Below are positions 1-64,000 of a stretch of DNA of 64,000 nt, piece after piece. Below the pieces are notes generated by a model. The model was not told where the DNA came from. It ran no database searches and saw only the letters and a program-made list of their open reading frames with translations. A program made the translations under genes and the position numbers. The stretch is from Lewinella sp. LCG006. GTDB taxonomy: Bacteria > Bacteroidota > Bacteroidia > Chitinophagales > Saprospiraceae. Each line of letters starts with the position of its first letter. The first letter of the stretch is position 1. The stretch spans positions 1,107,501 through 1,171,500 of the forward strand of contig NZ_CP160680.1 in assembly GCF_040784935.1 (NCBI RefSeq), given 5' to 3'.

Positions 1-2
1 TC

Positions 3-173
3 CACAATATCTGTCACCAAAAGATCCACTCTGTTTTCACGGAAAAAGAGCTCAGGGATGAATTCCATACCGCAGAAAAACTGAGGGAACACGAAGAAAT
101 GCGTAAATTCATACACTGGGTCGCCAAAAAGGACATCAACTTCTACCAGACGAACAAAAAATTGAAGAGGTAA
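3..173 (+). CDS. C-terminal fragment of an unrecognised protein (5' end outside window)
   Basis: An open frame enters from the left edge and runs 56 codons to a TAA at 171-173. The residues are charged and helix-like (a KELRDEF..EKLREHEEMRKF stretch), with no membrane segment. It converges on the Gre-type gene, the two stops being only 7 bases apart. I do not recognise the family. It is called a partial gene because the frame is open to the edge and its composition is protein-like; no function is assigned. Confidence 0.5.
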   Translation, partial: HNICHQKIHSVFTEKELRDEFHTAEKLREHEEMRKFIHWVAKKDINFYQTNKKLKR

Positions 174-180
174 GAGCGGC

Positions 181-645
181 TCAATAAACCTCAAGAATCT
201 TCTCTTTCTTACCATTAAAGACAATCTCCTCCCCTACCCTTTTCCCCAGCAGCAGCTGCCCAATGGGCGCATCCGACGAAAGACAAAAACATTCCTTTTC
301 CGATACGACGACTCGCCCCAGGCTCACTGACAGAAAATACGTCCGCTGATCGGTAACCACCAAACTACCTTGGCGGATGTGGCCATGGTGTTGCTCAAGA
401 TTGATTTGCAGGAGCTGGCTGTGCGTTTGCTTCGCCAACTCTAATTGGGCAGTTATTTTATCAGCTTCCATCTGCATCATGGCACGGCCCGTCTCGTATT
501 TATCACCGGCACTGCTTTTGGTTTCGTTCCGCTTGGATTCCTCAATCGAGTCGATGGCCTTTTGTAGATCGGTCATCTTAGCGGCGAGGTTGGCCAGGCA
601 AGTCTGATGAAGTCGCTGTTTCAATTGCATCATACGGAAGGTCAT
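181..645 (-). CDS. GreA/GreB-family transcription elongation factor-like protein
   Basis: The 154-residue product has the Gre plan: an N-terminal helical region (about residues 5-85, including a KSSAGDKYETGRAMMQME segment typical of Gre-like coiled coils) followed by a C-terminal GreA/B domain containing SSDAPIGQLLLGKRVGEEI. Gre factors stimulate RNA polymerase to cleave back-tracked transcripts; divergent GreA_GreB_C proteins such as this may bind polymerase differently. The start at 645 is an ATG with alternatives at residues 5 and 6. It is transcribed alone, away from the secreted repeat protein. Family assignment is good; true elongation-factor activity is inferred. Confidence 0.75.
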   Translation of the reverse strand: MTFRMMQLKQRLHQTCLANLAAKMTDLQKAIDSIEESKRNETKSSAGDKYETGRAMMQMEADKITAQLELAKQTHSQLLQINLEQHHGHIRQGSLVVTDQRTYFLSVSLGRVVVSEKECFCLSSDAPIGQLLLGKRVGEEIVFNGKKEKILEVY

Positions 646-929
646 TTGTTAACTTCTTCGAGGTCAAATTACGCTAATTTCCTGTCGCTTCTATCGCACT
701 GACCACTTATACTGAAAAACCTGCCTACCGCCCCCGAGGAGGAGCCACCTATCCCGGCAGCCTGGGAAAACAACGTCATTGCCCCCAACTTGCAGTCATC
801 ATTAGGAAGAAAGGCTGTTGACTGTCTGTCACCAACCTCCTCTTGATTAAAATAAGACTTAAAGCAAAACACCTAAAACCTTTTCCACTTATGACCTATA
901 TCCAATTTTTTACTAAAAATCAAAACCCT

Positions 930-1907
930 ATGATTACTATTCATTCTCTTCGATTTAGCTCTTTTCATAAAGGACTATTTGTTCTTTTGGTTTGTCTCAG
1001 CTTTGGCTTTAGCCTAAAGGCACAAATGGTCAATGGTTATAATGTTCGTTCAGTAGCCTACAGCGGGACAGAATCTGGTTTTTTTGAGCAAACCGGCCCT
1101 ACCACCTGGGCGGAATACAAAGGCAATAGCCGGCAGGTACACGATACCTTTACGGAGAATAACCGCGACGAATGGTCGGTGTATCTCACCAAAAGCAATG
1201 GTGCTGCAATACAGATTGATCTGCACACCAAAAAAATGTACTACAACCGCAATTTCCTTTTCAATGTAAACGGCGCCAGCACTAGCCTACGCTACCCTCG
1301 GCCTGCGGGTGCGGGTTGGTCTACCTATAAAGCTAGAGGTACCAATGGTAAACAGACCATTACCCTTACGCAGACCAGCCCAACCCAATGGGTAGAACTG
1401 ACACAAATGGGAGCAACTCCTGCTAGTACCCAACCCGTAAGTCGGGCCAGAACAGCATCTACGGCATCTACCCGCTCCCTTGCCAATACGACCAGAGAAT
1501 GGGAGGAAACACACCGCGACCAATGGTCGGTTTACTTAAAAGCAGGGGAAGAACGTCTGCAAATTGACCTGCATCGCCGCGAGCTGATCTATTCTAATCG
1601 TACGGTGGCGATCGCCGAATTCCAAGACAAAATGAACGGCTACAACGCTATGGGCGTCATTTCCGGCAACAGTGAAGGCTTACGCATCGGACAGTTTACC
1701 GAGGTAGCCAACAATGTTTGGAAAGAACTCAGCGATGAAGGCAACTGGTACCACTTCCGTGAAACCCACCGTGACGAGTGGTCGGTCTACCTCCACGATG
1801 CCAGCCGCAATGTATTTATCCAGATCGATTTGCATCGTCAGAAAATACGCTACCGGGCAGGCGACGAAGCATACCGCGACTTGTACAATGTGTTGAGTGC
1901 TTATTAG
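930..1907 (+). CDS. secreted protein with three WSVYL...QIDLH repeats
   Basis: From the ATG at 930 the product is about 325 residues and starts with basic residues followed by a hydrophobic signal segment (FVLLVCLSFGFSL) ending at LKAQ. ATGs at 843 and 891 are in frame but would place extra sequence before the signal, so 930 is preferred. Three repeat blocks each contain an (N/H)RD(E/Q)WSVYL core followed about 10 residues later by (I)QIDLH and a K/R-x-x-Y ending. Between blocks 1 and 2 lies a Thr/Ala/Ser-rich linker. There is no enzyme motif and no T9SS tail. I have seen the core in uncharacterised bacterial proteins but know no function. Export is inferred from the signal peptide. Confidence 0.75.
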   Translation: MITIHSLRFSSFHKGLFVLLVCLSFGFSLKAQMVNGYNVRSVAYSGTESGFFEQTGPTTWAEYKGNSRQVHDTFTENNRDEWSVYLTKSNGAAIQIDLHTKKMYYNRNFLFNVNGASTSLRYPRPAGAGWSTYKARGTNGKQTITLTQTSPTQWVELTQMGATPASTQPVSRARTASTASTRSLANTTREWEETHRDQWSVYLKAGEERLQIDLHRRELIYSNRTVAIAEFQDKMNGYNAMGVISGNSEGLRIGQFTEVANNVWKELSDEGNWYHFRETHRDEWSVYLHDASRNVFIQIDLHRQKIRYRAGDEAYRDLYNVLSAY

Positions 1908-1927
1908 TACAAGGCTGATTTTAAGCA

Positions 1928-1956
1928 AAAATCTCGGACGAGTCGTCCGAGATTTT
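1928..1956. terminator. bidirectional terminator hairpin
   Basis: Perfect 13-bp inverted repeat (arm AAAATCTCGGACG, loop AGT) with A tract before and T tract after. It lies between two convergent genes, 20 bp after the stop at 1907 and directly abutting the stop at 1957, so it can serve both strands. Confidence 0.85.
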
Positions 1957-2373
1957 CTATTTCATCGGCAACAAGCGCGAATCTGCCAGCGCTGCTGTCC
2001 GGTGACCGATGCCTTTGAGGTAGCCTTCGTTACGCGCAAAGCTAATGAAGACTTCTGCGCTACGGTGTTTGACGAGCAATACCATGTCCCAACCTTCTCC
2101 CTCAGGACCAATCAGGAAGGAACCGCCTTCACCAACGTACAGCAATTCCCCACCAGCCTCCTGCAAAAAGGGGCTTGTGTGTTTCATATAGCGTTGGTAG
2201 GCTTCCTTGCCTGAAATAGCCTCAAGAGGTGCCAATTCAGGGTTCGCCGAATAATCCGCCACCTCGCGAAATTTCAGTAGATTGAGCATGACGATTTCTC
2301 CCTGACCATGGTATTGCTGGTAAAAGGCTCGTGCTGCCTCCTGGGTGGCATCGAGATAGGTTTGTGCTGACAT
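1957..2373 (-). CDS. DUF1330-family protein (dimeric alpha/beta barrel)
   Basis: About 138 residues from the ATG at 2373; an upstream frame extension to 2415 (VISIIKNAIKN) looks non-native. The pattern GEIVMLNLLKFRE, then SGKEAYQRYM, then WDMVLLVKHRSAEVFISFARNEGY, is the DUF1330/NIPSNAP-like ferredoxin-fold layout. These proteins are small cytosolic dimers with no agreed reaction. The stop lies against the shared terminator. It is separated from the oxidoreductase gene upstream by about 107 bp, so probably has its own promoter. Family call is fairly secure; role unknown. Confidence 0.8.
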   Translation of the reverse strand: MSAQTYLDATQEAARAFYQQYHGQGEIVMLNLLKFREVADYSANPELAPLEAISGKEAYQRYMKHTSPFLQEAGGELLYVGEGGSFLIGPEGEGWDMVLLVKHRSAEVFISFARNEGYLKGIGHRTAALADSRLLPMK

Positions 2374-2480
2374 TTTTCTGTTTTTTATAGCATTTTTGAT
2401 GATTGATATTACCATAGTCCCCCCTTATCTCATGCTTAAAGCAGCGATGCAATCGCTAGGCATCTCTATACCCAACCGTC

Positions 2481-3470
2481 TTAAGCCATCGTAATCACTA
2501 CATTCCCTTTCTTGTGGCCCTTATCAATATAGCGGTGTGCATCAGGCACTTCTGCTAAAGGGTACTTTCGGTCAATCACCGTTTTCAGCTTTCCGGCAGC
2601 AAGAATTTCACGCAACTCAAGCAACATCTTTCTCAATTCGGGTACGGGTTTCATACCGGTAGCGTCGAATTTAGCTTTTTTCTTCCCAAACATGGATGTT
2701 CTGAGCATTTGAAAAAGCAAAGACAGGCCAAGCACCGGCGAGAGGTAGGTACCGTTGGGTGTAAGTGATCCTTTTGTCTTACCAAAACTGCTCTTCCCTA
2801 TGGTATCGTAAATGATGTCGTAGGTTTTTCCGTTTTTGGTAAAATCGGTGGTTGTATAATCAATCACCTCGTCAGCGCCTAATGACTTCACTAGTTCCAG
2901 GTTAGCGGTACTACAAACACCGGTCACTTCAGCACCGAGGTACTTGGCCAATTGCACTGCCGCAGTTCCCAAGCTTCCGGAAGCACCAATGATCAAGACC
3001 TTCTGCCCTGATTGGATACCGGCTACTTCGCGCAGTAAGTTCAGGGACGTCAGGGCGCCATCACAAATCGGTGCGGCGGCGGCCGTGCTTACGTTCTCCG
3101 GAAGCGTAGCGATAATACCATCCTCGGCTATACACAAATACTCGGCATTGGTCCCTGCTCCAAAAATCGACTCTCCGAAGACGTATTCTCCGACAAGAAA
3201 CTTGGTAACGTCTTTGCCTGCATCAATGATTTCACCAGCGAAGCCTGTTCCTGTCACCGGATATTTTGGCTTGCTAAAGCCCATAAACAATCGCCCAATA
3301 TAAGGGATGCCAGTGCGCATCATCGTTCCCGCAGTGGTGACTACCGAAGCATCAATACGCACCAATATTTCGTTGGCTTTAGGGCTTGGCATAGCTACCT
3401 CTTGTAGTTCCAAGACTTCTGGTCCACCGTATTTGGTGGCGACGATGGCTTTCATTTTCCTTGTGTTCAT
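2481..3470 (-). CDS. medium-chain NAD(P)H dehydrogenase, quinone oxidoreductase-like
   Basis: Medium-chain dehydrogenase/reductase of about 329 residues. The N-terminal GroES-like half starts MKAIVATKYGGPEVLELQEV. The Rossmann half carries VLIIGASGSLGTAAVQLAKYLGAEV and ADEVIDYT, the usual NADPH-binding pattern of zinc-free quinone oxidoreductase-type enzymes. The cysteine/histidine zinc ligands of alcohol dehydrogenases are not evident. I use the ATG at 3470 (MNTRK); the ATG at 3455 (MKAIV) is the alternative and fits the family start better. It is monocistronic with a clear -7 box and a near-perfect 24-bp palindrome upstream, so it is likely induced by a regulator encoded elsewhere. Substrate unknown. 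Confidence 0.8.
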   Translation of the reverse strand: MNTRKMKAIVATKYGGPEVLELQEVAMPSPKANEILVRIDASVVTTAGTMMRTGIPYIGRLFMGFSKPKYPVTGTGFAGEIIDAGKDVTKFLVGEYVFGESIFGAGTNAEYLCIAEDGIIATLPENVSTAAAAPICDGALTSLNLLREVAGIQSGQKVLIIGASGSLGTAAVQLAKYLGAEVTGVCSTANLELVKSLGADEVIDYTTTDFTKNGKTYDIIYDTIGKSSFGKTKGSLTPNGTYLSPVLGLSLLFQMLRTSMFGKKKAKFDATGMKPVPELRKMLLELREILAAGKLKTVIDRKYPLAEVPDAHRYIDKGHKKGNVVITMA

Positions 3471-3513
3471 AACTTGTAATTGAAAATTTCTTGATTCCAA
3501 AATTATTATGACA

Positions 3514-3565
3514 CAAAGGTAGGGGCAGGAAGGAGGTACGTCGTTCTGATTTGCAAATCCGAACG
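3514..3565 (-). promoter_or_regulatory. promoter (-7 box TACCTTTG) and 24-bp palindromic operator of the oxidoreductase gene
   Basis: Reading the minus strand, TACCTTTG (3514-3521) matches the Bacteroidota -7 consensus TAnnTTTG about 45 bp before the start codon. Just upstream, 3542-3565 is an inverted repeat with 12-base half-sites CGTTCTGATTTG and CAAATCCGAACG (one mismatch). Its centre is roughly 40 bp upstream of the expected transcription start, a position that suits an activator or a repressor. No regulator gene adjoins it. Confidence 0.55.
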
Positions 3566-3694
3566 TTTTGGGGGGAGGGGCTGTATTAGAAATAGCACAT
3601 TTTTCGCTTTTTTTGAACCATACGAGGGATTATAAGGAATTATAAAAAGCGCTTATATTTTCTTTTATGAACTTATATGGTTTGAAATCAATCC

Positions 3695-4711
3695 CTATCC
3701 CACTGGATTATTTACCACCGCCGCAAAGATGGGATCATCTTGTCCATTGAGGATCAGCACCAGAAAGGGACGATCGAAAACAACCATCTGAGGAATAGTC
3801 CTGGACATTACCGCCATAGTAGCCGCTGCGGCTTCTACGCCCTGTTCATCAATTTTCAAACTGGCTTTTTGTAAAACACTTACGGGAGTACCATACCAGC
3901 CCAAGCCTGGCATAGAAGTCGGTAATAGTGCAGGAAACCAAGCGGATAGATTTGTAGCTCCAGCGATGGTGAATTTGGGTAAATGGAGCTCAAATTCGGC
4001 CCCTCCCCAGCTGGTGATCCCTCCTTGAGCGAGACGTTCGAGCAATTGCGACATGGAGATATGCTCGTGCGGCATCATGGCGCAAAACAGGGTTTGGCCA
4101 TCCTTCATTACGTTGCCTACCGTAGCCGAGCAAAGGTCTTCGTAGCCATTGACGGTATTGAATTTTTCTTGAGAGACCATGAACTCCGGCGTTACGGTAC
4201 CTTGTGGTGTATAGAAGTTTCCGTACTGTGTTCTCTCTGGATCAAAGGGCGTTTGCCAGGCTCCGGTGTAGCAAAGCGTATTGAGATAAAGCGCAATCGT
4301 TTCTCGCAACTCTTCGGCTAGGGTTTCTGCTGGCAGCATCTCAGGAATCCGCCCCTGGGTACCTTGGTCAGTGGCCTCGTTGATGGCCTTTGCAGCTGAG
4401 GTACCCTCCCGAAAATTGACTTCTACAGGTTGTACACCAAAGGCTTTCAGACCTGCAAGCGTAGCCGCCGTAGGCACTACCTCTCCTTGTTGAAACCAAC
4501 AGGAATTGACCGACAGCAACTGATCGTGCGCTGGCGGTTCTGTCAAAGATACACCCTCGCGTTCCAGGATTTCCGAGAAATCGGGATTATCCAAGGCCAT
4601 CATCCGCAAGATGGTCGTGTAAGAATAGAGGCTGACCACCCCGTTTTCGACGGCTTCTATTGCGGGTTGCAAAGCGATGGGCAGGGCTTTCCAAAGGAAA
4701 TTTCGAGTCAT
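3695..4711 (-). CDS. serpin-family serine protease inhibitor, cytosolic
   Basis: The 338-residue protein has serpin landmarks: LLSVNSCWFQQG (strand 6B region), AAKAINEATDQGTQGRIPEML (helix F region), LNTLCYTGAWQTPFDPERT, the hinge GVEAAAAT at 291-298, and the C-terminal signature VFDRPFLVLI followed by DPIFAAVVNNP. The Ala-rich hinge is of the inhibitory type, so the reactive-centre loop can probably insert into sheet A. The loop (about 299-310, MAVMSRTIPQMV) places P1 near R304/T305. There is no signal peptide, so it would act inside the cell. It is shorter than the usual 370-400 residues, the N-terminal helices being compressed. No protease gene is adjacent. Confidence 0.88.
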   Translation of the reverse strand: MTRNFLWKALPIALQPAIEAVENGVVSLYSYTTILRMMALDNPDFSEILEREGVSLTEPPAHDQLLSVNSCWFQQGEVVPTAATLAGLKAFGVQPVEVNFREGTSAAKAINEATDQGTQGRIPEMLPAETLAEELRETIALYLNTLCYTGAWQTPFDPERTQYGNFYTPQGTVTPEFMVSQEKFNTVNGYEDLCSATVGNVMKDGQTLFCAMMPHEHISMSQLLERLAQGGITSWGGAEFELHLPKFTIAGATNLSAWFPALLPTSMPGLGWYGTPVSVLQKASLKIDEQGVEAAAATMAVMSRTIPQMVVFDRPFLVLILNGQDDPIFAAVVNNPVG

Positions 4712-4751
4712 TTTGATTGTTTAAATAACTGAGGTTCGTTTGTTACAAATG

Positions 4752-4954
4752 TTATTTTTCCTCCAATAATTTTCTCACTTCTTGCTGAATATCTCCAATC
4801 GATTTTTCGCAACTCAATTTCGACATCAAACCATTTAAGAAGCTGCTGACAACTCTCCCTGCATCAATAACTCCCGAGCTTTATCTGGCAGACTGCGCGC
4901 TGGGGCTGTAGTATCAGTTAGTCGTTTGAGCCAGCGGATGAGTTGAGCGAACAT
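4752..4954 (-). pseudogene. possible frameshifted small ORF upstream of the serpin
   Basis: On the minus strand an ATG at 4954 opens 39 codons (starts MFAQLIRWLKRLT, stop at 4835-4837). A second frame continues from that area as ...NGLMSKLSCEKSIGDIQQEV and stops at 4752-4754. Joined by a frameshift they would give one small basic protein ending in a helical KLLEEK tail. The rest of the 473-bp gap to the PadR gene shows only AT-rich sequence and the PadR promoter. Two genuine micro-ORFs or no gene at all are equally possible. Confidence 0.25.
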
Positions 4955-5147
4955 TTTGTGAGGGTTTTAGTTTTTTTTGAACCACCGAAGATACTTAAGG
5001 TCATATTCTCTTTTTATCTATTTTGCCGCAGAGAGAAGTAGTTTATTTCCCGACAGGTTTCAGCGCTTCATATAGTCTTACCTTTTCTTATAAAACCAAG
5101 ATAGTACAACTCGCATATTTCTAGCATAAAACATTATTTCTTTCTAA

Positions 5148-5191
5148 ATTGTAGATAAAATAAAATTTCCCACCTATATTTGTTCTACAAT
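5148..5191 (+). promoter_or_regulatory. promoter with flanking inverted repeat (probable PadR operator)
   Basis: TATATTTG at 5175-5182 is a perfect TAnnTTTG -7 box with TTG at 5149-5151, 23 bp upstream as the -33 element. An 8-bp inverted repeat, ATTGTAGA (5148-5155) and TCTACAAT (5184-5191), brackets the promoter exactly. PadR proteins bind inverted repeats and usually repress their own operon, so this is the natural autoregulatory site. The start codon follows 21 bp later. Confidence 0.65.
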
Positions 5192-5212
5192 AAGGTAAGA
5201 TATATCAATTAA

Positions 5213-5554
5213 ATGAGTGAGAACGAAACCAGACTCGGCGAATTCGAAGAAGTAATTCTATTACTGGTGGGCATTCTGGGAGAGGATGCCTACGCGTTGA
5301 AAATTGCTGATGAATTTGAGGTGCAAACTAAAAAATCGGCCTCCATCGGTGCGGTACACGCTACCCTGAGCAGGATGGCTGACAAGGGGTTCCTGAAATC
5401 AAAAATGGGAGAACCGACGGCCCAGCGCGGAGGTCGCCGCAAGCGTATCTACGAAATTACTGCTGCGGGGGAAACGGCCCTGAAAAAGGCACGCGACCTT
5501 CGTTTGTCGCTATGGGACCAGTATCCTGGCTTTTCTTTGAGCTTCAACTTCTAA
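5213..5554 (+). CDS. PadR-family transcriptional regulator
   Basis: This 113-residue winged-helix protein opens with GEFEEVILLLVGILGEDAYALKI, the standard first helix of PadR proteins. It continues with IGAVHATLSRMADKGFLKSKMGEP, the recognition helix and wing, then GRRKRIYEITAAGETALKKA. It lacks the long C-terminal dimerisation helix of class-1 PadR and fits the short class 2. It precedes the permease gene by 19 bp on the same strand, an arrangement common in Bacteroidota, so it most likely represses this two-gene operon. Confidence 0.92.
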   Translation: MSENETRLGEFEEVILLLVGILGEDAYALKIADEFEVQTKKSASIGAVHATLSRMADKGFLKSKMGEPTAQRGGRRKRIYEITAAGETALKKARDLRLSLWDQYPGFSLSFNF

Positions 5555-5573
5555 GTGCGTCAATCTTTATTTC

Positions 5574-8192
5574 ATGGAGCACAACAACATCCAGCCGCCA
5601 CAGGCCGCAACCCGTTTTTTACTTTGGTTTTTAAAGGAGGAGCTCCAGGAAGAAGTCGCTGGTGATCTGGAAGAAAGGTATTTTGCCCTTCTGGAAAACC
5701 GTTCTCCCCGACAAGCCAATTTTCACTACTGGCTACAGGTGCTCAATTACCTTCGCCCGTTTGCTTTGCGCGAAGATTTGCTCAGCTCCCTTAATCCCTT
5801 CTTTATGTTCAAAACCAATTTAAAAGTAGCTTGGCGCAACCTGTTCAAGCAAAAAGGGTATTCTTTGATCAACATTACGGGCATGACGCTGGGGCTTACC
5901 TGTTTTTTGCTCTTGGCGCTCTATATCCAATACGAATCCAGCTATGACCGGCAACACGAACATGCTGATCGTATTTATCGGATTGCCCAAACTCAAAAAG
6001 GCAATACTTTTCGCGGCACCGACCAGTTTGCCGTAGCTCCTGCAACCATTGGGCCCGCTTTGGAAGCTACCTTTCCAGAGGTCGAAAAAACGGTCACCTT
6101 CTCGGTGCTGCCCACGCTTTTTAGTAAAGAATCGCAGGTCTTTTATGAACAAGGTTTGTACACTACCCCATCGCTTTTTGATGTTTTCACCTACCCGATC
6201 ATCGCAGGAAACGCCAAGGCGGCACTGGCCGACAAAGACGCCATCATTCTTACCAGAGCGTTGGCTGAAAAATATTTTGGCAACACCTCCCCCATTGGCA
6301 AAACCATGAAACTGAGCAGCGACCGCCAATTGACCGTCAAAGCAGTCATGGAAGACCTGCCAGATAACCAGCATCTTCCCTTTGATTTTGTCGCGTCCAT
6401 CGACAACTACAATGAATACGTGCAAGATTCCAAGGCGCAACGTTGGGCAAGCAACAACTACGAAGCCTATGCCCTCCTGAAAAAAGGCACCGATTATCAA
6501 CAGTTGGAAAAAAAGATGTCGGTTTTTGATGATAGAATCAAAGCCGCTTACGCAGAACTCCCCTTCTCTGTGAGCTTTTTTTTCGAACCCCTCACCGATA
6601 TTTATCTACACTCAAAAGCAAATTTCGGAGAAGGTAGCAGGAGCGATATTCGGTACCTCTACCTATCAGCAGCGATTGCTTTTATCATTCTTTTCCTGGC
6701 GCTGATCAATTACATGAACCTCTCGGCAGCGCGTTTTCAACAGCGCACCAAGGAAGTAGGCGTCCGCAAAGTGTTGGGCGCTAAAAGGAAGCAATTGGTC
6801 CATCAGTTCATGACGGAATCCATGCTGGTGACTGGGGTGAGCTTGTTACTAGCGGTCGGTTTGGCCAGGCTGCTGCTGCCTTCCTTTAACCGTTTACTGG
6901 ACCTGAACATGCCTTTTCTCCTTAGTGGCAACAAGATGATCCTGGGAACCCTTTTGCTACTGGCACTGCTGTTAGGCGGACTCTCGGGTTTGTACCCTGC
7001 GATGGTATCGTCGGCTGTTACCCCGATGAAGGCTTTGCAGGGAAGATGGTTCGGCACCCAAAAGCAGTCGGGGCTGCTGCGCAATGCGCTCATCATTGGG
7101 CAGTTTACGGCGGCCATTGTTTTGGCTACTGGTAGTATTGTTATTTACCAACAGTTGCAATACATCCAAAACAAGCAACTGGGCTACACTCGTGACCAAG
7201 TCGTATACGTGCCTTATCGCAACCAGGAGTTATATGACAAAACCACTACGATCAGGGAAGAACTCCTGAAAGATCCGCACATTGAGCAGGTCGCCTTTAC
7301 CAACGTGCTTCCCCTCAACACCAACAATCAAGGCCTTGTAAAGGAGTGGGAAGGCAATGCCCAGCAGCAAGAACTCCCCTTTTATCGTTTTCGGGCCGAT
7401 GAAAATTTTATTCCCCTCCTGGAGATGGAGCTGATAGAAGGCCGCAATTTTTCGTCAGATTTCCCTTCAGACACGGCCGCTACCTACATCCTCAACGAGA
7501 CCGCCCTGAAAAGGATGGGCTGGACCACCGCCGCGGGAAAGTCCTTCAGTGATGGCAAAGTAATCGGAGTGGTCAAGGATTTTCACTTTCAGCCTTTTAA
7601 TCTGGCGATTGAGCCCATGTTCATCACTTTTCACACCCGAACCAGCAGTTACTACGCCGGCAATATTGCAATGAAAATCAGTGCTGACAAACCCGAGGAA
7701 ACGATGGCCCACATCCAACAAACCCTGGCGAAAATCATCCCGCAAGTCCCCTTTGATCTACAATACATGGACGATGCTTTCCAACAGCTCCACCGCGCGG
7801 AACAGCGGTTTGGCGAAGCCTTCAAGGTATTCACTTTTCTCGCCTTGTTTATTGCTTGTATCGGGCTGTTTGGTTTGGTCGCTCATACTGTCTTTCAGCG
7901 TACCAAGGAGATCGGTATCCGCAAGGTATTGGGCGCTGCCGCTACCGATATTGTCGCTTTAATCTCCCGTGATTTCCTGCGTTTAGTAGTTTGGTCAGCG
8001 ATCATCGCCATCCCACTTTCCTGGTGGGGCGTGCAGCAATGGTTGCAAAACTTTGCCTACCATACCGAGCTCAAGCCATGGGTATTCGCAATCGTAGGCG
8101 CCATTGCCGTTGGGATTGCGATGATTACGATCAGTTTACAAACTGTAAAGGCAGCGCTGGCTAATCCGGTGGAATCGATAAAAACGGAGTGA
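5574..8192 (+). CDS. MacB/FtsX-type ABC transporter permease with N-terminal prefix domain
   Basis: The protein has 872 residues. Residues 1-80 form a soluble prefix (RFLLWFLKEELQEEVAGDLEERY) typical of PadR-linked permeases. Two MacB_PCD-FtsX halves follow: a membrane helix near 105-118 (GLTCFLLLALYIQY), a periplasmic domain, then three helices (363-480); a second copy starts near 505 and ends with three helices from about 750. Each half carries the FtsX signature, QRTKEVGVRKVLGAKR and QRTKEIGIRKVLGAAA. Such permeases work with a separate ATPase in efflux or envelope-stress roles, but none is encoded nearby. PadR control suggests a toxic-compound response; the substrate is unknown. Confidence 0.88.
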   Translation: MEHNNIQPPQAATRFLLWFLKEELQEEVAGDLEERYFALLENRSPRQANFHYWLQVLNYLRPFALREDLLSSLNPFFMFKTNLKVAWRNLFKQKGYSLINITGMTLGLTCFLLLALYIQYESSYDRQHEHADRIYRIAQTQKGNTFRGTDQFAVAPATIGPALEATFPEVEKTVTFSVLPTLFSKESQVFYEQGLYTTPSLFDVFTYPIIAGNAKAALADKDAIILTRALAEKYFGNTSPIGKTMKLSSDRQLTVKAVMEDLPDNQHLPFDFVASIDNYNEYVQDSKAQRWASNNYEAYALLKKGTDYQQLEKKMSVFDDRIKAAYAELPFSVSFFFEPLTDIYLHSKANFGEGSRSDIRYLYLSAAIAFIILFLALINYMNLSAARFQQRTKEVGVRKVLGAKRKQLVHQFMTESMLVTGVSLLLAVGLARLLLPSFNRLLDLNMPFLLSGNKMILGTLLLLALLLGGLSGLYPAMVSSAVTPMKALQGRWFGTQKQSGLLRNALIIGQFTAAIVLATGSIVIYQQLQYIQNKQLGYTRDQVVYVPYRNQELYDKTTTIREELLKDPHIEQVAFTNVLPLNTNNQGLVKEWEGNAQQQELPFYRFRADENFIPLLEMELIEGRNFSSDFPSDTAATYILNETALKRMGWTTAAGKSFSDGKVIGVVKDFHFQPFNLAIEPMFITFHTRTSSYYAGNIAMKISADKPEETMAHIQQTLAKIIPQVPFDLQYMDDAFQQLHRAEQRFGEAFKVFTFLALFIACIGLFGLVAHTVFQRTKEIGIRKVLGAAATDIVALISRDFLRLVVWSAIIAIPLSWWGVQQWLQNFAYHTELKPWVFAIVGAIAVGIAMITISLQTVKAALANPVESIKTE

Positions 8193-8202
8193 GCTCATTC
8201 TT

Positions 8203-8640
8203 CGCGGGGAACGAGCTTTAGTGCTACGGTTGGGTACACATCTATGTGTTTTGACCTCGGAGAGGTCTTAAATTGGTAGAACCGTATCATTGGAGTTAAA
8301 TCGACCTCGGATGAGCCTGTCCGGCGGCCAGACGGGGTCGAATATCCATCTACATTGACTGCTTGGATAGAAATCATCAAAATAGAGGCCGATATTTCCT
8401 AGTGTGCGACCCTGTCCGGCAAGCCTTAGCCAGACGGGCTCATCCGAGGTCGTGTCACCTTCCTTTATTCTTGTTCTATCAATATTTCACCTCTCCGAGG
8501 TGTTTCTTCTTGAGCCTGTCTTTTTTTGTAGAAATGTGTCCCAACCGTAGAACTTTATTAAAAACACCACCGCGATTCCGATTTACCGGAAGGGTAATAC
8601 CCCGAGGAACGAGTATTCCGACGAAAAGTCGGAAGCACTA
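8203..8640. repeat. 454-bp intergenic region with nested inverted repeats (degenerate palindromic element)
   Basis: Three pairs of arms fold onto each other in order: CTACGGTTGGGTACACATCT (8224-8243) with the complement at about 8530-8550; GACCTCGGAGAGGT (about 8253-8266) with CACCTCTCCGAGGTG (about 8489-8501); and GACCTCGGATGAGCC (about 8303-8317) with its complement near 8438-8451. The edges carry (G)GGGAACGAGC near 8209 and GAGGAACGAG near 8604, words shared with the elements at 28341 and 11088. No gene is seen in this gap; it looks like a large MITE-like or REP-like structure. Confidence 0.6.
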
Positions 8641-8646
8641 TCCCCC

Positions 8647-9486
8647 CTACCGAATATCCTTCAACTCAATAAAGTCCATGTCCGTAAAATCTTTGTTTTC
8701 GCCGGCCATCGCCCAGATGAAGGAGTAGCTGGCGGTACCTGACCCCGCGTGGATTGACCACGGCGGAGAGATGATCGCCTCCCGATCACTTACCCACAAA
8801 TGGCGTGTCTCAGAAGGGCGGCCCATGAAGTGCATGACCCCCTGGTTTTCGGGCACATCAAAATAAAGGTACACCTCGCTGCGGCGGTCGTGGGTGTGTG
8901 CGGGCATGGTATTCCAGACACTTCCGTCCTGTAGCACGGTGAGCCCCATCACTACCTGGCAACTGTTGATGCCCGCGTCGTGGATGTATTTGTAGATGGT
9001 CCGACGGTTGGCGGTTTCGGTAGCTCCGAGGGTTACGGGTGCAGCGTCTTCTTTCGTAAACATCTTATTTGGAAACGGCTGGTGTGCTGGTGCCGAGAAA
9101 AGGAAAAACTGTGCCGGACTATCCGCCGCTGCCGATTGGAAGCTTACCTCCTTGGTGCCTTTGCCCAGATAGAGGCAGCTCAGTTTGTCCAGTTTGTACG
9201 TTTCTCCATCCGCCGTGATGCTGCCGGAACTTCCGATATTGATGATCCCAAGCTCACGTCGTTGCAGGAAAAACTCGCTTTTCAAGGTCTCATAATTGGG
9301 CAAAACAATCGCAGCCGATGTAGGCGTTGCGCCTCCCATCACCATCCGATCATAGTGGCTGTATACGAAATTCATCTCCCCCGCAGCAAACAGGTTTTGG
9401 ACCAAAAAATCATTTCGCAATTCTTGCGTGTTCATCCTTTCTACTTCCCGAGGACTGGCCTCGTAACGTTGTTCTATCGTTTTCAT
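8647..9486 (-). CDS. kduI: 5-dehydro-4-deoxy-D-glucuronate isomerase
   Basis: KduI converts 5-keto-4-deoxyuronate (from unsaturated uronates) into 3-deoxy-D-glycero-2,5-hexodiulosonate in the cytosol. The 279-residue product from the ATG at 9486 matches the usual 278-residue length. Characteristic segments are LRNDFLVQNLF, VYSHYDRMVMGGATP and the metal site: H197 and H199 in PAHTHDRRSE, E204, and H246 in PPWSIHAG, each one residue from the E. coli ligands. An upstream in-frame extension to 9531 is not used. It is the last gene of the uronate operon, 136 bp after kduD with a hairpin in the gap. Confidence 0.96.
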   Translation of the reverse strand: MKTIEQRYEASPREVERMNTQELRNDFLVQNLFAAGEMNFVYSHYDRMVMGGATPTSAAIVLPNYETLKSEFFLQRRELGIINIGSSGSITADGETYKLDKLSCLYLGKGTKEVSFQSAAADSPAQFFLFSAPAHQPFPNKMFTKEDAAPVTLGATETANRRTIYKYIHDAGINSCQVVMGLTVLQDGSVWNTMPAHTHDRRSEVYLYFDVPENQGVMHFMGRPSETRHLWVSDREAIISPPWSIHAGSGTASYSFIWAMAGENKDFTDMDFIELKDIR

Positions 9487-9566
9487 ATTTGAGTTTTTTA
9501 GTTCGTAATTAATCAAATCTTCGGCCATCAAAGTCCCTATACCCTCTCTACCAAGTACCCAGTACA

Positions 9567-9621
9567 GTGAGGCTTGCTTTCAAAACCACTACCACACTAT
9601 ACCCTCAAAGGCAAGCCTCAC
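9567..9621 (-). repeat. intercistronic hairpin, GTGAGG/CCTCAC family (kduD-kduI gap)
   Basis: Perfect 11-bp arms GTGAGGCTTGC (9567-9577) and GCAAGCCTCAC (9611-9621) enclose a 33-base loop. It starts one base after the kduD stop codon on the minus-strand transcript. No T run follows, so it is more likely an mRNA-processing or stability element than a simple terminator. The outer six bases are shared with the hairpins at 12271 and 12406. Confidence 0.65.
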
Positions 9622-9622
9622 C

Positions 9623-10393
9623 TTACCTCCCCATCCACCCACCATCTACCACCAGCACTTCGCCGCTGACATAATCCGCCGCCGAAGAGGCTAAAAAGAC
9701 CGTTGGTCCTTTAAAATCGGCAGGCGTCCCCCAGCGATTGCTCGGGATACGGGCCAGGATGGCATCGTTGCGTTCCGGGTTTTCGCGTAAAGCCTGGGTG
9801 TTGTCCGTAGCGATGTAGCCCGGTGCGATGGCATTGACACAAACACCACGACCAGCCCATTCGTTGGATAAAGCTTTGACCAAACTACCAACAGCACCTT
9901 TACTGGCCGCGTAACCCGGCACCGTTATGCCACCCTGAAAAGTGAGTAGTGAAGCGGTGAAAATAATTTTACCACCTCCCCGCTCCAGCATATCCCGACC
10001 AAATTCCCGCGCCAGAATAAATGGTGCATTGAGGTTGACGTCCAGCACATTGTCCCAAAAATCATCCGAATGCTCCGCGGCGGGCGCGCGCAGGATCGTT
10101 CCAGCATTGTTGACCAGAATATCTACGGGAGCTTCTTTTGCTTTTACTTCTTCAATAAAAGCATAGAGCGCTGCTCGGTTGGAAAAATCCGCCTGATAAG
10201 CTTTAAATTTTCGACCCAAAGCCAATACTTCCTTTTCAATCTCACTGCCTTGCAAAGCCAGCGAAGCGGATACGCCGATCACATCAGCACCAGCTTCCGC
10301 CAGGGCCAGGGCCATAGCTTTTCCAATGCCGCGTTTACAGCCGGTCACGAGGGCAGTTTTTCCGCTGAGGTCAAATGCGTTGAGGATGTTCAT
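9623..10393 (-). CDS. kduD: 2-deoxy-D-gluconate / 2-dehydro-3-deoxy-D-gluconate 5-dehydrogenase (SDR)
   Basis: KduD reduces 3-deoxy-D-glycero-2,5-hexodiulosonate to KDG with NAD(P)H. The 256-residue classical short-chain dehydrogenase has the TGCKRGIG cofactor loop (17-24), NNAG (95-98) and the catalytic S148, Y161, K165 (GYAASKGAVG). The opening FDLSGKTALVTG and the end SGEVLVVDGGWMGR are typical of KduD. Its ATG overlaps the kdgA stop by four bases (ATGA), so the two are probably translationally coupled. The function is supported by neighbouring kduI, kdgA and kdgK. Confidence 0.93.
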   Translation of the reverse strand: MNILNAFDLSGKTALVTGCKRGIGKAMALALAEAGADVIGVSASLALQGSEIEKEVLALGRKFKAYQADFSNRAALYAFIEEVKAKEAPVDILVNNAGTILRAPAAEHSDDFWDNVLDVNLNAPFILAREFGRDMLERGGGKIIFTASLLTFQGGITVPGYAASKGAVGSLVKALSNEWAGRGVCVNAIAPGYIATDNTQALRENPERNDAILARIPSNRWGTPADFKGPTVFLASSAADYVSGEVLVVDGGWMGR

Positions 10394-11061
10394 GTTTTTT
10401 TGATTGATTTTATGATAGCCAATGCTGCTCGAGTTTGTTCTTCCAGTAAGGCGTAGTCACCCGTTTTCAGGATGGTGGAAGAAATCAACTGAGACCCCAT
10501 CCCCACGCAGGTCACGCCTGCCGAAAACCAGGCTGCCAGATTCTCTTCCGTTGGTGAAACGCCCCCTGTTGGCATGATGCTCGTCCAGGGCTGTGGGCCT
10601 TTGATGGCTTTCACAAAGCCGGGGCCATACACATCACCGGGGAAGAGCTTGACGATTTCGCACCCTAGCTCTTCTGCCCGACAGATTTCCGTGAGACTCG
10701 CACAACCGGGGGACCAGAGTACTTTTTTGCGATTGCATACCAAAGCGATGTCTTCTCGCAAGACAGGTGTCACCACGAAGTTAGCACCCAGTTGCAAATA
10801 TAAAGAAGCTGTGCCGGCATCCGTCACCGAACCTACCCCCAAGATCATCTCCGGCAGTTCAGCCAGACAGTATTTATTGAGGGCTCCGAATACTTCGTGC
10901 GCAAAGTCACCACGATTCGTGAACTCCATTAAGCGTGCGCCGCCCGCGTAGCAAGCCTTCAATATCTGCTTACCAACTTCTACATCCGCGTGATAAAAAA
11001 GAGGTACCATTCCGGTCGCAGCCATGGTTTGGGCCACCTCTATTCTTGTAAATTTTGCCAT
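10390..11061 (-). CDS. kdgA: KDPG / 4-hydroxy-2-oxoglutarate aldolase
   Basis: This cytosolic class I aldolase cleaves 2-keto-3-deoxy-6-phosphogluconate into pyruvate and glyceraldehyde-3-phosphate, the last step of the pathway here. The 223-residue product has the catalytic glutamate E46 (GARLMEFTNRG) and the Schiff-base lysine K138 (GCEIVKLFPGD), plus GVGSVTDAG and MPTGGVSPTEENL. The symbol eda is also used for the family. It ends inside the kduD start codon. The 153-bp gap to kdgK upstream holds a GC-rich palindromic element. Confidence 0.94.
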   Translation of the reverse strand: MAKFTRIEVAQTMAATGMVPLFYHADVEVGKQILKACYAGGARLMEFTNRGDFAHEVFGALNKYCLAELPEMILGVGSVTDAGTASLYLQLGANFVVTPVLREDIALVCNRKKVLWSPGCASLTEICRAEELGCEIVKLFPGDVYGPGFVKAIKGPQPWTSIMPTGGVSPTEENLAAWFSAGVTCVGMGSQLISSTILKTGDYALLEEQTRAALAIIKSIKKT

Positions 11062-11087
11062 AATTGTTTTTTTTAGTGCTCTTCCTA

Positions 11088-11210
11088 TGAAAGCTCGTGC
11101 CTCGCGGGGGTGCTATCGCGGTAGTGCCGACTCTGTCGGCGGTACCACCGCAATCCCGACCTTTCGTCGGGAGCGCACCACCGCGAATCCCGATCCTTCG
11201 GGACGAACAC
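11088..11210. repeat. GC-rich palindromic intergenic element (kdgK-kdgA gap)
   Basis: The stretch begins GCTCGTGCCTCGCGGGGGTG and continues with small hairpins GCCGACTCTGTCGGC, TCCCGACCTTTCGTCGGGA and TCCCGATCCTTCGGGA. The same words in the same order occur in the element at 28341-28487 (GCTCGTTCCTCGCGGGGGTG; GCCGACTGCGTCGGC; GTCCCGAGGCTTCGGGAC). It fills the space between kdgK and kdgA and has no open frame of note. The right-hand terminal arm is degenerate (GGACGAACAC). Confidence 0.65.
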
Positions 11211-11214
11211 AACT

Positions 11215-12252
11215 TTACCGACTCACCCGCCCGGAAGCGTCGCCAGCCATTAATTTTTCTACCTCGTCTATCGTCACCAAGTTGGCATCGCCGAAGATGG
11301 TATGCTTTAGGCAGGAAGCTGCTACCGCAAAATCCAGTGCTTTTTGGAGATCGTTTTCGTATTGAATCAATCCATAAATCAAGCCGCCCATGAAGCTGTC
11401 GCCACCGCCGACCCGGTCGACGATGTGGGTGATTTGATAAGTGGGGGCTTCGTACATTTTCGTACCATCGTACAGCATCCCCGACCAGGTATTGTGAGAG
11501 GCAGAGATTGAGCCACGCAAGGTCACAATCACCTTTTTGCAGCGTGGGAAACGCTTCATCAACTGCTGGCATACCGATACATAGGCACCCGCATTCATAG
11601 ATTCTCCCTGTGTTACATCGACCCCTTCGGGATGAATATCGAAGTGTTTTTCGGCGTCTTCTTCGTTGCCTAAAATCACATCACAGCCTTCTACGAGGGC
11701 GGGCATCACTTCCTCGGGATGCTTGCCGTAATTCCAGAGGTTTTTGCGGTAGTTCAAATCGGTAGAGACGGTGATCCCCATCCGGTTGGCCACCTGAATG
11801 GCTTCCAGACAAACATCGGTCGCACTTTGAGAAATGGCGGGCGTGATTCCCGTCCAGTGAAACCATTGCGTATCCTGAAAAATCTTTTCCCAGTCAAGCA
11901 TTCCCGGCTGGATGGTGGAGATCGCCGAATGTGCGCGGTCGTAGACCACTTTACTACCCCGGCTTACGGCACCGGTTTCGAGAAAATAAATCCCCAGGCG
12001 TTCTCCACCACGAAGAATATTCGAGGTGGCTACCCCGCGTTTGCGTAGCTCCATGAGGGCGCAATCCCCCAGATCATTAACGGGCAGGCGCGTCACAAAT
12101 TCCGAAGGCAGACCATAGTTGGCCAGCGATACGGCAACGTTACTTTCACCGCCACCATAGACGACCTCAAAGCTGTTGGCTTGAGAGAAACGCTTCCAGC
12201 CTGGAGGGCTCAGACGCAGCATGATTTCTCCAAAAGTTACAATTTTCTTCAT
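11215..12252 (-). CDS. kdgK: 2-dehydro-3-deoxygluconokinase (PfkB family)
   Basis: KdgK phosphorylates KDG to KDPG using ATP. The 345-residue ribokinase-like protein starts VTFGEIMLRLSPPGWKRF and shows the PfkB signature GGGESNVAVSLANYG (33-47). The C-terminal RVGGGDSFMGGLIYGL contains the catalytic D285. LNYRKNLW and ILGNEEDAE are typical of KDG kinases. It stands between the TRAP genes and kdgA on the same strand, in each case across a gap containing hairpins, consistent with one uronate operon or a finely processed polycistron. Confidence 0.94.
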   Translation of the reverse strand: MKKIVTFGEIMLRLSPPGWKRFSQANSFEVVYGGGESNVAVSLANYGLPSEFVTRLPVNDLGDCALMELRKRGVATSNILRGGERLGIYFLETGAVSRGSKVVYDRAHSAISTIQPGMLDWEKIFQDTQWFHWTGITPAISQSATDVCLEAIQVANRMGITVSTDLNYRKNLWNYGKHPEEVMPALVEGCDVILGNEEDAEKHFDIHPEGVDVTQGESMNAGAYVSVCQQLMKRFPRCKKVIVTLRGSISASHNTWSGMLYDGTKMYEAPTYQITHIVDRVGGGDSFMGGLIYGLIQYENDLQKALDFAVAASCLKHTIFGDANLVTIDEVEKLMAGDASGRVSR

Positions 12253-12270
12253 TTGTTTCTATTTATTAAT

Positions 12271-12326
12271 GTGAGGTTTTAGTCTAATCACCTCATTATT
12301 AGCGATCTGAGCAACTAAAACCTCAC
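12271..12326 (-). repeat. intercistronic hairpin, GTGAGG/CCTCAC family (dctM-kdgK gap, proximal to kdgK)
   Basis: Perfect 13-bp arms GTGAGGTTTTAGT (12271-12283) and ACTAAAACCTCAC (12314-12326). It lies 19 bases before the kdgK start codon on the transcript, so a fold here could influence kdgK translation. Shares its outer GTGAGGTTT with the neighbouring hairpin. Confidence 0.65.
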
Positions 12327-12405
12327 CGTACATGGTACGAGGTACTTGGTACTTGGTATAATGTTGAATTTTAGGACTATCAAAATCCCTTTACCTTCTA
12401 CCAAA

Positions 12406-12462
12406 GTGAGGTTTACTTTCACGAGGCCTCCTTTCAGGTCATACAGACAAGGTAAACCTCAC
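12406..12462 (-). repeat. intercistronic hairpin, GTGAGG/CCTCAC family (dctM stop)
   Basis: Perfect 11-bp arms GTGAGGTTTAC (12406-12416) and GTAAACCTCAC (12452-12462). The dctM stop codon (12459-12461) lies inside one arm, so the fold begins exactly where translation of dctM ends, as the kduD-kduI hairpin begins beside the kduD stop. Between this hairpin and the next are short direct words (GTACGAGGTACTTGGTACTTGG). Confidence 0.65.
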
Positions 12463-13766
12463 GTTAACTTAAAGAGGCTCGGCAACCATAGCGAAAGCCC
12501 CTCGAAAAAGGTGACGACCAAAAGCATCACGATCATTGCCAACAAAAAAGGCATCAACGGTTTAATGACTTTCGAGACCGATATTTTGGCGACGCCCGCT
12601 CCCACAAAGAGAATGGTTCCCACTGGCGGTGTACACAGCCCGATGCACAGATTCAGCACCATAATGATCCCAAAATGAACGGGATCCATACCTAGTTGGG
12701 TCACCACCGGCAGGAAAATGGGCGTAAAAATCAGTACCGCCGGCGTCATGTCCATGAAAGTACCGACGATCAATAAAGTCAGGTTGATGAGCAGGAAAAT
12801 CAAGACCGGGCTACTGACTGTCTCCAGCAGAAAGCCAGTCATCAACTGGGGTATACTTTCGAAAGAAAACAACCAGGACATGGCCATGGAAGTGCAAATC
12901 AGAAACAGCACTATCGCTGTCGTCTTGGCACTGTTGAGTAGGATTCCAGGCAAATCACTAAAGCGTATCGTCTTATAACTAAAGCCTAGTATCAAAGCAT
13001 AGAGCACCGCTACCGCAGCGGCTTCCGTAGCCGTAAAAACACCTTGTACAATGCCTCCTACAATGATGACCAGCATCAGTAGACTAAAAAATGCCCGCCG
13101 AAAATCCAGCCACACCTGACTGATTTTTATTTTTTCTCCTTTCGGAAATTTACGCTTGCGCGCGACGATGGCTGCTACAATCATCAACGCAAGCCCTACC
13201 AAAATCCCCGGAATGTAACCCGCAATAAACAAGGCCGCTACCGAAGCCGCCCCTCCACTGGCCAGCGCGTACACGATCAGCACATTGCTGGGCGGAATCA
13301 ACAGGCCCGTAGTAGAAGCCGTGATATTGAGGGCTGCACTGAAGGGGCGCGGATAACCCTCTTCTTCCATCCGGTCCGTCATTACGCTACCGATGGCAGA
13401 GGCGGCGGCTACTGCGGAGCCCGAAATAGCACCAAACAACATAGCCGCCAGCGTATTGACGTAAGCCAAACCGCCGGGAAGACTCCCCATCAAAGATTTG
13501 GCGAAATTGACGAGTCGATTCGCGACGCCTCCTTGGTTCATCAGTTCGCCCGCCAGGACGAAAAAGGGGATCGCCAGCAGGGCGAAACTATCAATCCCCG
13601 TTGTCATTCGTTGGGCCACCGTAGTGATACCCGGCACCAAGGCAATATTGAGTAAAATGGTCAGTGTGGTAGAGATACCAATGCTGTAGGCAACCGGCAC
13701 CCCGTAGCCCAGCAACCAAAAGAAGCTCAGAAAAAGCAGCAGAATACTGATGAGTTCGATAGACAT
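12459..13766 (-). CDS. dctM: TRAP transporter large permease (DctM family)
   Basis: DctM is the sodium-coupled transport subunit of a TRAP system. The 435-residue product from the ATG at 13766 (MSIELISILLLF) is almost wholly hydrophobic with about 12 membrane helices. Family motifs include PFFVLAGELMNQGGVA, ISGSAVAAASAIGSVM, PPSNVLIVYALASGG and LNLCIGLCTPPVGT. An upstream extension to 13817 overlaps dctQ and is hydrophilic, so it is not used. It follows dctQ by 16 bp. In this operon the substrate is presumably a (4-deoxy)hexuronate or short uronate crossing the inner membrane. Confidence 0.94.
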   Translation of the reverse strand: MSIELISILLLFLSFFWLLGYGVPVAYSIGISTTLTILLNIALVPGITTVAQRMTTGIDSFALLAIPFFVLAGELMNQGGVANRLVNFAKSLMGSLPGGLAYVNTLAAMLFGAISGSAVAAASAIGSVMTDRMEEEGYPRPFSAALNITASTTGLLIPPSNVLIVYALASGGAASVAALFIAGYIPGILVGLALMIVAAIVARKRKFPKGEKIKISQVWLDFRRAFFSLLMLVIIVGGIVQGVFTATEAAAVAVLYALILGFSYKTIRFSDLPGILLNSAKTTAIVLFLICTSMAMSWLFSFESIPQLMTGFLLETVSSPVLIFLLINLTLLIVGTFMDMTPAVLIFTPIFLPVVTQLGMDPVHFGIIMVLNLCIGLCTPPVGTILFVGAGVAKISVSKVIKPLMPFLLAMIVMLLVVTFFEGLSLWLPSLFKLT

Positions 13767-13782
13767 GGTCTGTATTTTTTGA

Positions 13783-14265
13783 TCAGAGGAGGCTCTTCTG
13801 TTCGCGGTAGTGGGCAATATTGCAAACGGAAAAAAACATGATCAGCAAGCCGCTGACAGGCACAATGGCGTAAATGTATCCCAGAGGAATATGCATTGCT
13901 GCCGAAGTTTGGCCCAAACTTAGCGTCGTATACACCAGGTTGCCTCCGCCTACGACCATCACCACCAGGGCGAAGATCATCATCAGCATTTCAATGACCT
14001 GCAAGCGTTGCTGCTGACGTTCTGGCGAAAGCTTATTGAGCAAAAAATCCATCGCCAGGTGCTCCCGCCGTCCGTTGAGGTAAGCCGCTCCTAATACCGC
14101 CAGCCAGATAAGCGCAAAGCGCGCAAACTCTTCCGTAAAGGAAAAGGACTGATTGAGCACGTAGCGCCCAAATACCTGCCAGAGTACATCGACAACCAGC
14201 AAAGCAAAAATGCTTACCAGCAGCTTTTCAATTAGCCCATTCAGGTGCTTGTATATTTTTATCAT
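13783..14265 (-). CDS. dctQ: TRAP transporter small permease (DctQ family)
   Basis: The 160-residue product has four membrane helices at about 15-35, 48-62, 90-108 and 127-147. The DctQ family pattern QVFGRYVLNQSFSFTEEFARFALIWLAVLGAAY is intact. The ATG at 14265 is preferred to a GTG one codon earlier. It sits 12 bp after dctP and 16 bp before dctM, the canonical P-Q-M order. It pairs with DctM to form the membrane complex. Confidence 0.93.
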   Translation of the reverse strand: MIKIYKHLNGLIEKLLVSIFALLVVDVLWQVFGRYVLNQSFSFTEEFARFALIWLAVLGAAYLNGRREHLAMDFLLNKLSPERQQQRLQVIEMLMMIFALVVMVVGGGNLVYTTLSLGQTSAAMHIPLGYIYAIVPVSGLLIMFFSVCNIAHYREQKSLL

Positions 14266-14277
14266 CACGCTCGTTTT

Positions 14278-15252
14278 TTACTGTGCCTGAATTTCTTCTA
14301 CCAATTTTTTCATGCGCGGGTCTTTGCTGAACGCCTCTAATACCGCTTGTGTCTTATTCGCAAATAAGCTTTTATCCGGGCGAATGATTTCCACCTTTTC
14401 TGCTTCCAACTTGGCCATGCATTCGGCTACATTTTCTTCCCAAAACTGCTTCTGGGCGGCAGCAGAAACCTTGGCAGCAGCGCGTAGCCATGCTTGTTCT
14501 TGAGCATTGAGCGTATCCCAATATTTGGTGCCGATCACCAGCACATCCGGGATAGAACTGTGTTCATCGAGGGTATAGAATTTGCACACCTCGTAGTGGC
14601 CAGAGGTCACAAAAGAAGGAGGGTTGTTTTCGGCACCATCTACCACGCCTTGTTGCAGGGCAGTGTACAGTTCGCTGTAAGCCATTGGCGTAGCCGATCC
14701 CCCCATTTCATTGACCATATCCACGGACATTTGGTGACTCATGACCCGTATTTTCATGCCCTGCAAATCTTCGGGCGTGCGGATAGGCCTATTTTTGGTA
14801 TAAAAACTGCGGCTACCAGCATCATAAAAACACAGGCCCTTCAGTAGATATTCACTCCCTGCTTCGAGGATATTTTCACCTGTGGGGCCTTCCAATACCG
14901 AGAAAAAATGATCCTTATCACGAAAGAGGTAAGGCACGCCCATCACCTGGTACTCTGGTGCGAAATTGGCCATGGCTGCTGCACTCACCTTGGTCATGGC
15001 GATGCTGCCAATCTGGAGCAGTTCCAGCACTTCCCGCTCGGTACCCAGCTGCCCGTCGGGGAAAATTTTCACGGTCAGAGTGCCCCCCGATTGCTCTTTT
15101 ACATTGGCGGCAAAAACTTCCATGCCCTGGTGTACAGGGTGAGTAACGGGCAAAGTATGCGCCAGGTAAACCACCTTGGCACTGCCCAATTTTTCACAAG
15201 AACCCGCCGTGAGCAGGAGACTAAAAGCCAGCAAGTAAAAGTAATATTTCAT
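14278..15252 (-). CDS. dctP: TRAP substrate-binding protein (DctP family), lipoprotein
   Basis: This 324-residue periplasmic binding protein delivers substrate to DctQM. The N-terminus MKYYFYLLAFSLLLTAGSC has a lipobox, with C19 as the lipidated residue. Core motifs are LPVTHPVHQGMEVFAANVKE, FPDGQLGTEREVLELLQIG, GMKIRVMSHQMSVDMVNEMG (the Arg that grips the substrate carboxylate) and YTALQQGVVDGAENN. The ATG at 15252 gives the signal peptide directly; a TTG at 15264 would overlap uxuA. Lying directly after uxuA, it most probably binds uronates, as do the closest functionally known DctPs. Confidence 0.92.
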   Translation of the reverse strand: MKYYFYLLAFSLLLTAGSCEKLGSAKVVYLAHTLPVTHPVHQGMEVFAANVKEQSGGTLTVKIFPDGQLGTEREVLELLQIGSIAMTKVSAAAMANFAPEYQVMGVPYLFRDKDHFFSVLEGPTGENILEAGSEYLLKGLCFYDAGSRSFYTKNRPIRTPEDLQGMKIRVMSHQMSVDMVNEMGGSATPMAYSELYTALQQGVVDGAENNPPSFVTSGHYEVCKFYTLDEHSSIPDVLVIGTKYWDTLNAQEQAWLRAAAKVSAAAQKQFWEENVAECMAKLEAEKVEIIRPDKSLFANKTQAVLEAFSKDPRMKKLVEEIQAQ

Positions 15253-15260
15253 GAGACTAT

Positions 15261-16439
15261 TCAATTTTCCGCTGATCTTAAAATGCCCATCTCCAAACCG
15301 CGCAATTCCGCCAGCCCCCGGAGGCGACCGATTGCCGAGTAGCCGGGGTTCGTTTGCTTACGCAGATCATCCAACATCTGATGGCCATGATCCGGGCGCA
15401 TCGGGATATTTACCCCTTGCTGGTGCGCTGCCCGGAGCAAGTTTTTCATGACGGCGTACATATCCACATCACCTTCCAGGTGGTTGGCCTCGAAGAAGTT
15501 GCCCTCGGCATCGCGCTTGGTGGCCCGCAAGTGGATAAAGTGGATACGGTCGCTAAACTGATCCACCATCTGTGGTAAATCGTTATCGGGGCGTACCCCG
15601 AAGGAACCCGTACAGAAGCACAGGCCGTTGCAGGGGGACGCAACAGCCTGCATAAGCTCTTGTACATCTTGTGCTGTACTCACCACCCTGGGCAAGCCCA
15701 ACAGCGGGAAAGGCGGATCATCGGGATGAATCGCTAATTTTACACCAACTTCCTCCGCTACAGGAGCGATTTCTTGCAGAAAATGAATGAGGTTCTTACG
15801 TAAACGATCTGCGTCTATACCATCGTAAGTCGCTAAAATAGCGCGGAACCTTTCGAGGTCAAGTACGCCTTCCGTCGTGCCTCCGGGTAAGCCGGCGATG
15901 ATGTTTTTTATCAATTTTTGGCGCGCAGCTTCGTCCATTCTAGCGAAGGCATCTGCTGCCTTTTGTTGTTCTTCGGCACTGTAATCCTCCTCGGCACCAG
16001 CGCGCTTTAAAAGGAATAAATCGAAGGCGGCAAAAGCGGCCTTTTCAAAATAAAGCCCCGTCGAGCCGTCGGGCATGGGGTGATACAACTCGGTGCGCGA
16101 CCAGTCGAGCACGGGCATGAAATTGTAGGTAACGATACGGACGCCACAAGCCGCCAGGTTGCGGATGCTTTGTTGGTAGTTGGCGATGTGCTGCTCGTAA
16201 TCGCCCGTCGCTCGCTTGATGTCTTCGTGTACGGGAATGCTTTCCACCACCGACCAGTGCAGGCCATTGTCCGCAATTTCTTGCTGCCTTTTCTGAATCT
16301 CGGCTACCGGCCAAACCTCCCCACTGGGAATGTGGTGTAAGGCCGTGACGATACCCGTAGCCCCTGCTTGCCGGATGTCCGCCAAGCTGACCGGATCTTG
16401 AGGGCCGTACCAACGCCAGGTTTGTTCTAAATGCTTCAT
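15261..16439 (-). CDS. uxuA: D-mannonate dehydratase
   Basis: UxuA dehydrates D-mannonate to KDG. The 392-residue product begins [19 protein letters not shown], the standard family start, and has the TIM-barrel motifs [72 protein letters not shown] and PMRPDHGHQ (metal-binding His/Asp/Cys positions). An ATG at 16469 would add ten residues before the conserved start and is not used. It precedes dctP by 8 bp. Its normal partner, the uxuB-like SDR, lies about 1.3 kb upstream, split off by two AT-rich genes. Confidence 0.95.
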
Positions 16440-16517
16440 TAATCTAGTATTTTCGGTTGCCCTATGCACAGTGCTACGTTAGGAGCATGGACGCATAGTG
16501 CTTCTTGTGTGCAGTTT

Positions 16518-16853
16518 TTACTTTTCTATTAATTCATATTCCTTCAAAGCATCTTTCCAAATTTCTTCTTCATTCATTTTGATTATTTTTTTCAAAAAAA
16601 TCTCTATCGCCTCTTGGTCTAATAGTTCTTTACCTATCATGGTTACAAATTCTTTTGAGCCTTCTTTATCTAACTTATGTGAAGTTCCGAGTTCACAACA
16701 TCCATAGCCATCAAAAGAGATTCTTTTTAAATATATTCTCTTGTCTTTTGATAAATTAAAATCCATAAAAACAGAACCATCAAGACATCCTAGATGATAA
16801 TCCGCCTTTCGACTTTTTGGCATTGAAGTTTTGAAAAACGAAAATTTACTCAT
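16518..16853 (-). CDS. small protein of unknown function (AT-rich insert)
   Basis: The 111-residue product has no signal peptide or membrane helix; it has a Gly/Cys-containing middle (SFDGYGCCELGT) and a charged helical C-terminus (EEEIWKDALKEYELIEK). I do not recognise the family. The local DNA is much more AT-rich than the flanking uxu genes. It lies in the uxuA-uxuB gap in the same orientation, suggesting insertion into the operon; an immunity-type or accessory role is possible but only a guess. Confidence 0.6.
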   Translation of the reverse strand: MSKFSFFKTSMPKSRKADYHLGCLDGSVFMDFNLSKDKRIYLKRISFDGYGCCELGTSHKLDKEGSKEFVTMIGKELLDQEAIEIFLKKIIKMNEEEIWKDALKEYELIEK

Positions 16854-16981
16854 TGCTTAATTTTGAATCATTAATTCTATCTATTTTCACGAATCCTATC
16901 ACAAGAGTGAACATATATAGTATGTGACAAATTTTTTCCTCCAATTTCTTTTACTATGGACTCATTATTTTAGCTACATTT

Positions 16982-17638
16982 TCAGCGAATTGCTCTAATG
17001 AATTGAAAAATATTAAGTAAAACCAATAGCACAATGAAGAAAATTATCAATCGAATGCTTTTTCTTTTTCCAACATAGTGTAAATAGAGTTTTTCTTTAT
17101 TCTCTCCAATTGCGTTTAGTTTTATTTTATCCGAGAACATTCTATTTAATTTACCCAAATCCTTCTCATACCAATTTCTCGACTCATTACCTTTGTGAGT
17201 TGTTCTTGAGCATATAGATGTATGTAAAACTTCTATTCCATTCTCTATTGAAGTACTGTCCTTTGAATACATTTCTATTTCAGATGTCCTAATACCGTAG
17301 ACTAGAATATTCTGTGGATAAATATCAAAAGAGAGGCTACAACCTGAACCAGTATTTTCTATAATAAACTCTGATTGATCATTACCCTTCCATTTTTTCT
17401 TAACATCGAAATAGTATCTCCATCCCCAAAAAACTTCTTCGCTACCATACCGATCTTTAATTCTCCCTAATTCATATCTCTCTACTCTTGAAATATCACC
17501 TATAAATATCTCATCACTATATCTTATTTCTTCCTCAAATGTTGGCCTGGTACAGATGCAAGCATACAAATCAGTAGCATAGAATATTGATGAAATCAAT
17601 AACCCAAATGGTACAAAATATCTTTTATCAACTCTCAT
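16982..17638 (-). CDS. secreted NTR/TIMP-like protein with C-terminal membrane anchor
   Basis: The 218-residue product has an N-terminal signal ending near LYAC, then CICTRPTFEEEIRYSDEIFIGDI, WKGNDQSEFIIENTGSGCS, and SICSRTTHKG. This cysteine pattern resembles the netrin-like/TIMP-like domain found in many uncharacterised bacterial proteins. A strong hydrophobic helix (LIIFFIVLLVLLNIFQFI) at about 198-215 would anchor it. Together with the preceding gene it forms an AT-rich insert (line 17101-17160 is 17/60 GC) inside an otherwise GC-balanced operon, pointing to recent acquisition. A metalloprotease-inhibitor role is not implied. Confidence 0.65.
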   Translation of the reverse strand: MRVDKRYFVPFGLLISSIFYATDLYACICTRPTFEEEIRYSDEIFIGDISRVERYELGRIKDRYGSEEVFWGWRYYFDVKKKWKGNDQSEFIIENTGSGCSLSFDIYPQNILVYGIRTSEIEMYSKDSTSIENGIEVLHTSICSRTTHKGNESRNWYEKDLGKLNRMFSDKIKLNAIGENKEKLYLHYVGKRKSIRLIIFFIVLLVLLNIFQFIRAIR

Positions 17639-17730
17639 TATATTCTATTATACAAACAAATTAATCATCATTTGGTACATCTCATAGTAACAATACTTGA
17701 CTAGCGATCATACCTCATTGCACACAACGC

Positions 17731-18528
17731 TTACACCCCACTAAAAGCACTGAATCCTCCATCAACTGGCACAACAATTCCGGTAACGAAAGCCGAACGA
17801 TCATCGCACAACCAAAGCAAGGTACTGATCAAGTCATCGGGTTCACCAAAACGCCGCATGGGCGTCTGGCTGATGATGGTATTGCCACGATCCGTGAGAG
17901 TGTTGTCTTCTTTTAGCAGTAAACTGCGATTTTGATCGGCGATAAAGAAGCCGGGCGCAATAGCGTTAACGCGAATGCCACCACCGTACTTCACTGCCAA
18001 CTCTACCGCCAGCCAGCGCGTAAAATTGTCGACTGCCGCTTTGGAAGCCGAATAACCTACCACCCTGGTAAGCGGCAACTGCGCCGCCATGGAAGAAATG
18101 TTGACGATACACCCCTGCCCGCGCTCAGCCATCAGCTTGGCAAAAACAACGGAAGGAAGTACCGTACCCGCCAAATTGAGATCATTGACCTTGCGGAACT
18201 CCTCAATCGGCATATCGAAGATCGACTGCTCGGGCATGATGGTTGCTCCTGCGCGATTGCCTCCGGCTCCGTTTACCAAAATATCGACCTGCCCAGCTTT
18301 AGCGATAACTTCCGCTGCGGCCTTATTCACGGAATCTTCATCCAATACATCACAGGTAATCGCCTGAATGCTTAAACCCAATTCCTTAAACTCGGCAACC
18401 CTCGCAGCAGACTTCTCCGCATTCCGTCCCAAAATAAAAACGGTGGCTCCGGCTTCCGCCAAACCTTTCGCGAAAGCACTGCCTAAGGTGCCATTTCCGC
18501 CCGTGATGACGGCTACTTTATTTTTCAT
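17731..18528 (-). CDS. uxuB: SDR-type fructuronate reductase / D-mannonate oxidoreductase
   Basis: The reaction expected from context is D-fructuronate + NADH to D-mannonate, feeding UxuA. The 265-residue short-chain dehydrogenase has TGGNGTLG (9-16), NGAGGNRAGATIMPEQS (86-102) and the catalytic S145, Y159, K163 (VVGYSASKAAVDNFT). The GNRAGATI segment after NGAGG is typical of SDR enzymes found beside uxuA in Bacteroidota and Thermotogae; these are unrelated to E. coli UxuB, so the symbol is used by function. It starts 9 bp after the FN3-lyase stop. No uxaC isomerase is in the window. Confidence 0.82.
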   Translation of the reverse strand: MKNKVAVITGGNGTLGSAFAKGLAEAGATVFILGRNAEKSAARVAEFKELGLSIQAITCDVLDEDSVNKAAAEVIAKAGQVDILVNGAGGNRAGATIMPEQSIFDMPIEEFRKVNDLNLAGTVLPSVVFAKLMAERGQGCIVNISSMAAQLPLTRVVGYSASKAAVDNFTRWLAVELAVKYGGGIRVNAIAPGFFIADQNRSLLLKEDNTLTDRGNTIISQTPMRRFGEPDDLISTLLWLCDDRSAFVTGIVVPVDGGFSAFSGV

Positions 18529-18537
18529 GTCTTGCTG

Positions 18538-21039
18538 TTATTCTAAAACAAACTTGATCTCCGAAGAGGCATTTTCTGATGTAAACACCTTTAAGATATA
18601 CACTCCTTTCGGCCAAGTTGAAACATCGACCAAGGTGCCATTTCGTAAAAGTAAATCATCTTTCATCACTTGACCATTCAAGTTGAAAATAGTGCCCGTA
18701 GCCGTCTCTACTTCTGAAAGTATGATCTGCAATTGTTCCCGTACCGGATTGGGGAACACCTGCACTTGCAAGTCTCTAGTAGGCGATTCTACCGCAGTGA
18801 CTCCCGTATAATTGATGGTATAGGTCTTTACCGTCCAGCCATCCTGGGCAGTTACCGTCACCGTAGCTTGGGTATTGGGAACAGTGGCAGGACTCATTTC
18901 CATGGTTGTCGCCAAGGCCGAGGTAGTAGTATAATTGAGGATCGGCACTTCCGTGCTTGTTAGATCTACCGTGTAGTCCAGCTGATAAGGTGCAAAGTCA
19001 GTTACTTGTTCGCCGTTCACCATTAAGGTCGCCAAAGTCGCATCGCTGCTCAGAAACAAATCCTCCGGTAAGGGTGTCCCCTCTCCGGGAGCGTAAACAC
19101 CTGTCTTGTCTACCGCCAGCCAATCCACATAAGCACCATAATCTTCGCCTCCAGACTTGCCCCATTCGAAGAAGCTGCTGGTGCTTTCTTCGTTACTTAA
19201 TGCACTAACGAGCGGAACCGGATTTTCATCCACGTAGATAGTAGTCAGGTTACCGTTGACAATCATGCGCATCAGGTGGAGCTCATCGTTCCAGTTGAAA
19301 GGCACCTCCTCTTCGGCTACAGGCGATGACTTTTCCAGTTTTATCGTCGTCTGGTTGATCCTAACTTTTTGGCGCCAGCCGCCGATGCGGATATCAAAGT
19401 AGCAGATGCCGTTTACATCCGGGCTTACGGCTTTGAAGCGAGCCACTATGGTATAAGCCGTATCCGTACTCTCCAGGGCATAACGCCAGCGAAAGTTTTC
19501 ACTCGTATTACTACGAAAGCCAAAATAGCGATTATCCGCCCCGTTGGGATCGTCAATTATTTCGTCGACGGGTGGCTCCGCAGGCGCGGCATTGAGGGCA
19601 AAGAAGTTGGTTTCGATTTCTGGCCGCGCATCGGCACGGTACACCTCCCAGGGAAGATCATCATTGAGTTCGCCAGTGGTAAATGACCAGCGTGGGCCCT
19701 CGGTGGCACCGTTCTCGTTACGAGCTATTAATTTCCAAAAATAGGTTGTATTGGCTCCTAAATCAGGCAGATAAGTCGTCGTATTCTGGGTACTGACCAA
19801 AGGAGGATTTTCGCTGGTACCGAAATAAACTTCAAAATCATCGGTATTTCCACCGCTCATCCAGCTTAGATTGGCTACGTTGCTCACATTGGTAGCGCCG
19901 TCAGCAGGGCTAGGGTTACTCGCAGCATCGGGCAAGGCGGTAGCCGAATCAGTAGTAATTGTCGCATCATTGCTGGGATCAGAAATATTGCCCGCCTCGT
20001 CGCGTGCCTGGATGGCGAAAGTGTAAGTCGTTGAGGGCAAAAGGTCATTGACTGTGGTAGCTAATCCCGTCACCGTTTGAACCACTATTCCGTCCTGCAA
20101 CACATCGTAAGCCGTCACCCCATATTCATCCGTAGCTGCCGACCAATTGAGGTCTACACTCGAAATCGTCACATTGGAAGCTACCAAGTTTGCCGGAGCC
20201 GTAGGCGCAACCATATCGGGAACCAACACAGCCTCTTCCGGGCACTGGTCCTCCCCTTCTTCCGACACGCAAAAGTCGGCAAAGCGTATTTCTTCATCTT
20301 GCAGGCTGCTGCCTTTCAGGCGATACATCCCCCATTTGGGGCGACTGTATTCTGCGCCATCCCGCCACAAGTCAATGTTGTTATTTTCGTAAGAAAGCAG
20401 GGTGAGACCCGTATTCATGTCTTTAATTGTCAAGTAGATAGCACCGTCTTCGCGGTGAACCTGACGCAGGTAGCCTTCCACCCATTTTCCGCGAAAGCGG
20501 TCGAGATCGGCTTCGGCCAGCACGCCCAAATCATCTCCGGTGTCACCGCCACTGTGCCGGGCTTCCAGCTTCGCCGCACGGAGCGTAAGGGTTATCACCG
20601 GAAAACCGCTATCTGCTCCACCGAAGATTTTGTTTTGAAAAATATGGCAGAAAGAAGAAGCCCCCACAAAGTCTTCATCAACCCGGAATTTCCAACGGTA
20701 ATAAGAGGTATCTCCCAAGCTATGCTGTAATGCTTCACTCGTGTTAGGGCCACCTTTTACCTCCATCCGTACCCGATCAAAGACCTGGCAGCGGTCGTTG
20801 TCTTCCACAATGTGGCTATGGAAAACGAAGACGTTGCGTTCCAATTCTGTATCAAAAACCTGCGTAATGTGAGGGCCAAAAGTGGTATGTTCACAATCCG
20901 GATTTTCAATATCAAAACCTGCTGCGAAGAAGGCCGGATAGCCACTTCCTGATGAGGCGGTAGCCGAACAATTCACTTGCGCACGGAGCAACAGGCTAAA
21001 GACGCAAAGTAAAGTAAGGAGGAGGTATTGTTTTATCAT
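18538..21039 (-). CDS. large secreted putative polysaccharide lyase with FN3, cadherin-like and T9SS domains
   Basis: About 833 residues. A signal peptide (to LLRAQ) is followed by a jelly-roll domain (about 25-270) with YYRWKFRVDEDF, CHIFQNKIFGG and PKWGMYRLKGSS, resembling PF14099/PL20-type glycosaminoglycan or glucuronan lyases. Two FN3-like domains follow (about 283-365 and 375-455), then a laminin-G-like region (465-660), a cadherin-like beta-sandwich (ATLATLMVNGEQVTDF) and a T9SS type A tail (VQVFPNPVREQL...). It is therefore exported through the outer membrane. It sits immediately before uxuB. Lyase activity is inferred from fold and context; the exact family is uncertain. The ATG at 21039 is preferred to a GTG one codon earlier. 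Confidence 0.75.
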   Translation of the reverse strand: MIKQYLLLTLLCVFSLLLRAQVNCSATASSGSGYPAFFAAGFDIENPDCEHTTFGPHITQVFDTELERNVFVFHSHIVEDNDRCQVFDRVRMEVKGGPNTSEALQHSLGDTSYYRWKFRVDEDFVGASSFCHIFQNKIFGGADSGFPVITLTLRAAKLEARHSGGDTGDDLGVLAEADLDRFRGKWVEGYLRQVHREDGAIYLTIKDMNTGLTLLSYENNNIDLWRDGAEYSRPKWGMYRLKGSSLQDEEIRFADFCVSEEGEDQCPEEAVLVPDMVAPTAPANLVASNVTISSVDLNWSAATDEYGVTAYDVLQDGIVVQTVTGLATTVNDLLPSTTYTFAIQARDEAGNISDPSNDATITTDSATALPDAASNPSPADGATNVSNVANLSWMSGGNTDDFEVYFGTSENPPLVSTQNTTTYLPDLGANTTYFWKLIARNENGATEGPRWSFTTGELNDDLPWEVYRADARPEIETNFFALNAAPAEPPVDEIIDDPNGADNRYFGFRSNTSENFRWRYALESTDTAYTIVARFKAVSPDVNGICYFDIRIGGWRQKVRINQTTIKLEKSSPVAEEEVPFNWNDELHLMRMIVNGNLTTIYVDENPVPLVSALSNEESTSSFFEWGKSGGEDYGAYVDWLAVDKTGVYAPGEGTPLPEDLFLSSDATLATLMVNGEQVTDFAPYQLDYTVDLTSTEVPILNYTTTSALATTMEMSPATVPNTQATVTVTAQDGWTVKTYTINYTGVTAVESPTRDLQVQVFPNPVREQLQIILSEVETATGTIFNLNGQVMKDDLLLRNGTLVDVSTWPKGVYILKVFTSENASSEIKFVLE

Positions 21040-21139
21040 CACGTTTGTTTTTAAGCGTAGTGTTCCCTTTTTTAAACAATTAGCCGCGCGCGGAGTAACA
21101 TAGTTTCTTTTATAGCCAAGTCTTCAAGTGTTCTGCGAG

Positions 21140-21264
21140 CTGGTCAGGAGACCAGCGGTCCCGACCAAGAAGGTCGGGATAGTTCGGAAACTAAGATGAG
21201 CCTAGTACTTTTTTTTGTGGGTTTTAGTGCTCCTGCCTGCAAGGCCAGCTTGCTGGCAGGCAGG
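21140..21264. repeat. cluster of three hairpins in the gap between two lyase genes
   Basis: The gap contains CTGGTCAGGAGACCAG (21140-21155), TCCCGACCAAGAAGGTCGGGA (21159-21179; arms TCCCGACC/GGTCGGGA) and a larger stem at 21232-21264 with arms CCTGCC and GGCAGG around CCAGC-TT-GCTGG. The last is bracketed by direct GTTTTAGTG words. No gene is seen here. These continue the pattern of structured DNA in most longer gaps of the locus. Confidence 0.6.
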
Positions 21265-21321
21265 TTGGAGTTTTAGTGGCTATTAATGTTTCCTTCCGCA
21301 GTTCTTTTGGTTATCAAGCAT

Positions 21322-22512
21322 TTATTGTGTTACCACCCAAAGCGTCGGTTCCCGGATAGGATAATTGCGATTGACCTCTTCCGACGTTCGCGTAGGGTCC
21401 AGCTGTTGCCAGATCGACAGCATTTGGGGATCATCGTAAGCGATGGCGGTTAATAACAAACCTGTTGTTTGGATGGGCAATTCATCAAAATGCTGCACAT
21501 CGGGAGGTTTGATCCACGTTGATTTGTCTTTTACGTAAGGAAGCATAAAATCCCAGGCTTTCCGGATACTGCCGTTTGGTCCTTCATACATCCACAAATT
21601 TTCCGTAGGCGTAGAAGCCAATTCACAGAGTACCGCGTAGCCCTCCAGGTTGAACAGGGAGTAATTATAAGGCTTGGTTCTTTCCATTTCTTCTGGGAAA
21701 CTACCGTCTGGTGCCATTTGCGCCGCTAGGAGTTTTTTGAACTGTTGCTGGGCTACCTCGCGCAAGTCTTCCTGCCCCGTCAGTCGAGCGAAAGCGGCCA
21801 ATTGGGCGGCCCACCAGGTGCTGTGATTGTTGCCGTGGTCTTTCTCGTCGAGGCCATAGGGATGGGTGTTCATCCAGGTGGCGTAGGCGGCAAACCATTC
21901 TTTGAGGCCCGCCAATGACTCTCCTTTCAGATAGCCGCGCCGGGCGAGAATTTCAATGGCTTTAGTGACCTCAATGAGGTGGATGGTATCAATAATACCG
22001 ATGCCGCGCCCGCTGACCTTGCCTTTGATCGCCTGCGCGTACAGCAGGTTGGGGTTCATCAAGGTGGCTGGATCAAGGAAGAACGCTTTCAGGTGGCGAA
22101 GCGCATGAGCGGCGTATTTTTCGTCGCCCGTAATTTCGTAGGCCGCCACCAGGGCCGCTACCCAGCAGTTGAGGTTGCGCATGGCTTGCCGGTGAGCCGT
22201 GAAATTTTCCGGATTGGTCTTTCCATCACGGCGAATATAAGGGCCTTCCGGGTCTTCGGGGTTGGGCCACCAGTAATCGCCTTCGGAATAAAAATCGTGT
22301 ATCCCGCCAGCACTGCGCACGCAGGTAGCACTGGTGATGGGCACGGGCTCCTGAGTAAGGTAGCTGTCCGCTGTAGCGATAATTTGTGCTTTGTTGAACT
22401 CGATTTCCAGGGCAGGTACCTGTATCGTACCATCATTCTCGGATACAGCCGGTTGATTACAGGTTGTCAAAGACAATACACTGAGCCATACGATGAGATA
22501 ACTATTTTTCAT
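21322..22512 (-). CDS. alginate_lyase-family lipoprotein (PL38/PL5-like), copy 1
   Basis: About 396 residues from the ATG at 22512; a longer frame to 22716 reads through the upstream gene and is not native. The (alpha/alpha) barrel family PF05426 is shown by CVRSAGGIHDFYSEGDYWWPNPEDPEGPYIRRDG, NPNLLYAQAIKG, GRGIGIIDT and HPYGLDEKDHGNNHSTWWA, where N-N-H-S-x-W carries the neutraliser Asn and catalytic His. The signal peptide ends near SLTTC, close to a lipobox, so it is probably periplasmic. CAZy PL38 members of this family act on alginate or glucuronan. It overlaps the next copy by 11 bases. Confidence 0.85.
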   Translation of the reverse strand: MKNSYLIVWLSVLSLTTCNQPAVSENDGTIQVPALEIEFNKAQIIATADSYLTQEPVPITSATCVRSAGGIHDFYSEGDYWWPNPEDPEGPYIRRDGKTNPENFTAHRQAMRNLNCWVAALVAAYEITGDEKYAAHALRHLKAFFLDPATLMNPNLLYAQAIKGKVSGRGIGIIDTIHLIEVTKAIEILARRGYLKGESLAGLKEWFAAYATWMNTHPYGLDEKDHGNNHSTWWAAQLAAFARLTGQEDLREVAQQQFKKLLAAQMAPDGSFPEEMERTKPYNYSLFNLEGYAVLCELASTPTENLWMYEGPNGSIRKAWDFMLPYVKDKSTWIKPPDVQHFDELPIQTTGLLLTAIAYDDPQMLSIWQQLDPTRTSEEVNRNYPIREPTLWVVTQ

Positions 22513-23662
22513 TGACCATGCTATTTTTCCACAACACCAGGTTGGCGTGATAATCGTCTTTTCCCGGAGGCAGCTGCTGCCAAAAGTCCAGGTATTTTTT
22601 GTCCTTAGAGCACCAGGTTGCAAAAACCAGGTAGTCCCTTCGTTGCACAGAAAGCTCCGCTTCCAGAGCAGTAAAATAAGGCCAGGTTGCTGGTGCTTCC
22701 AGGTAAGGGAGGACAAAAGCTACCGCTTTTTCCAGGCTGCCATTTTTGCTTTGGTAGGTCCAGAGATTTTCTTCCGGCGTAGAAGCCAGCAGACAGAAAG
22801 TCGTCCAGCCCTCCAGGTTATAATTGGTATAACCAAACGGCTTGGTCCGGGCCAACTCATCCGGGAAGCTTCCATCGGCAGCTAGCTGAATATTGAGCTG
22901 TTTTTTAAATTGTTCCCTACTGATCGCGAGCAAGTCTTCCCGTTGGGTGACCAGCCCAAAAGCGGCTACTTGTGCCCCCCACCAAGTGCTGTGGTTGTTG
23001 TTGTTATCACGCTCATCCACCCCGTAAGGGTGAGTCGTAAGCCAATCCCCATAGTCGCTGAACCATTGCTGAATTGTAGTGTACTGCGCTCCTTCCAACA
23101 ACCCGGCCGCCGCCAGAAGCCGGATACTCAAGGCTACATCAATCAGTTTAATGGTATCAATGATACCGATGCCCCTCCCGGTATTGATACCGTGGATAGC
23201 TTGCCCGTACAGCAGGTTGGGGTTCATCAGTGTAGCAGGGTCGATAAACCAGGCCTGTAAATGCCGAATAACTTGCTGGGCGTATTTTACTTCGCCAGTG
23301 ATCTCATAAGCGGCCGTCAGGGTGGTGACCCTATCCACCATTTTTCGGAAAGCCTTCTTGTGAGCATCAAAGTTGTCGGGATTACGCTGACCATCTTTGC
23401 GAATGTATGGCCCATCCGGGTTTTCGGGATCAGGCCACCAGTAGGACCCTTCCGAAAAATAGTCATGCGGCCCACCTGCACTTCGCTCGGCGGGGAAAGC
23501 AGTGATGGTGACGGGATGTTCGAGCAGGTACGCATCAGCCTGAGCAACAATGCCTTTTTCGTTGTAGGCAAAGGCTACCTTTTCCTTATTCGTTGCGCAG
23601 CTCGACAAGCACCAAAAGACCACAATAAACAGTACACCAAAGACCTTGTATTCTCTATGCAT
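22502..23662 (-). CDS. alginate_lyase-family lipoprotein (PL38/PL5-like), copy 2
   Basis: This 386-residue paralogue of the following gene has the same layout: lipobox LSSC with C22, ERSAGGPHDYFSEGSYWWPDPENPDGPYIRKDG, NPNLLYGQAIHG, GRGIGIIDT and DERDNNNNHSTWWGA with N223/H224 in the catalytic motif. The two copies are clearly homologous but diverged in the C-terminal third, suggesting a duplication with different chain-length or uronate specificity. Its start ATG shares one base with the DUF4861 stop (TAATG) and its end overlaps the next gene by 11 bases, so translation is probably coupled. Confidence 0.85.
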   Translation of the reverse strand: MHREYKVFGVLFIVVFWCLSSCATNKEKVAFAYNEKGIVAQADAYLLEHPVTITAFPAERSAGGPHDYFSEGSYWWPDPENPDGPYIRKDGQRNPDNFDAHKKAFRKMVDRVTTLTAAYEITGEVKYAQQVIRHLQAWFIDPATLMNPNLLYGQAIHGINTGRGIGIIDTIKLIDVALSIRLLAAAGLLEGAQYTTIQQWFSDYGDWLTTHPYGVDERDNNNNHSTWWGAQVAAFGLVTQREDLLAISREQFKKQLNIQLAADGSFPDELARTKPFGYTNYNLEGWTTFCLLASTPEENLWTYQSKNGSLEKAVAFVLPYLEAPATWPYFTALEAELSVQRRDYLVFATWCSKDKKYLDFWQQLPPGKDDYHANLVLWKNSMVNEK

Positions 23663-24633
23663 TACTTTTTACTTTTTCCAGATTGTTCCACCAACTGGCG
23701 AAAATCCTGGGCATATTTCACCCCGTTATTGTCGCGCTCCCAGGCAGCTAGAAAGCGATAACGGACTTCTTTTGGTGCTTTTTCAAAAATAAAAACATGG
23801 CTCAGTTCATCGTCAATGGAAACGGGCTGATAAGTCTTTTCGGCCAAAACAGCCATACCCATATTTTCGTGATGAAACGACTGTTCTCCCCAGTTCATCA
23901 GGTAAGCATATTCATCCGTACTCCCTATGGTCAACTCAGGTAGATGCTTAACAAAACCAGTAGCAAAAGACATTCCTTCAGGCAAAGTCCCGCTTTTCAG
24001 ATAAAGGTGTATTTCTGACCAAGACTCTCCGGCACCCAGGCTCCAGTCTTGAACGAGATCGAGGGCTTTCTCCCCTATTTTTAATCCCTTGAAAGTGGTT
24101 CGGATGAGCGAACGTTCCTCCCCGTTCTCGATCACCTCGATGGTTTTCTCGGCGCATTCGGAGAGCGTGTACAAGGAGTCCTGGTACCAAATGGCCGGAC
24201 TGCCCAGGCCGAGGGAATTCCCCACCTTGAGCACATCCGAGCCCCAATTCATGATATCGTGGTATTGCCAACTTACGGTGTCCATCACAAGATCAGTGAC
24301 GGTTTTACCGTAAATATCGAAGCGATGGCGGCTGTCGGCATAGTAGCGGTAGGCGATGAGATCGTTCTCCAATACGGGTCCTTCAAACATGATCCACTTG
24401 CTCTGGGTCGCCAGATTAGCAGGAACAACAATCCGGGATTGGGCTACATAATCGCCAGTTACCTTGTCTTTATCAGTAGGATCGAAGGGGAAGTCCTGGG
24501 TCAGGAGCAAGGCCTGTGTTTTTTTGGTAGCGGCAACAGGTTCCGTTGCTTGGTTTCCTTCCTCCGACGCTGGCGCAGCACAGGAAAACTGGACGGTGAT
24601 CAATAACCAGAGAAGTAGTCTATTCTGTTTCAT
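23662..24633 (-). CDS. DUF4861-family periplasmic lipoprotein
   Basis: The 323-residue product has a lipoprotein signal MKQNRLLLWLLITVQFSC. Motifs are IMFEGPVLENDLIAYRYYADSRHRFDIYGK, YHDIMNWGSDVLKVGNSLGLGSPAIW, and YLMNWGEQSFHHENMGMAVL, which identify DUF4861. Members recur in polysaccharide utilisation loci for uronic-acid polymers; a catalytic or carbohydrate-binding role is suspected but I cannot name a reaction. It overlaps GH2 by 14 bases and the following lyase by one, so it belongs to a tightly coupled five-gene block. Confidence 0.82.
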   Translation of the reverse strand: MKQNRLLLWLLITVQFSCAAPASEEGNQATEPVAATKKTQALLLTQDFPFDPTDKDKVTGDYVAQSRIVVPANLATQSKWIMFEGPVLENDLIAYRYYADSRHRFDIYGKTVTDLVMDTVSWQYHDIMNWGSDVLKVGNSLGLGSPAIWYQDSLYTLSECAEKTIEVIENGEERSLIRTTFKGLKIGEKALDLVQDWSLGAGESWSEIHLYLKSGTLPEGMSFATGFVKHLPELTIGSTDEYAYLMNWGEQSFHHENMGMAVLAEKTYQPVSIDDELSHVFIFEKAPKEVRYRFLAAWERDNNGVKYAQDFRQLVEQSGKSKK

Positions 24634-27097
24634 TGTTCTTCATTTTGGTGGAACTTTCTTTCGCAAAATCGATGACCAGATAGCTCCCTTTGAAATCCTG
24701 GTTTCTTGCCTCAATAATGGCTTTGCCCGACGGCTCCGGTGTGAGCTCAATGGCTGCCCGCCCGTTGGCCATTTGGATCACTTGGCTGCGAGTGGGTGTG
24801 CCATAATGGCGAAGTAAAGTCCCGGCACCATCGCAGGTGAAGTAAATTTCTTCCTCGTAATCAAGCACTCGCAGCCCATTTTTATCTTGTACTTCAGCTT
24901 CTACCAAAAAATTCCCGTTGGCGAGCATTTTAGCACTCAAGTGGATATTGTCGGCCGTTGCTGCTTGTTGGAAATCATAGGTAATCTTCAAGGTGTCTGC
25001 ATAGGTGCTTCCATCGGTGGCTTCACCGACGGCAATGAGGGTATTTTCGCCCGCTGTGAAATCCACCTCCCAGTTGAGCCCCCCAGCAGGAAGTTCGCCG
25101 AGTACGCGGTTTTTACGCCCTAATTTTTTACCATTGTGGATCAATTCTACGACTGCACAATTGCTGTAAACCGAGATATTCCGCGCTTTGCCTTCGGGGC
25201 CACGACGGTAAGTCCAGGTATGCGATTCGATGTAAACAAAGGGTGTTTTCGACCAATAACTTTTGTAGACGTAGTAAGCATCCTTGGGCTGGCCATCACG
25301 ATCTACCAAGCCTTTTTGGTTGAGGTAAGGAATGGCATTTTTAGGTCGCAATGGTGTCCCGAAATCTTTGAAAGCCCACTGGGCATTCCCGGCAAAATTG
25401 GGCTGGGTTTCGGTTACACTGAGGTAATAATCGAAGAGGTCTACGATGTAGTTTTCCGTCCAGTCGCCCTTTTTGGCCACGTTTTCGATATTGACCTGGT
25501 TGGCGACCTCGGCCCAATCATCATCACTCAGTGCGCCTTCACCCGTAATGGGGTTCTCTGTGTGACGCCCCACATGGCTGGAACCGCCGTACTCCATATG
25601 GAGAAACTGGGCGTATTCTTCTTGATTTTGGGTCAGGGTATTTTTGTAGTTGGTATATACCCCAGCGTACCATCCCGACCAAATAGAGGGCGAGAAAACA
25701 TCAACCAAATCAGCACCTGCGTAGTATTTGCGCAAGGCCGTCAATCGGTAAGGATCGGCCTCGTGAGCGAGCTTATTGAGTTTGGTGACGTAAGCATTGA
25801 GTCGCTGTTCATCATCACCGTTTTCGAAATCGGGTAACCAATAAATTTCATTCCCCAGAGCCCAAAAGCAAATGCTGGGGTGGTTGTAATGCTGGTGAAT
25901 TTGCTCCAGCAGCAAGCGTTCGGTATTGGCTTGCCATTCCTCTTCGCCCATGCCGCCGCGGCACCAGGGGAGTTCGTCCCAGACAATCAACCCAAGTTCA
26001 TTACAAGCCCTGTAGACTTCGGGGTCTTGGGGATAATGCCCGAGACGGATGAAGTTAGCGCCCATCTCTTTGATCTGAGCGATGTCTTTGCGGTGTTGCT
26101 CATTGGGCATTGCGGCCCCGTAGCCCGCGTGTTCTTCGTGGCGGTGCGTACCGCGTAAGAGAAGGCGTTCTCCATTCAAATAAAAAGCACCATGCTGTTC
26201 AAAGTGGTACCAACGATAGCCGATGGTCGCTGTTTTTTCATCGCAGACCTGGCCATTTTTCAGCAGTTGTACCTTCACTTGGTAAAGATGAGGATGATCG
26301 GGTGACCACAACTCAGGCGTTTTTATCGTTGGCATGACCAATGCTTGCTGTTGGTTGACAGCTGCGGCCGCAAAGTTTTTTTCAGCGACCACCGTTTGGT
26401 TTTCGCCACTGATAATGCTGGACTTCACCTCGTAGTCCTTTGTCAGTTCGATACCGGGAGGTAAGGTGATTGCCAGTGTGGTAGTTGCTTGCTCCCGACT
26501 CACTTCCGGTGTGCTAATGTAAACATCTTGCAACCTTACCTTGGGCACTATTTCCAACCAAAGATCTCGCGTAATTCCCCCATAGATGAAAAAATCAGCT
26601 TTCTGCGTGGGGATGATATTGGGATTATAACTATTGTCTACCCTTATGCTGATGGTGTTCTTCTGCCCCCGGCGCACCTGAGGCGTGATATTGATGCGGA
26701 ACCCGACGTAACCTCCTACATGGGTACCTGCCAACTCTCCGTTGACGTAAACCTGGGTACTGATATTGGATCCTTCAAAATAAAGCAGGTATTCCGCCTG
26801 CTCGTAATTGCTCAAGAATATTTCTTTTTGGTACCAACTGGCATCGCGTCGATAGCCGGGTTCCAGGTCGAGCGCATCCCACTGGTTCCAGGTGTGTGGT
26901 AAGTTGATCGTCTGCCAATCGGTCTTGCTTTTTAGCTGTGCAATATCCTGGGTATTGTCTGCCAGATAATGCCAGTCCTCATTGATGTTTTCCGTGATTC
27001 GCTCCTGCAGAGGTTGCAGAAAGGCACCAATATTACTGCTGGACAGGATATAGAAAAGGCCAACCAAGCCCAGAAAGAGGAGTAGCTTATTTTTCAT
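24620..27097 (-). CDS. glycoside hydrolase family 2 (beta-glucuronidase/beta-galactosidase-like)
   Basis: The 825-residue product has an N-terminal hydrophobic export segment (LLLFLGLVGLFYIL). The GH2 sugar-binding domain (INLPHTWNQWDAL...ASWYQKEIF) and the immunoglobulin-like domain precede the barrel, which carries RGTHRHEEHAGYGAAM, FIRLGHYPQDPEVYRACNELGLIVWDELPW, the acid/base E417 in FWALGNEI and the nucleophile E502 in LHMEYGG. C-terminal sandwich domains follow (DUF4982-like region). In a uronate locus an exo-beta-glucuronidase or a debranching beta-galactosidase are both reasonable. It overlaps GH88 by 11 bases. Confidence 0.88.
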   Translation of the reverse strand: MKNKLLLFLGLVGLFYILSSSNIGAFLQPLQERITENINEDWHYLADNTQDIAQLKSKTDWQTINLPHTWNQWDALDLEPGYRRDASWYQKEIFLSNYEQAEYLLYFEGSNISTQVYVNGELAGTHVGGYVGFRINITPQVRRGQKNTISIRVDNSYNPNIIPTQKADFFIYGGITRDLWLEIVPKVRLQDVYISTPEVSREQATTTLAITLPPGIELTKDYEVKSSIISGENQTVVAEKNFAAAAVNQQQALVMPTIKTPELWSPDHPHLYQVKVQLLKNGQVCDEKTATIGYRWYHFEQHGAFYLNGERLLLRGTHRHEEHAGYGAAMPNEQHRKDIAQIKEMGANFIRLGHYPQDPEVYRACNELGLIVWDELPWCRGGMGEEEWQANTERLLLEQIHQHYNHPSICFWALGNEIYWLPDFENGDDEQRLNAYVTKLNKLAHEADPYRLTALRKYYAGADLVDVFSPSIWSGWYAGVYTNYKNTLTQNQEEYAQFLHMEYGGSSHVGRHTENPITGEGALSDDDWAEVANQVNIENVAKKGDWTENYIVDLFDYYLSVTETQPNFAGNAQWAFKDFGTPLRPKNAIPYLNQKGLVDRDGQPKDAYYVYKSYWSKTPFVYIESHTWTYRRGPEGKARNISVYSNCAVVELIHNGKKLGRKNRVLGELPAGGLNWEVDFTAGENTLIAVGEATDGSTYADTLKITYDFQQAATADNIHLSAKMLANGNFLVEAEVQDKNGLRVLDYEEEIYFTCDGAGTLLRHYGTPTRSQVIQMANGRAAIELTPEPSGKAIIEARNQDFKGSYLVIDFAKESSTKMKNNETE

Positions 27098-28304
27098 TGT
27101 TCAATTGTTCTTTCGCCTGACCCTGGCTCCGGCGCAGTGCTTCCAGGTAATAGTATTCAGCGTAAATAATGGGAGCGTCCATCTCAAATTCTCCGGGGAT
27201 ACTGCCTACACTGTGTTGCAAAAAGAAAGGGGCCGTGTAGCACTGGTATTCCTCTTTTTCCAAACTGGCCAGGATGTGGTTGGCCCAATCGAGGTAGCGC
27301 GCTGCATTTTCCTGATCATAGGTACTCAGCTCAAAAAGTCCGGAAGCAGCTACCGCAGCCGCGGAAACATCTCTGGGCTCATCAGGAATGTTCGGCGCAT
27401 CAAAATCCCAATAAGGAATCAGGTCATCCGGCAAGCGAGGATGGGTAAAGATGAAGTTGGCGATCTTTTGTGCTTGCGCCAAAAATTCGGGTTGCTTGGT
27501 ATAACGGTAAGCTACGGTATAGCCGTAAAGCCCCCAGGCTTGGCCACGGCTCCAGGCCGATTCGTGGCGGTAGCCCTGGTGGGTATTTTTCTTCAGCACT
27601 TCCCCCGTAAGGGGATCATAAGAGACGACATGATAAGAGCTATTATCGTCTCGGAAATGGTTTTTGAGCGTCGTTTCAGCATGCTGGGTAGCAATGTTAT
27701 AAAAACTGGAATCCCCCGTCAGGCGGGTCGCTTCGTAGAGCATCTCCAGGTTCATCATGTTGTCAATAATAACCGGAAAAGGCCATAAGTCTTCGTGGTG
27801 ATCCCAGGAACGGAGTGCTCCAACGGTAGGATTATAGCGTGTACATAGCGTTTGGGCCGCCGTAAGGAAGATCTGCTTAAAACGCTCCTCGCCCGTGATG
27901 CGCCAGGCTTGGCCAAAGCTACAGTAGAGCTTAAAGCCCAAATCATGGGTAGTGCTGTCTAACTTTTCTTTTTCTACAAACGCTTGCCAGTTCAGGGCAG
28001 CTTCTTTGAGTTCATCCTGCCTCCCCACATCATACAATTGCCAGAGCACCCCCGGAAAGAACCCACTGGTCCAGCTCTTGGAAGCGGTACCTTGCATTTT
28101 ACCATGCTCCACAGTGCGTGGAATCTGGAGGGAATCCAGAGGCAGTTGAGGTAGGTAATCCTCCACCATCCGCTGTGCTAATGCTGATAGCCGTTCATGG
28201 GCAGGCATGGGTTCCGTATTCGACACGGCTGGCGGAGTCGCCGGAGACTGGCAAGCACCTAAAACCAACATGACGATAAGGGAAAGAAGTAGCGATTTTT
28301 TCAT
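27087..28304 (-). CDS. GH88 unsaturated glucuronyl hydrolase
   Basis: GH88 enzymes hydrate the vinyl ether of delta-4,5-unsaturated uronides left by lyases and so release 5-keto-4-deoxyuronate, the KduI substrate. The 405-residue lipoprotein (lipobox VLGAC, C18) has WTSGFFPGVLWQL, D121 in STTHDLGFKLYCSFG, D181 in VIIDNMMNLEML (the catalytic Asp of the family) and HESAWSRGQAWGLYGYTVAYR. It is the first gene of a block GH88-GH2-DUF4861-lyase-lyase joined by overlaps. Its presence argues for glucuronyl, not only mannuronyl/guluronyl, ends in the substrate. Confidence 0.93.
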   Translation of the reverse strand: MKKSLLLSLIVMLVLGACQSPATPPAVSNTEPMPAHERLSALAQRMVEDYLPQLPLDSLQIPRTVEHGKMQGTASKSWTSGFFPGVLWQLYDVGRQDELKEAALNWQAFVEKEKLDSTTHDLGFKLYCSFGQAWRITGEERFKQIFLTAAQTLCTRYNPTVGALRSWDHHEDLWPFPVIIDNMMNLEMLYEATRLTGDSSFYNIATQHAETTLKNHFRDDNSSYHVVSYDPLTGEVLKKNTHQGYRHESAWSRGQAWGLYGYTVAYRYTKQPEFLAQAQKIANFIFTHPRLPDDLIPYWDFDAPNIPDEPRDVSAAAVAASGLFELSTYDQENAARYLDWANHILASLEKEEYQCYTAPFFLQHSVGSIPGEFEMDAPIIYAEYYYLEALRRSQGQAKEQLNNEK

Positions 28305-28340
28305 AACTATTCAAGAGAAGTTAAAGCCAAGATCAAAAAA

Positions 28341-28487
28341 AGGTGCTCGTTCCTCGCGGGGGTGCTGCGCTGCGCTTGCGGGGGGTGTTCGCTGTCGCTC
28401 ACGGTGGTGCCGACTGCGTCGGCGGTAGCCGTCCCGAGGCTTCGGGACTAGCTTCAGCGAACACCCCCCCGCGAGGAACGAGCACCT
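28341..28487. repeat. 147-bp GC-rich element with perfect 22-bp terminal inverted repeats
   Basis: The left end 28341-28362 (AGGTGCTCGTTCCTCG...) is the exact reverse complement of 28466-28487. Inside are a second pair of arms (GGGGGGTGTTCGCT near 28380 with AGCGAACACCCCCC near 28456) and two small hairpins, GCCGACTGCGTCGGC and GTCCCGAGGCTTCGGGAC. The whole can fold as one cruciform. It occupies the gap between the beta-helix gene and GH88. No transposase is present, so it fits a MITE or REP-like element related to the one at 11088. Confidence 0.75.
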
Positions 28488-28499
28488 TCGATTAAAACA

Positions 28500-30086
28500 T
28501 TACTTGCTTACCACCACTCTGATAAACATCTTACCTTCTTCCGTTTGCAGGTTAGCAAAGTACATTCCACTAGGAACCTGGCTGAGGTTATTCCAGTTGA
28601 AAGTGTGCTTGCCCGCAGAGAGACGGCCATTGAACAAGTTGCTGACCACTTTACCATTCATATCAAAAACGGTCAGGTTGGTCTCTCCGGCTTGGCTCAG
28701 GGTGAAAGTCAGATTAGTGAAATCACCTGCGGGGTTGGGCGCAGAACGCAAGGCCAAAGAAGGGTTGTAGACGGTATTGGTAGAATTTACGGGGTAGTCG
28801 CACAAGAAACGAACCCCTAGTGCACCTCCATCGCTGGCGGCCGTAGCCGAAGCTGCGTTGGGATCGTAGCAAGGGTCAACCTGGCTAAAATCAAACAGGT
28901 AGCCATTGTCGAAAGGTGTACCAGCAAAGCTGATGTCCTCTACCATGATATCCGTGATACCTACTGAATCTTTGTAAAGAATAGCCTCCCGAGAATAAGC
29001 AATCAGCGGTGCACGGTCAGGAACATTGTTCAATTCCAATACTTCCGAGAAATACGCATCGGCAGGAGTAGCCAAAGCCGCTTCGAATTCAGGGCTCAGG
29101 ATCATCGGCTGGGCAACAGAATCAAAAGTGGCGTAGTAATTCAGTACATCATCCGTCCAGAAAACATTGTTGTTACTCATTTCCACAGAAGCACCTTCTA
29201 CCAGCGTGTCAATGGTGAACAAATAGTTCGTTTCATTAGCGTAGGTGATCTGCTCATTGGCCAAAAATGGGGCCGTACCCATTATAGAAGGGTTCATGAA
29301 AATATTGTCCTTGATCACCGACTCGCGGGTGTTCTTCAATTGAATCAGGCCATGACGGCCAACGTGATTGAACAGCGTATTGTTGGTGTACTCAAAGTAG
29401 TTGAGTCCTTGCTGGCGGAAGCCGATAAAGACGCGATCCAAAATATTGTACATCACACAATTGCTAATGACCACCGAATCGGCGAAGTTATCACGGGTAT
29501 CTACAATACGGCCGTTGCCCTGGAAACGCTCGTAATCACCAAAATTGCGAATCTCACAGTTGGTAATGATCGTCGTAGAGTTTTCTCCTTCAATGCGGAT
29601 CGTACCTTGACGGCTTTTTTCGATCGTACAGTTGTTGAAAACAAAGCGCTTGTCGTCTCCTTCCGGACGGAAAGGAGCTGTTTCGTACTGAGCGGCCTCG
29701 GGGCCTTCTTCTCCCATAATGATATAAATACCATCCCAGGTGAAGCTACCAAAACCACGATACATTGGATCCAATGCGGTACCTCCCGAAGCATTAGCTC
29801 TCGACACCACTGGCTTGCCCAATGTTTCGTCACCAAAAGCTACCAAATTCACATCGAAAGGCCATTCTGCCTGGCCAGTAAAGAAGTAAACGGCCCCGCG
29901 CTGTAGCAGGTAAGTATCATGTAATTGCTCGCCCGTAGCAGAAGTATCCGCATCAATAAAATCACTTAGATAAGTGAAAGGAAACATGGTCGTCCCGTTG
30001 ATATTGGGCGGTACCTCAATAGACTGCCCCCATAAAGAGGCGGAAAAAAGGAGCAATGCGAAAAATGGAATGTAGTGTTTTTTCAT
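28500..30086 (-). CDS. secreted right-handed beta-helix protein with T9SS tail
   Basis: The 528-residue product from the ATG at 30086 begins with a signal peptide (FALLLFSASLWGQ). Its middle (about 90-330) is a parallel beta-helix, with repeating FNNCTIEKSRQGTIRIEGENSTTIITNCEI and VVISNCVMYNILDRVFIGFR rungs, like DUF5123/pectate-lyase-type folds. The end is a T9SS type A tail (RSAPNPAGDFTNLTFTL...). It follows the TonB receptor by 34 bp and likely binds or cleaves the target glycan at the cell surface. I cannot assign a CAZy family; catalytic residues are not evident. Confidence 0.8.
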   Translation of the reverse strand: MKKHYIPFFALLLFSASLWGQSIEVPPNINGTTMFPFTYLSDFIDADTSATGEQLHDTYLLQRGAVYFFTGQAEWPFDVNLVAFGDETLGKPVVSRANASGGTALDPMYRGFGSFTWDGIYIIMGEEGPEAAQYETAPFRPEGDDKRFVFNNCTIEKSRQGTIRIEGENSTTIITNCEIRNFGDYERFQGNGRIVDTRDNFADSVVISNCVMYNILDRVFIGFRQQGLNYFEYTNNTLFNHVGRHGLIQLKNTRESVIKDNIFMNPSIMGTAPFLANEQITYANETNYLFTIDTLVEGASVEMSNNNVFWTDDVLNYYATFDSVAQPMILSPEFEAALATPADAYFSEVLELNNVPDRAPLIAYSREAILYKDSVGITDIMVEDISFAGTPFDNGYLFDFSQVDPCYDPNAASATAASDGGALGVRFLCDYPVNSTNTVYNPSLALRSAPNPAGDFTNLTFTLSQAGETNLTVFDMNGKVVSNLFNGRLSAGKHTFNWNNLSQVPSGMYFANLQTEEGKMFIRVVVSK

Positions 30087-30120
30087 CTTCAATTTTTTTG
30101 TTTAAACACGTTGATTATTA

Positions 30121-33033
30121 TTATCTAAAAATGTATTCTGCACCAACCGTTGCCGTCATCCCGTAGCGCTCTATGGAGGTCACGAAATTTTCTGAGCGAA
30201 AGAAGTTTATCCCTTGCTGATCAGAAAGGTTGTTGAGGTTGAGGAATACATTGAAATTCCGACTGAATTTTTGTTTAAAGGCCGCATCAAAGCGCCAGAA
30301 ACTCTGGTTGAAGCGGTCCTTGTCAGAAGAGGAGCTATACCCTGATAGTTTGGTGCCTTGATAGGACGTCGAAAACCGCATGGAAAATGACTTGTAATCA
30401 TAGCCCAAAGAGGCGTTCAGGATGTGTTTGGCCTGACCAATCAGCTCTACCTCCCGCTGGAAGGGGAATATTTCCACCGTCGTAAAAATGAAAGGAGGTA
30501 CGCCCGAAAAAGTCGTCTGCTCGTAAAACGAATTGATGGTCGTTTCCGAAAACAAACGGGTATAGTTGAAATTGAACACCAGCCCATCGAAAGGCTCGGG
30601 TAGGAAGTTCATATTCGACTGGATTTCCATTTCAAACCCCCATACATTCGACTGTGGAGAATTGGTGTAGGTCGTTAGTTCAGCACCACCAAAACCGGTA
30701 GGTGGATAGCCGTAAGCTACGGCCAGGGAATCGTTGTTCAAGCCCACAATAAAGGGGTAAAAAGCATCCGAAATATCTTTGTAAAAAACGCCGCCCGAAA
30801 GTAGTCCCCACTTACCGGAATAAGCTGTTATGAAGAAATCATAATTGGTAGACACCGACGCATTCAGCTGCGGATTACCCTCGGTGATGACCAGATCACT
30901 GGCACGATTGACCAAGGTTGCGGGTACTATATATTCATAATCGGGCCGCGCCAAAGTCGTAGAGTAAGAAGCCCGGAAATCCAACCATTCACGCGGCTTG
31001 AATTTCAGGTGGAAATGCGGCAGAAAAATGCCATAATCTCGATCTACGGTCTCGTCTCTCAGCGCACCACTCTCACCAAAGTCACCACTTAGGTCAGAGT
31101 AAATACCATTGTAGGTATTATCCGATTGTTCATAGCGGAAACCGGGGATAACCGTTAGCTTTTGCCCCAGCTTAAATTTCATCATTACATAACCAGCATA
31201 GACGTTTTCCGTAAGGTCATAGTTGTTGACGATGCCGTAGCGATTGAAGCGAAAATCATCTTGAAAGGTAGTTTTGAAATCACGTAAGCGTTGTTGCTCA
31301 AAAGAAGACAACATATTGATGGTCTGTCCATTCTGGCGGCGAAATTCTACATTCTCCTGATTGGTAAAATTGGCCATGCTGTAGTAGAAACCTCCGGTGG
31401 GATCAATTCCCGTGGCGCCCATCCCCGTAGCGGAGAAAGGAGCGAAATAGCTGTTTGGTCGCAAATAATAATTCTTCTCAAAGAACTCCTCGTAGGTACG
31501 TTCCTTGGTACTGGAAATAACCTTACCTCCAAACTTAAGGGTAGCACTGAGGTTGTCTCTGATTTTCAATGGCACTTCAAAATTCAAGAAGGCGGATAAA
31601 ATATCTTCGCTGTTGCCACTGGTGATGTCACGCGATCCTTGCAGATAATCTTTGGTACCATCGCTCTTGATGTAATCAAAAAATTGGGCGGGTGTATCCC
31701 GGCGGTCGTACACCTCCTGCTCAAAGGGGCTGGATTGGTCACGAAATTCCAGTTCGAAATCGTAAGGCGTCTTTCCTATCACTTTAGACAGGGCCGCTCC
31801 CCATTCGATGTTGAGCACATTGAGGCGGTGCCGGGTAGAAATGGAGCCGGAGTATAGATCAATCGAGCTTTCGGTGATCCGGGGGCGGTAGACAATGGTA
31901 TTGTTTTGCACATCGTAGCGCTCCGATTTGTTGTATTGGTCGCGCGAAGTACGGGAGTAGATGCCTAGGATAGACACGTCCGTTTTACCGCCTACTTCAA
32001 AGTCTAGTCCAAGGCTGGCATTATAGCGTTTGCGGCTTTCCTCCCGTTTTTGAAACTGTAGGTAGTTGCCTTCTTGCTTGAAGATGTCCAGCAGGGTATC
32101 CAAGACCACCGACATATCGTCGCCCCAGCCTTGGCCAATAATCTCGCCGCCGCGATTGAAGCGTTCTGCGTTGGCTGTAGCAATGATCCCCAGGCGATCG
32201 TTGAAAACCCGTCGGGTGAACGCAACCGTCGTTTTGTAATCGCTGTAAGTACCTCCCAGGTCATTGTAGCCGCCTAGGCCTTTGATGGAGAGTTTGGGTT
32301 CTTTGGGGGCCTTTAGAATATTGAGATTGATGGAACCACCCAACGCGTCGCCGTCCATATCGGGGGTCGGTGATTTAAACAGTTCGATGCCCGAGAGAAG
32401 CTCTGGCGAAATGAGCGACAAATCCACCGAACGGTCGGTGCCCGATGTAGAAGGCAAGCGAACGCCATTGATCGAGATCGCCGTAAATTTAGGGTCTAAG
32501 CCCCGCACTACGACCTTGGAGCCTTCACCACCGCTACGGTTGATGGCCACCCCTGGTAGACGCGAGATGGCCTCGGCCGCGTTGACATCTGGTAATTCTT
32601 TGATTTTTTCCGCAGAAACGAAGTTCGCAATTGCATCGGAATTTAGCTGTTGGTTAATCGCTTTGGCTTGCCCGAGTGCTTGGGCGGTTACGATAACCAC
32701 CTCGCCTGAATACACTGCTGGTGCGAGGACAACTTCCAATTTAACGGTTTCACCATCCGCTATCGTTACTTCAATTTCCTGTGGTTCAAAGCCCGTAAAA
32801 GAAACAACAATCGTTTGTAAACCAACCGGAAGGTTGCTCAGCACAAAGGTGCCATCTACTTCGCTGATGGTACCCGTTGACAGGTCTGTCTTCAAGTAAA
32901 TATTAGAGCCAGGCAAAGTAGAACTGCCATCGCTATCGTAAACTGTTCCTGTCACCGAACCACTTTGTGCCAGCATGCTAGCAGTGGCCGCAAAAAAACC
33001 AAGAACCATTAATATGATTGATTTAGTAGACAT
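30121..33033 (-). CDS. TonB-dependent outer-membrane receptor with carboxypeptidase-regulatory-like N-terminal domain
   Basis: About 970 residues from the ATG at 33033. A signal peptide (to MLAQ) is followed by a CarboxypepD_reg-like domain (GSVTGTVYDSDGSSTLPGSNIYL), a plug (IKELPDVNAAEAISRLPGVAI, VVVRGLDPKFTAISINGVRL) and a 22-strand barrel ending in VGAEYIF-R. It imports oligosaccharide using TonB energy. Unlike SusC systems no SusD lipoprotein is encoded beside it, which fits the stand-alone receptor class. It is first in transcription order of the uronate locus. A TAGATTTG -7 box lies upstream. Confidence 0.92.
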   Translation of the reverse strand: MSTKSIILMVLGFFAATASMLAQSGSVTGTVYDSDGSSTLPGSNIYLKTDLSTGTISEVDGTFVLSNLPVGLQTIVVSFTGFEPQEIEVTIADGETVKLEVVLAPAVYSGEVVIVTAQALGQAKAINQQLNSDAIANFVSAEKIKELPDVNAAEAISRLPGVAINRSGGEGSKVVVRGLDPKFTAISINGVRLPSTSGTDRSVDLSLISPELLSGIELFKSPTPDMDGDALGGSINLNILKAPKEPKLSIKGLGGYNDLGGTYSDYKTTVAFTRRVFNDRLGIIATANAERFNRGGEIIGQGWGDDMSVVLDTLLDIFKQEGNYLQFQKREESRKRYNASLGLDFEVGGKTDVSILGIYSRTSRDQYNKSERYDVQNNTIVYRPRITESSIDLYSGSISTRHRLNVLNIEWGAALSKVIGKTPYDFELEFRDQSSPFEQEVYDRRDTPAQFFDYIKSDGTKDYLQGSRDITSGNSEDILSAFLNFEVPLKIRDNLSATLKFGGKVISSTKERTYEEFFEKNYYLRPNSYFAPFSATGMGATGIDPTGGFYYSMANFTNQENVEFRRQNGQTINMLSSFEQQRLRDFKTTFQDDFRFNRYGIVNNYDLTENVYAGYVMMKFKLGQKLTVIPGFRYEQSDNTYNGIYSDLSGDFGESGALRDETVDRDYGIFLPHFHLKFKPREWLDFRASYSTTLARPDYEYIVPATLVNRASDLVITEGNPQLNASVSTNYDFFITAYSGKWGLLSGGVFYKDISDAFYPFIVGLNNDSLAVAYGYPPTGFGGAELTTYTNSPQSNVWGFEMEIQSNMNFLPEPFDGLVFNFNYTRLFSETTINSFYEQTTFSGVPPFIFTTVEIFPFQREVELIGQAKHILNASLGYDYKSFSMRFSTSYQGTKLSGYSSSSDKDRFNQSFWRFDAAFKQKFSRNFNVFLNLNNLSDQQGINFFRSENFVTSIERYGMTATVGAEYIFR

Positions 33034-33104
33034 TGTTTTTATAAAATTTTGCAAAAGCAATCGGTGGTTTAATTTTATTTCAATCTGACTCCTCCTGACC
33101 GAAG

Positions 33105-33112
33105 CAAATCTA
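33105..33112 (-). promoter_or_regulatory. candidate -7 box for the TonB receptor / uronate locus
   Basis: On the minus strand TAGATTTG matches TAnnTTTG exactly, 71 bp before the receptor start codon. A clear TTG -33 element is not seen at the usual spacing, so an activator may be needed. The 5' untranslated stretch is AT-rich. The rest of 33034-33290 shows G-rich runs on the plus strand but no gene. Confidence 0.4.
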
Positions 33113-33296
33113 GGCAGAGCGGCAGGGAAAAAAATCTATAAATAGGGGTAAAATCGTCTAATTAGCCCGTTTTGGAAGGAAAATTTACGGGGAAGAGGGG
33201 TGGGATGACGGTTTTTGTCAGTTGGGGGGGCGTTGTGGCTCTGCTTAGTGGGAGGGATCGCTATTAATGGTTGGTTGTTTTTAGCGGTGCGGTTTT

Positions 33297-33661
33297 TTCC
33301 CACCTCCGTCACTGCGTGACACCTCTGCCCGAGCGGAGGATAGGGTTTGCCGCTGGGTCAGTCTATGTCCTCTGCTCGGTAGGGGTGGCCGCAGGCCGGG
33401 GGTGTCAGTTGTTGCTACTAGGGAAACTGTTTCGTTTTGGCGAGTTTTTTCCCACCTCCGTCACTGTGTGACACCTCCGCCCGAGCGGAGGATAGGGTTT
33501 GCCGCTGGGTCAGTCTCTGTCCCCTGCTCAGCGGGGGTGGCCGCAGGCCGGGGGTGTCAGTTGTTGCTACTAGGGAAACTGTTTCGTTTAGGCGAGTATT
33601 TTGACCACCTCCGTCACTGCGTGACACCTCTGCCCGGGCGGAGGATAGGGTTTGCCGCTGG
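33297..33661 (-). repeat. 152-bp palindromic tandem repeat, array A (about 2.4 units)
   Basis: The same unit as in arrays B-D but on the opposite strand. The anchor word CTGTTTCG recurs at 33427 and 33579, a period of 152. Each unit has GTCACTGCGTGAC-type and CCTCCGCCCGGGCGGAGG-type palindromes, GGCCGCAGGCC, and CCCCTGCTCAGCGGGG. It lies in the 784-bp gap between the divergent receptor (minus) and a DUF6134-like gene (plus). Long open frames across it are by-products of a period close to 153. Confidence 0.9.
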
Positions 33662-33817
33662 GGATGGATTAGGTTTTGAGGGCATTGCGAACCACGCCAA
33701 CACAGAAACGGGGCTCAATGAGATGGTGTCCTTCTTAATTTATATCGTTTAAATACCACTACCAATGCGTTTAAGGTTTTATCTTTAGTTTATTCCATTG
33801 AATTAGTCTCCCTTCAT

Positions 33818-34402
33818 ATGATGTCTGCACGATTTTTTTTGTTCTCCCTGTCTTTCTTGCTACTCGGTTCTATTGCTGCGCAAGCATTGGTTTTTAATGC
33901 TTATCTGGGCGATGACCAGATTGGTACCATGACGGTCACCCGAACCGAGACGCCTGCTGGTGTTGTTTATACTTCCGTCACGGATATTACTGTGACTTAT
34001 ATTTTATCGATGGACCTCGACCTGAGTTATTCCGCTCATTATGTCGATGGGCAGCTCACTAAAACGACTTTTAAATACCAGCGGAACCATAAAACCAAGG
34101 AAGCTTGCTACGGAGAAATGAAAGGCAATACCTATGCTACCTATTTTGATGATCGTACCGAACAGGTCTCTGCCAGTGAAGTTAATCAAACCCTTACGGC
34201 GGCCTATTTTGCGGAACCCACTAACCTGAAGGAGGTCTTTTCTGAGCGCTGGGGCGTGAACATTTCTTTGGTATCACTTGGTAACCGTAAATACAAAATT
34301 ACCCTTCCCGATGGCAAAGAAAGTTACATGACCTACGCCGATGGTCGTTGCCGGGAGTCGCGCATTGTCTCCGGTTGGGGAGATATTGTGTTTCGGCGGT
34401 AA
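33818..34402 (+). CDS. secreted DUF6134-like protein
   Basis: The 194-residue product has a signal peptide (FLFSLSFLLLGSIAAQA) and a beta-rich domain with VFNAYLGDDQIGTMTV, SAHYVDGQLTKTTFKYQRN, and YKITLPDGKESYMTYADG. This is the layout of DUF6134 proteins, probably a lipocalin-like or barrel-shaped fold in the periplasm. No function is known to me. It precedes the DMT-family gene by 34 bp on the same strand, so the two may be co-transcribed. Confidence 0.7.
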   Translation: MMSARFFLFSLSFLLLGSIAAQALVFNAYLGDDQIGTMTVTRTETPAGVVYTSVTDITVTYILSMDLDLSYSAHYVDGQLTKTTFKYQRNHKTKEACYGEMKGNTYATYFDDRTEQVSASEVNQTLTAAYFAEPTNLKEVFSERWGVNISLVSLGNRKYKITLPDGKESYMTYADGRCRESRIVSGWGDIVFRR

Positions 34403-34436
34403 TTTGAGCAAATGAGCAAAGCAACTTTGAAGAGTA

Positions 34437-34805
34437 ATGAAGGGTATCTTGACGATAGGGCTTTTAATCCTAAGCAATTCATTCATGGTAATGGCCTGGT
34501 ACGGGCACCTGAAGTTTACGGAATGGAAATGGTTCAGCCAATTGGGCCTGATTTCCATCATTCTGATCAGTTGGGGGATTGCACTCTTTGAGTACATGTT
34601 CCAAGTGCCAGCCAACAGGATCGGGTATCATGAAAATGGAGGGCCGTTTTCGCTCATCCAACTGAAAGTCATCCAGGAAGTGATTACCCTGATTGTCTTC
34701 GCGATTTTTACCCTGCTCGTTTTTAAAACAGAAACTTTCCGAGTGAACCACCTGATTTCATTCGTATGCTTAATTCTTGCGGTTTACTTTATGTTTAAAA
34801 AATGA
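34437..34805 (+). CDS. DMT-family (DUF486) small membrane protein
   Basis: The 122-residue protein has four membrane helices: residues 4-22, 34-52, 77-95 and 103-119. The pattern SNSFMVMAWYGHLKF, ISWGIALFEYMFQVPANRIGY, FSLIQLKVIQEVITL and HLISFVCLILAVYFMFKK is that of DUF486, a four-helix half-size relative of drug/metabolite transporters. Such proteins probably act as dimers; substrate unknown. It follows the secreted protein gene closely. Confidence 0.9.
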   Translation: MKGILTIGLLILSNSFMVMAWYGHLKFTEWKWFSQLGLISIILISWGIALFEYMFQVPANRIGYHENGGPFSLIQLKVIQEVITLIVFAIFTLLVFKTETFRVNHLISFVCLILAVYFMFKK

Positions 34806-34908
34806 TTGGTGCGATCGGTATGCTGTGCAGTAAGTGCTTTAACTATTATTGCAGTAAGCAGGACCAAGTCTGACCACCTTAAATACTATTAGAATAGCTA
34901 TTTATTGA

Positions 34909-34916
34909 TAAATTTG
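34909..34916 (+). promoter_or_regulatory. candidate -7 box upstream of the lectin-domain gene
   Basis: TAAATTTG matches TAnnTTTG, 34 bp before the ATG at 34951. No TTG element is seen at normal spacing, so confidence is low. Confidence 0.35.
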
Positions 34917-34950
34917 TCACTTGTTTTATGACAAAAAGAAATTAGTAAAT

Positions 34951-36411
34951 ATGAAACTTACTGCCCAAAGGCTTGGTTTACTCACGCTGCTATATTTTGC
35001 CTCCTGCACTTATACGCAAGCTCAATTTTTCCTGAATGGCAATGCTGTTGCAACCAATGACAGTTGCTACCAGCTTACTGCTGCCGCAAATGCCCAGGCT
35101 GGCTCCTTATGGAATGGGGAGAAGATAGACCTTCGCTCCTCTTTCGAGGTTTTTGTGGATCTGTTTGTAGGCTGCGAAGACCTGCAGGGAGCAGATGGAA
35201 TGGTCTTTGGCCTACAGCCCATCAGTACCTCCATTGGGGGTAGTGGAGGAGCGATCGGGTTTGGTGATGTCCAGCCTTCTCTGGGAGTAGAGTTTGATAC
35301 TTACCAGAACCTGGATTTTGCGGACCCTGCTTTCGATCATATCACCATCATTCGTGATGGCATCCTCAACCACAACCAACCCCAGGGAGCATTAGCAGGA
35401 CCAGTGCAGGCGAATGCCAACAATGTGAATATCGAAGATTGTGAATACCACCCTCTGCGCATTGCCTGGGATGCCGAAGCGCAAACTTTTTCGGTTTACC
35501 TCGACTGTGTGCTGCGCCTGACTTACACGGCGGATATTGTCAACGAAATTTTCAATGGCGACCCGTTCGTATTCTGGGGATTCACTTCCGCAACCGGCGG
35601 ACTCAATAATGTCCATGAGGTCTGCTTTTCGTACACTTCGTTTTTGAATGAACTAGCCGATCAAACCATCTGCCCCGGCGAAGCAACTCCGCTCGAAGCT
35701 AATGGAGGCGTAAGCTACCTCTGGTCGCCAGCTACAGGATTGTCGGACACCGATATTCCAAATCCTATTGCCTCTCCCACGGAAACGACCTTGTATACGG
35801 TAGAGATTACTGACGATTGCGGAAATCCCTTTTACGATGATGTCTTGATAACAGTAGACAATGATCAATTTGAAGTAGATATCGCCATTCTTCCCAATAC
35901 CGCTACCTCTTTTCCTGCAAGTTGCGAGCTGCAACTGATTGCGATCCCTACACCCGCTGGCGAAAATTACAGCTACGTTTGGTCTTCGTCTGTCAATAGT
36001 ACGTTCTCCGACCCGATGGCTGATTCGACCTCTGTCGTTACTTCCTCGGATCAAGTGGGTACAGAGACCTACACCGTTACCGTCACTTCCGAAGATGGCT
36101 GTGTGCAAGAGGCGAGTTTTAGTATCGAAAATCTGGGTATTTTATACGAAGTACCAAACATCTTTTCGCCTAATGGTGATGGAAATAACGATGTCTTTGG
36201 CCTGTTTACCAAGGCCGAGCTAAATGATTACAACTGCAAGGTTTTCAACCGCTGGGGTAAAGTTGTTTTTGAAACCAGTAACATCGGGCAATTTTGGGAT
36301 GGCTCCTTCAATGATAGTCCTGCGCCTTCAGAGGCGTATATTTATATGATTAACTTCCAAATTGGCGACCGACGCTTTGAAGAGCAAGGCAGCCTCACTT
36401 TGGTGAGGTAG
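34951..36411 (+). CDS. secreted L-type lectin-domain protein with T9SS type B tail
   Basis: About 486 residues from the ATG at 34951 (a TTG at 34921 would precede the signal peptide). After the signal, residues 25-230 form a legume-lectin-like jelly roll: ADGMVFGLQPIST, GGAIGFGDVQPSLGVEFDTYQN and FVFWGFTSATGG carry the calcium/carbohydrate-loop pattern. PKD/SprB-like sandwich repeats (ICPGEATPLEANGGVSYLWSP...) follow. The end NIFSPNGDGNNDVF...YNCKVFNRWGKVVFE is the CHU_C type B sorting domain. It probably acts as a surface adhesin or is attached to gliding machinery. Confidence 0.9.
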   Translation: MKLTAQRLGLLTLLYFASCTYTQAQFFLNGNAVATNDSCYQLTAAANAQAGSLWNGEKIDLRSSFEVFVDLFVGCEDLQGADGMVFGLQPISTSIGGSGGAIGFGDVQPSLGVEFDTYQNLDFADPAFDHITIIRDGILNHNQPQGALAGPVQANANNVNIEDCEYHPLRIAWDAEAQTFSVYLDCVLRLTYTADIVNEIFNGDPFVFWGFTSATGGLNNVHEVCFSYTSFLNELADQTICPGEATPLEANGGVSYLWSPATGLSDTDIPNPIASPTETTLYTVEITDDCGNPFYDDVLITVDNDQFEVDIAILPNTATSFPASCELQLIAIPTPAGENYSYVWSSSVNSTFSDPMADSTSVVTSSDQVGTETYTVTVTSEDGCVQEASFSIENLGILYEVPNIFSPNGDGNNDVFGLFTKAELNDYNCKVFNRWGKVVFETSNIGQFWDGSFNDSPAPSEAYIYMINFQIGDRRFEEQGSLTLVR

Positions 36412-36540
36412 CGAGATATTTGACCTTCGTGGTCATGAAAAGGAAGGGCTATAGAAAGGTAAATATCACCGTAAGGTAAATTGACCCAGCAGAACAAGTC
36501 TAGTTTCCTGATAAACAACATCTTAACCTTGTTAAAATAA

Positions 36541-36576
36541 AAATGCCGTTCCTGATTTCTCAGGAACGGCATTTTT
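36541..36576. terminator. bidirectional terminator between convergent genes
   Basis: A perfect hairpin with arms AAATGCCGTTCCTGA and TCAGGAACGGCATTT and loop TTTC, flanked by A and T runs on both sides. It lies between the lectin-domain gene (ends 36411) and the minus-strand T9SS gene (ends 36594). Confidence 0.92.
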
Positions 36577-36593
36577 ACTAGTATCCGAAGGAT

Positions 36594-37457
36594 TTAGTTC
36601 TTGACGAACTTCATCACCTTGTTGCCTTCTTCTGCGTAAACAGTAAGGAAGTAAGTACCAGCAGCTAGATTTCTAACATCTATCTCTTTGCTTGCTTTAC
36701 CGCTCATTACGGTCTGACCCAAAAGGGTTGAAACCTGGTAAGACTGTACCTGTGCATCACTCTTGATGAACAAAGTTTCTGTAGCAGGATTAGGGAATAC
36801 ACTCATTGCAATTTGCAGCGTGTTCAGGTCATTAACGGAGGAAGGACCAACACCAATGGTTACGGTACCTAAGGCCGCCTCATTAGTAGGATTGGCATTT
36901 CTACCTGTTACACTGAAGCCGTACTGGATGAGTAAGCCTGCAGGCAATTCTGCTGCAGTTGCACTAACGGAAAAATCACCACTTGCAGGAAGCGGAAATA
37001 CTTTTCCACCACCCAATGCATCAGCGTAGCCGTTGTTTGGATCAAGTGCTTTGATGAAAAATTTAACCTCGTATGCATCATCCAAGGTGTAACCTTGTAC
37101 GGTACCTGAAAACGTAAGATCTTGACCGTTGAAGGTAGCACCTGGCTCTACAAAAGTTAAGGCTTCCATTGTTTTGGCGCCTTCACCCGTAGTTTGGTTA
37201 ACCCAAAAAGCATCACCAGCGTTTTCAGCGTAAGTGTTAAAATTGGGTTGTAAGGTCAATGTATTGTTGGCCGTATTGAGCGTCGATTTCAATGCAGGAA
37301 CCTCCCAGCTAGAGCCAAAGTTGTAAGATCCATCGAGATTAAAGACATTCATGTAGCCAATCCAGTTGGAGCTTGCATTGAACTCTACATTATTCTGCCC
37401 CACTAGCAGCGGTAGCGATAAAAGGCAAAAAATGATACTTGTAAAAACAGTTTTCAT
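36594..37457 (-). CDS. secreted beta-sandwich protein with T9SS type A tail
   Basis: The 287-residue product has a signal peptide (FTSIIFCLLSLPLLVGQ), then a domain with FNASSNWIGYMNVFNLDGSYNFGSSWEVPALK and WVNQTTGEGAKTMEA, which recurs in Bacteroidota surface proteins of unknown role. The end, SVFPNPATETLFIKS...NLAAGTYFLTVYAEEGNKVMKFVKN, is a type A sorting tail. It is transcribed alone. Ligand or activity is not known; a carbohydrate-binding role is possible. Confidence 0.85.
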   Translation of the reverse strand: MKTVFTSIIFCLLSLPLLVGQNNVEFNASSNWIGYMNVFNLDGSYNFGSSWEVPALKSTLNTANNTLTLQPNFNTYAENAGDAFWVNQTTGEGAKTMEALTFVEPGATFNGQDLTFSGTVQGYTLDDAYEVKFFIKALDPNNGYADALGGGKVFPLPASGDFSVSATAAELPAGLLIQYGFSVTGRNANPTNEAALGTVTIGVGPSSVNDLNTLQIAMSVFPNPATETLFIKSDAQVQSYQVSTLLGQTVMSGKASKEIDVRNLAAGTYFLTVYAEEGNKVMKFVKN

Positions 37458-37634
37458 AATACACTATTTTGTTGTTAAAAAAGAGGGTGTAATATAAGGT
37501 AAATTCTGCTATTTTGAGACAATACGGTTTGCCGTTTTCTACAATGTCTGACGGCTTACTTTCTGCAATTTAGCTATCTTAGGGCTTGCCTGGTAGGGGA
37601 ACCTCAGCCCTTTTACCTTAACCTCCAAGTCGTT

Positions 37635-39176
37635 ATGGAACTTATTGATTTTTGGTTGTTACTAAATACCAAACACTTAAAGTGGGTTGTTTGTTGGTTT
37701 TTATTGTTTCCGTCCTTACTTCATGCGCAACTGAACCTGCCACCAGCGAGTGCGCCCGCAAGATTGGAAACACAGATAGGACTGACTCATTTTACACTGA
37801 GTTATCACCGACCGGGAGTGAAAGGGCGTGTGATTTTCGGGGAACTTATTCCTTACGGAGAAGTCTGGCGTACGGGCGCTAACGAAGCAACACTGCTGCA
37901 TTTTGATCGAGAAATCAGTATCCTGGACCAACAGCTACCAGCTGGCACCTATGCGCTTTATACCATTCCCCGCCAAGATGCCGAATGGACGTTGATCCTA
38001 AGTAGCGATACGACTTTGTGGGGTGCCCGCGGCTATGATCCGGCAAAAGATGTGTTGAGGGTAGATTTGCCTACGAAAACCCTACCTGAGCGTATAGAAA
38101 CGATGGAGTTTCGGTGGATGAACATCACGCCCGCCAGCGCAGAACTGACCTTGGAGTGGGAGCACACCCGGCTGGCGATTCCGGTGTTGCTGGCGACTCA
38201 TGACCAAGTGAAAAAACTAATTAACCAGTCTTTTGGTGCCAGTACCACTGGCCCGGAATACTACGCCGCCGCCCGCTATTACCTCGACAATAACCTGGAC
38301 TTGCAGCAAGCCAAAACCTGGATGGACCGCCGCCAGGAGCTGGATGGCGATCAGTTTGGCGTCATGCGTTACCATGCCATCATCGAGCGCAAATTGGGTA
38401 ACCTCTCCGCCGCCGAGAAGATCATGGCGCGTTCGCTGGAGCTGGCCGAGGCGGCTCCCAACCCTCACTACGTGCGCATGAATACCCAAACCCTCCGCGA
38501 GTGGAACAAAGACCTGGCACCCTATTTCAGTGGCTCCCAACTGCTGGAAAAAGCCATCGCCTACCACGACCCCCAGGCGCAGTGGGGCGTACAGCCGCTC
38601 ACGTTGAAGCTCTACGAATCGCGCCCCGGAGGCAGCTACCGCCGCTCGGAGGTCACCATGGATGAAGGACAGGAGGTGTTTAAACTCGCACAAATCAGAG
38701 GTCGCGACGAAACCTATCGGGAATACAATGCTGCCGGCTGCACCTTTAGCCTCAATGGACGTACGACCGACTTCACCCCCGAAGAACTTCGCCAGCACCG
38801 CTTGAGCTGCGAGGCGGGCAAGGTCTACCGCAACTACTATACCTACCTCTGGGGCCTACCCATGAAACTGCGCGACCCCGGTACCATCATCGACGACAAC
38901 GTCCACCGCGTAGACTTCTTCGGTCAGGAGCTGCTGGAAATGAAAGTCACCTATCAAGAAGAAGTAGGCGGTGATACCTGGTACTTCTACTTCCACCCGG
39001 AAACCTACGCCCTAAGCGGCTACCGCTTCTACCACGACGAAGCCGCCAACGACGGTGAGTACATCCTGCTAGCGGACGAAGCCCAAATAGGGCCATTCCG
39101 GATTCCCGCCAAACGGCATTGGTACACCCACGGCGATCGGCAGTATTTGGGGAGTGATGAGGTGGTGGAGGAGTGA
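37635..39176 (+). CDS. DUF2911 protein with C-terminal DUF6503-like domain
   Basis: The 513-residue product has a signal peptide (VVCWFLLFPSLLHAQ). Residues 33-195 form the DUF2911 domain (FTLSYHRPGVKGRVIFGELIPYGEVWRTGANEATLLHFDREI, LPAGTYALYTIPR). A TPR-like helical linker (about 215-275) leads to a C-terminal sandwich (about 300-513, WGVQPLTLKLYESRPGG..., FHPETYALSGYRFYHDE) resembling DUF6503. The fusion of two usually separate secreted domains is unusual. Function unknown. It converges on the GH16 gene. Confidence 0.8.
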   Translation: MELIDFWLLLNTKHLKWVVCWFLLFPSLLHAQLNLPPASAPARLETQIGLTHFTLSYHRPGVKGRVIFGELIPYGEVWRTGANEATLLHFDREISILDQQLPAGTYALYTIPRQDAEWTLILSSDTTLWGARGYDPAKDVLRVDLPTKTLPERIETMEFRWMNITPASAELTLEWEHTRLAIPVLLATHDQVKKLINQSFGASTTGPEYYAAARYYLDNNLDLQQAKTWMDRRQELDGDQFGVMRYHAIIERKLGNLSAAEKIMARSLELAEAAPNPHYVRMNTQTLREWNKDLAPYFSGSQLLEKAIAYHDPQAQWGVQPLTLKLYESRPGGSYRRSEVTMDEGQEVFKLAQIRGRDETYREYNAAGCTFSLNGRTTDFTPEELRQHRLSCEAGKVYRNYYTYLWGLPMKLRDPGTIIDDNVHRVDFFGQELLEMKVTYQEEVGGDTWYFYFHPETYALSGYRFYHDEAANDGEYILLADEAQIGPFRIPAKRHWYTHGDRQYLGSDEVVEE

Positions 39177-39387
39177 GTGTTTGTAGAGGGATACGGTTTG
39201 CTTTACTTATCTGGGGTAGAGGTGTCCAATCTGGCTGGTTTGATTTGTCGTACATTCACGGCCCAACCCAACAGCATCGCATTTTTGACGCTTAATCGAA
39301 CCTCCTGGAATCGCAACCTTACCATGACTAATCGTGGTGTGCAAATATTCCTGCCACCACCAGAGTCCTAAAGGGGTGATATATACA

Positions 39388-39412
39388 GGGGTAGGAATAT
39401 GAGTCCTACCCC
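39388..39412. terminator. stem-loop between convergent DUF2911 and GH16 genes
   Basis: Nine-base arms GGGGTAGGA (39388-39396) and TCCTACCCC (39404-39412) with a 7-base loop. No strong T run follows, so termination is plausible but not certain. Nothing else is seen in this 278-bp gap. Confidence 0.5.
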
Positions 39413-39454
39413 AGCACAAGGTGGGTTATATCTACGTGAGAGCCTCCGCACCCC

Positions 39455-41059
39455 CTACATCTTCATCACCTTACGCGTCACCTGCTCACCGCCCAGCTCA
39501 AACACCAGCACATAGGCTCCTGCTGGGTAGGCCGACCAATCCAGCGTCAGCGAGGTCGTATCCTGGCGGAATTGCTGTAGTAGCACCTGCCCGTTAGCGG
39601 CATACACCTTCACTTGTGCGCCCACCAGTGTGGCAGGAATAGTGATGTTCAGCGGCCCTTCCACCGGATTGGGGAAGACCTCGATCTGCTCCAATTCTTC
39701 GGTAGACGAGGTAGTGCTGGTACCTTCCTGGTATACCCTGATGTAATCAAGCACCATGGGGCTTTGCGTAAAGCCCGCCGCTACTTCGCCCTGGATCGCT
39801 ACGTTGAGTAGTAGGTACTGGTCCGCATCAAAGGGCCAGGTAGCCGAGTTGAGGCTACTGGGGGCATAGGTGTAGTATACCGCTCCGTCAATGCTGAAGC
39901 GCATTTCTTCCGGGGTCCATTCCAAGGCGTACACGTGGAAGGTATTAGAAACATCCTCTGCCAGGGTGCCGCCGTAATTTTGCGTAGCACCGGAAGAGGA
40001 AGGCGTGTGCAGGGCACTTTGGACAAAATTTTGGTTGTAACCCCAGTGTTCCATGATGTCAATTTCACCGCAGGCAGGCCAGCCGGTGGTGCCGTGGGTG
40101 TTGGCCCAGTAGCCGCCGGGTTCGGTAACATTTTTACCCAGCATCCAAATGGCGGGCCAGGTGCCCAACCCGAAAGGTAATTTTGCTCGGGCCTCTACCC
40201 GCCCGTAGGTAAAAGCAAATTTGGAATTGAGCCGCGCCGAAGTGTAAGCTTTGGTATGCCCCTGGTCCGTGAAGTTTTCCCGCTTGGCTACGATGTGCAG
40301 GAAGCCATCCTCTACATAGGAGTTGTCCAGGCGGTTGGTGTAGTGTTGTAGCTCGTTGTTGTACCAACTGAAACCATTAGGCAGTTGGGTCTGGTGGTGC
40401 CATTTGGTGGGATCCACGGGGCCATTGCCGTCAAATTCATCGGCCCAGACCAGTTGGTTGTAGATGGAGCCTTCGCCGGTATCAACACCGTAAATAAAGT
40501 CATCGATGTAGGCCGTAACGAGATCATTGTTGTTCTCGCCATTTACCTGAAGCACCACCCGGTTGAAGTCGCTGCGTGTAACCGGGTGCGGCGAACCTTC
40601 GTTGAGGTTTTGGTGGGGGTCACTGGCGAAATTAAAGATCACCTCTTGCCATTGATCCAGTACGATGGGCTTGATAACTTCACTTTGGGTCGACCATGGT
40701 TCCGCCAGATCGCCGTCCTGTAGCTTGAGCGATACCTGGTTGGGCTGGTTACCGGTGATGCTACTTGAAGGAACGTAGATTTTTAAGGCAAAAGAAGGTT
40801 TTGCTGCCAGGTCGAAAGTCCCGTTAATATCAAAACGGATATTGGCATACTGTCCGCCACCGTCCTGGTACTGTAAAACCGTCGACGAGGGATTGATCCC
40901 TTGCTGAAAAGGATTAGCAAAGGCATTGTCCATGCCACAGTCGTCGCCCGTCCAGTTGGTGATGGTGCCATTGCCCTCAAAGTCATCTTCGACGGTCTGC
41001 GAAAATCCAAGTAGAGGAACAAAAAAAAGAAGGCCTAGTAGAAGGTTTAACTTATGCAC
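39455..41059 (-). CDS. secreted GH16 beta-glucanase (laminarinase-like) with T9SS tail
   Basis: The 534-residue product starts at a GTG (41059) directly before the signal peptide HKLNLLLGLLFFVPLLGFSQ. Residues 25-190 are a CBM-like sandwich; residues 205-440 are the GH16 jelly roll with LVWADEFDGNGPVDPTKW, GRVEARAKLPFGLGTWPAIWMLG and the catalytic ACGEIDIMEHWGYN (E-I-D-I-M-E). The tail (EVFPNPVEGPLNITIP) is a type A T9SS signal. Motifs fit beta-1,3- or beta-1,3/1,4-glucanases. It is an orphan, not tied to the uronate locus. Confidence 0.93.
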   Translation of the reverse strand: MHKLNLLLGLLFFVPLLGFSQTVEDDFEGNGTITNWTGDDCGMDNAFANPFQQGINPSSTVLQYQDGGGQYANIRFDINGTFDLAAKPSFALKIYVPSSSITGNQPNQVSLKLQDGDLAEPWSTQSEVIKPIVLDQWQEVIFNFASDPHQNLNEGSPHPVTRSDFNRVVLQVNGENNNDLVTAYIDDFIYGVDTGEGSIYNQLVWADEFDGNGPVDPTKWHHQTQLPNGFSWYNNELQHYTNRLDNSYVEDGFLHIVAKRENFTDQGHTKAYTSARLNSKFAFTYGRVEARAKLPFGLGTWPAIWMLGKNVTEPGGYWANTHGTTGWPACGEIDIMEHWGYNQNFVQSALHTPSSSGATQNYGGTLAEDVSNTFHVYALEWTPEEMRFSIDGAVYYTYAPSSLNSATWPFDADQYLLLNVAIQGEVAAGFTQSPMVLDYIRVYQEGTSTTSSTEELEQIEVFPNPVEGPLNITIPATLVGAQVKVYAANGQVLLQQFRQDTTSLTLDWSAYPAGAYVLVFELGGEQVTRKVMKM

Positions 41060-41217
41060 GATAGTAAAGCTTTTGAAAGTTGAGTAAAACCATAAAGGTA
41101 GGACTAAATAGGCCTTCCTGCTAACCCTTATTTTGCAATGACTAAGTCATTAAAAGGACATATAACCCAAACTTCTGGTATTCGATGATTCATTTGGGAC
41201 CATGCCATCCGTTGTGT

Positions 41218-41577
41218 TACAGATTCATCCTCCGCCCGGGCGCAGGTGTCACGCAGTGAAGGAGTTGGGAGAGTCACTGGTCTAAACGAAACAGCTTGCC
41301 TAGTAGCGACATCTAACACCCCCGGCCTGCGGCCACCCCCGCTGAGCAGGGGACAGAGATTGACCCAGCGGCAAACCATATCCTCCGCCCGGGCGGAGGT
41401 GTCACGCAGTGAAGGAGTTGGGAGAGTCACTGGTCTAAACGAAACAGCTTGCCTAGTAGCGACACCTAGCACCCCCGACCTGCGGTCACCCCCGCGGAGC
41501 AGGGGACATAGACTGACCCAGCGGCAAACCATATCCTCCGCCCAGGCGGAGGTGTCACGCAGTGACGGAGGTGGGAA
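41218..41577 (+). repeat. 152-bp palindromic tandem repeat, array B (about 2.3 units)
   Basis: The anchor CGAAACAGCTTGCCTAGTAG occurs at 41287 and 41440, a period of 153. Units hold CCTCCGCCCGGGCGGAGG, GTCACGCAGTGA(C), GGCCTGCGGCC and CCCCGC..GAGCAGGGG. Array B has its own variant GAAGGAGTTGGGAGAGTCACTGG in both units. It lies in the 590-bp gap between GH16 (start) and a membrane protein gene (end). A CCATCAACCA-type low-complexity run follows at about 41582-41617. Confidence 0.9.
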
Positions 41578-41649
41578 GTGACCATCAAACCATCAACCAA
41601 CAACCATCAACCATTTTAAAGTCGGATGTATTCACAGCACCCCGCACCA

Positions 41650-42654
41650 TCAGCTCCCCTCATAAACCGGCCCCGCATTTCGGATATTGATGATCTTCTT
41701 GAGCATGTCAAACCAGAAAGGGGCACCTAGGGAGATCGCAAAAGTGGTGAGCAACAGGCCAATGAGTTTGTTGAACAGGACAGGAACATTACTTTTTACA
41801 GTGCTCCACTCCGCTTTTGTCCAACCCAGCCCCAGCGGGGAATTGGCTCCGTTGACCATCACTACCAGCGAATCCACTTGTGCCAATAGGCGCTCATTGT
41901 GTAGCAGCAATAAACTGTCGTAGCGGGCGGTATCCGTTTGCTGAGCGGCGGAGTCAAGGCTTTGTTGGATGTCATTGATCTGTTGGTTGAAGCCATCGTA
42001 GCGTTGATCCACAAAATCCTGCGCCAGTCCAATGATGGCCTGCTCTTGGGTAGAACCCGCCGCCACTGCCGACATCTTTTGATAGATCGACAAGGTATCT
42101 GCATTCATGTACATGGCCACCAGTAAGCCCACGACCATGATGATTTTGTGGGTATAGGATTTGTACCAGCCAGATACGCGACTCATTACCTGATCGTACC
42201 ATTGTTCTAGTCGAGTTCTGAATTTGGTGAGGTCATTGCCTGTTTCGGCCAGACAGTCCAATAAGAATTTTTTCAGCTTCCCGTCTTCCATGGCATTGAT
42301 GGTGGCGGTGAGTTGCTTCACGTCACTACCATCTAATACATGCAATAAAATACTAGAAAAAGTAGCCGCACTCATGTAAGAAGGATGGGCCATGTGGTTG
42401 GTCGACTGTTTGTTTTTTTCCTGCACCATGTCTCCGTAAGAGGGGTGGCTTTGGAATTTTTCCAGTATCGACTTGTCCAGCTCTAGCGCGCCTTCTGTGG
42501 TTTTCTCGTTGGTAAGCATCTGGTCGATGGCGTGCCCAAAGTGTTTGCTACGCATGGAAAACCAGCTGGCCAGTGCTTCCTGAATGGCCGAAACCATCAA
42601 GCTGAGAATAAGATACACGAGGATGAGGCCAATGGCCGTGGTGATGATAGACAT
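41650..42654 (-). CDS. membrane protein of unknown function
   Basis: The 334-residue product has an N-terminal helix (residues 4-24, AIGLILVYLILSLMVSAIQ), a soluble helical part, a central membrane helix (about 169-186, IIMVVGLLVAMYMN), a coiled segment and a C-terminal helix (about 298-316, LIGLLLTTFAISLGAPFWF). I do not recognise a named family. It is a single gene ending 72 bp from array B. No enzyme motif is visible. Confidence 0.75.
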   Translation of the reverse strand: MSIITTAIGLILVYLILSLMVSAIQEALASWFSMRSKHFGHAIDQMLTNEKTTEGALELDKSILEKFQSHPSYGDMVQEKNKQSTNHMAHPSYMSAATFSSILLHVLDGSDVKQLTATINAMEDGKLKKFLLDCLAETGNDLTKFRTRLEQWYDQVMSRVSGWYKSYTHKIIMVVGLLVAMYMNADTLSIYQKMSAVAAGSTQEQAIIGLAQDFVDQRYDGFNQQINDIQQSLDSAAQQTDTARYDSLLLLHNERLLAQVDSLVVMVNGANSPLGLGWTKAEWSTVKSNVPVLFNKLIGLLLTTFAISLGAPFWFDMLKKIINIRNAGPVYEGS

Positions 42655-42871
42655 TGAATAGGGGTGTTTGGTAAATCTTATTAAAGATAGACAATGAATG
42701 GAAACTACTCAAATTAGGTTGTCCGTAGAGCGTAGCTAAAACACCGCAAGAACCCTTATCTTGGTCTTTTATTGATTGCGCCCATTCTTGATTAGTGACG
42801 GATTAAACCTGCCTACCTGCGGTAAACGGGCACTTATTTCCGTCTTTTTACTTAGGTAAAGCAGTGAGCAG

Positions 42872-45800
42872 ATGTACACAAAGTGGTTGTTAATTTTTGG
42901 TTGGGTATTTTTTCTTTTCACCTGTTCCGATGCACAAACGGTGTCCTTCCAGTATTTGTCCAAAAAGGAAGGCCTCTCCCAGACGTCCGTTTTTGCCATA
43001 GTACAGGACGATGCGGGCTTTATGTGGTTTGGTACCAGAGACGGCCTCAATAAATTTGATGGCTATGAGTTCAAAATCTACCGCAATGACACGACACCTA
43101 ACAGCTTAGTCGCCAACGATATTCGCTCGCTCTATGCCGATACGCTGCACCATCAGCTTTGGGTAGGTACCATTTCCGGACTCAGCTGTTATGACCCTTC
43201 CACCGATAAGTTTTCCAATTACTACCATCTTGAAGACGATCCTTCTACGCTAACCGATAATGTGATCAGGCATATCTATCGCGACCGCAAAGGCCGTTTA
43301 TGGGTTGGTACTTCTGTAGGGTTGAACCTTTTTGACGAAAAGACCAATGCTTTTCGGCGCTTTTATTTTTCCAATAATGCTTCTCCTCAATTGGGGAGCA
43401 ACGACATTGAAACCATCCTCGAAGACAGCCAGGGGCAGTTGATCTTTGGCACCGCCAGCGGCTTGTATTTTTTGCCGGCAACGGATAACAACTACGCCTT
43501 TCAGCGATTAGCCCTGCCTCCGTCTTCCTGGCCTACGAATATTCACATCAAAAGCATCCTGGAAGATGCGGCGGGCAACCTCTGGCTCGGGGCCCTTAAA
43601 GATGGGGTCGCTTACTGGAATCGGGCTACCCAAACCCTGACCATTTACCGCAACGAGAAAAACATTGCCAATGTATTAAGTAACAACAATATCCGAGCCA
43701 TGTGCCTCGATGGCAATGGCGACTTATGGGTAGGTACCTTCGATGGTCTGAATGTATTGAAAAAGGGAACCAACGAATTTATCCGCTACAAGAAAGCTAC
43801 TGCGGGCAATGACGGACTGTCCGATAACTCTATCCGTTCCCTTTTTATCGATCAGCGAGGCAGCTTGTGGGTAGGAGCCTACTACGGAGGTATCAACCAT
43901 TTTGATGAAAACTACAATAGGTTCACCAATTTTCATTACGCTCCTTCCGGCGATGGCCTGGGTGCCGATGTGGTCAGCTCCTTTGCGGAAACGCCCAAGG
44001 GGAACCTATGGATCGGTACCGAAGGAGGTGGCCTGAATTTCTACGACCGCAGTACGGGGCAATTCAAACAATACCCGGCGCAGCTACAGCAAGGTAATGC
44101 GCTGAGTGGCAACAATGTAAAGCAGTTGCTGCTTGATGGGGAACATCTTTGGATTGGTACCTTTCAGGCAGGCCTTAACCTGCTGGATATAAAAACCGAA
44201 ACTTTTCACCATTACCAACACGATCCACTAGTCGAAAACACCTTGGCCCACGATAATGTCTATGGCCTGAAAAGAAAGGGGCATTACCTGTGGATACTCA
44301 CCTATGGCGGAGGATTGGACATCCTGGATTTGCAGCAGGAGCGTTTTCATAACTTTCGGCATGATGACCTGGATAGCAACAGCCTGAGTTCTGACCTCGC
44401 CAGGGTTTTTCTGGAAACCCACGGCGGGCAACTCTGGATTGGTACCGAAAGAGGGGTGAATAAAGTGATCTTGGGTGAAGATGGTTTTCCCTCCCGTTTT
44501 GAGGCCTTTCTGACCAATGAGAAAATTTATGCCCTTCAGGAAGACCGTAAGCAAAACATCTGGGTGGGCACTATTAGTAGCGGTATTTATCGCTTTGCGC
44601 CAACAACGGGCCAGCTCGATCATTTTACGGTAGCTGATGGGCTGCCGGGCAATACCATCTTTGGTATCCTGGAAGCCGCCAATGGGGAATTATGGATAAG
44701 CACCAACAACGGCCTTTCCCGGTACAATCCACAGCAAGGGTCATTTACCAACTACAATTTTTCCAATGGTTTGGAAAACCTGGAATACAATTTCAACGCC
44801 TATTACAAAACCCGCGCCGGCGAACTGCTCTTTGGAGGGATCGATGGCTTCACCTTGTTTGATCCAGAAAAAATTCTGGCCAACGAGTTCATCCCGCCCC
44901 TCGTTTTCACCCAATTGAAGAAAAACAACCGGGAGGTCATCATCGGCGAAGAGGAGAGTAGCTTGCAGCGGAGCATCAACGAAACCCAGAGCATCACTTT
45001 CAAATACAACGAAGCCAATTTCTCCCTCAGTTTTGCTGCCCTGGATTACTTTAGCCCCGAAAACAATCACTATGCCTACAAGCTGGAAGGCCTGGACCGA
45101 GAGTGGAAATACAGTGTGGGAAAAACCGAAGCTTCCTACACCATCCAGCGGGAGGGTACTTATGTTTTCCGCCTCCGTGGAGGCAACAGCGATGGCGTCT
45201 GGAATCCCAAAGAACGCACCCTCGAAATCATTGTCTTACCGCCACCCTGGCGCAGCTGGTGGGCTTACTTGATTTATCTGGCGCTGGCCAGTGGCCTGGC
45301 TTTTGGACTGATTCGTTTCGTACGCTTACGGCACAAATTACAGTTGGAGCAAATTGCCAAAGAGCAGCAGGAGGAATTGACGGAGATGAAATTACGCTTC
45401 TTCACCAACATCACCCACGAATTTCGTACCCCGCTGACGCTCATCCTCGGCCCACTGCAAGAGCTCTTGAGCAGAGAGAAGCACCCGGAGCCCGTTTTTC
45501 AACAACTGTCACTCATTGAACGCAATGCCCAACGCCTGCTCAATTTGGTCAACCAGGTACTGAATTTCCGAAAACTGGTGACCGATCACGAGACGATGAA
45601 GATCGTCCAAAGTGATTTTGTCAACTTTCTTGGTGAGCTGTTTTTGCCTTTTCAGGAAACGGCCAAGTTGAAAAACATCACCTATACGTTTGTCGCCGAA
45701 ACACCGGCGGTCAATCTCTGGTTTGATCAGGATAAGTTGGAAAAAGTGTTCTTCAACCTGCTGTCCAATGCCTTCAAATTTACACCACCAGGAGGCAAAA

Positions 45801-46969
45801 TAACCCTACTCCTTACCGAAAGTGAGGAGCACGTGGAGGTAAGGGTAAAAGACAATGGAGTTGGGGTGAGCCCGGAGTTGGAAGACCAGATTTTCAAGCG
45901 GTTCTACGAAAAATCCAGCATCACCCATTCCAATATCAAAAGCACGGGGATTGGGCTGGCTATTTCCAAGCAGATGGTAGAGCTTCACCACGGAAAAATC
46001 TTCGTTGAACCCACACGAGACAACAACGATGAAAAAGCCAAAGGAGCCACTTTCGTGGTACAATTGCTCAAAGGCCGTAGCCACTTTTCGGAGGAAGAAA
46101 TTTTTACCGATTACTCCGACCCGGAGGAAACGGCAGATTATGAACCCATGCTATCCCCCCCTCCTACCTTGGAAGTAGCGCCAGATCAGGGAGCAGCACC
46201 AACGGTCCCTTCTTCAGAGGCACCTCTTCTGCTTATCGTAGAGGACAATCCAGAAGTGCGCAATTATATTGAGCAAATCTTCGCGGGGCAGTACCGTCTG
46301 ATCAGCGCAGAAAATGGCCGCGAAGGATTGGTGATGGCCAAAAAGCACCTGCCCGATCTGGTTATCAGTGATGTGATGATGCCCGAAATGGATGGTATCA
46401 CCTTTTGCGGCAAGCTGAAAACCGATTTGGAGATCAGCCATATTCCCGTGATATTGCTGACGGCACGAACGGCCTCCCTCTTCAAAATCGAAGGCCTGCG
46501 GATTGGCGCCGATGATTACATTACCAAGCCTTTTCACCCCGAAGAGTTGGCCTTGCGGGTACGCAACACCATCCAGTCGCGGCAGGAAGCCCGAGATAAA
46601 TTTGCCCGCGTCCTCAATTTTGACCCCAAGGAAATCAGCATCACCTCGGCCGATGAACATTTTCTGGAAACAGCGCTCCAGACGGTTGAACAGCACATGG
46701 GCAACTACGATTTTAATGTGATCCAGTTTGCCGAAGAATTGGCGGTAAGCCGCCCCCTTTTATTCACAAAGCTAAAAGCACTCACCGGCCAAACGCCCAA
46801 CAACTTCATCAAAACCATTCGGCTGAAGCGCGCCGCGCAGCTGCTGAAGACACAAAAGCTCAACGTCTCGGAAGTCGCCTATCAAGTCGGGTTCAAAGAC
46901 CCCAAATATTTCCGAAAGTGTTTTCGCGAGAAATTTGACGAAGTACCCTCCGCTTTCGGCAAGGATTAA
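42872..46969 (+). CDS. hybrid two-component sensor kinase/response regulator (HTCS)
   Basis: This 1365-residue one-protein phosphorelay has an export signal, then about 14 two-component propeller repeats (GFMWFGTRDGLNKFDG, GRLWVGTSVGLN...) filling residues 25-690. A Y_Y_Y domain (about 725-790), a membrane helix (about 798-815) and a HisKA with H849 (NITHEFRTPLTLILG) follow. The ATPase has NLLSNAFKFT, DNGVGVS and STGIGLAIS; the receiver has D1167 (VISDVMMPEMDG); the AraC HTH is C-terminal (about 1255-1365). HTCS proteins sense periplasmic oligosaccharides and activate nearby utilisation loci. Its ligand is unknown; GH16 and the uronate locus are candidate targets. Confidence 0.95.
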   Translation: MYTKWLLIFGWVFFLFTCSDAQTVSFQYLSKKEGLSQTSVFAIVQDDAGFMWFGTRDGLNKFDGYEFKIYRNDTTPNSLVANDIRSLYADTLHHQLWVGTISGLSCYDPSTDKFSNYYHLEDDPSTLTDNVIRHIYRDRKGRLWVGTSVGLNLFDEKTNAFRRFYFSNNASPQLGSNDIETILEDSQGQLIFGTASGLYFLPATDNNYAFQRLALPPSSWPTNIHIKSILEDAAGNLWLGALKDGVAYWNRATQTLTIYRNEKNIANVLSNNNIRAMCLDGNGDLWVGTFDGLNVLKKGTNEFIRYKKATAGNDGLSDNSIRSLFIDQRGSLWVGAYYGGINHFDENYNRFTNFHYAPSGDGLGADVVSSFAETPKGNLWIGTEGGGLNFYDRSTGQFKQYPAQLQQGNALSGNNVKQLLLDGEHLWIGTFQAGLNLLDIKTETFHHYQHDPLVENTLAHDNVYGLKRKGHYLWILTYGGGLDILDLQQERFHNFRHDDLDSNSLSSDLARVFLETHGGQLWIGTERGVNKVILGEDGFPSRFEAFLTNEKIYALQEDRKQNIWVGTISSGIYRFAPTTGQLDHFTVADGLPGNTIFGILEAANGELWISTNNGLSRYNPQQGSFTNYNFSNGLENLEYNFNAYYKTRAGELLFGGIDGFTLFDPEKILANEFIPPLVFTQLKKNNREVIIGEEESSLQRSINETQSITFKYNEANFSLSFAALDYFSPENNHYAYKLEGLDREWKYSVGKTEASYTIQREGTYVFRLRGGNSDGVWNPKERTLEIIVLPPPWRSWWAYLIYLALASGLAFGLIRFVRLRHKLQLEQIAKEQQEELTEMKLRFFTNITHEFRTPLTLILGPLQELLSREKHPEPVFQQLSLIERNAQRLLNLVNQVLNFRKLVTDHETMKIVQSDFVNFLGELFLPFQETAKLKNITYTFVAETPAVNLWFDQDKLEKVFFNLLSNAFKFTPPGGKITLLLTESEEHVEVRVKDNGVGVSPELEDQIFKRFYEKSSITHSNIKSTGIGLAISKQMVELHHGKIFVEPTRDNNDEKAKGATFVVQLLKGRSHFSEEEIFTDYSDPEETADYEPMLSPPPTLEVAPDQGAAPTVPSSEAPLLLIVEDNPEVRNYIEQIFAGQYRLISAENGREGLVMAKKHLPDLVISDVMMPEMDGITFCGKLKTDLEISHIPVILLTARTASLFKIEGLRIGADDYITKPFHPEELALRVRNTIQSRQEARDKFARVLNFDPKEISITSADEHFLETALQTVEQHMGNYDFNVIQFAEELAVSRPLLFTKLKALTGQTPNNFIKTIRLKRAAQLLKTQKLNVSEVAYQVGFKDPKYFRKCFREKFDEVPSAFGKD

Positions 46970-46997
46970 GTTAGGACGACAGCCACTGCCCCAACGC

Positions 46998-47921
46998 CCC
47001 ATATCCTCCGCCCGGGCACAGGTGTCACACAGTGACGGAGATGGGAAAATACTCGCCCAAACGAAACAGCTTGCCTAGTAGCTACAACTAACACCCCCGG
47101 CCTGCGGCCACCCCCGCTGAGCAGGGGACAGGGACTGACCCAGCGGCAAACTCTATCCTCCGCTCGGGCGGAGGTGTCACACAGTGATGGAGGTGGGAAA
47201 ATACTCGCCTAAACGAAACAGCTTGCCTAGTAGTGACACCTAACACCCCCGGCCTGCGGCCACCCCCGCTGAGCAGGGGACAGAGACTGACCCAGCGGCA
47301 AACCATATCCTCCGTCCGGGCGCAGGTGTCACACAGTGACGGAGGTGGGGGAAAACCTCGCCAAGACGAAACAGCTTGCCTAGTAGCGACACCTGACACC
47401 CCCGGCCTGCGGCCACCCCCGCTGAGCGGGGGACAGGGACTGACCCAGCGGCAAACTCTATCCTCCGCTCGGGCGGAGGTGTCACACAGTGACGGAGGTG
47501 GGGAAAACACTCGCCTAAACGAAACAGCTTGCCTAGTAGCGACATCTAACACCCCCGACCTGCGGCCACCCCCGCTGAGCAGGGGACAGAGACTGACCCA
47601 GCGGCAAACTCTATCCTCCGCTCGGGCGGAGGTGTCACACAGTGATGGAGGTGGGAAAATACTCGCCTAAACGAAACAGCTTGCCTAGTAGTGACACCTA
47701 ACACCCCCGGCCTGCGGCCACCCCCGCTGAGCAGGGGACAGAGACTGACCCAGCGGCAAACCATATCCTCCGTCCGGGCGCAGGTGTCACACAGTGACGG
47801 AGGTGGGGGAAACACTCGCCTAAACGAAACAGCTTCCCTAGTAGCTACAACTAACACCCCCGACCTGCGGCCACCCCCGCTAAGCAGGGGACAGGGACTG
47901 ACCTAATGGCAAACCATATCC
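46998..47921 (+). repeat. 152-153-bp palindromic tandem repeat, array C (six units)
   Basis: Anchor words CGAAACAGCTT(G/C)CCTAGTAG start at 47062, 47214, 47367, 47520, 47672 and 47825 (periods 152-153). Every unit carries several palindromes (CCTCCGCTCGGGCGGAGG, GTCACACAGTGAC, GGCCTGCGGCC, CCCCGC/GCAGGGG). Bases of about 47134-47354 and 47592-47812 look identical, so a block of three units (458 bp) has been duplicated. It begins about 28 bp after the HTCS stop. All six frames are open for long stretches because the period is near 51 codons. Confidence 0.93.
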
Positions 47922-48036
47922 AAATACAAGCAGAGTGTCCCGAGGACAGTGAAAAAACTCACCTCAAACTTGTGTTTCTTCCAAATAGTCTCTAATTTCC
48001 TGATTCTTGGCTTTAGCTCTCAAAAATTACGCGCTC

Positions 48037-48477
48037 ATGAAAAACAAAAAAACTCCTCACTTCGGGGACCACTTTAGTTATAACAAGAGTCTCAAAGATT
48101 ACGCCAATTACAACCGCAAGCACCTCACCAAATCGGCAGCAGCACTTTGGAAATACGCGCTACGCAATCGGAAGATGCTCGGTTATCAATTCCGGCGAGA
48201 ACGTCCCATCGGGCCATACATCGCCGATTTTGCTTGTTTACCTATTGGTTTGGTCATCGAAGTTGATGGTATTACACATCAAAACGAGCTACAAAAAGCT
48301 TATGACAACAGAAGAGATGTGTTACTAGCCAATCTTGGGTTCACAACACTTCGCTTCTCCAGCTATAGCGTTCTAAATGAGATGGAACGCGTAAAAAGTC
48401 AAATCGCTACCTGGATCGAAGAGCACGCAACAGTTCCCCCACCTGAACCAAGGAAGCGAGGAATAAAAAAGAAATGA
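48037..48477 (+). CDS. DUF559 endonuclease-domain protein (PD-(D/E)XK, Vsr-like)
   Basis: About 146 residues from the ATG at 48037; a TTG ten codons earlier is less likely. The core is SAAALWKYALRNRKMLGYQFRRERPIG, then YIADFACLPIGLVIEVDG with the D and E-V-D of a PD-(D/E)XK active site, then RRDVLLANLGFTTLRFSS. Family relatives include very-short-patch-repair-like nucleases, usually of unknown biology. The Pro/Arg/Lys-rich C-terminus (VPPPEPRKRGIKKK) may bind nucleic acid. The gene is embedded between repeat arrays C and D. The 115 bp before it contains a decayed copy of the repeat (GAGTGTCCC...GACAGTG). Confidence 0.85.
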   Translation: MKNKKTPHFGDHFSYNKSLKDYANYNRKHLTKSAAALWKYALRNRKMLGYQFRRERPIGPYIADFACLPIGLVIEVDGITHQNELQKAYDNRRDVLLANLGFTTLRFSSYSVLNEMERVKSQIATWIEEHATVPPPEPRKRGIKKK

Positions 48478-48482
48478 TTTGC

Positions 48483-48851
48483 CTGACCCATTGGCAAACC
48501 ATATCCTCCACCCGAGCGGAGGTGTCACACAGTGACGGAGGTGGGGAAAAACCTCGCCCAAACGAAACAGCTTGCCTAGTAGCGACAACTGACACCCCCG
48601 ACCTGCGGTCACCCCCGCTGAGCAGGGGACATAGACTGCCCCAACAGCAAACCATATCCTCCGCCCAGGCGCAGGTGTCACGCAGTGACGGAGGTGGGAA
48701 AATACTCGCCTAAACGAAACAGCTTGCCTAGTAGTGACACCTAACACCCCCGGCCTGCGGCCACCCCAGCTGAGCAGGGGACAGAGACTGACCCAGCGGT
48801 AAACCCTATCCTCCGCCCGGGCGGAGGTGTCACGCAGTGACGGAGATGGGG
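48483..48851 (+). repeat. 152-bp palindromic tandem repeat, array D (about 2.4 units)
   Basis: Anchors at 48563 and 48715 (period 152), same strand as array C. It resumes with CTGACCCATTGGCAAACC (48483-48500), matching CTGACCTAATGGCAAACC at the end of array C (47898-47915), so the DUF559 gene with its flanks (about 561 bp) interrupts what would be one array. It ends 62 bp before the molybdopterin oxidoreductase gene. Confidence 0.9.
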
Positions 48852-48912
48852 AAAATACCATCCACCATCAGCCATTTTTCCTTAGCTTAGCTGCTCATCA
48901 ATATCGAGCCTC

Positions 48913-51009
48913 ATGCCTACCCGTACCCACTACCGTGCCTGTAACCTTTGTGAAGCCATTTGTGGGTTGGTCATTGAGGTCGAAAATGAGCGGGTGACCT
49001 CTATTCGTGGGGACAAAGATGATCCTTTGAGCCAGGGGCATATTTGCCCCAAGGCAGTGGCTCTGCAAGATCTCTACGAAGACCCTGATCGCCTACGCCA
49101 GCCTGTAAGAAGGACGGTTGACGGCTGGGAACAAATTAGCTGGGAGGAGGCTTATTCCGAAGTGGTGGCGCGCTTGCAGCAAGTGCAAAACAACTACGGC
49201 CGCTCAGCTATCGGCATTTATTTGGGGAACCCCAATATCCACAATTACGGTTCGGCACTGTACCTGCCGGATTTTATCCGCAGTATCAAAACGCCCAATA
49301 CTTTTTCGGCGACTTCGGCCGACCAGCTGCCCCATCACCTGGTGGCGTACTGGATGTTTGGACATTACTTTTTCCTCCCCGTAGCTGATCTAGACCACAC
49401 CGATTTCATGCTCATACTTGGGGCCAATCCACTGGTATCCAACGGTAGTTTGATGACCGCCCCGGGGTTTGGCAAGAAAATGAGGGCTATTCAACAACGG
49501 GGCAAGGTGATCGTGATTGACCCCCGCTACAGCGAAACGGCGGCCAAAGCCGATGAACACCACTTCATCAAACCCGGTACCGATGCACTCTTGCTATTGG
49601 CCATGGTCCATACTTTGTTTGCCAAACAGTGGGTCGACTTGGGACATCTGAGCCCACATTCAAAAAACTTGCCCCTCGTAGAAGAGGCCGTAAAAGGGTT
49701 CACCCCCTCAGCAGTAGCCTCACTTACGGGCATTAGCGCAGCCGACATTGAGCGGATTACCCATGAGTTTGTGCAAGCTGAAAAGGCTGTTTGTTATGGC
49801 CGAATGGGCGTCTCTACCCAAGAATTTGGTGCACTCTGCTTGTGGTTGGTCAACCTAATGAACCTCCTTACGGGGAATTTTGACCAACGAGGCGGAGCCA
49901 TGTTTACCAGTCCGGCAATGGATACCGTACTTCCTAATAGAAAAGGCAATATCGACCGCTGGCGCAGTCGCGTAAGTGGCTACCCCGAACGTTTTGGCGA
50001 GCTGCCCGTAGCCGCCATGATTGAAGAGATGACCACCCCGGGCGAGGGCCAGATCAAAGCCTTCGTCACCTCCGCCGGCAATCCGGTACTGTCTACCCCC
50101 AATGGTCAAAGCCTGGAAGAAGCCCTCTCACAACTGGAATTTATGGTGTCTGTAGATATTTACATCAACGAAACCACCAAACACGCCAACATCATCCTGC
50201 CCCCAACGAGTGGGTTGGAGACGTCAAATTACGATGTCTCTTTTCAGACCTTGGCAGTGCGCAATACGGCGAAGTTTTCGGAAGCTTGTTTTGAAAAAAC
50301 ACCTGAGCAATGCCACGATTACGAGATTTTCCAGGAACTTGCCCGCCGCCTGCGCCACGGCGACTATCAACCCTTGGCCGAGAAGCCGGAGCAGATAGTA
50401 GATTTTGCTCTACAGATGGGTGCTTACGGAAAAACGGGCCTTTCCTTGCAAATGCTGAAAGACCAGCCCAGTGGAGTAGATTTAGGGCCTTTGCAATCGA
50501 TGTTGCCGGAAAGGCTATTTACGGAAGACCAAAAGATTGACCTGGCCCCCGAAGCCTTGCTCATCGACTTGGAACGCATTGCCCAAAAATTGGCAAATGA
50601 GGATACAAGGAATGAGGACTTCCCCTTGCTCTTGATCGGTCGTCGTCAACTGCGCAGCAACAATTCCTGGATGCACAATAGTAAGCGATTGGTCAAAGGC
50701 GGAGAACGTTGCACCCTATTGCTGCACCCGGAAGATGCACAAAAATATGGCATTAATGAGGGGCAAATGGTAGCCGTAAATTCACCCGTCGGAACCATCC
50801 AGATCAAAGCTGAAATAAAAGACGAAATAATGCCTGGAGTGGTGAGCATCCCGCACGGATGGGGACATGCCCGAACAGGGGTGAAGATGACCGTTGCGCA
50901 AGCCCACCCTGGCGTGAGCATCAATGACCTGACCTTGCCCAACTTCGTGGATCAGTTGAGTGGAAATGCCGCCTTTAGTGGCGTCCCCGTGCGTATTGAA
51001 AAAAGCTAG
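48913..51009 (+). CDS. molybdopterin-dependent oxidoreductase (formate dehydrogenase/nitrate reductase superfamily)
   Basis: The 698-residue protein binds one [4Fe-4S] cluster through C10, C13, C17 and C45 (CNLCEAIC...GHICPKA, with the following lysine conserved) and bis-molybdopterin guanine dinucleotide through motifs such as LGANPLVSNGSLM, VIVIDPRYSETAAKADEH, GTDALLLLAMVH and SIPHGWGH. No Tat signal is seen, so it is cytoplasmic. Such single-subunit enzymes of Bacteroidota have no agreed substrate. ArsR and DUF7009-like genes follow on the same strand, suggesting metal-, metalloid- or redox-linked control. Confidence 0.9.
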   Translation: MPTRTHYRACNLCEAICGLVIEVENERVTSIRGDKDDPLSQGHICPKAVALQDLYEDPDRLRQPVRRTVDGWEQISWEEAYSEVVARLQQVQNNYGRSAIGIYLGNPNIHNYGSALYLPDFIRSIKTPNTFSATSADQLPHHLVAYWMFGHYFFLPVADLDHTDFMLILGANPLVSNGSLMTAPGFGKKMRAIQQRGKVIVIDPRYSETAAKADEHHFIKPGTDALLLLAMVHTLFAKQWVDLGHLSPHSKNLPLVEEAVKGFTPSAVASLTGISAADIERITHEFVQAEKAVCYGRMGVSTQEFGALCLWLVNLMNLLTGNFDQRGGAMFTSPAMDTVLPNRKGNIDRWRSRVSGYPERFGELPVAAMIEEMTTPGEGQIKAFVTSAGNPVLSTPNGQSLEEALSQLEFMVSVDIYINETTKHANIILPPTSGLETSNYDVSFQTLAVRNTAKFSEACFEKTPEQCHDYEIFQELARRLRHGDYQPLAEKPEQIVDFALQMGAYGKTGLSLQMLKDQPSGVDLGPLQSMLPERLFTEDQKIDLAPEALLIDLERIAQKLANEDTRNEDFPLLLIGRRQLRSNNSWMHNSKRLVKGGERCTLLLHPEDAQKYGINEGQMVAVNSPVGTIQIKAEIKDEIMPGVVSIPHGWGHARTGVKMTVAQAHPGVSINDLTLPNFVDQLSGNAAFSGVPVRIEKS

Positions 51010-51078
51010 TACAATTTTCCTGACTCAACTATTCCGGTCTGCTACCTGTTATGAATTTATTATCTTATATTTACAAAT

Positions 51079-51396
51079 ATGGAAGTAGAAGCAAATATTC
51101 TAAATAGTGAAGAGGCGGAAAAGCTGGAGCGTATCGCTTTTATTCTTAAAGTAGTAGCGCACCCGCTGCGCTTAGGCATTGTCCATATCCTGGAGCAGTA
51201 TCCCGAGCTTTCTGTTTCAGACATCTGTACCATGCTGAGTAGCGAGCAGTCGCTGACTTCTCATCATTTACAAAACATGAAGCTCAAAGGCATCCTCTCC
51301 TCTCGTCGTGATGGCCGTAGCATTTTGTATGCCCTCAAAGAGCGTGATGTTTCTCTCATCATCGAGTGTTTGGAAAACTGCAAGTGTAATATGTAA
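51079..51396 (+). CDS. ArsR-family winged-helix regulator
   Basis: The 105-residue protein has the ArsR fold: LKVVAHPLRLGIVHILEQYPELSVSDICTML, the recognition helix EQSLTSHHLQNMKLKGIL, and the wing SRRDGRSILYAL. It ends in ENCKCNM, a C-x-C pair that could bind a metal or metalloid or serve as a redox switch. It starts 69 bp after the molybdoenzyme stop and 46 bp before the next gene, so it may regulate this small cluster. Confidence 0.9.
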   Translation: MEVEANILNSEEAEKLERIAFILKVVAHPLRLGIVHILEQYPELSVSDICTMLSSEQSLTSHHLQNMKLKGILSSRRDGRSILYALKERDVSLIIECLENCKCNM

Positions 51397-51442
51397 GCAG
51401 ATTTTCTGCTGAACCTCCTTTCTTCAAATTTCGCAATACTCT

Positions 51443-51826
51443 ATGAAACTGCGTATTTTGGATAACTCTATCCGCCTTCGCTTATCACAGGCGGAAGTGG
51501 CACAACTTGCCGACACCAAGGAAGTTTTGGCCACTATCAACTTCCCCGCAGGAAACGCGCTGCACTACCGTATACAGCCCAGCCTCGAAGCAGAAGCTAT
51601 CCATTTAGTATACGACCATGAAGGGATTACCCTCATCATTCCTGCCACACAGGCAAAGGAATGGGCCAATAGAGAAACCGTCGGCATCACTACGACCAAT
51701 GATCTAACCAACAATGAAACCGTCCGTATTTTAATCGAAAAAGATTTTCAGTGCCTGACCACCAGGGCCCACGAAGATGAATCAGGTTTGTTTCCGCATC
51801 CCAAGGATGGGGAGATGGCTTGCTAG
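51443..51826 (+). CDS. DUF7009-like small protein
   Basis: The 127-residue soluble protein opens MKLRILDNSIRLRLSQAEVAQLA, with LHYRIQPSLEAEAIHLVYDHEGITLIIP in the middle and an acidic end with EKDFQCLT. This matches my memory of DUF7009, which is often near oxidoreductase genes; treat the number as tentative. Its stop overlaps the stop of the convergent Fic gene by four bases. Function unknown. Confidence 0.65.
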   Translation: MKLRILDNSIRLRLSQAEVAQLADTKEVLATINFPAGNALHYRIQPSLEAEAIHLVYDHEGITLIIPATQAKEWANRETVGITTTNDLTNNETVRILIEKDFQCLTTRAHEDESGLFPHPKDGEMAC

Positions 51827-52932
51827 GGTGTATTCCACCTTGGTATCAATTCATAATGGGTACTACGGCCTCCTGATTCTTCTTGCTGCAAGATTCCTTT
51901 TTCAATTAAGTCTTTTATGTCTCTTAGAGCAGTATCTGCTGAGCACTTGGTTATTTTTGCCCATTTAGAGGATTTCAATTTACCATCAAACCCATCTAAC
52001 AGCTTATTCAACATTAACCTTTGCCTGCTATTCAAGACTGTTTCTTTATGTTCATTCCAAAAGTCTGCTTTTTGAAGAACTCGTTTCAATGTTTCTTCGG
52101 TATTGACCAATGCACGGTACAGACAATTTAAGAACCAATCCAGCCATTCCGTAATGTCGCCAGAACTATGCTGTACCTTCTGCAAGGTTTGATAATACAT
52201 CTTTTTCTCGGACAAAATCTGATTTGATAAGCTATAAAACCTTTGGGAGCTTTCTTCAGAACGAGCAAGTAACAGGTCGGACATGGCCCTTGCAATTCGC
52301 CCGTTGCCATCATCGAAGGGATGAATGATGATAAACCAAAAATGAGCAATAGCAGCTTTTAATACGCCGTCAATATTGGACACCTGGTTAAACCAAGCTA
52401 AAAACGCATCCATTTCGTCTCTTACCACCTTCGGGGAAGGAGCTTGAAAGTGCACCTTTTCTCTGCCCATTGGCCCCGAAACCACCTGCATTTCTCCATC
52501 TCTATAGCGACCTGCATCAATTCGGTGCATTCCGCTCCACCCTGTTGGAAATAACGCAGCGTGCCACCCAAAGATCCGCTCATGGTCAAGAGGGCTAGCA
52601 TATCGTTGTGTTGCATCAAGCATCATTTCAACAACACCTTCCACATTTTTGTCTACATGAACGATGCCTGCATATTCTAATCCAAGTCTTCTTGCAATGG
52701 AGGAGCGAACCTGTTCGTAGTTTAAGATTTCGCCTTCTATTTCAGACGACTTCAATACATCTAGCGTTAAAGTGGAGAGCATCGTTTCCTCTTTTAGTAG
52801 AAAGCCAAGACCACTCATTTGCCCAAAAACCTTTCCTTGTAGATGGCGAACTTTTCCTAAAATCACACTTATCTGCCCTTCGTCCCAGGTGAATTCAGGC
52901 CAATTCTTATATTCATAAATGTATTGTGCCAT
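51823..52932 (-). CDS. Fic-family AMP-transferase-type protein with N-terminal inhibitory helix and C-terminal winged helix
   Basis: The 369-residue product has the catalytic motif HPFDDGNGRIAR at 204-215. An N-terminal domain (DUF4172-like, WPEFTWDEGQI) carries the inhibitory motif S62-S-E-I-E66-G67, so it is a class II Fic whose glutamate blocks ATP until released. The C-terminal segment (about 295-369, NSRQRLMLNKLLDGFDGKLKSSKWAKITKCSADTALRDIKDLIEKG) is a winged helix likely to bind DNA. Fic enzymes transfer AMP to target proteins. The strong palindrome just upstream suggests it binds its own promoter. Confidence 0.92.
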   Translation of the reverse strand: MAQYIYEYKNWPEFTWDEGQISVILGKVRHLQGKVFGQMSGLGFLLKEETMLSTLTLDVLKSSEIEGEILNYEQVRSSIARRLGLEYAGIVHVDKNVEGVVEMMLDATQRYASPLDHERIFGWHAALFPTGWSGMHRIDAGRYRDGEMQVVSGPMGREKVHFQAPSPKVVRDEMDAFLAWFNQVSNIDGVLKAAIAHFWFIIIHPFDDGNGRIARAMSDLLLARSEESSQRFYSLSNQILSEKKMYYQTLQKVQHSSGDITEWLDWFLNCLYRALVNTEETLKRVLQKADFWNEHKETVLNSRQRLMLNKLLDGFDGKLKSSKWAKITKCSADTALRDIKDLIEKGILQQEESGGRSTHYELIPRWNTP

Positions 52933-52937
52933 GGACT

Positions 52938-53129
52938 TTATACCTCTTTGCGGTAAATATACGGCTTATTCTCCGCAAATTTGCGGAGAATAATAGTGGT
53001 TTTCTCCGTAAAATATCCATCGGTGCAATTTGGAATATTTTCCGGTTCTGAGTCTAAACAGCCTAAAAGGGAGAAGCAAAATATTGCAAAAATTAGGCGC
53101 ATAGCTTTATAATTATTTTTCATTCTCAT
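52938..53129 (-). CDS. small lipoprotein, probably 3'-truncated
   Basis: The 63-residue frame begins MRMKNNYKAMRLIFAIFCFSLLGC, a lipoprotein signal with lipobox SLLGC, followed by a short mature part with one more Cys. Its last third is encoded by the palindromic operator in front of fic and ends only 5 bp before the fic start, so the original C-terminus may have been replaced when the fic unit arrived. Not recognised otherwise; expression is uncertain. Confidence 0.4.
   Translation of the reverse strand: MRMKNNYKAMRLIFAIFCFSLLGCLDSEPENIPNCTDGYFTEKTTIILRKFAENKPYIYRKEV
52947..53013 (-). promoter_or_regulatory. perfect 28-bp palindrome with flanking half-sites upstream of fic
   Basis: Positions 52966-52993 are a perfect palindrome with half-site TTATTCTCCGCAAA and its complement, about 34 bp before the Fic start codon. 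Related half-sites lie on both sides: TTTGCGGTAAA (52947-52957) and TTTCTCCGTAAAA (53001-53013). The spacing of the three is regular, as in a cooperative operator. The probable binder is the Fic C-terminal winged helix. Confidence 0.7.
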
Positions 53130-53454
53130 GTTTTAATGTTGATCTGACTATCTCTAGCGCAGGGGCGCAGACATTACCGTTGAATGTTTACCAACGCTGC
53201 CCCTTGATGGAGGTTTACGATGATTGCTAAAGTAAAAAAGCGCATTTCGGCCGTTTACTTACCCACTAATTTAGACTTTTCTCGGTAGTTCTGAACTGCT
53301 TTTTGGGCTCGATTGATCCGATTTCCCTAGGTATTACGTCCCAAAGGCAAGCAATGACTTCGCTCTATGCTGTATCCCGAAGGGTATTGCGCCGAGTTTT
53401 TTTTATAAACGTTTTTATCTAAACTATTTTGGTTTTAAATTTTTTAATTCCAGA
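53130..53454. other. 325-bp stretch without a recognised gene
   Basis: I see an imperfect stem (AGGGGCGCAG near 53160 pairing with CTGCCCCT near 53197) and no frame longer than a few dozen codons. A decayed gene is possible, but I cannot name one. Confidence 0.4.
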
Positions 53455-53856
53455 TTAAGCACCCACCAATTTCATCCACAAGGGCAAATTGTAATAGGTG
53501 GTCACACGGGTAATTTGACCGTCTTCTACTGTCAAAAATGCACCTGCTGGCAAGACGTATTGCTGACCTGTGGCCGTGGGTAAATCGCTATCCGTACTTT
53601 GGTAGGTGCCGTTCACTACAAACTCCACCGCTACACGTTCATTGTTGGGCTCCGCAAAGAAAACGATCTCTGTCAACTGCTCGTCATAGCAACGCTCCAT
53701 GTGCGCCAAAAAATCGGCAAACAATTCCTTCCCCACGCGCGTATCACCCTGATTGGCTTCGTGCTTAACGGATGGATGCAACAAATCCAGCATGCCTTGC
53801 CAGTTTTTATTGTTAAAATGGGTATAGTAGGCTTTTACGGTTGCCAGTGCTGTCAT
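53455..53856 (-). CDS. NTF2/SnoaL-like protein
   Basis: The 133-residue protein has the cone-shaped NTF2-like fold pattern: ATVKAYYTHFNNKNWQGMLDLLHPSVKHEAN at the start, then a pair of strands NERVAVEFVVNGTYQ and the C-terminal GAFLTVEDGQITRVTTYYNLPLWMK. Proteins of this type include isomerases, hydrolases and dehydratases acting on small hydrophobic ligands; nothing here fixes the reaction. It has no signal peptide and is transcribed alone. Confidence 0.88.
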   Translation of the reverse strand: MTALATVKAYYTHFNNKNWQGMLDLLHPSVKHEANQGDTRVGKELFADFLAHMERCYDEQLTEIVFFAEPNNERVAVEFVVNGTYQSTDSDLPTATGQQYVLPAGAFLTVEDGQITRVTTYYNLPLWMKLVGA

Positions 53857-54173
53857 TTTTTATCTTTTTTTCGGAGGTGAATTGTTGTACCTCAACATCT
53901 CAACCCCGTTGTCGTAATGGTCAGTAAGATATTTTCAGTTCTTCTAAATACACAAGTTTTGCGTACCGAAAGTAGCGCATGAATTATCAGGAATATCCTT
54001 ATTCTTCCACTTAGATATCCTCAATACTTTTAATGAGTATCAAGTTCATTGCTGCCAACTTACTCACATGCAAACAAAATACCCCCTTTTACCGTACTTT
54101 TACAAAAAAGATCATTAAACAATAATTACAGATATTGTGTTTCTTCATTTCAGACATCAATAAAAAAAACTAA
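53857..54173. other. 317-bp divergent intergenic region
   Basis: It separates the divergent NTF2-like and SCP2-like genes and must hold both promoters. It is AT-rich; no perfect TAnnTTTG box, palindrome or small gene is evident. Confidence 0.5.
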
Positions 54174-54470
54174 ATGGATATTTCCGCAGTAGTAGAAGGC
54201 ATCAATGCCAAAGCCGCCTCCGCTCCTCCTCTGGGCAGCACCCTCAAAATTGACTTCGGCGAACAGCAGGTTCACGTAGACGGCACTGGCGACACCAATG
54301 TCGTCACGGCCAGCGATGCCGAGGCCGACTGTGTGATCAGCGTCACCACCGAAAACTTCATGAAGCTCGTCAAAGGTGAACTCAACCCCATGATGGCCGT
54401 CATGACGGGCAAAGTGAAGATCAAAGGCGACATGGGCGTAGCAATGAAGCTACAGTCGCTGGTTGGGTAA
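54174..54470 (+). CDS. SCP2-like sterol-carrier domain protein
   Basis: The 98-residue protein is a bare SCP2 domain: STLKIDFGEQQVHVDG, ASDAEADCVISVTTENFMKLVKGELNPMMAVMTGKVKIKGDMGVAMKLQSLV. The final stretch is the typical lipid-binding tunnel helix. It is cytoplasmic and likely binds acyl or isoprenoid lipids. It converges on the TauE/SafE gene across an inverted-repeat region. Confidence 0.93.
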   Translation: MDISAVVEGINAKAASAPPLGSTLKIDFGEQQVHVDGTGDTNVVTASDAEADCVISVTTENFMKLVKGELNPMMAVMTGKVKIKGDMGVAMKLQSLVG

Positions 54471-54483
54471 GTCGGATCCCGAG

Positions 54484-54636
54484 GAAGTCGGAAGTGGGAA
54501 ATCGGAAGTCGGAAGTGTTTTTTATCCGCTAGTAGCGAACTAATACTATGTTTTTAACGTAGATCATCGAACCTAAACTTTACGACTCACGCGTATCCCC
54601 TTTAATTCCGACTTCCGACTTTCAATCTCCGACTTC
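54484..54636. repeat. inverted repeat built of TCGGAAG words
   Basis: The left arm (54484-54515) runs as GAAGTCGGA followed by AATCGGAAGTCGGAAGT. The right arm (54606-54636) is its imperfect complement (TTCCGACTTCCGACTTTC, then TCCGACTTC). It fills the 174-bp gap between the convergent SCP2 and TauE/SafE genes and may act as a long-stem terminator or belong to a simple-repeat family. Confidence 0.6.
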
Positions 54637-54644
54637 AAAAAATG

Positions 54645-55388
54645 CTACCCCAACAATATCCGCAAAGCCGTCAAGGCCGTCACGACCATCACAAAATAGC
54701 GGAAGCCTTTTTCCGGAATCAGAGCGACCACCTTGATGCCCACCCAAAAGCCAAGCAAGATAGCAGGCACCACGTAAAGATTGAGTTGCAGGCTCTGCCA
54801 TGTGATGGTATGCCACGACCATACGTGGAAAGGCACTTTGAACCAATTGATAAGCATAAAAAACCAGGCCGCTGTGCCGATGAATTGCCGCTTGGGCAGG
54901 CGGGTAGCCAGTAGGTAGACCGACATCACGGGGCCGGCAGCATTGCCTACCATTGTGGTGAAGCCTCCCGCCAGCCCGGCTAGGCCACTCACTAGTGGGT
55001 GTTTCATAAAACTCGCCGATGGTGGCTGGCGTTCTTGCCAAACCAACAACAGCAGCCCCAAAATTACAATCCAGGCAAGTATGTTACCAAAGGTCTCATC
55101 ATCCAGTCCTTCGCCGATCCAGGCACCTAACAGTACACCTATGGCAGCAGCTGGTAGCAAACGCAACAAATACGACCACTTGGCGTCGCGGCGATAATAA
55201 ATCACGGCCAACATATCGGCGGTAATCAGCAAAGGCAATACAAGTCCAGTAGAAGCTTTGGCAGGAAAAGCCTGGGCCATCAGCACCACCAAAATCATCC
55301 CCAAGCCCTTGAGGCCCGCTTTAGACAAGCCCACCATAAATGCGGCTCCTGCTAAAGTGAGCCATTGTATTGTTTGTAATTCGTCCAT
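54645..55388 (-). CDS. TauE/SafE-family sulfite exporter-like membrane protein
   Basis: The 247-residue protein has about eight membrane helices. The family pair motifs are visible: AGAAFMVGLSKAGLKGLGMILVVLMAQAFPAKASTGLVLPLLITADMLAVIYYRRDAKW in the first half and GLAGGFTTMVGNAAGPVMSVYLLATRLPKRQFIGTAAWFF in the second. Members export sulfite, sulfoacetate or related anions; the substrate here is unknown. Divergent from rpsU. Confidence 0.92.
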   Translation of the reverse strand: MDELQTIQWLTLAGAAFMVGLSKAGLKGLGMILVVLMAQAFPAKASTGLVLPLLITADMLAVIYYRRDAKWSYLLRLLPAAAIGVLLGAWIGEGLDDETFGNILAWIVILGLLLLVWQERQPPSASFMKHPLVSGLAGLAGGFTTMVGNAAGPVMSVYLLATRLPKRQFIGTAAWFFMLINWFKVPFHVWSWHTITWQSLQLNLYVVPAILLGFWVGIKVVALIPEKGFRYFVMVVTALTALRILLG

Positions 55389-55513
55389 TGTAAATTATCT
55401 GGTTAATGACCAAGACCCTCATAACTCCCTGATAACCTTACCGATACACAAAAACAACAAGGCGATCTTTCATTAATTATAAAAAAAGGGTAGATATATT
55501 GGTTAGTTAGGCC

Positions 55514-55521
55514 TACTTTTG
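55514..55521 (+). promoter_or_regulatory. candidate -7 box of the rpsU operon, with a long leader
   Basis: TACTTTTG matches TAnnTTTG. If used, the rpsU mRNA has a leader of about 230 bases (55389-55758 holds no other clear gene). The leader contains a 54-codon open frame starting at a GTG (55635-55796) that overlaps rpsU, so the region may be regulatory. Confidence 0.35.
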
Positions 55522-55758
55522 TATTTTAATAGTTGCTGATAGTTTTATCTAAGCTAGCGCTTTTTCTTGCAGTCGAATTACTGCCTTTTGCACCATTAGG
55601 GTGCGGCACGTCAAGACGAGTTTGACTTTCCTCCGTGGAATATGTACAGAAAAATCCCGAGTACCTGATTAACTGGCATTTCCACAATTCTCACTACTTA
55701 GTCCCATGCGATCCAGTGGATGATTGGCAGGCTAAGTCAAACAAGTTTAAAACGTATT

Positions 55759-55953
55759 ATGATTATTATCGACCGCAAAGATGGAGAAAACATTGATCGC
55801 ATGCTGCGCCGCTACAAACGCAAACACCGCGATGTGAAATTACGCCGTGAATTGCGTGATCGCAAGCAGTTTGAAAAACCGTCTGATGTAAGGCGCAAAG
55901 AGGTCCTCAAGGCCATTTATCGCGATGAAAAAATAAAGAACGAAGAGCTTTAA
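55759..55953 (+). CDS. rpsU: 30S ribosomal protein S21
   Basis: The 64-residue basic protein reads MIIIDRKDGENIDRMLRRYK, then KHRDVKLRRELRDRKQFEKPSDVRR, the S21 pattern; the ATG at 55759 gives the family length. S21 sits near the anti-Shine-Dalgarno end of 16S rRNA on the small subunit. In Bacteroidota, where Shine-Dalgarno use is suppressed, S21 helps sequester that end. A cold-shock protein gene follows 31 bp later, so the two are probably co-transcribed. Confidence 0.97.
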   Translation: MIIIDRKDGENIDRMLRRYKRKHRDVKLRRELRDRKQFEKPSDVRRKEVLKAIYRDEKIKNEEL

Positions 55954-55984
55954 AAAGATAGGGTTCTTCCTAACCGTTGGAGTT

Positions 55985-56263
55985 ATGATTCTCGACAAGA
56001 TTAAAGCCTTTTTCCAATCCGGATCAAAAGGCAGCAGCAGTAGTAGTACGACCAAACGTACTGGCGGCCACCGTACCGGCACCATTCGTTACTTTAATTA
56101 CCGCAAAGGCTACGGCTTTATTTCCTGCCCCGAGTTGGAGGACGATACCTTTGTGCACGTTTCCGATACCAATGGATCCTTGCGCAAAGGTGATCGTGTC
56201 ACCTTCCGAATTGAGCAGGAAGACAAGGGCCCTCGCGCCCGGGAAGTGGAGGTATTAAAGTGA
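55985..56263 (+). CDS. cold-shock domain protein with Ser-rich N-terminal extension
   Basis: The 92-residue product has a basic/serine-rich head (SGSKGSSSSSTTKRTGG) followed by a cold-shock domain (about 31-92): GTIRYFNYRKGYGFISC (RNP1) and DDTFVHVSD (RNP2), then LRKGDRVTFRIEQEDKGPRAREV. It binds single-stranded RNA and probably acts as an RNA chaperone. Co-transcription with rpsU fits a translation-linked role. Confidence 0.93.
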   Translation: MILDKIKAFFQSGSKGSSSSSTTKRTGGHRTGTIRYFNYRKGYGFISCPELEDDTFVHVSDTNGSLRKGDRVTFRIEQEDKGPRAREVEVLK

Positions 56264-56303
56264 GTGATCGATCGTAGCAGTGCGATCCTACTATTACCCT
56301 ACT

Positions 56304-57794
56304 TTACAGCAGTCCTAGTACCAAATACCCTAATGCCGCCAAGCCTCCCGCTACCAGCGCATAGGGCAGTTGCGTTTTTACATGGTCCACATGATCGGTG
56401 GCTGAAGCCATCGACGAGAGGATTGTTGTATCGCTGATGGGCGAACAGTGATCGCCAAAAACACCTCCACCCAGTGCCGCCGCAATAACGATATGGGGAT
56501 CAGCCCCCAGCGATTGGCCCATGCCCACTGCGATGGGGATCATGATGCCAAAAGTACCCCAGGAGGAACCTATCGAAAAGGCCACAAAACAACTGACCAC
56601 AAAGATGAGGAAAGGGGCCAAAGAGGGTGACAACCAGCTTTGGGTAATCTCCGCTACATATTGTCCGGTACCAAGGTGCTCTTTACAGAGCGAACCAATC
56701 GCAAAGGCCAGCAGCATGAGCAGCGAAAGCGGAATCATGCCTGCGATGCCTTTCAGCACCAGGTCCACCATTTCCCGGATGCCCATAATGCCCTGTGCTT
56801 TGTAAAACGCCATGCTCACCAGCAAGGCTCCCACTACCGCGGTAAGCACCGCCGTAGAACCCGACCCCTTACCGATAGCTAGTAACAGGTGATCCCAGCC
56901 ACTGGTTGGCGCAGCCGTTGCCGCTTCGACCCAACCTGTGTAGGCAAGCATCACAGGCATCAGCACTACCATCACCAGAATGGGCACCACCATATTGTAG
57001 GCCTTGGGCGTTACGCCCGGAGCTACTTCTTGCTCCGTGAGTTCGTCGGTCACCATCGGTTGTGCATCGTCCCATAGCAGCTTGCCCTCCTGGGTACGGA
57101 TCTCTGCCTTCTTCATCGGCCCAAAGTCCTTCTTCCACAAAATAATTACTGGCACAATGAACAAAGCCAGGATAGGGTAGAAATTCCAGCCGATGCTGCG
57201 GATCATCGTCGCAAAAGGATCAGAAAACCCCTGTGCCGCCAATAAACTCATGATAAACGCTCCCCAACCATTGAACGGAATAAGAATGCTACTAGGCGCA
57301 GAGCTAGAGTCGGCAATGTAGGCCAGTTTCTCGCGTGAAATGCCCAGTTTATCAAACAGCGGTCGATAAAGCGCCCCTACCGTAAGCACCGAGATACTTG
57401 ATTCCACAAAAATAAGCGCCCCGGTAAACCAGGCCAAAAGGCTCACAATGACTTTGCTGTGCTGATCGCTCCTACCCTCGTAGGCTTGCAGTTTGCGTTG
57501 CACCAGGGCAATAAAGCCCGCTACCCCACCCGACCGTTGCATAAAAATGATGAGCCCGCCCACCAGCGCACAAAACATAATCGTCCGCGTATTGCCCGCA
57601 TCCTTGAACACATCGACCAGCGCTTGCAGTGTATCAAACAAGCCGTAGAGCGGGTTCCCGCCGTTGAGCATGGTCCAACCCAGGAAAATACCAAAGATCA
57701 GCGAGATAAACACCTGCTTGGTGAGGATGGCCAGCACAATGGCAATGAGTGGCGGCAGCAGGCTCCAAAAGCCTTGGTGGAGTGTTTCTTGCAT
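56304..57794 (-). CDS. NhaC-type Na+/H+ antiporter family protein
   Basis: About 496 residues from the ATG at 57794 (MQETLHQGFWSLLPPLIAIVLAI). An in-frame extension to 57890 reads through the low-complexity ACCATCAACC run and is rejected. There are 11-12 membrane helices. Family motifs are LIFGIFLGWTMLNGG, FVESSISVLTVGALYRPLFD, DSSSAPSSILIPFNGWGAF, FSIGSSWGTFGIMIPIAVGMG and GGGVFGDHCSPISDTTILSSMAS. NhaC/MleN-type carriers exchange sodium for protons, sometimes with malate/lactate. It has no operon partners. Confidence 0.93.
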   Translation of the reverse strand: MQETLHQGFWSLLPPLIAIVLAILTKQVFISLIFGIFLGWTMLNGGNPLYGLFDTLQALVDVFKDAGNTRTIMFCALVGGLIIFMQRSGGVAGFIALVQRKLQAYEGRSDQHSKVIVSLLAWFTGALIFVESSISVLTVGALYRPLFDKLGISREKLAYIADSSSAPSSILIPFNGWGAFIMSLLAAQGFSDPFATMIRSIGWNFYPILALFIVPVIILWKKDFGPMKKAEIRTQEGKLLWDDAQPMVTDELTEQEVAPGVTPKAYNMVVPILVMVVLMPVMLAYTGWVEAATAAPTSGWDHLLLAIGKGSGSTAVLTAVVGALLVSMAFYKAQGIMGIREMVDLVLKGIAGMIPLSLLMLLAFAIGSLCKEHLGTGQYVAEITQSWLSPSLAPFLIFVVSCFVAFSIGSSWGTFGIMIPIAVGMGQSLGADPHIVIAAALGGGVFGDHCSPISDTTILSSMASATDHVDHVKTQLPYALVAGGLAALGYLVLGLL

Positions 57795-58237
57795 GGTTGA
57801 TGGTTGGTGGTTTGATGGTTGGTGGTTGGTGGTTTTTGAACATCTTTTGTGTAATCCTATTTCAGGATAAGACAATAGAACATTCAACAATCAACGTTCA
57901 ACCATCAACCTTATTTACATATACGTAATCCAATTTTGGCTGGAATATAAGGATATATAGTGAGGTTTAGCGTTTGTCCAGGAATTTTGAGGCTAACGCG
58001 TCCCCTAAAAAACAACTATGATAGTGGCTATCGTTAGTAAGCTAATCTACGTTGAATCAGCGAAGTACGAAAAACGGTTTTTGTAACATTTGCATTTCTT
58101 TTAAAAAGAACATAGATTGAAATCAAGAACCAGCATTCTGTCGGTGGAATAATCTCTGAAACCAGCCGCGCTCAAATAGGAAAGTAAGACCCTGCGCCCG
58201 ACTGGGTTAATGAAGGCAAATCAAATTTTTATTTATC
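57795..58237. other. 443-bp gap with CCATCAACC-type low-complexity repeats
   Basis: Directly upstream of the antiporter gene, 57793-57834 is a run of GGTTGGTGGT/GATGGTTGG words, complementary to CCAACCATCAACC; a matching CAACCATCAACC occurs at 57898-57910, giving an inverted relation. Similar runs occur at 41582-41617 and near 48855. A small stem GATAGTGGCTATC lies near 58022. No gene is seen. Confidence 0.5.
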
Positions 58238-58816
58238 ATGAAACCATTTATTTATTTTTCACTTGTTCTCCTCGTCTTAGCGTGTGAGAAAATTGAACCT
58301 ATTCATTCCATTCAATTGCCAGAAATCAAACTGGAAAAAGCGGACACCAACAACTCTGCGGAGGTTAGTGCAAGCGAAAACAGACAAAAAATCTACTGTG
58401 AGGGTGATTGTGGTTTTCAAAGCAATACAACCGCCAGTCGTGTTTCGTGTAATTGTGCAGAAAGCCTTATGGTCCTCGAGCGAGATAACAATCGATTTGA
58501 ATTGCTAGATGCGGAAATAGAGGTTCCTTTACTCCAAGAATTTCATCAACACATCAATGCTATATACAAAGTAAACGACGATGTTTCCATCTCTGAAATT
58601 GAAATACAAACATCAGGAGAATCGAAGGCGGTTCGTTTTGTTTTCCGCGTCAACGGACAGGTCGCTGATAGCGTAATCATTGTTTCTGAACGGGGAAAAA
58701 TCTATAAAGTTTCCTGCGATGGCTCCTGTGATTGCCGTTCCTCTTTTCAATTCGAGATGTTTATAGCCTCTTGCGCTTGTGAGGATTGTGTGATGACCGT
58801 TGAAGAACTCAATTAA
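58238..58816 (+). CDS. cysteine-rich lipoprotein with two CxGxC...CxC repeats
   Basis: The 192-residue product has a lipoprotein signal (FSLVLLVLAC, lipobox LVLAC). Two related cysteine modules stand at about 53-79 (YCEGDCGFQSNT...VSCNCAES) and 165-192 (SCDGSCDCRSSFQFEMFIASCACEDC). A beta-rich spacer lies between. The paired cysteines could bind metal or form disulfides. I do not recognise the family. Followed by a strong terminator. Confidence 0.75.
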   Translation: MKPFIYFSLVLLVLACEKIEPIHSIQLPEIKLEKADTNNSAEVSASENRQKIYCEGDCGFQSNTTASRVSCNCAESLMVLERDNNRFELLDAEIEVPLLQEFHQHINAIYKVNDDVSISEIEIQTSGESKAVRFVFRVNGQVADSVIIVSERGKIYKVSCDGSCDCRSSFQFEMFIASCACEDCVMTVEELN

Positions 58817-58838
58817 ACGGTACAACTACCTAAATAAC

Positions 58839-58880
58839 AAAGCACATCGCAGTCAACACAGACCACGATGTGCTTTTTTT
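58839..58880 (+). terminator. rho-independent terminator
   Basis: Stem AAGCACATCG paired with CGATGTGCTT, then a run of eight T's, 23 bp after the lipoprotein stop at 58816. Confidence 0.85.
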
Positions 58881-58940
58881 TGAGGTATCCCATAAGATAC
58901 GTGAGCTGTCTCCTTTGGGAATATCCCTGTACCCAGTAGC

Positions 58941-59264
58941 CTATACCCAGTACTTCCTACCTGAACAGCCCGAGGCCCGGCCTGAATCATACCCTTCATT
59001 ATCTTCATTGGAAGTAAAATGCTTTCCTACGCCTCGCGGGATAAAAACGATACTATCAGAGGGTTGTGCCAGCGGTAGAGGAGACAGCATTTGAGGTTCT
59101 TCCTGTGCTGGTGAGGTTCGCTCTAATTCATAAGATTTTCGCCATTCTTTGTTCTTTTCTATCGGTAGTTGATGCGGAGCTTTTTCGCGACCTAGCGTTT
59201 GCTTGGCATAAAAACTACCCAGGCTAAATATGACTATTGCTAAGAGGATATATATCTTTTTCAT
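58941..59264 (-). CDS. small exported or membrane-anchored protein of unknown function
   Basis: The 107-residue product begins MKKIYILLAIVIFSLGSFYA, a signal peptide or anchor, followed by a hydrophilic Pro/Ser-rich tail (SPAQEEPQMLSPLPLAQP) and a C-terminal SGCSGRKYWV. No known domain. Its gene lies between two hairpins. Coding status is supported by the clear signal sequence only. Confidence 0.5.
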   Translation of the reverse strand: MKKIYILLAIVIFSLGSFYAKQTLGREKAPHQLPIEKNKEWRKSYELERTSPAQEEPQMLSPLPLAQPSDSIVFIPRGVGKHFTSNEDNEGYDSGRASGCSGRKYWV

Positions 59265-59281
59265 ACTATTTTAATATAAGA

Positions 59282-59323
59282 GACCCATCTGCACAAAACA
59301 TGGTTCTGTTCAGCAGATGGGTC
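59282..59323 (-). terminator. stem-loop downstream of the minus-strand lipoprotein gene
   Basis: 11-bp arms GACCCATCTGC (59282-59292) and GCAGATGGGTC (59313-59323) around a 20-base loop, with AT-rich sequence beyond. It lies about 75 bp past the stop at 59400 in the direction of transcription. Confidence 0.6.
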
Positions 59324-59399
59324 ATGACAAATTATTTAAAAAACAAAATTTCTTATCGCGCCTTTCGACGTAGTATTGCGCAGAAAAGCGGAGGCTCTT

Positions 59400-59906
59400 T
59401 TATCGCTTGAATAAGGTAACAGTGGTACTGTCTATAAACTCGCCTTCGGGGGTATCATTCAACCGAAACCGGAATTTCATCTGCACGCTATCGGGCTCAA
59501 ACAAATTGGCGGTAAGACTAGCATACCAACCCCCATCATTGCTGCATAGGGGCTCTACGTGGCCCAGGTTCCATACATCTGGTGCAATTTCGTCGATAGG
59601 CACGATGTCAATCCCGGTGATATTGGTAGCGGGGCTTGTATTGAGGAACATCGAAAACCGTGCCTCTCCTGGATAGGTAATAAAGGCAATGGTATCCAGG
59701 CAAGGATGGTCGGGCAAAGCACCCACATAGAGGTTATCGCTAATAATTCCCTGCCCGCCAATGTTGATGTAGCCACTTGGTGACACACACTCTCCATCAA
59801 TACATTCTTGAGGTTCAGGGCAAGCGCAACCTGTTTCATCATCATCGCAGCAGGAGGCCAAAAATAAAACAGGCAACAGGAGCCCTAATAGCATTTTGTG
59901 AATCAT
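59400..59906 (-). CDS. lipoprotein of unknown function
   Basis: The 168-residue product has a lipoprotein signal (LLPVLFLASC, lipobox LASC) followed by CDDDETGCACPEPQECIDGECV, a cysteine-rich linker like short EGF-type motifs, then a beta-rich domain (YINIGGQGIISDNLYVG... MKFRFRLNDTPEGEF). No family recognised. It follows the large T9SS protein gene by 87 bp on the same strand and may share its transcript. Confidence 0.7.
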   Translation of the reverse strand: MIHKMLLGLLLPVLFLASCCDDDETGCACPEPQECIDGECVSPSGYINIGGQGIISDNLYVGALPDHPCLDTIAFITYPGEARFSMFLNTSPATNITGIDIVPIDEIAPDVWNLGHVEPLCSNDGGWYASLTANLFEPDSVQMKFRFRLNDTPEGEFIDSTTVTLFKR

Positions 59907-59993
59907 CTGATTTTGGTTTTGTTAGCAGGCAGCGTCCTCTCGGGCACGCCACCTGCTTGTGTTTACGGCAGCAATTTGCCTGGAATCAATGGT

Positions 59994-62132
59994 TTACATT
60001 TTCATAAAGGGTAGTGTACTGGCATTTCCACCGTTCACCACTTCTACCCAATAGGTACCGGCAGGCCAGCTGCTGACATCTACCTTACGCTCTATCTCAG
60101 CTTCTTTGTTGAGCAAAATTTCCCGGTGCAATTCTTGCCCTTGGGCAGAATAAATACGCAGGGTAGCCCCACTTTGGACAGCAGTCGGAATAGCAATCAT
60201 CACCTGGTCTTTCGCCGAAGTCGGGTACACCTTGAAAGCGCTTGGCTGTAGCACCAATTCATTATCACTTGACAGGCTTTTATCCGTTGCGGTGTTGTTC
60301 TGACAAGAAGGGCCAGACAAGAGGTCGAACTCTCCGCGTACATTGATCGTACCCGTAGGCAACAAGCCATGGTCATCCCAATCGCCATAATTTGCCAGGA
60401 AGCTACCTACCTGCCCAATACGGTTATTAATGTTAAATACGGGATCATTCTGGATGCCTGCATTCGATGGCGTAGGGATAGATCCGGCCACGTAAGTCGC
60501 GACCTTACCAGAACAACACAATGAATTTTCAACACCGGCACTTTCCACAACACCGACCAGATAGTAATCACTGGCAACGCTAGCTTGAGCTTCAAAACAT
60601 CCATAACCTCGGGTACGCAGATAGTGATTGGAAAAAAGGATGACCTCCATGGGCTCGTTCGGCGAAAGGGTCAAAAGACCAATACCTGACACCAGTGTTT
60701 GTTCTTCAACGAGTGGTGAATTGGAGCAATAACCTTCATTAATACTAAAAGGTGTGCTGGCCAAAGTTGTAATCGCATCCCAAAAACTTTCTACCTGTTC
60801 GTCGGTTGGAAGCACAGGGCCTTGTCCAGTACCCTCTCCCCCTTCTACAGGGTCATCATTAGCTTGAGTATCCAGAAAGAAATCGAATACGGGCTTCAAT
60901 ACATTGAGGGTATTGATCCAAAATTCAGGGTTCCAACTGGAACTACAACGGCGTCCAATCATCGCATGCCCGGCATCTAGTGCCGTCAGTTCACCCGTAC
61001 CTAAGTTTCGGGCGACGACGAAGGCAAAATCCTCGGCCTGGGCTGCTGCTCCTTTACTGAAGATACAGTCCTTCTTCCTGGCTTTGATGTGCAAGCTGGT
61101 GGTGTACTCATACTCCACATCCAATGGCCGGCTACAGACACAATCCTTGGGCAAATCAGTACTAAATCCTCCGAAACGCAAACAGCCCAGCAGGAATTTG
61201 ATTTCCGAAAAGGTAGTAGAAATACCCTGTGCCGCTTCTACGCCCTGTAGATTAGAAAGGTAATGATCAGCACTGCCACCACTTTCGTTTTGGCGTAAAG
61301 CTAAATACTTGGCGGCCCCGGCTTTGAACTCGTCAACATAGGTAAGATCGTTGCCACTCCCTTCAGGGTGTTGATCAATGGTTGGGTGAATGACCCGGTT
61401 GTTGTAGTCAATGTCTTCATAAGGTCCTACATTAATACTGGCACGGGTGATCACATAGCAGCGGCAATTGGTTTCCACGTCTTTTTCGGTCACCAAACCG
61501 GTACAGTCTCCCTGAAAAGCCAGTGGGTACCAGCTGCTAAGGTCTTTTGTATCCTGCTTCTTTAACAACGGCTGGTTGTCGAAAGAATAAGCTTGCAAAA
61601 ATGCCAGCTTCTCGATTGGATGTAGATTTACACCTTCCAGAAAAGTACAGAAAGGTTGCTGCCCTTCTTTTTGGGCAAACCAGCCCGACAATCTCCGAAA
61701 AAATGGATCAGATACTGCGATAGGTTCCGCTTGGGCAAAAGTGGAGACCATACCTGACCCCGACGAAATCATTTCTTCCCCCACGGCGACCATCACTTCC
61801 CACTGGTACTCAGCATCTAAAGGCAAATTTTCAATCACCGCTTCGGTTTCGCGCGTCGTCATTTCTGCCCACTCCGTAGTACTGTCGGCAGGCTTGTAGC
61901 GCAGGTGGTATTCGCTGGTGGCATCTTCTACAGCTTTCCATTTCAAGTAAGCTGTAGCATCCTCTCGAAACCGGACGCTTACCGCTGCGACCTGCTTGAT
62001 GCGTTCCGGGCTTTTGTACACGAACCCAATGTCGTGATCGCTGGTTTCATGCGCTACTTGCGCCCAGGAAAAATTACTACAATAAACTAATAACATAAGT
62101 GTAAGAGAGAAAAGCGTTTTTAAATTTTTCAT
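59994..62132 (-). CDS. large secreted protein with FN3-like domain and T9SS type A tail
   Basis: About 712 residues from the ATG at 62132 (MKNLKTLFSLTLMLLVYCSNFSWAQ, a signal peptide). Residues 45-130 are FN3-like (VAAVSVRFREDATAYLKWKAVEDATSEYHLRYKP). The middle contains many cysteines (GDCTGLVTEKDVETNCRCYV, CVCSRPLDVEYEY) and no recognised enzyme motif. The tail (AFKVYPTSAKDQVMIAIP...WPAGTYWVEVV) is a sorting signal. With its two upstream neighbours it forms a minus-strand group of exported proteins of unknown purpose. Confidence 0.85.
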   Translation of the reverse strand: MKNLKTLFSLTLMLLVYCSNFSWAQVAHETSDHDIGFVYKSPERIKQVAAVSVRFREDATAYLKWKAVEDATSEYHLRYKPADSTTEWAEMTTRETEAVIENLPLDAEYQWEVMVAVGEEMISSGSGMVSTFAQAEPIAVSDPFFRRLSGWFAQKEGQQPFCTFLEGVNLHPIEKLAFLQAYSFDNQPLLKKQDTKDLSSWYPLAFQGDCTGLVTEKDVETNCRCYVITRASINVGPYEDIDYNNRVIHPTIDQHPEGSGNDLTYVDEFKAGAAKYLALRQNESGGSADHYLSNLQGVEAAQGISTTFSEIKFLLGCLRFGGFSTDLPKDCVCSRPLDVEYEYTTSLHIKARKKDCIFSKGAAAQAEDFAFVVARNLGTGELTALDAGHAMIGRRCSSSWNPEFWINTLNVLKPVFDFFLDTQANDDPVEGGEGTGQGPVLPTDEQVESFWDAITTLASTPFSINEGYCSNSPLVEEQTLVSGIGLLTLSPNEPMEVILFSNHYLRTRGYGCFEAQASVASDYYLVGVVESAGVENSLCCSGKVATYVAGSIPTPSNAGIQNDPVFNINNRIGQVGSFLANYGDWDDHGLLPTGTINVRGEFDLLSGPSCQNNTATDKSLSSDNELVLQPSAFKVYPTSAKDQVMIAIPTAVQSGATLRIYSAQGQELHREILLNKEAEIERKVDVSSWPAGTYWVEVVNGGNASTLPFMKM

Positions 62133-62160
62133 TTTTCTAAATTTTAAATACTTAAATAAA

Positions 62161-62940
62161 CTAGATATCAATAATCATTCTAAATTCTCCATCTTCTAAA
62201 GTGCCGAAACGATCTCCGGCGAAATACTGACACAGGTAAAAAAGCTCTGCATCCATTTTAAAAGTAAAGTAATACCTGAACCCTTCTGGGGTTGCTCTTT
62301 TTTGCATTTCCGTCAACTCCAGCTTAGCGTGACTTGCTGGCCCGAAAGTGGGGCTGATGGACATGCCTACAACGGGAATCATAGCAGGATTTTTGCGCTT
62401 GTAATGTTCGTACCCTGGGCGCAATACCGTCGACCAAGTGATAAAAAAGCGGAATCCCTCCGTAGCTTCTTCTCCCTCTTTACGGATAGGCAACTCACCT
62501 TCCTGAAAGTATTGATCTAGATAATATTCCGGAGCATACACAACAGAGTCATTGATCATTGGGGAGTCCAGGGTAAAAACCGGCTCAAAATCACGGGTAA
62601 TCCCGTTGAGGTTATCAAAAATAGGCGGCCGGATCGCCATGCGGTAAAAACTACCTCTTAGCGGTGTATTGGCGTTGTATTCCTCGTCAACAGCGGTAGA
62701 GGCAGTGGTGGCGACAGCACTGTGCGCAAAGTAATTGCCCTGGGGTATTGAAATACAGAATTCTTTTCCATTCAGCTTACCGCGAAAATAAATTTCCGCG
62801 TCTGGATCATCCTCACAACTAAAGACCATATTGTCACGGCAATACTGCTCAGAGGCTTTACGAACATCGTATTCTTCTTTGCCACAAGCCGAAATCAACA
62901 GTATGGTTGCAAAAGACAAGAAAGGGAGAAGCAGTTTCAT
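62161..62940 (-). CDS. lipoprotein of unknown function
   Basis: About 259 residues from the ATG at 62940 (MKLLLPFLSFATILLISAC, lipobox LISAC). The mature part includes DDPDAEIYFRGKLNGKEFCISIPQGNY and FRFFITWSTVLRPGYEHYKRK, beta-rich and without known motifs. It starts 28 bp upstream of the T9SS gene start, so the two are probably co-expressed, perhaps as a surface complex. Confidence 0.75.
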   Translation of the reverse strand: MKLLLPFLSFATILLISACGKEEYDVRKASEQYCRDNMVFSCEDDPDAEIYFRGKLNGKEFCISIPQGNYFAHSAVATTASTAVDEEYNANTPLRGSFYRMAIRPPIFDNLNGITRDFEPVFTLDSPMINDSVVYAPEYYLDQYFQEGELPIRKEGEEATEGFRFFITWSTVLRPGYEHYKRKNPAMIPVVGMSISPTFGPASHAKLELTEMQKRATPEGFRYYFTFKMDAELFYLCQYFAGDRFGTLEDGEFRMIIDI

Positions 62941-63032
62941 AAGCTGTAATGGTTTTGGTGTCTGGGCCGCAATATAGTGCCCGGACAAATTTCATTTTTT
63001 TCAGAAAAACCCTAAAGCCAATTAAATATTCA

Positions 63033-64000
63033 CTAAGGTATTGGGCCGTCACCACTCACGCTGATGGTAAAGACGGCCTGCTCACCACCTGGGCAATTGT
63101 TGGCAACTTGCAACTGTAGACGACCTTCGCTTAGGTCATTGTCCCAACGCACCGTAGCACTATTGTTAGAAGAAGCAATAATGGTTCCTCCATCTACAAA
63201 CCACTGGCTGGCGTAGTTGCTGTTGGCGGAGATACCGTACCCTGTATAGGTATAGGTTTCTCCTGGGTATATCTGGTCTGGCCCTAGCAAGCTCACCCCG
63301 CTTACGCTTCGAACCAACTCCGCAAGATTACGCGTAAAACTCAGGTTGTTGGCTTCCGTCGTTCCATCTACACATACGGCTACAATATCCGTACTCACCG
63401 CTACTGCGGGATCGTCCTGGGTGATCACCAATCGAGGATTACTGGTAGGTGTTGTCGCCGTTGCAGGAGTGCCACCAGTGTTGGCCCAGTTCAAGGTCGT
63501 ATTATCAGCACCAAAGCCATAAGCCTGGTAGGTAGCTGTGGGGGTACAGTCATCAAACCGTAGCGATACGCCCAATACCAAATTGCAATCCAGCGATTCG
63601 CAACAGGGGCCATTCTCGCCTCGGATCACCTGGATCACGCCAAGGGTAAATCCTGCCGCAGTACCGACCCCAAAAGCGACGCCTCCACCGGGGCCCATGC
63701 CGATTCCCACACCAAGGCCCACGAGCATTCCACCACCGGTATATTCGGTAATACAATTCCAGGATTCCTTCCAGCTGCATCCCCCTCGGGCCAAGCTAGC
63801 TTCGTCGTCTGGCAGTTGAAAGCCAATATCGAGGAAGTACTGGTTGGCGCCCTGGAAGACAGCTCCCATGGTAACCAACTGTTTCTTTTCCGCTATCGTC
63901 AGCAGTGGGTTTTCTTTAATGTTTGTCAGTTCGCGTTCCAGGCGTGCATTAGCGAACGCAAAATCACGGGTACTTCCATCGTTCTGATAAGCATCCATCA
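63033..64000 (-). CDS. C-terminal part of a secreted protein with glycine-rich segment and Ig-like domain (5' end beyond window)
   Basis: The frame is open to the right edge; an ATG at 63998 exists but gives no signal peptide, so the gene probably starts outside. Visible parts are a cysteine pair region (GGCSWKESWNCITEY), a hydrophobic glycine-rich stretch (GGGMLVGLGVGIGMGPGGGVAFGVGTAAGF) that could insert in a membrane, CCESLDCNLVLG, and a C-terminal PKD/Ig-like sandwich (DQIYPGETYTYTGYG...RLQLQVANNCPGGEQ). No T9SS tail. Likely first of the exported-protein group. Confidence 0.65.
   Translation of the reverse strand, partial: MDAYQNDGSTRDFAFANARLERELTNIKENPLLTIAEKKQLVTMGAVFQGANQYFLDIGFQLPDDEASLARGGCSWKESWNCITEYTGGGMLVGLGVGIGMGPGGGVAFGVGTAAGFTLGVIQVIRGENGPCCESLDCNLVLGVSLRFDDCTPTATYQAYGFGADNTTLNWANTGGTPATATTPTSNPRLVITQDDPAVAVSTDIVAVCVDGTTEANNLSFTRNLAELVRSVSGVSLLGPDQIYPGETYTYTGYGISANSNYASQWFVDGGTIIASSNNSATVRWDNDLSEGRLQLQVANNCPGGEQAVFTISVSGDGPIP

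Follow-up and report, generated by a model that had tools for sequence, protein, structure and literature searches.

A DUF559 nuclease gene and the hairpin ends that surround it are proposed to form a small selfish mobile element, a reading to which we assign a probability of roughly two in three; the nuclease would act on the ends, and gene-less pairs of ends and tandem arrays would derive from the element. Comparison among genomes shows gene and ends together as a unit, lying between genes, within operons or as in-frame inserts of housekeeping genes, and it likewise shows filled and unfilled alleles and gene-less end pairs. That the nuclease acts on the ends is an inference, rated as likely.

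The element would measure roughly 0.5-0.7 kb, its left end consisting of a C-run and a hairpin and its right end of a hairpin and a G-run, as in repeats of the intrastrand-triplex or BoxC type. According to this model the nuclease would nick or cut at hairpin or triplex ends, or at resident repeats that resemble them, and the element would be inserted or converted when the break is repaired from another copy. Gene-less end pairs would arise through loss of the gene, and in the window (the whole stretch of 64,000 nucleotides that was analysed) such pairs may have been amplified into 152-bp tandem arrays by unequal recombination, with the gene residing in one of the arrays.

Genomes, locus sets and controls

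The genome holding the window (G000) has 7.5 Mb on a single contig; G001, G002 and G003 are other genomes of the same genus, G002 being the sister species. In the family, DUF559 has a patchy distribution, with 103 places listed in 67 of 150 genomes. The family set comprises 66 of the 68 places scoring at least 65 bits, the weaker places having been left out together with G018:C133 and G137:C105. The named-genome set is made up of the best 80 of 580 relatives, and the fraction of in-frame loci in it is biased toward the type of the query. These two sets overlap in at least two loci (L046 is the same as L136, and L070 and L174 share a gene). The plasmid set holds DUF559 loci from 12 of 39 plasmid records.

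A locus was scored as positive when a C-rich/G-rich hairpin lay no more than 400 nt from the DUF559 gene. The hairpin count used 62 and the flank-matching test 64 of the 66 family loci, the rest being short-flanked, and 72 of the 80 named loci (best 80 of 580) had flanks long enough for both tests. Control placements were set 1.5 kb from the gene; because these are mostly coding, intergenic-only controls were added. Covariation between protein and hairpin was calculated on 110 of 146 loci, after removal of five with stops in the domain, 25 without a hairpin and six with near-identical proteins.

A nuclease gene within a broken repeat array

The first-pass annotation placed the DUF559 gene inside arrays of 152-bp repeats and read arrays C and D (Table 1) as one array with an interruption of about 561 bp. 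Both points stand: C and D are a single array of 152/153-bp units, broken by exactly 561 bp (47922-48482) in which the DUF559 frame is found. The junction sequence said to be shared proved to be a 24-mer, CTGACC(C/T)A(A/T)TGGCAAACCATATCC, duplicated directly at the two edges of the insert, and at the same place the other units of array C carry a sequence that begins CTGACCCAGCGGCAAAC. The 5' flank of the gene, which had been called a decayed repeat, indeed corresponds, in a by-eye alignment, to the right-type end that the G002 orthologue still has in intact form on its upstream side. Arrays A and B are built of the same kind of unit as C and D. One unit consists of a left-type end and a right-type end (two hairpins, then GGAGGTGGG), and seven copies of the left-type end lie in arrays C and D in addition to that adjoining the gene.

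Table 1. Positions in the window of the repeat arrays, the element ends and the nuclease gene
Feature	Position	Strand	Basis
Array A, gene-less units, inverted orientation	33292-33662	-	
Array B, gene-less units; the orthologous place in G002 is a DUF559 gene between units	41227-41576	+	
Array C, about six 152/153-bp units	46999-47921	+	Tandem Repeats Finder: 6.1 units of 153 bp, 91% match
Left-type end adjoining the gene: CACCCCC run, small hairpin, large hairpin CCCCGCTAAGCAGGGG	47855-47893	+	exact position
Direct duplication, left junction of the gene-bearing insert, 24-mer	47898-47921	+	
Decayed right-type end upstream of the gene	47922-47963	+	by-eye alignment with the intact copy upstream of the G002 orthologue
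DUF559 (PF04480) nuclease gene, 146 aa, ATG start	48037-48477	+	ORF and Pfam, E 1.3e-27
Direct duplication, right junction of the gene-bearing insert, 24-mer	48483-48506	+	
Array D, about 2.5 units of 152 bp, same kind as C	48483-48858	+	Tandem Repeats Finder
Right-type end downstream of the gene: hairpin CCTCCACCCGAGCGGAGG, hairpin GTCACACAGTGAC, then GGAGGTGGG	48505-48545	+	

The unit had been described as palindrome-rich, and here a qualification applies: its palindromes are short local hairpins and form no single large structure. The whole unit as a structured RNA or DNA was rejected, since the 153-nt sequence folds no better than shuffled sequence (z -0.85 and -1.73) and nothing in the window reaches the gathering threshold of an Rfam family. 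Open reading frames of the arrays were rejected as proteins by inspection: no single frame runs through the array because unit spacing alternates between 152 and 153. A reading as a defence system was also set aside, PADLOC having given weak partial matches only. The window departs from the strict E. coli BoxC/TM consensus in that its second loop has grown into a small hairpin.

A single gene fits into the 561-bp insert. Its product matches DUF559 (96.2 bits for PF04480, against a curated cut-off of 20.6) and has weak matches to two further families of the PD-(D/E)XK type; no match to a Y1 family was found for it in Pfam. An alternative TTG start is possible at 48007. Nuclease activity is predicted from the conserved residues D64, E75, D77 and H81, the first three of which are invariant and the last nearly so among 38 relatives. 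The AlphaFold model of the protein (pLDDT 90.4) finds its best Foldseek match in a Neisseria endonuclease-like structure (3hrl, E 1.2e-6) and further matches in the homing endonuclease I-Bth0305I (3r3p, E 7.7e-4, TM 0.79 by target) and, more weakly, in Vsr (1vsr, prob 0.93 but E 0.1). Judged by its modelled fold, the encoded protein is a single-domain PD-(D/E)XK nuclease, kin to Vsr and I-Bth0305I, in keeping with the Vsr-like assignment made at first pass. Its G002 orthologue is 78% identical, and the dN/dS of 0.10 indicates that this nuclease-fold protein is under purifying selection.

Units and genes in related genomes

Of 60 genomes searched for the exact 152-bp unit, only G000 and G002 contain it, and in each of them an orthologous DUF559 gene lies beside a unit. 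The expectation that arrays in relatives would be associated with DUF559 genes therefore holds for both unit-bearing genomes, but not for each site, as the gene is present at only one of several unit-bearing sites in the genome of the window. Elsewhere in that genome gene-less units occur at 3052779-3053498, as a single unit at 4716816 and as short relics. The same 60-genome search gave no 152-bp unit in G001 and G003; the family search of 150 genomes gave no DUF559 match in G003, and the only copy in G001 among the matches listed is that in mnmE.

The G002 orthologue lies between units of the repeat family of the window and occupies the place of array B, which is bounded by the genes at 39455-41059 and 41650-42654, whereas the gene of the window is in array C/D, about 6 kb from that place, so that either the gene would have changed array between the two genomes or ancestral copies would have been lost differently. 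A segment of about 12 kb (34935-46845) is inverted between the window and G002, with arrays A and C, oppositely oriented, at its edges; inspection by eye of the stretches read at the two G002 inversion breakpoints revealed no unit.

Insertions within host genes and gene-less ends

In-frame insertions of DUF559 were identified at 6 of the 66 family loci and, in frames of at least 220 aa, at 29 of the 80 named loci (best 80 of 580), where L177 and L180 are without a clear host. The cassette is carried in frame by leuS, ileS, mnmE, metH, aroC and ahcY. Hosts confirmed by Pfam, with DUF559 within or at the end of the protein, are MnmE, IleRS, MetH, LeuRS, chorismate synthase and adenosylhomocysteinase, together with an Lhr-type helicase, an Eco57I-type RM protein and a class I synthetase (ValRS by eye), while Pfam support is weaker for an N6-methylase and an MG2-domain protein. 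Nine Sphingobacteriaceae among the best 80 of 580 have DUF559 upstream of HisF in one frame (host by eye). The gene is further found between the operon partners paaD and paaZ, and sufB and sufC. Because the hairpins lie inside coding sequence, the translated ends resemble the peptides SPSPKERG and PLPxGEGxGG. Host frames run on through the insert and no self-splicing element was seen; the 18 host proteins scanned contain no intein domain at E 1e-5 or better.

Filled and unfilled alleles could be compared for mnmE and leuS. Among 13 genomes searched, mnmE is filled in G000, G001 and G002 and without insert in G003 and seven others, and in the other two mnmE was not among the matches listed. Between G000 and G002, fourfold sites are identical at 48 of 62 positions in the insert versus 80 of 193 in the host parts (p 9e-7); the latter divide into 59 of 149 before the insert and 21 of 44 after it, with the shift close to the insert ends. 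By this measure the host gene is apparently older than the mnmE insert. The direction is the same in the two remaining genome pairs, weakly so (p 0.047 and 0.075), and composition may therefore contribute to the excess. The 3' hairpin of this insert has undergone compensatory change, pairing CCCCTCCTC with GAGGAGGGG in G000 and CCCCTTCTC with GAGAAGGGG in G001.

The leuS site, GEGPLANIxEW / RETxTMPGYAG, is filled in two (G320, and G270 from another family) and empty in 28 of the 30 loci listed. Among the best 80 of 580, the same place is filled in L161, L172 and L205 too, and L179 has the sequence of G320 there. None of the 28 empty sites holds a gene-less hairpin insert, which does not speak for a route in which the hairpin comes first and the nuclease homes to it later. 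L104 and L204 have, by eye, a common ileS site within a few codons. The leuS and ileS inserts stand apart in trees, a single origin is not rejected (AU p 0.08-0.16), and on these values a claim of proven recurrent insertion in the two genes was dropped. The comparison of alleles resolved neither a target-site duplication nor an exact empty site; the empty alleles of mnmE and leuS differ by a few codons.

Ends without the gene are found outside the genome of the window as well. In G023 a 169-bp unit flanks the gene twice. The same ends recur in that genome without a gene, as an 84-bp pair on contig 539; contig 521 has another pair, in partial decay, and contig 607 has one end by itself. A genome-wide search of G150 gave the inverted end only at the gene, in what is a weak test based on a 3'-side query with 32 bases of the end.

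Association of DUF559 genes with hairpin ends

The partnership of repeat and nuclease suspected at first pass extends to the wider sets, in which hairpins lie on both sides of the gene at 34 of 62 family loci (0 of 64 control placements), at 43 of 72 named loci (from the best 80 of 580; controls 1 of 124) and at 8 of 12 plasmid loci (controls 1 of 24). A hairpin on either side was counted at 54 of 62 family loci versus 4 of 64 controls, at all 12 plasmid loci versus 4 of 24, and at 58 of 72 named loci (best 80 of 580) versus 18 of 124. The check that had been suggested, whether such repeats accompany DUF559 genes more often than other places, gave a strongly positive answer. With intergenic-only controls the counts are 89 of 128 sides versus 4 of 45 in the family and 107 of 152 versus 14 of 89 in the named set (best 80 of 580). 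Eight of the 62 family loci and 14 of the 72 named loci (best 80 of 580) have no such hairpin within 400 nt, and some DUF559 genes therefore stand outside an element of this type.

The two flanks of the gene are related to one another. Their inverted match exceeds the 95th percentile of controls at 75% of the 64 family loci (p 5e-15) and at 47 of 72 named loci (best 80 of 580; p 8e-18), and they are often direct repeats of each other too (p 3e-7 in the family and again in the named set, best 80 of 580). The triplex type, a hairpin with a third G-run, is present at 38 of 66 family loci, 10 of 12 plasmid loci and 51 of 80 named loci (best 80 of 580), compared with 3 of 66, 3 of 24 and 8 of 132 controls. 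It occurs in both orientations at 15 family, 7 plasmid and 27 named loci (best 80 of 580), versus 1, 0 and 3 controls. Long inverted ends surround DUF559 in two Deinococcus and one Pseudanabaena plasmid. What recurs from locus to locus is a nuclease gene with hairpin ends on either side, mostly in inverted orientation, and the 152-bp array is a locally elaborated version of this general form.

Ends of this type enclose DUF559 genes in Bacteroidota, Pseudomonadota, cyanobacteria, Deinococcus and Viridilinea, the last a member of the Chloroflexota. Across the loci compared, nuclease similarity and hairpin similarity go together: protein identity is correlated with hairpin similarity over 110 loci (r 0.21, 0 of 2000 permutations; within GC classes 0 of 1000), more weakly in family loci alone (r 0.13, 8 of 2000 permutations). 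In the clade of the window, marked by the motif [QA]FRR[EQ]R, 7 of 12 listed rows have CCCCCGC..GCGGGGG, to which CCCCCGCTGAGCAGGGG of the window is close. Both this covariation and the breadth of lineages weigh against the supposition that GC-rich hairpin or triplex repeats are recombination hot spots collecting passengers, with DUF559 as a surviving passenger and the repeats not its substrate, and so does the presence of DUF559 inside leuS, where 28 relatives show no earlier repeat. That supposition, which we regard as unlikely although it is the strongest of the rivals, would be in agreement with the two window arrays that edge the inverted 12-kb segment, with the single unit-bearing site occupied by the gene in the genome of the window, and with the more frequent rearrangement of TM/BoxC loci than of control sites reported in the available portion of PMC4666352.

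The ycjD gene and BoxC/TM repeats of E. coli

The DUF559 gene of E. coli K-12 is ycjD (1351407-1351760). BoxC-type repeats have been known in this species since the 1990s and have remained puzzling. One of them, TM_ECO no. 9, is listed at 1351239-1351204 in the portion of Table 1 of PMC4666352 used here, which in the K-12 sequence is about 170 bp from the stop codon of ycjD. Of the two flanks of ycjD, only the 3' one has the TM motif, and the 5' one carries a different, AT-richer inverted repeat (by eye). The sections of PMC4666352 at hand count 23 TM_ECO (BoxC/intrastrand-triplex) copies at 18 sites, five of which are inverted pairs, always of type A with type B, and they extend the triplex motif to more than 260 genomes. 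In the pair formed by nos. 1 and 2 (Table 1 in the same excerpt) the third runs face inward, an order which is the reverse of that around the mnmE insert; a tandem array contains both orders. By our estimate some 1% of E. coli genes would adjoin one of the 18 sites.

The ycjD region is itself patchy: of 5426 E. coli genomes, 3362 reach a coverage of 80% or more. In ETEC6 an IS1 interrupts the gene. No clean gap was found at the ycjD place in SMS-3-5, where the other allele is an efflux cluster next to fabI, nor at the BoxC site between tkt and ypfG (judged from sequence pieces, with one allele read). A search of the open-licence literature found no paper joining DUF559 to BoxC/TM repeats.

Taken further, the preferred reading would assign to BoxC/PIT/TM triplex repeats, and to related repeats throughout bacteria, the mobility enzyme that they have lacked, in the form of DUF559 nucleases. 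In this class of selfish element a stand-alone Vsr-like nuclease would recognise hairpin or triplex ends, copy itself and gene-less end pairs around genomes, and colonise housekeeping genes in frame as a tolerated, unspliced insert. This extension is tentative, and its chances are put at somewhat less than even.

The hairpins might instead be acted on in trans by an HUH transposase of the IS200/IS605 or RAYT type, DUF559 being cargo or helper. The ends do recall REP/RAYT and TIRYT elements as described in part of PMC3733652, and repeated segments of Legionella with a transposase and DUF559 recombine according to the excerpted PMC12308824. Eight annotated plasmid stretches nevertheless contain no transposase in their (incomplete) gene tables, and PMC4666352 reports that no transposase or integrase remnants were found around TM_ECO sites; movement in trans is rated as less probable still than the accumulation of passengers at hot spots. 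Least probable of all is that DUF559 is an ordinary host repair nuclease (VSP-type mismatch repair) with hairpins serving as terminators or regulators of the gene: in the available part of PMC12907096 the DUF559 protein VsrA of Caulobacter is proposed as a mismatch endonuclease on which the SOS response of a methylase mutant depends, but in the insertions in leuS, ileS, mnmE and metH the hairpins are translated, and a terminator at such a position would disrupt the host gene; both the family and the ycjD region show patchy presence.

Comparison with known systems

If the proposal of a mobile element is correct, BoxC/PIT/TM repeats and the GC-rich hairpin repeats around DUF559 in Bacteroidota would gain an enzyme and a mechanism, and the origin of the TM_ECO repeats, called unclear in the portion of PMC4666352 consulted, would become testable in E. 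coli K-12 through one gene, ycjD. It would also add to mobile elements a kind that works with a Vsr-like nuclease in place of an HUH, DDE or serine/tyrosine enzyme, and it would mean that a nuclease can persist inside essential genes without splicing. For annotators, a DUF559 domain inside LeuRS, IleRS, MnmE or MetH would then be an invader and not an enzyme domain.

DUF559, YcjD and VsrA belong to the same protein family, which the literature, to the extent of the sections consulted, treats as repair, restriction-type or homing nucleases and not in connection with such ends. BoxC, PIT and TM_ECO repeats share with the ends at many DUF559 loci a C-rich stem, a G-rich stem and a second G-rich run, and TM_ECO no. 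9 is near a DUF559 gene, whereas the excerpt of PMC4666352 describes them without a mobility gene nearby. The REP/RAYT systems (REPtrons) and TIRYT/TIRtron elements, as presented in part of PMC3733652, are similar in having a nuclease gene flanked by palindromic or inverted repeats which are also dispersed as gene-less singles and inverted pairs. Their enzymes are HUH tyrosine transposases, while that described here is an unrelated PD-(D/E)XK nuclease, and REPs are GTAG-tagged whereas these ends follow a triplex-hairpin design. Of the features that define REP/RAYT, a Y1/HUH gene between repeats is absent and gene-less palindromic ends are present, in the genome of the window and in G023.

Homing endonucleases of the Vsr-like (EDxHD) type, of which I-Bth0305I is one, are residents of introns or inteins. 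They resemble the window protein in predicted fold, in insertion into conserved genes and in the apparently younger age of the mnmE insert, and they differ in that no splicing element is seen here and the host reading frame runs on through the cassette. Rickettsia palindromic elements (RPEs) are palindromic DNA inserted in frame in protein genes, and they are not known to carry a nuclease gene, which is present here. Set beside a classical insertion sequence, the element has inverted ends and encodes no known transposase, and no target-site duplication was resolved. Since there is no HUH enzyme, no splicing element and no resolved target duplication, the kind of element is rated as new: in its working it would resemble a REPtron or a homing nuclease, and it is a member of neither.

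Arrays and other repeats

A 12-kb segment of the window (34935-46845) is inverted relative to the sister species G002 (G002:C13:153666-167507). On the window side, its edges carry arrays of the 152/153-bp hairpin-bearing unit that face opposite ways, an arrangement which fits the expectation for recombination between these arrays. No array units were seen by eye at the G002 breakpoints in the stretches that were read.

Elsewhere in the window genome, a 555-aa ORF that by eye resembles a transposase is preceded, at a distance of about 0.2 kb, by a single array unit (L030, G000:C1:4716816-4716948). The window also holds three heptamer tandem repeats, the first of which adjoins array B, with a similar stretch adjoining the G002 copy.

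Coordinates of the heptamer repeats and of the mnmE gene carrying a DUF559 insert
Feature	Window or locus position	Genome position	Strand
Tandem repeat of ACCATCA	window 41581-41614		
Tandem repeat of GGAAGTC	window 54483-54516		
Tandem repeat of ATGGTTG	window 57793-57835		
mnmE with in-frame DUF559 insert	L035 1875-3770	G000:C1 about 1824377-1826269	-

DUF559 genes in other contexts

The window genome's own mnmE carries an in-frame DUF559 insert, and its product measures 631 aa. At the MnmE loop where other genomes have this insert, G004 (L114) has a tandem GKWEVGS, an in-frame repeat of another kind.

In nine Pedobacter/Mucilaginibacter loci (L146, L151, L153, L158, L164, L167, L171, L189 and L198), DUF559 lies in frame, 5' of HisF-like sequence; these nine group together in the DUF559 tree, with a few free-standing copies interspersed. 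Two DUF559 copies in G068 (L091, G068:C2:20209-22342), separated by 1.8 kb, are identical in domain sequence and both contain an in-frame TAG; the pair is apparently a duplicated dead element.

Coverage of ycjD, the E. coli DUF559 gene, varies among genomes of that species (fabI-sapF interval, L266-L270): in SMS-3-5 and ERL06-2442 fabI is adjoined by a TetR/RND efflux cluster instead, and ycjD of ETEC6 is interrupted by IS1.
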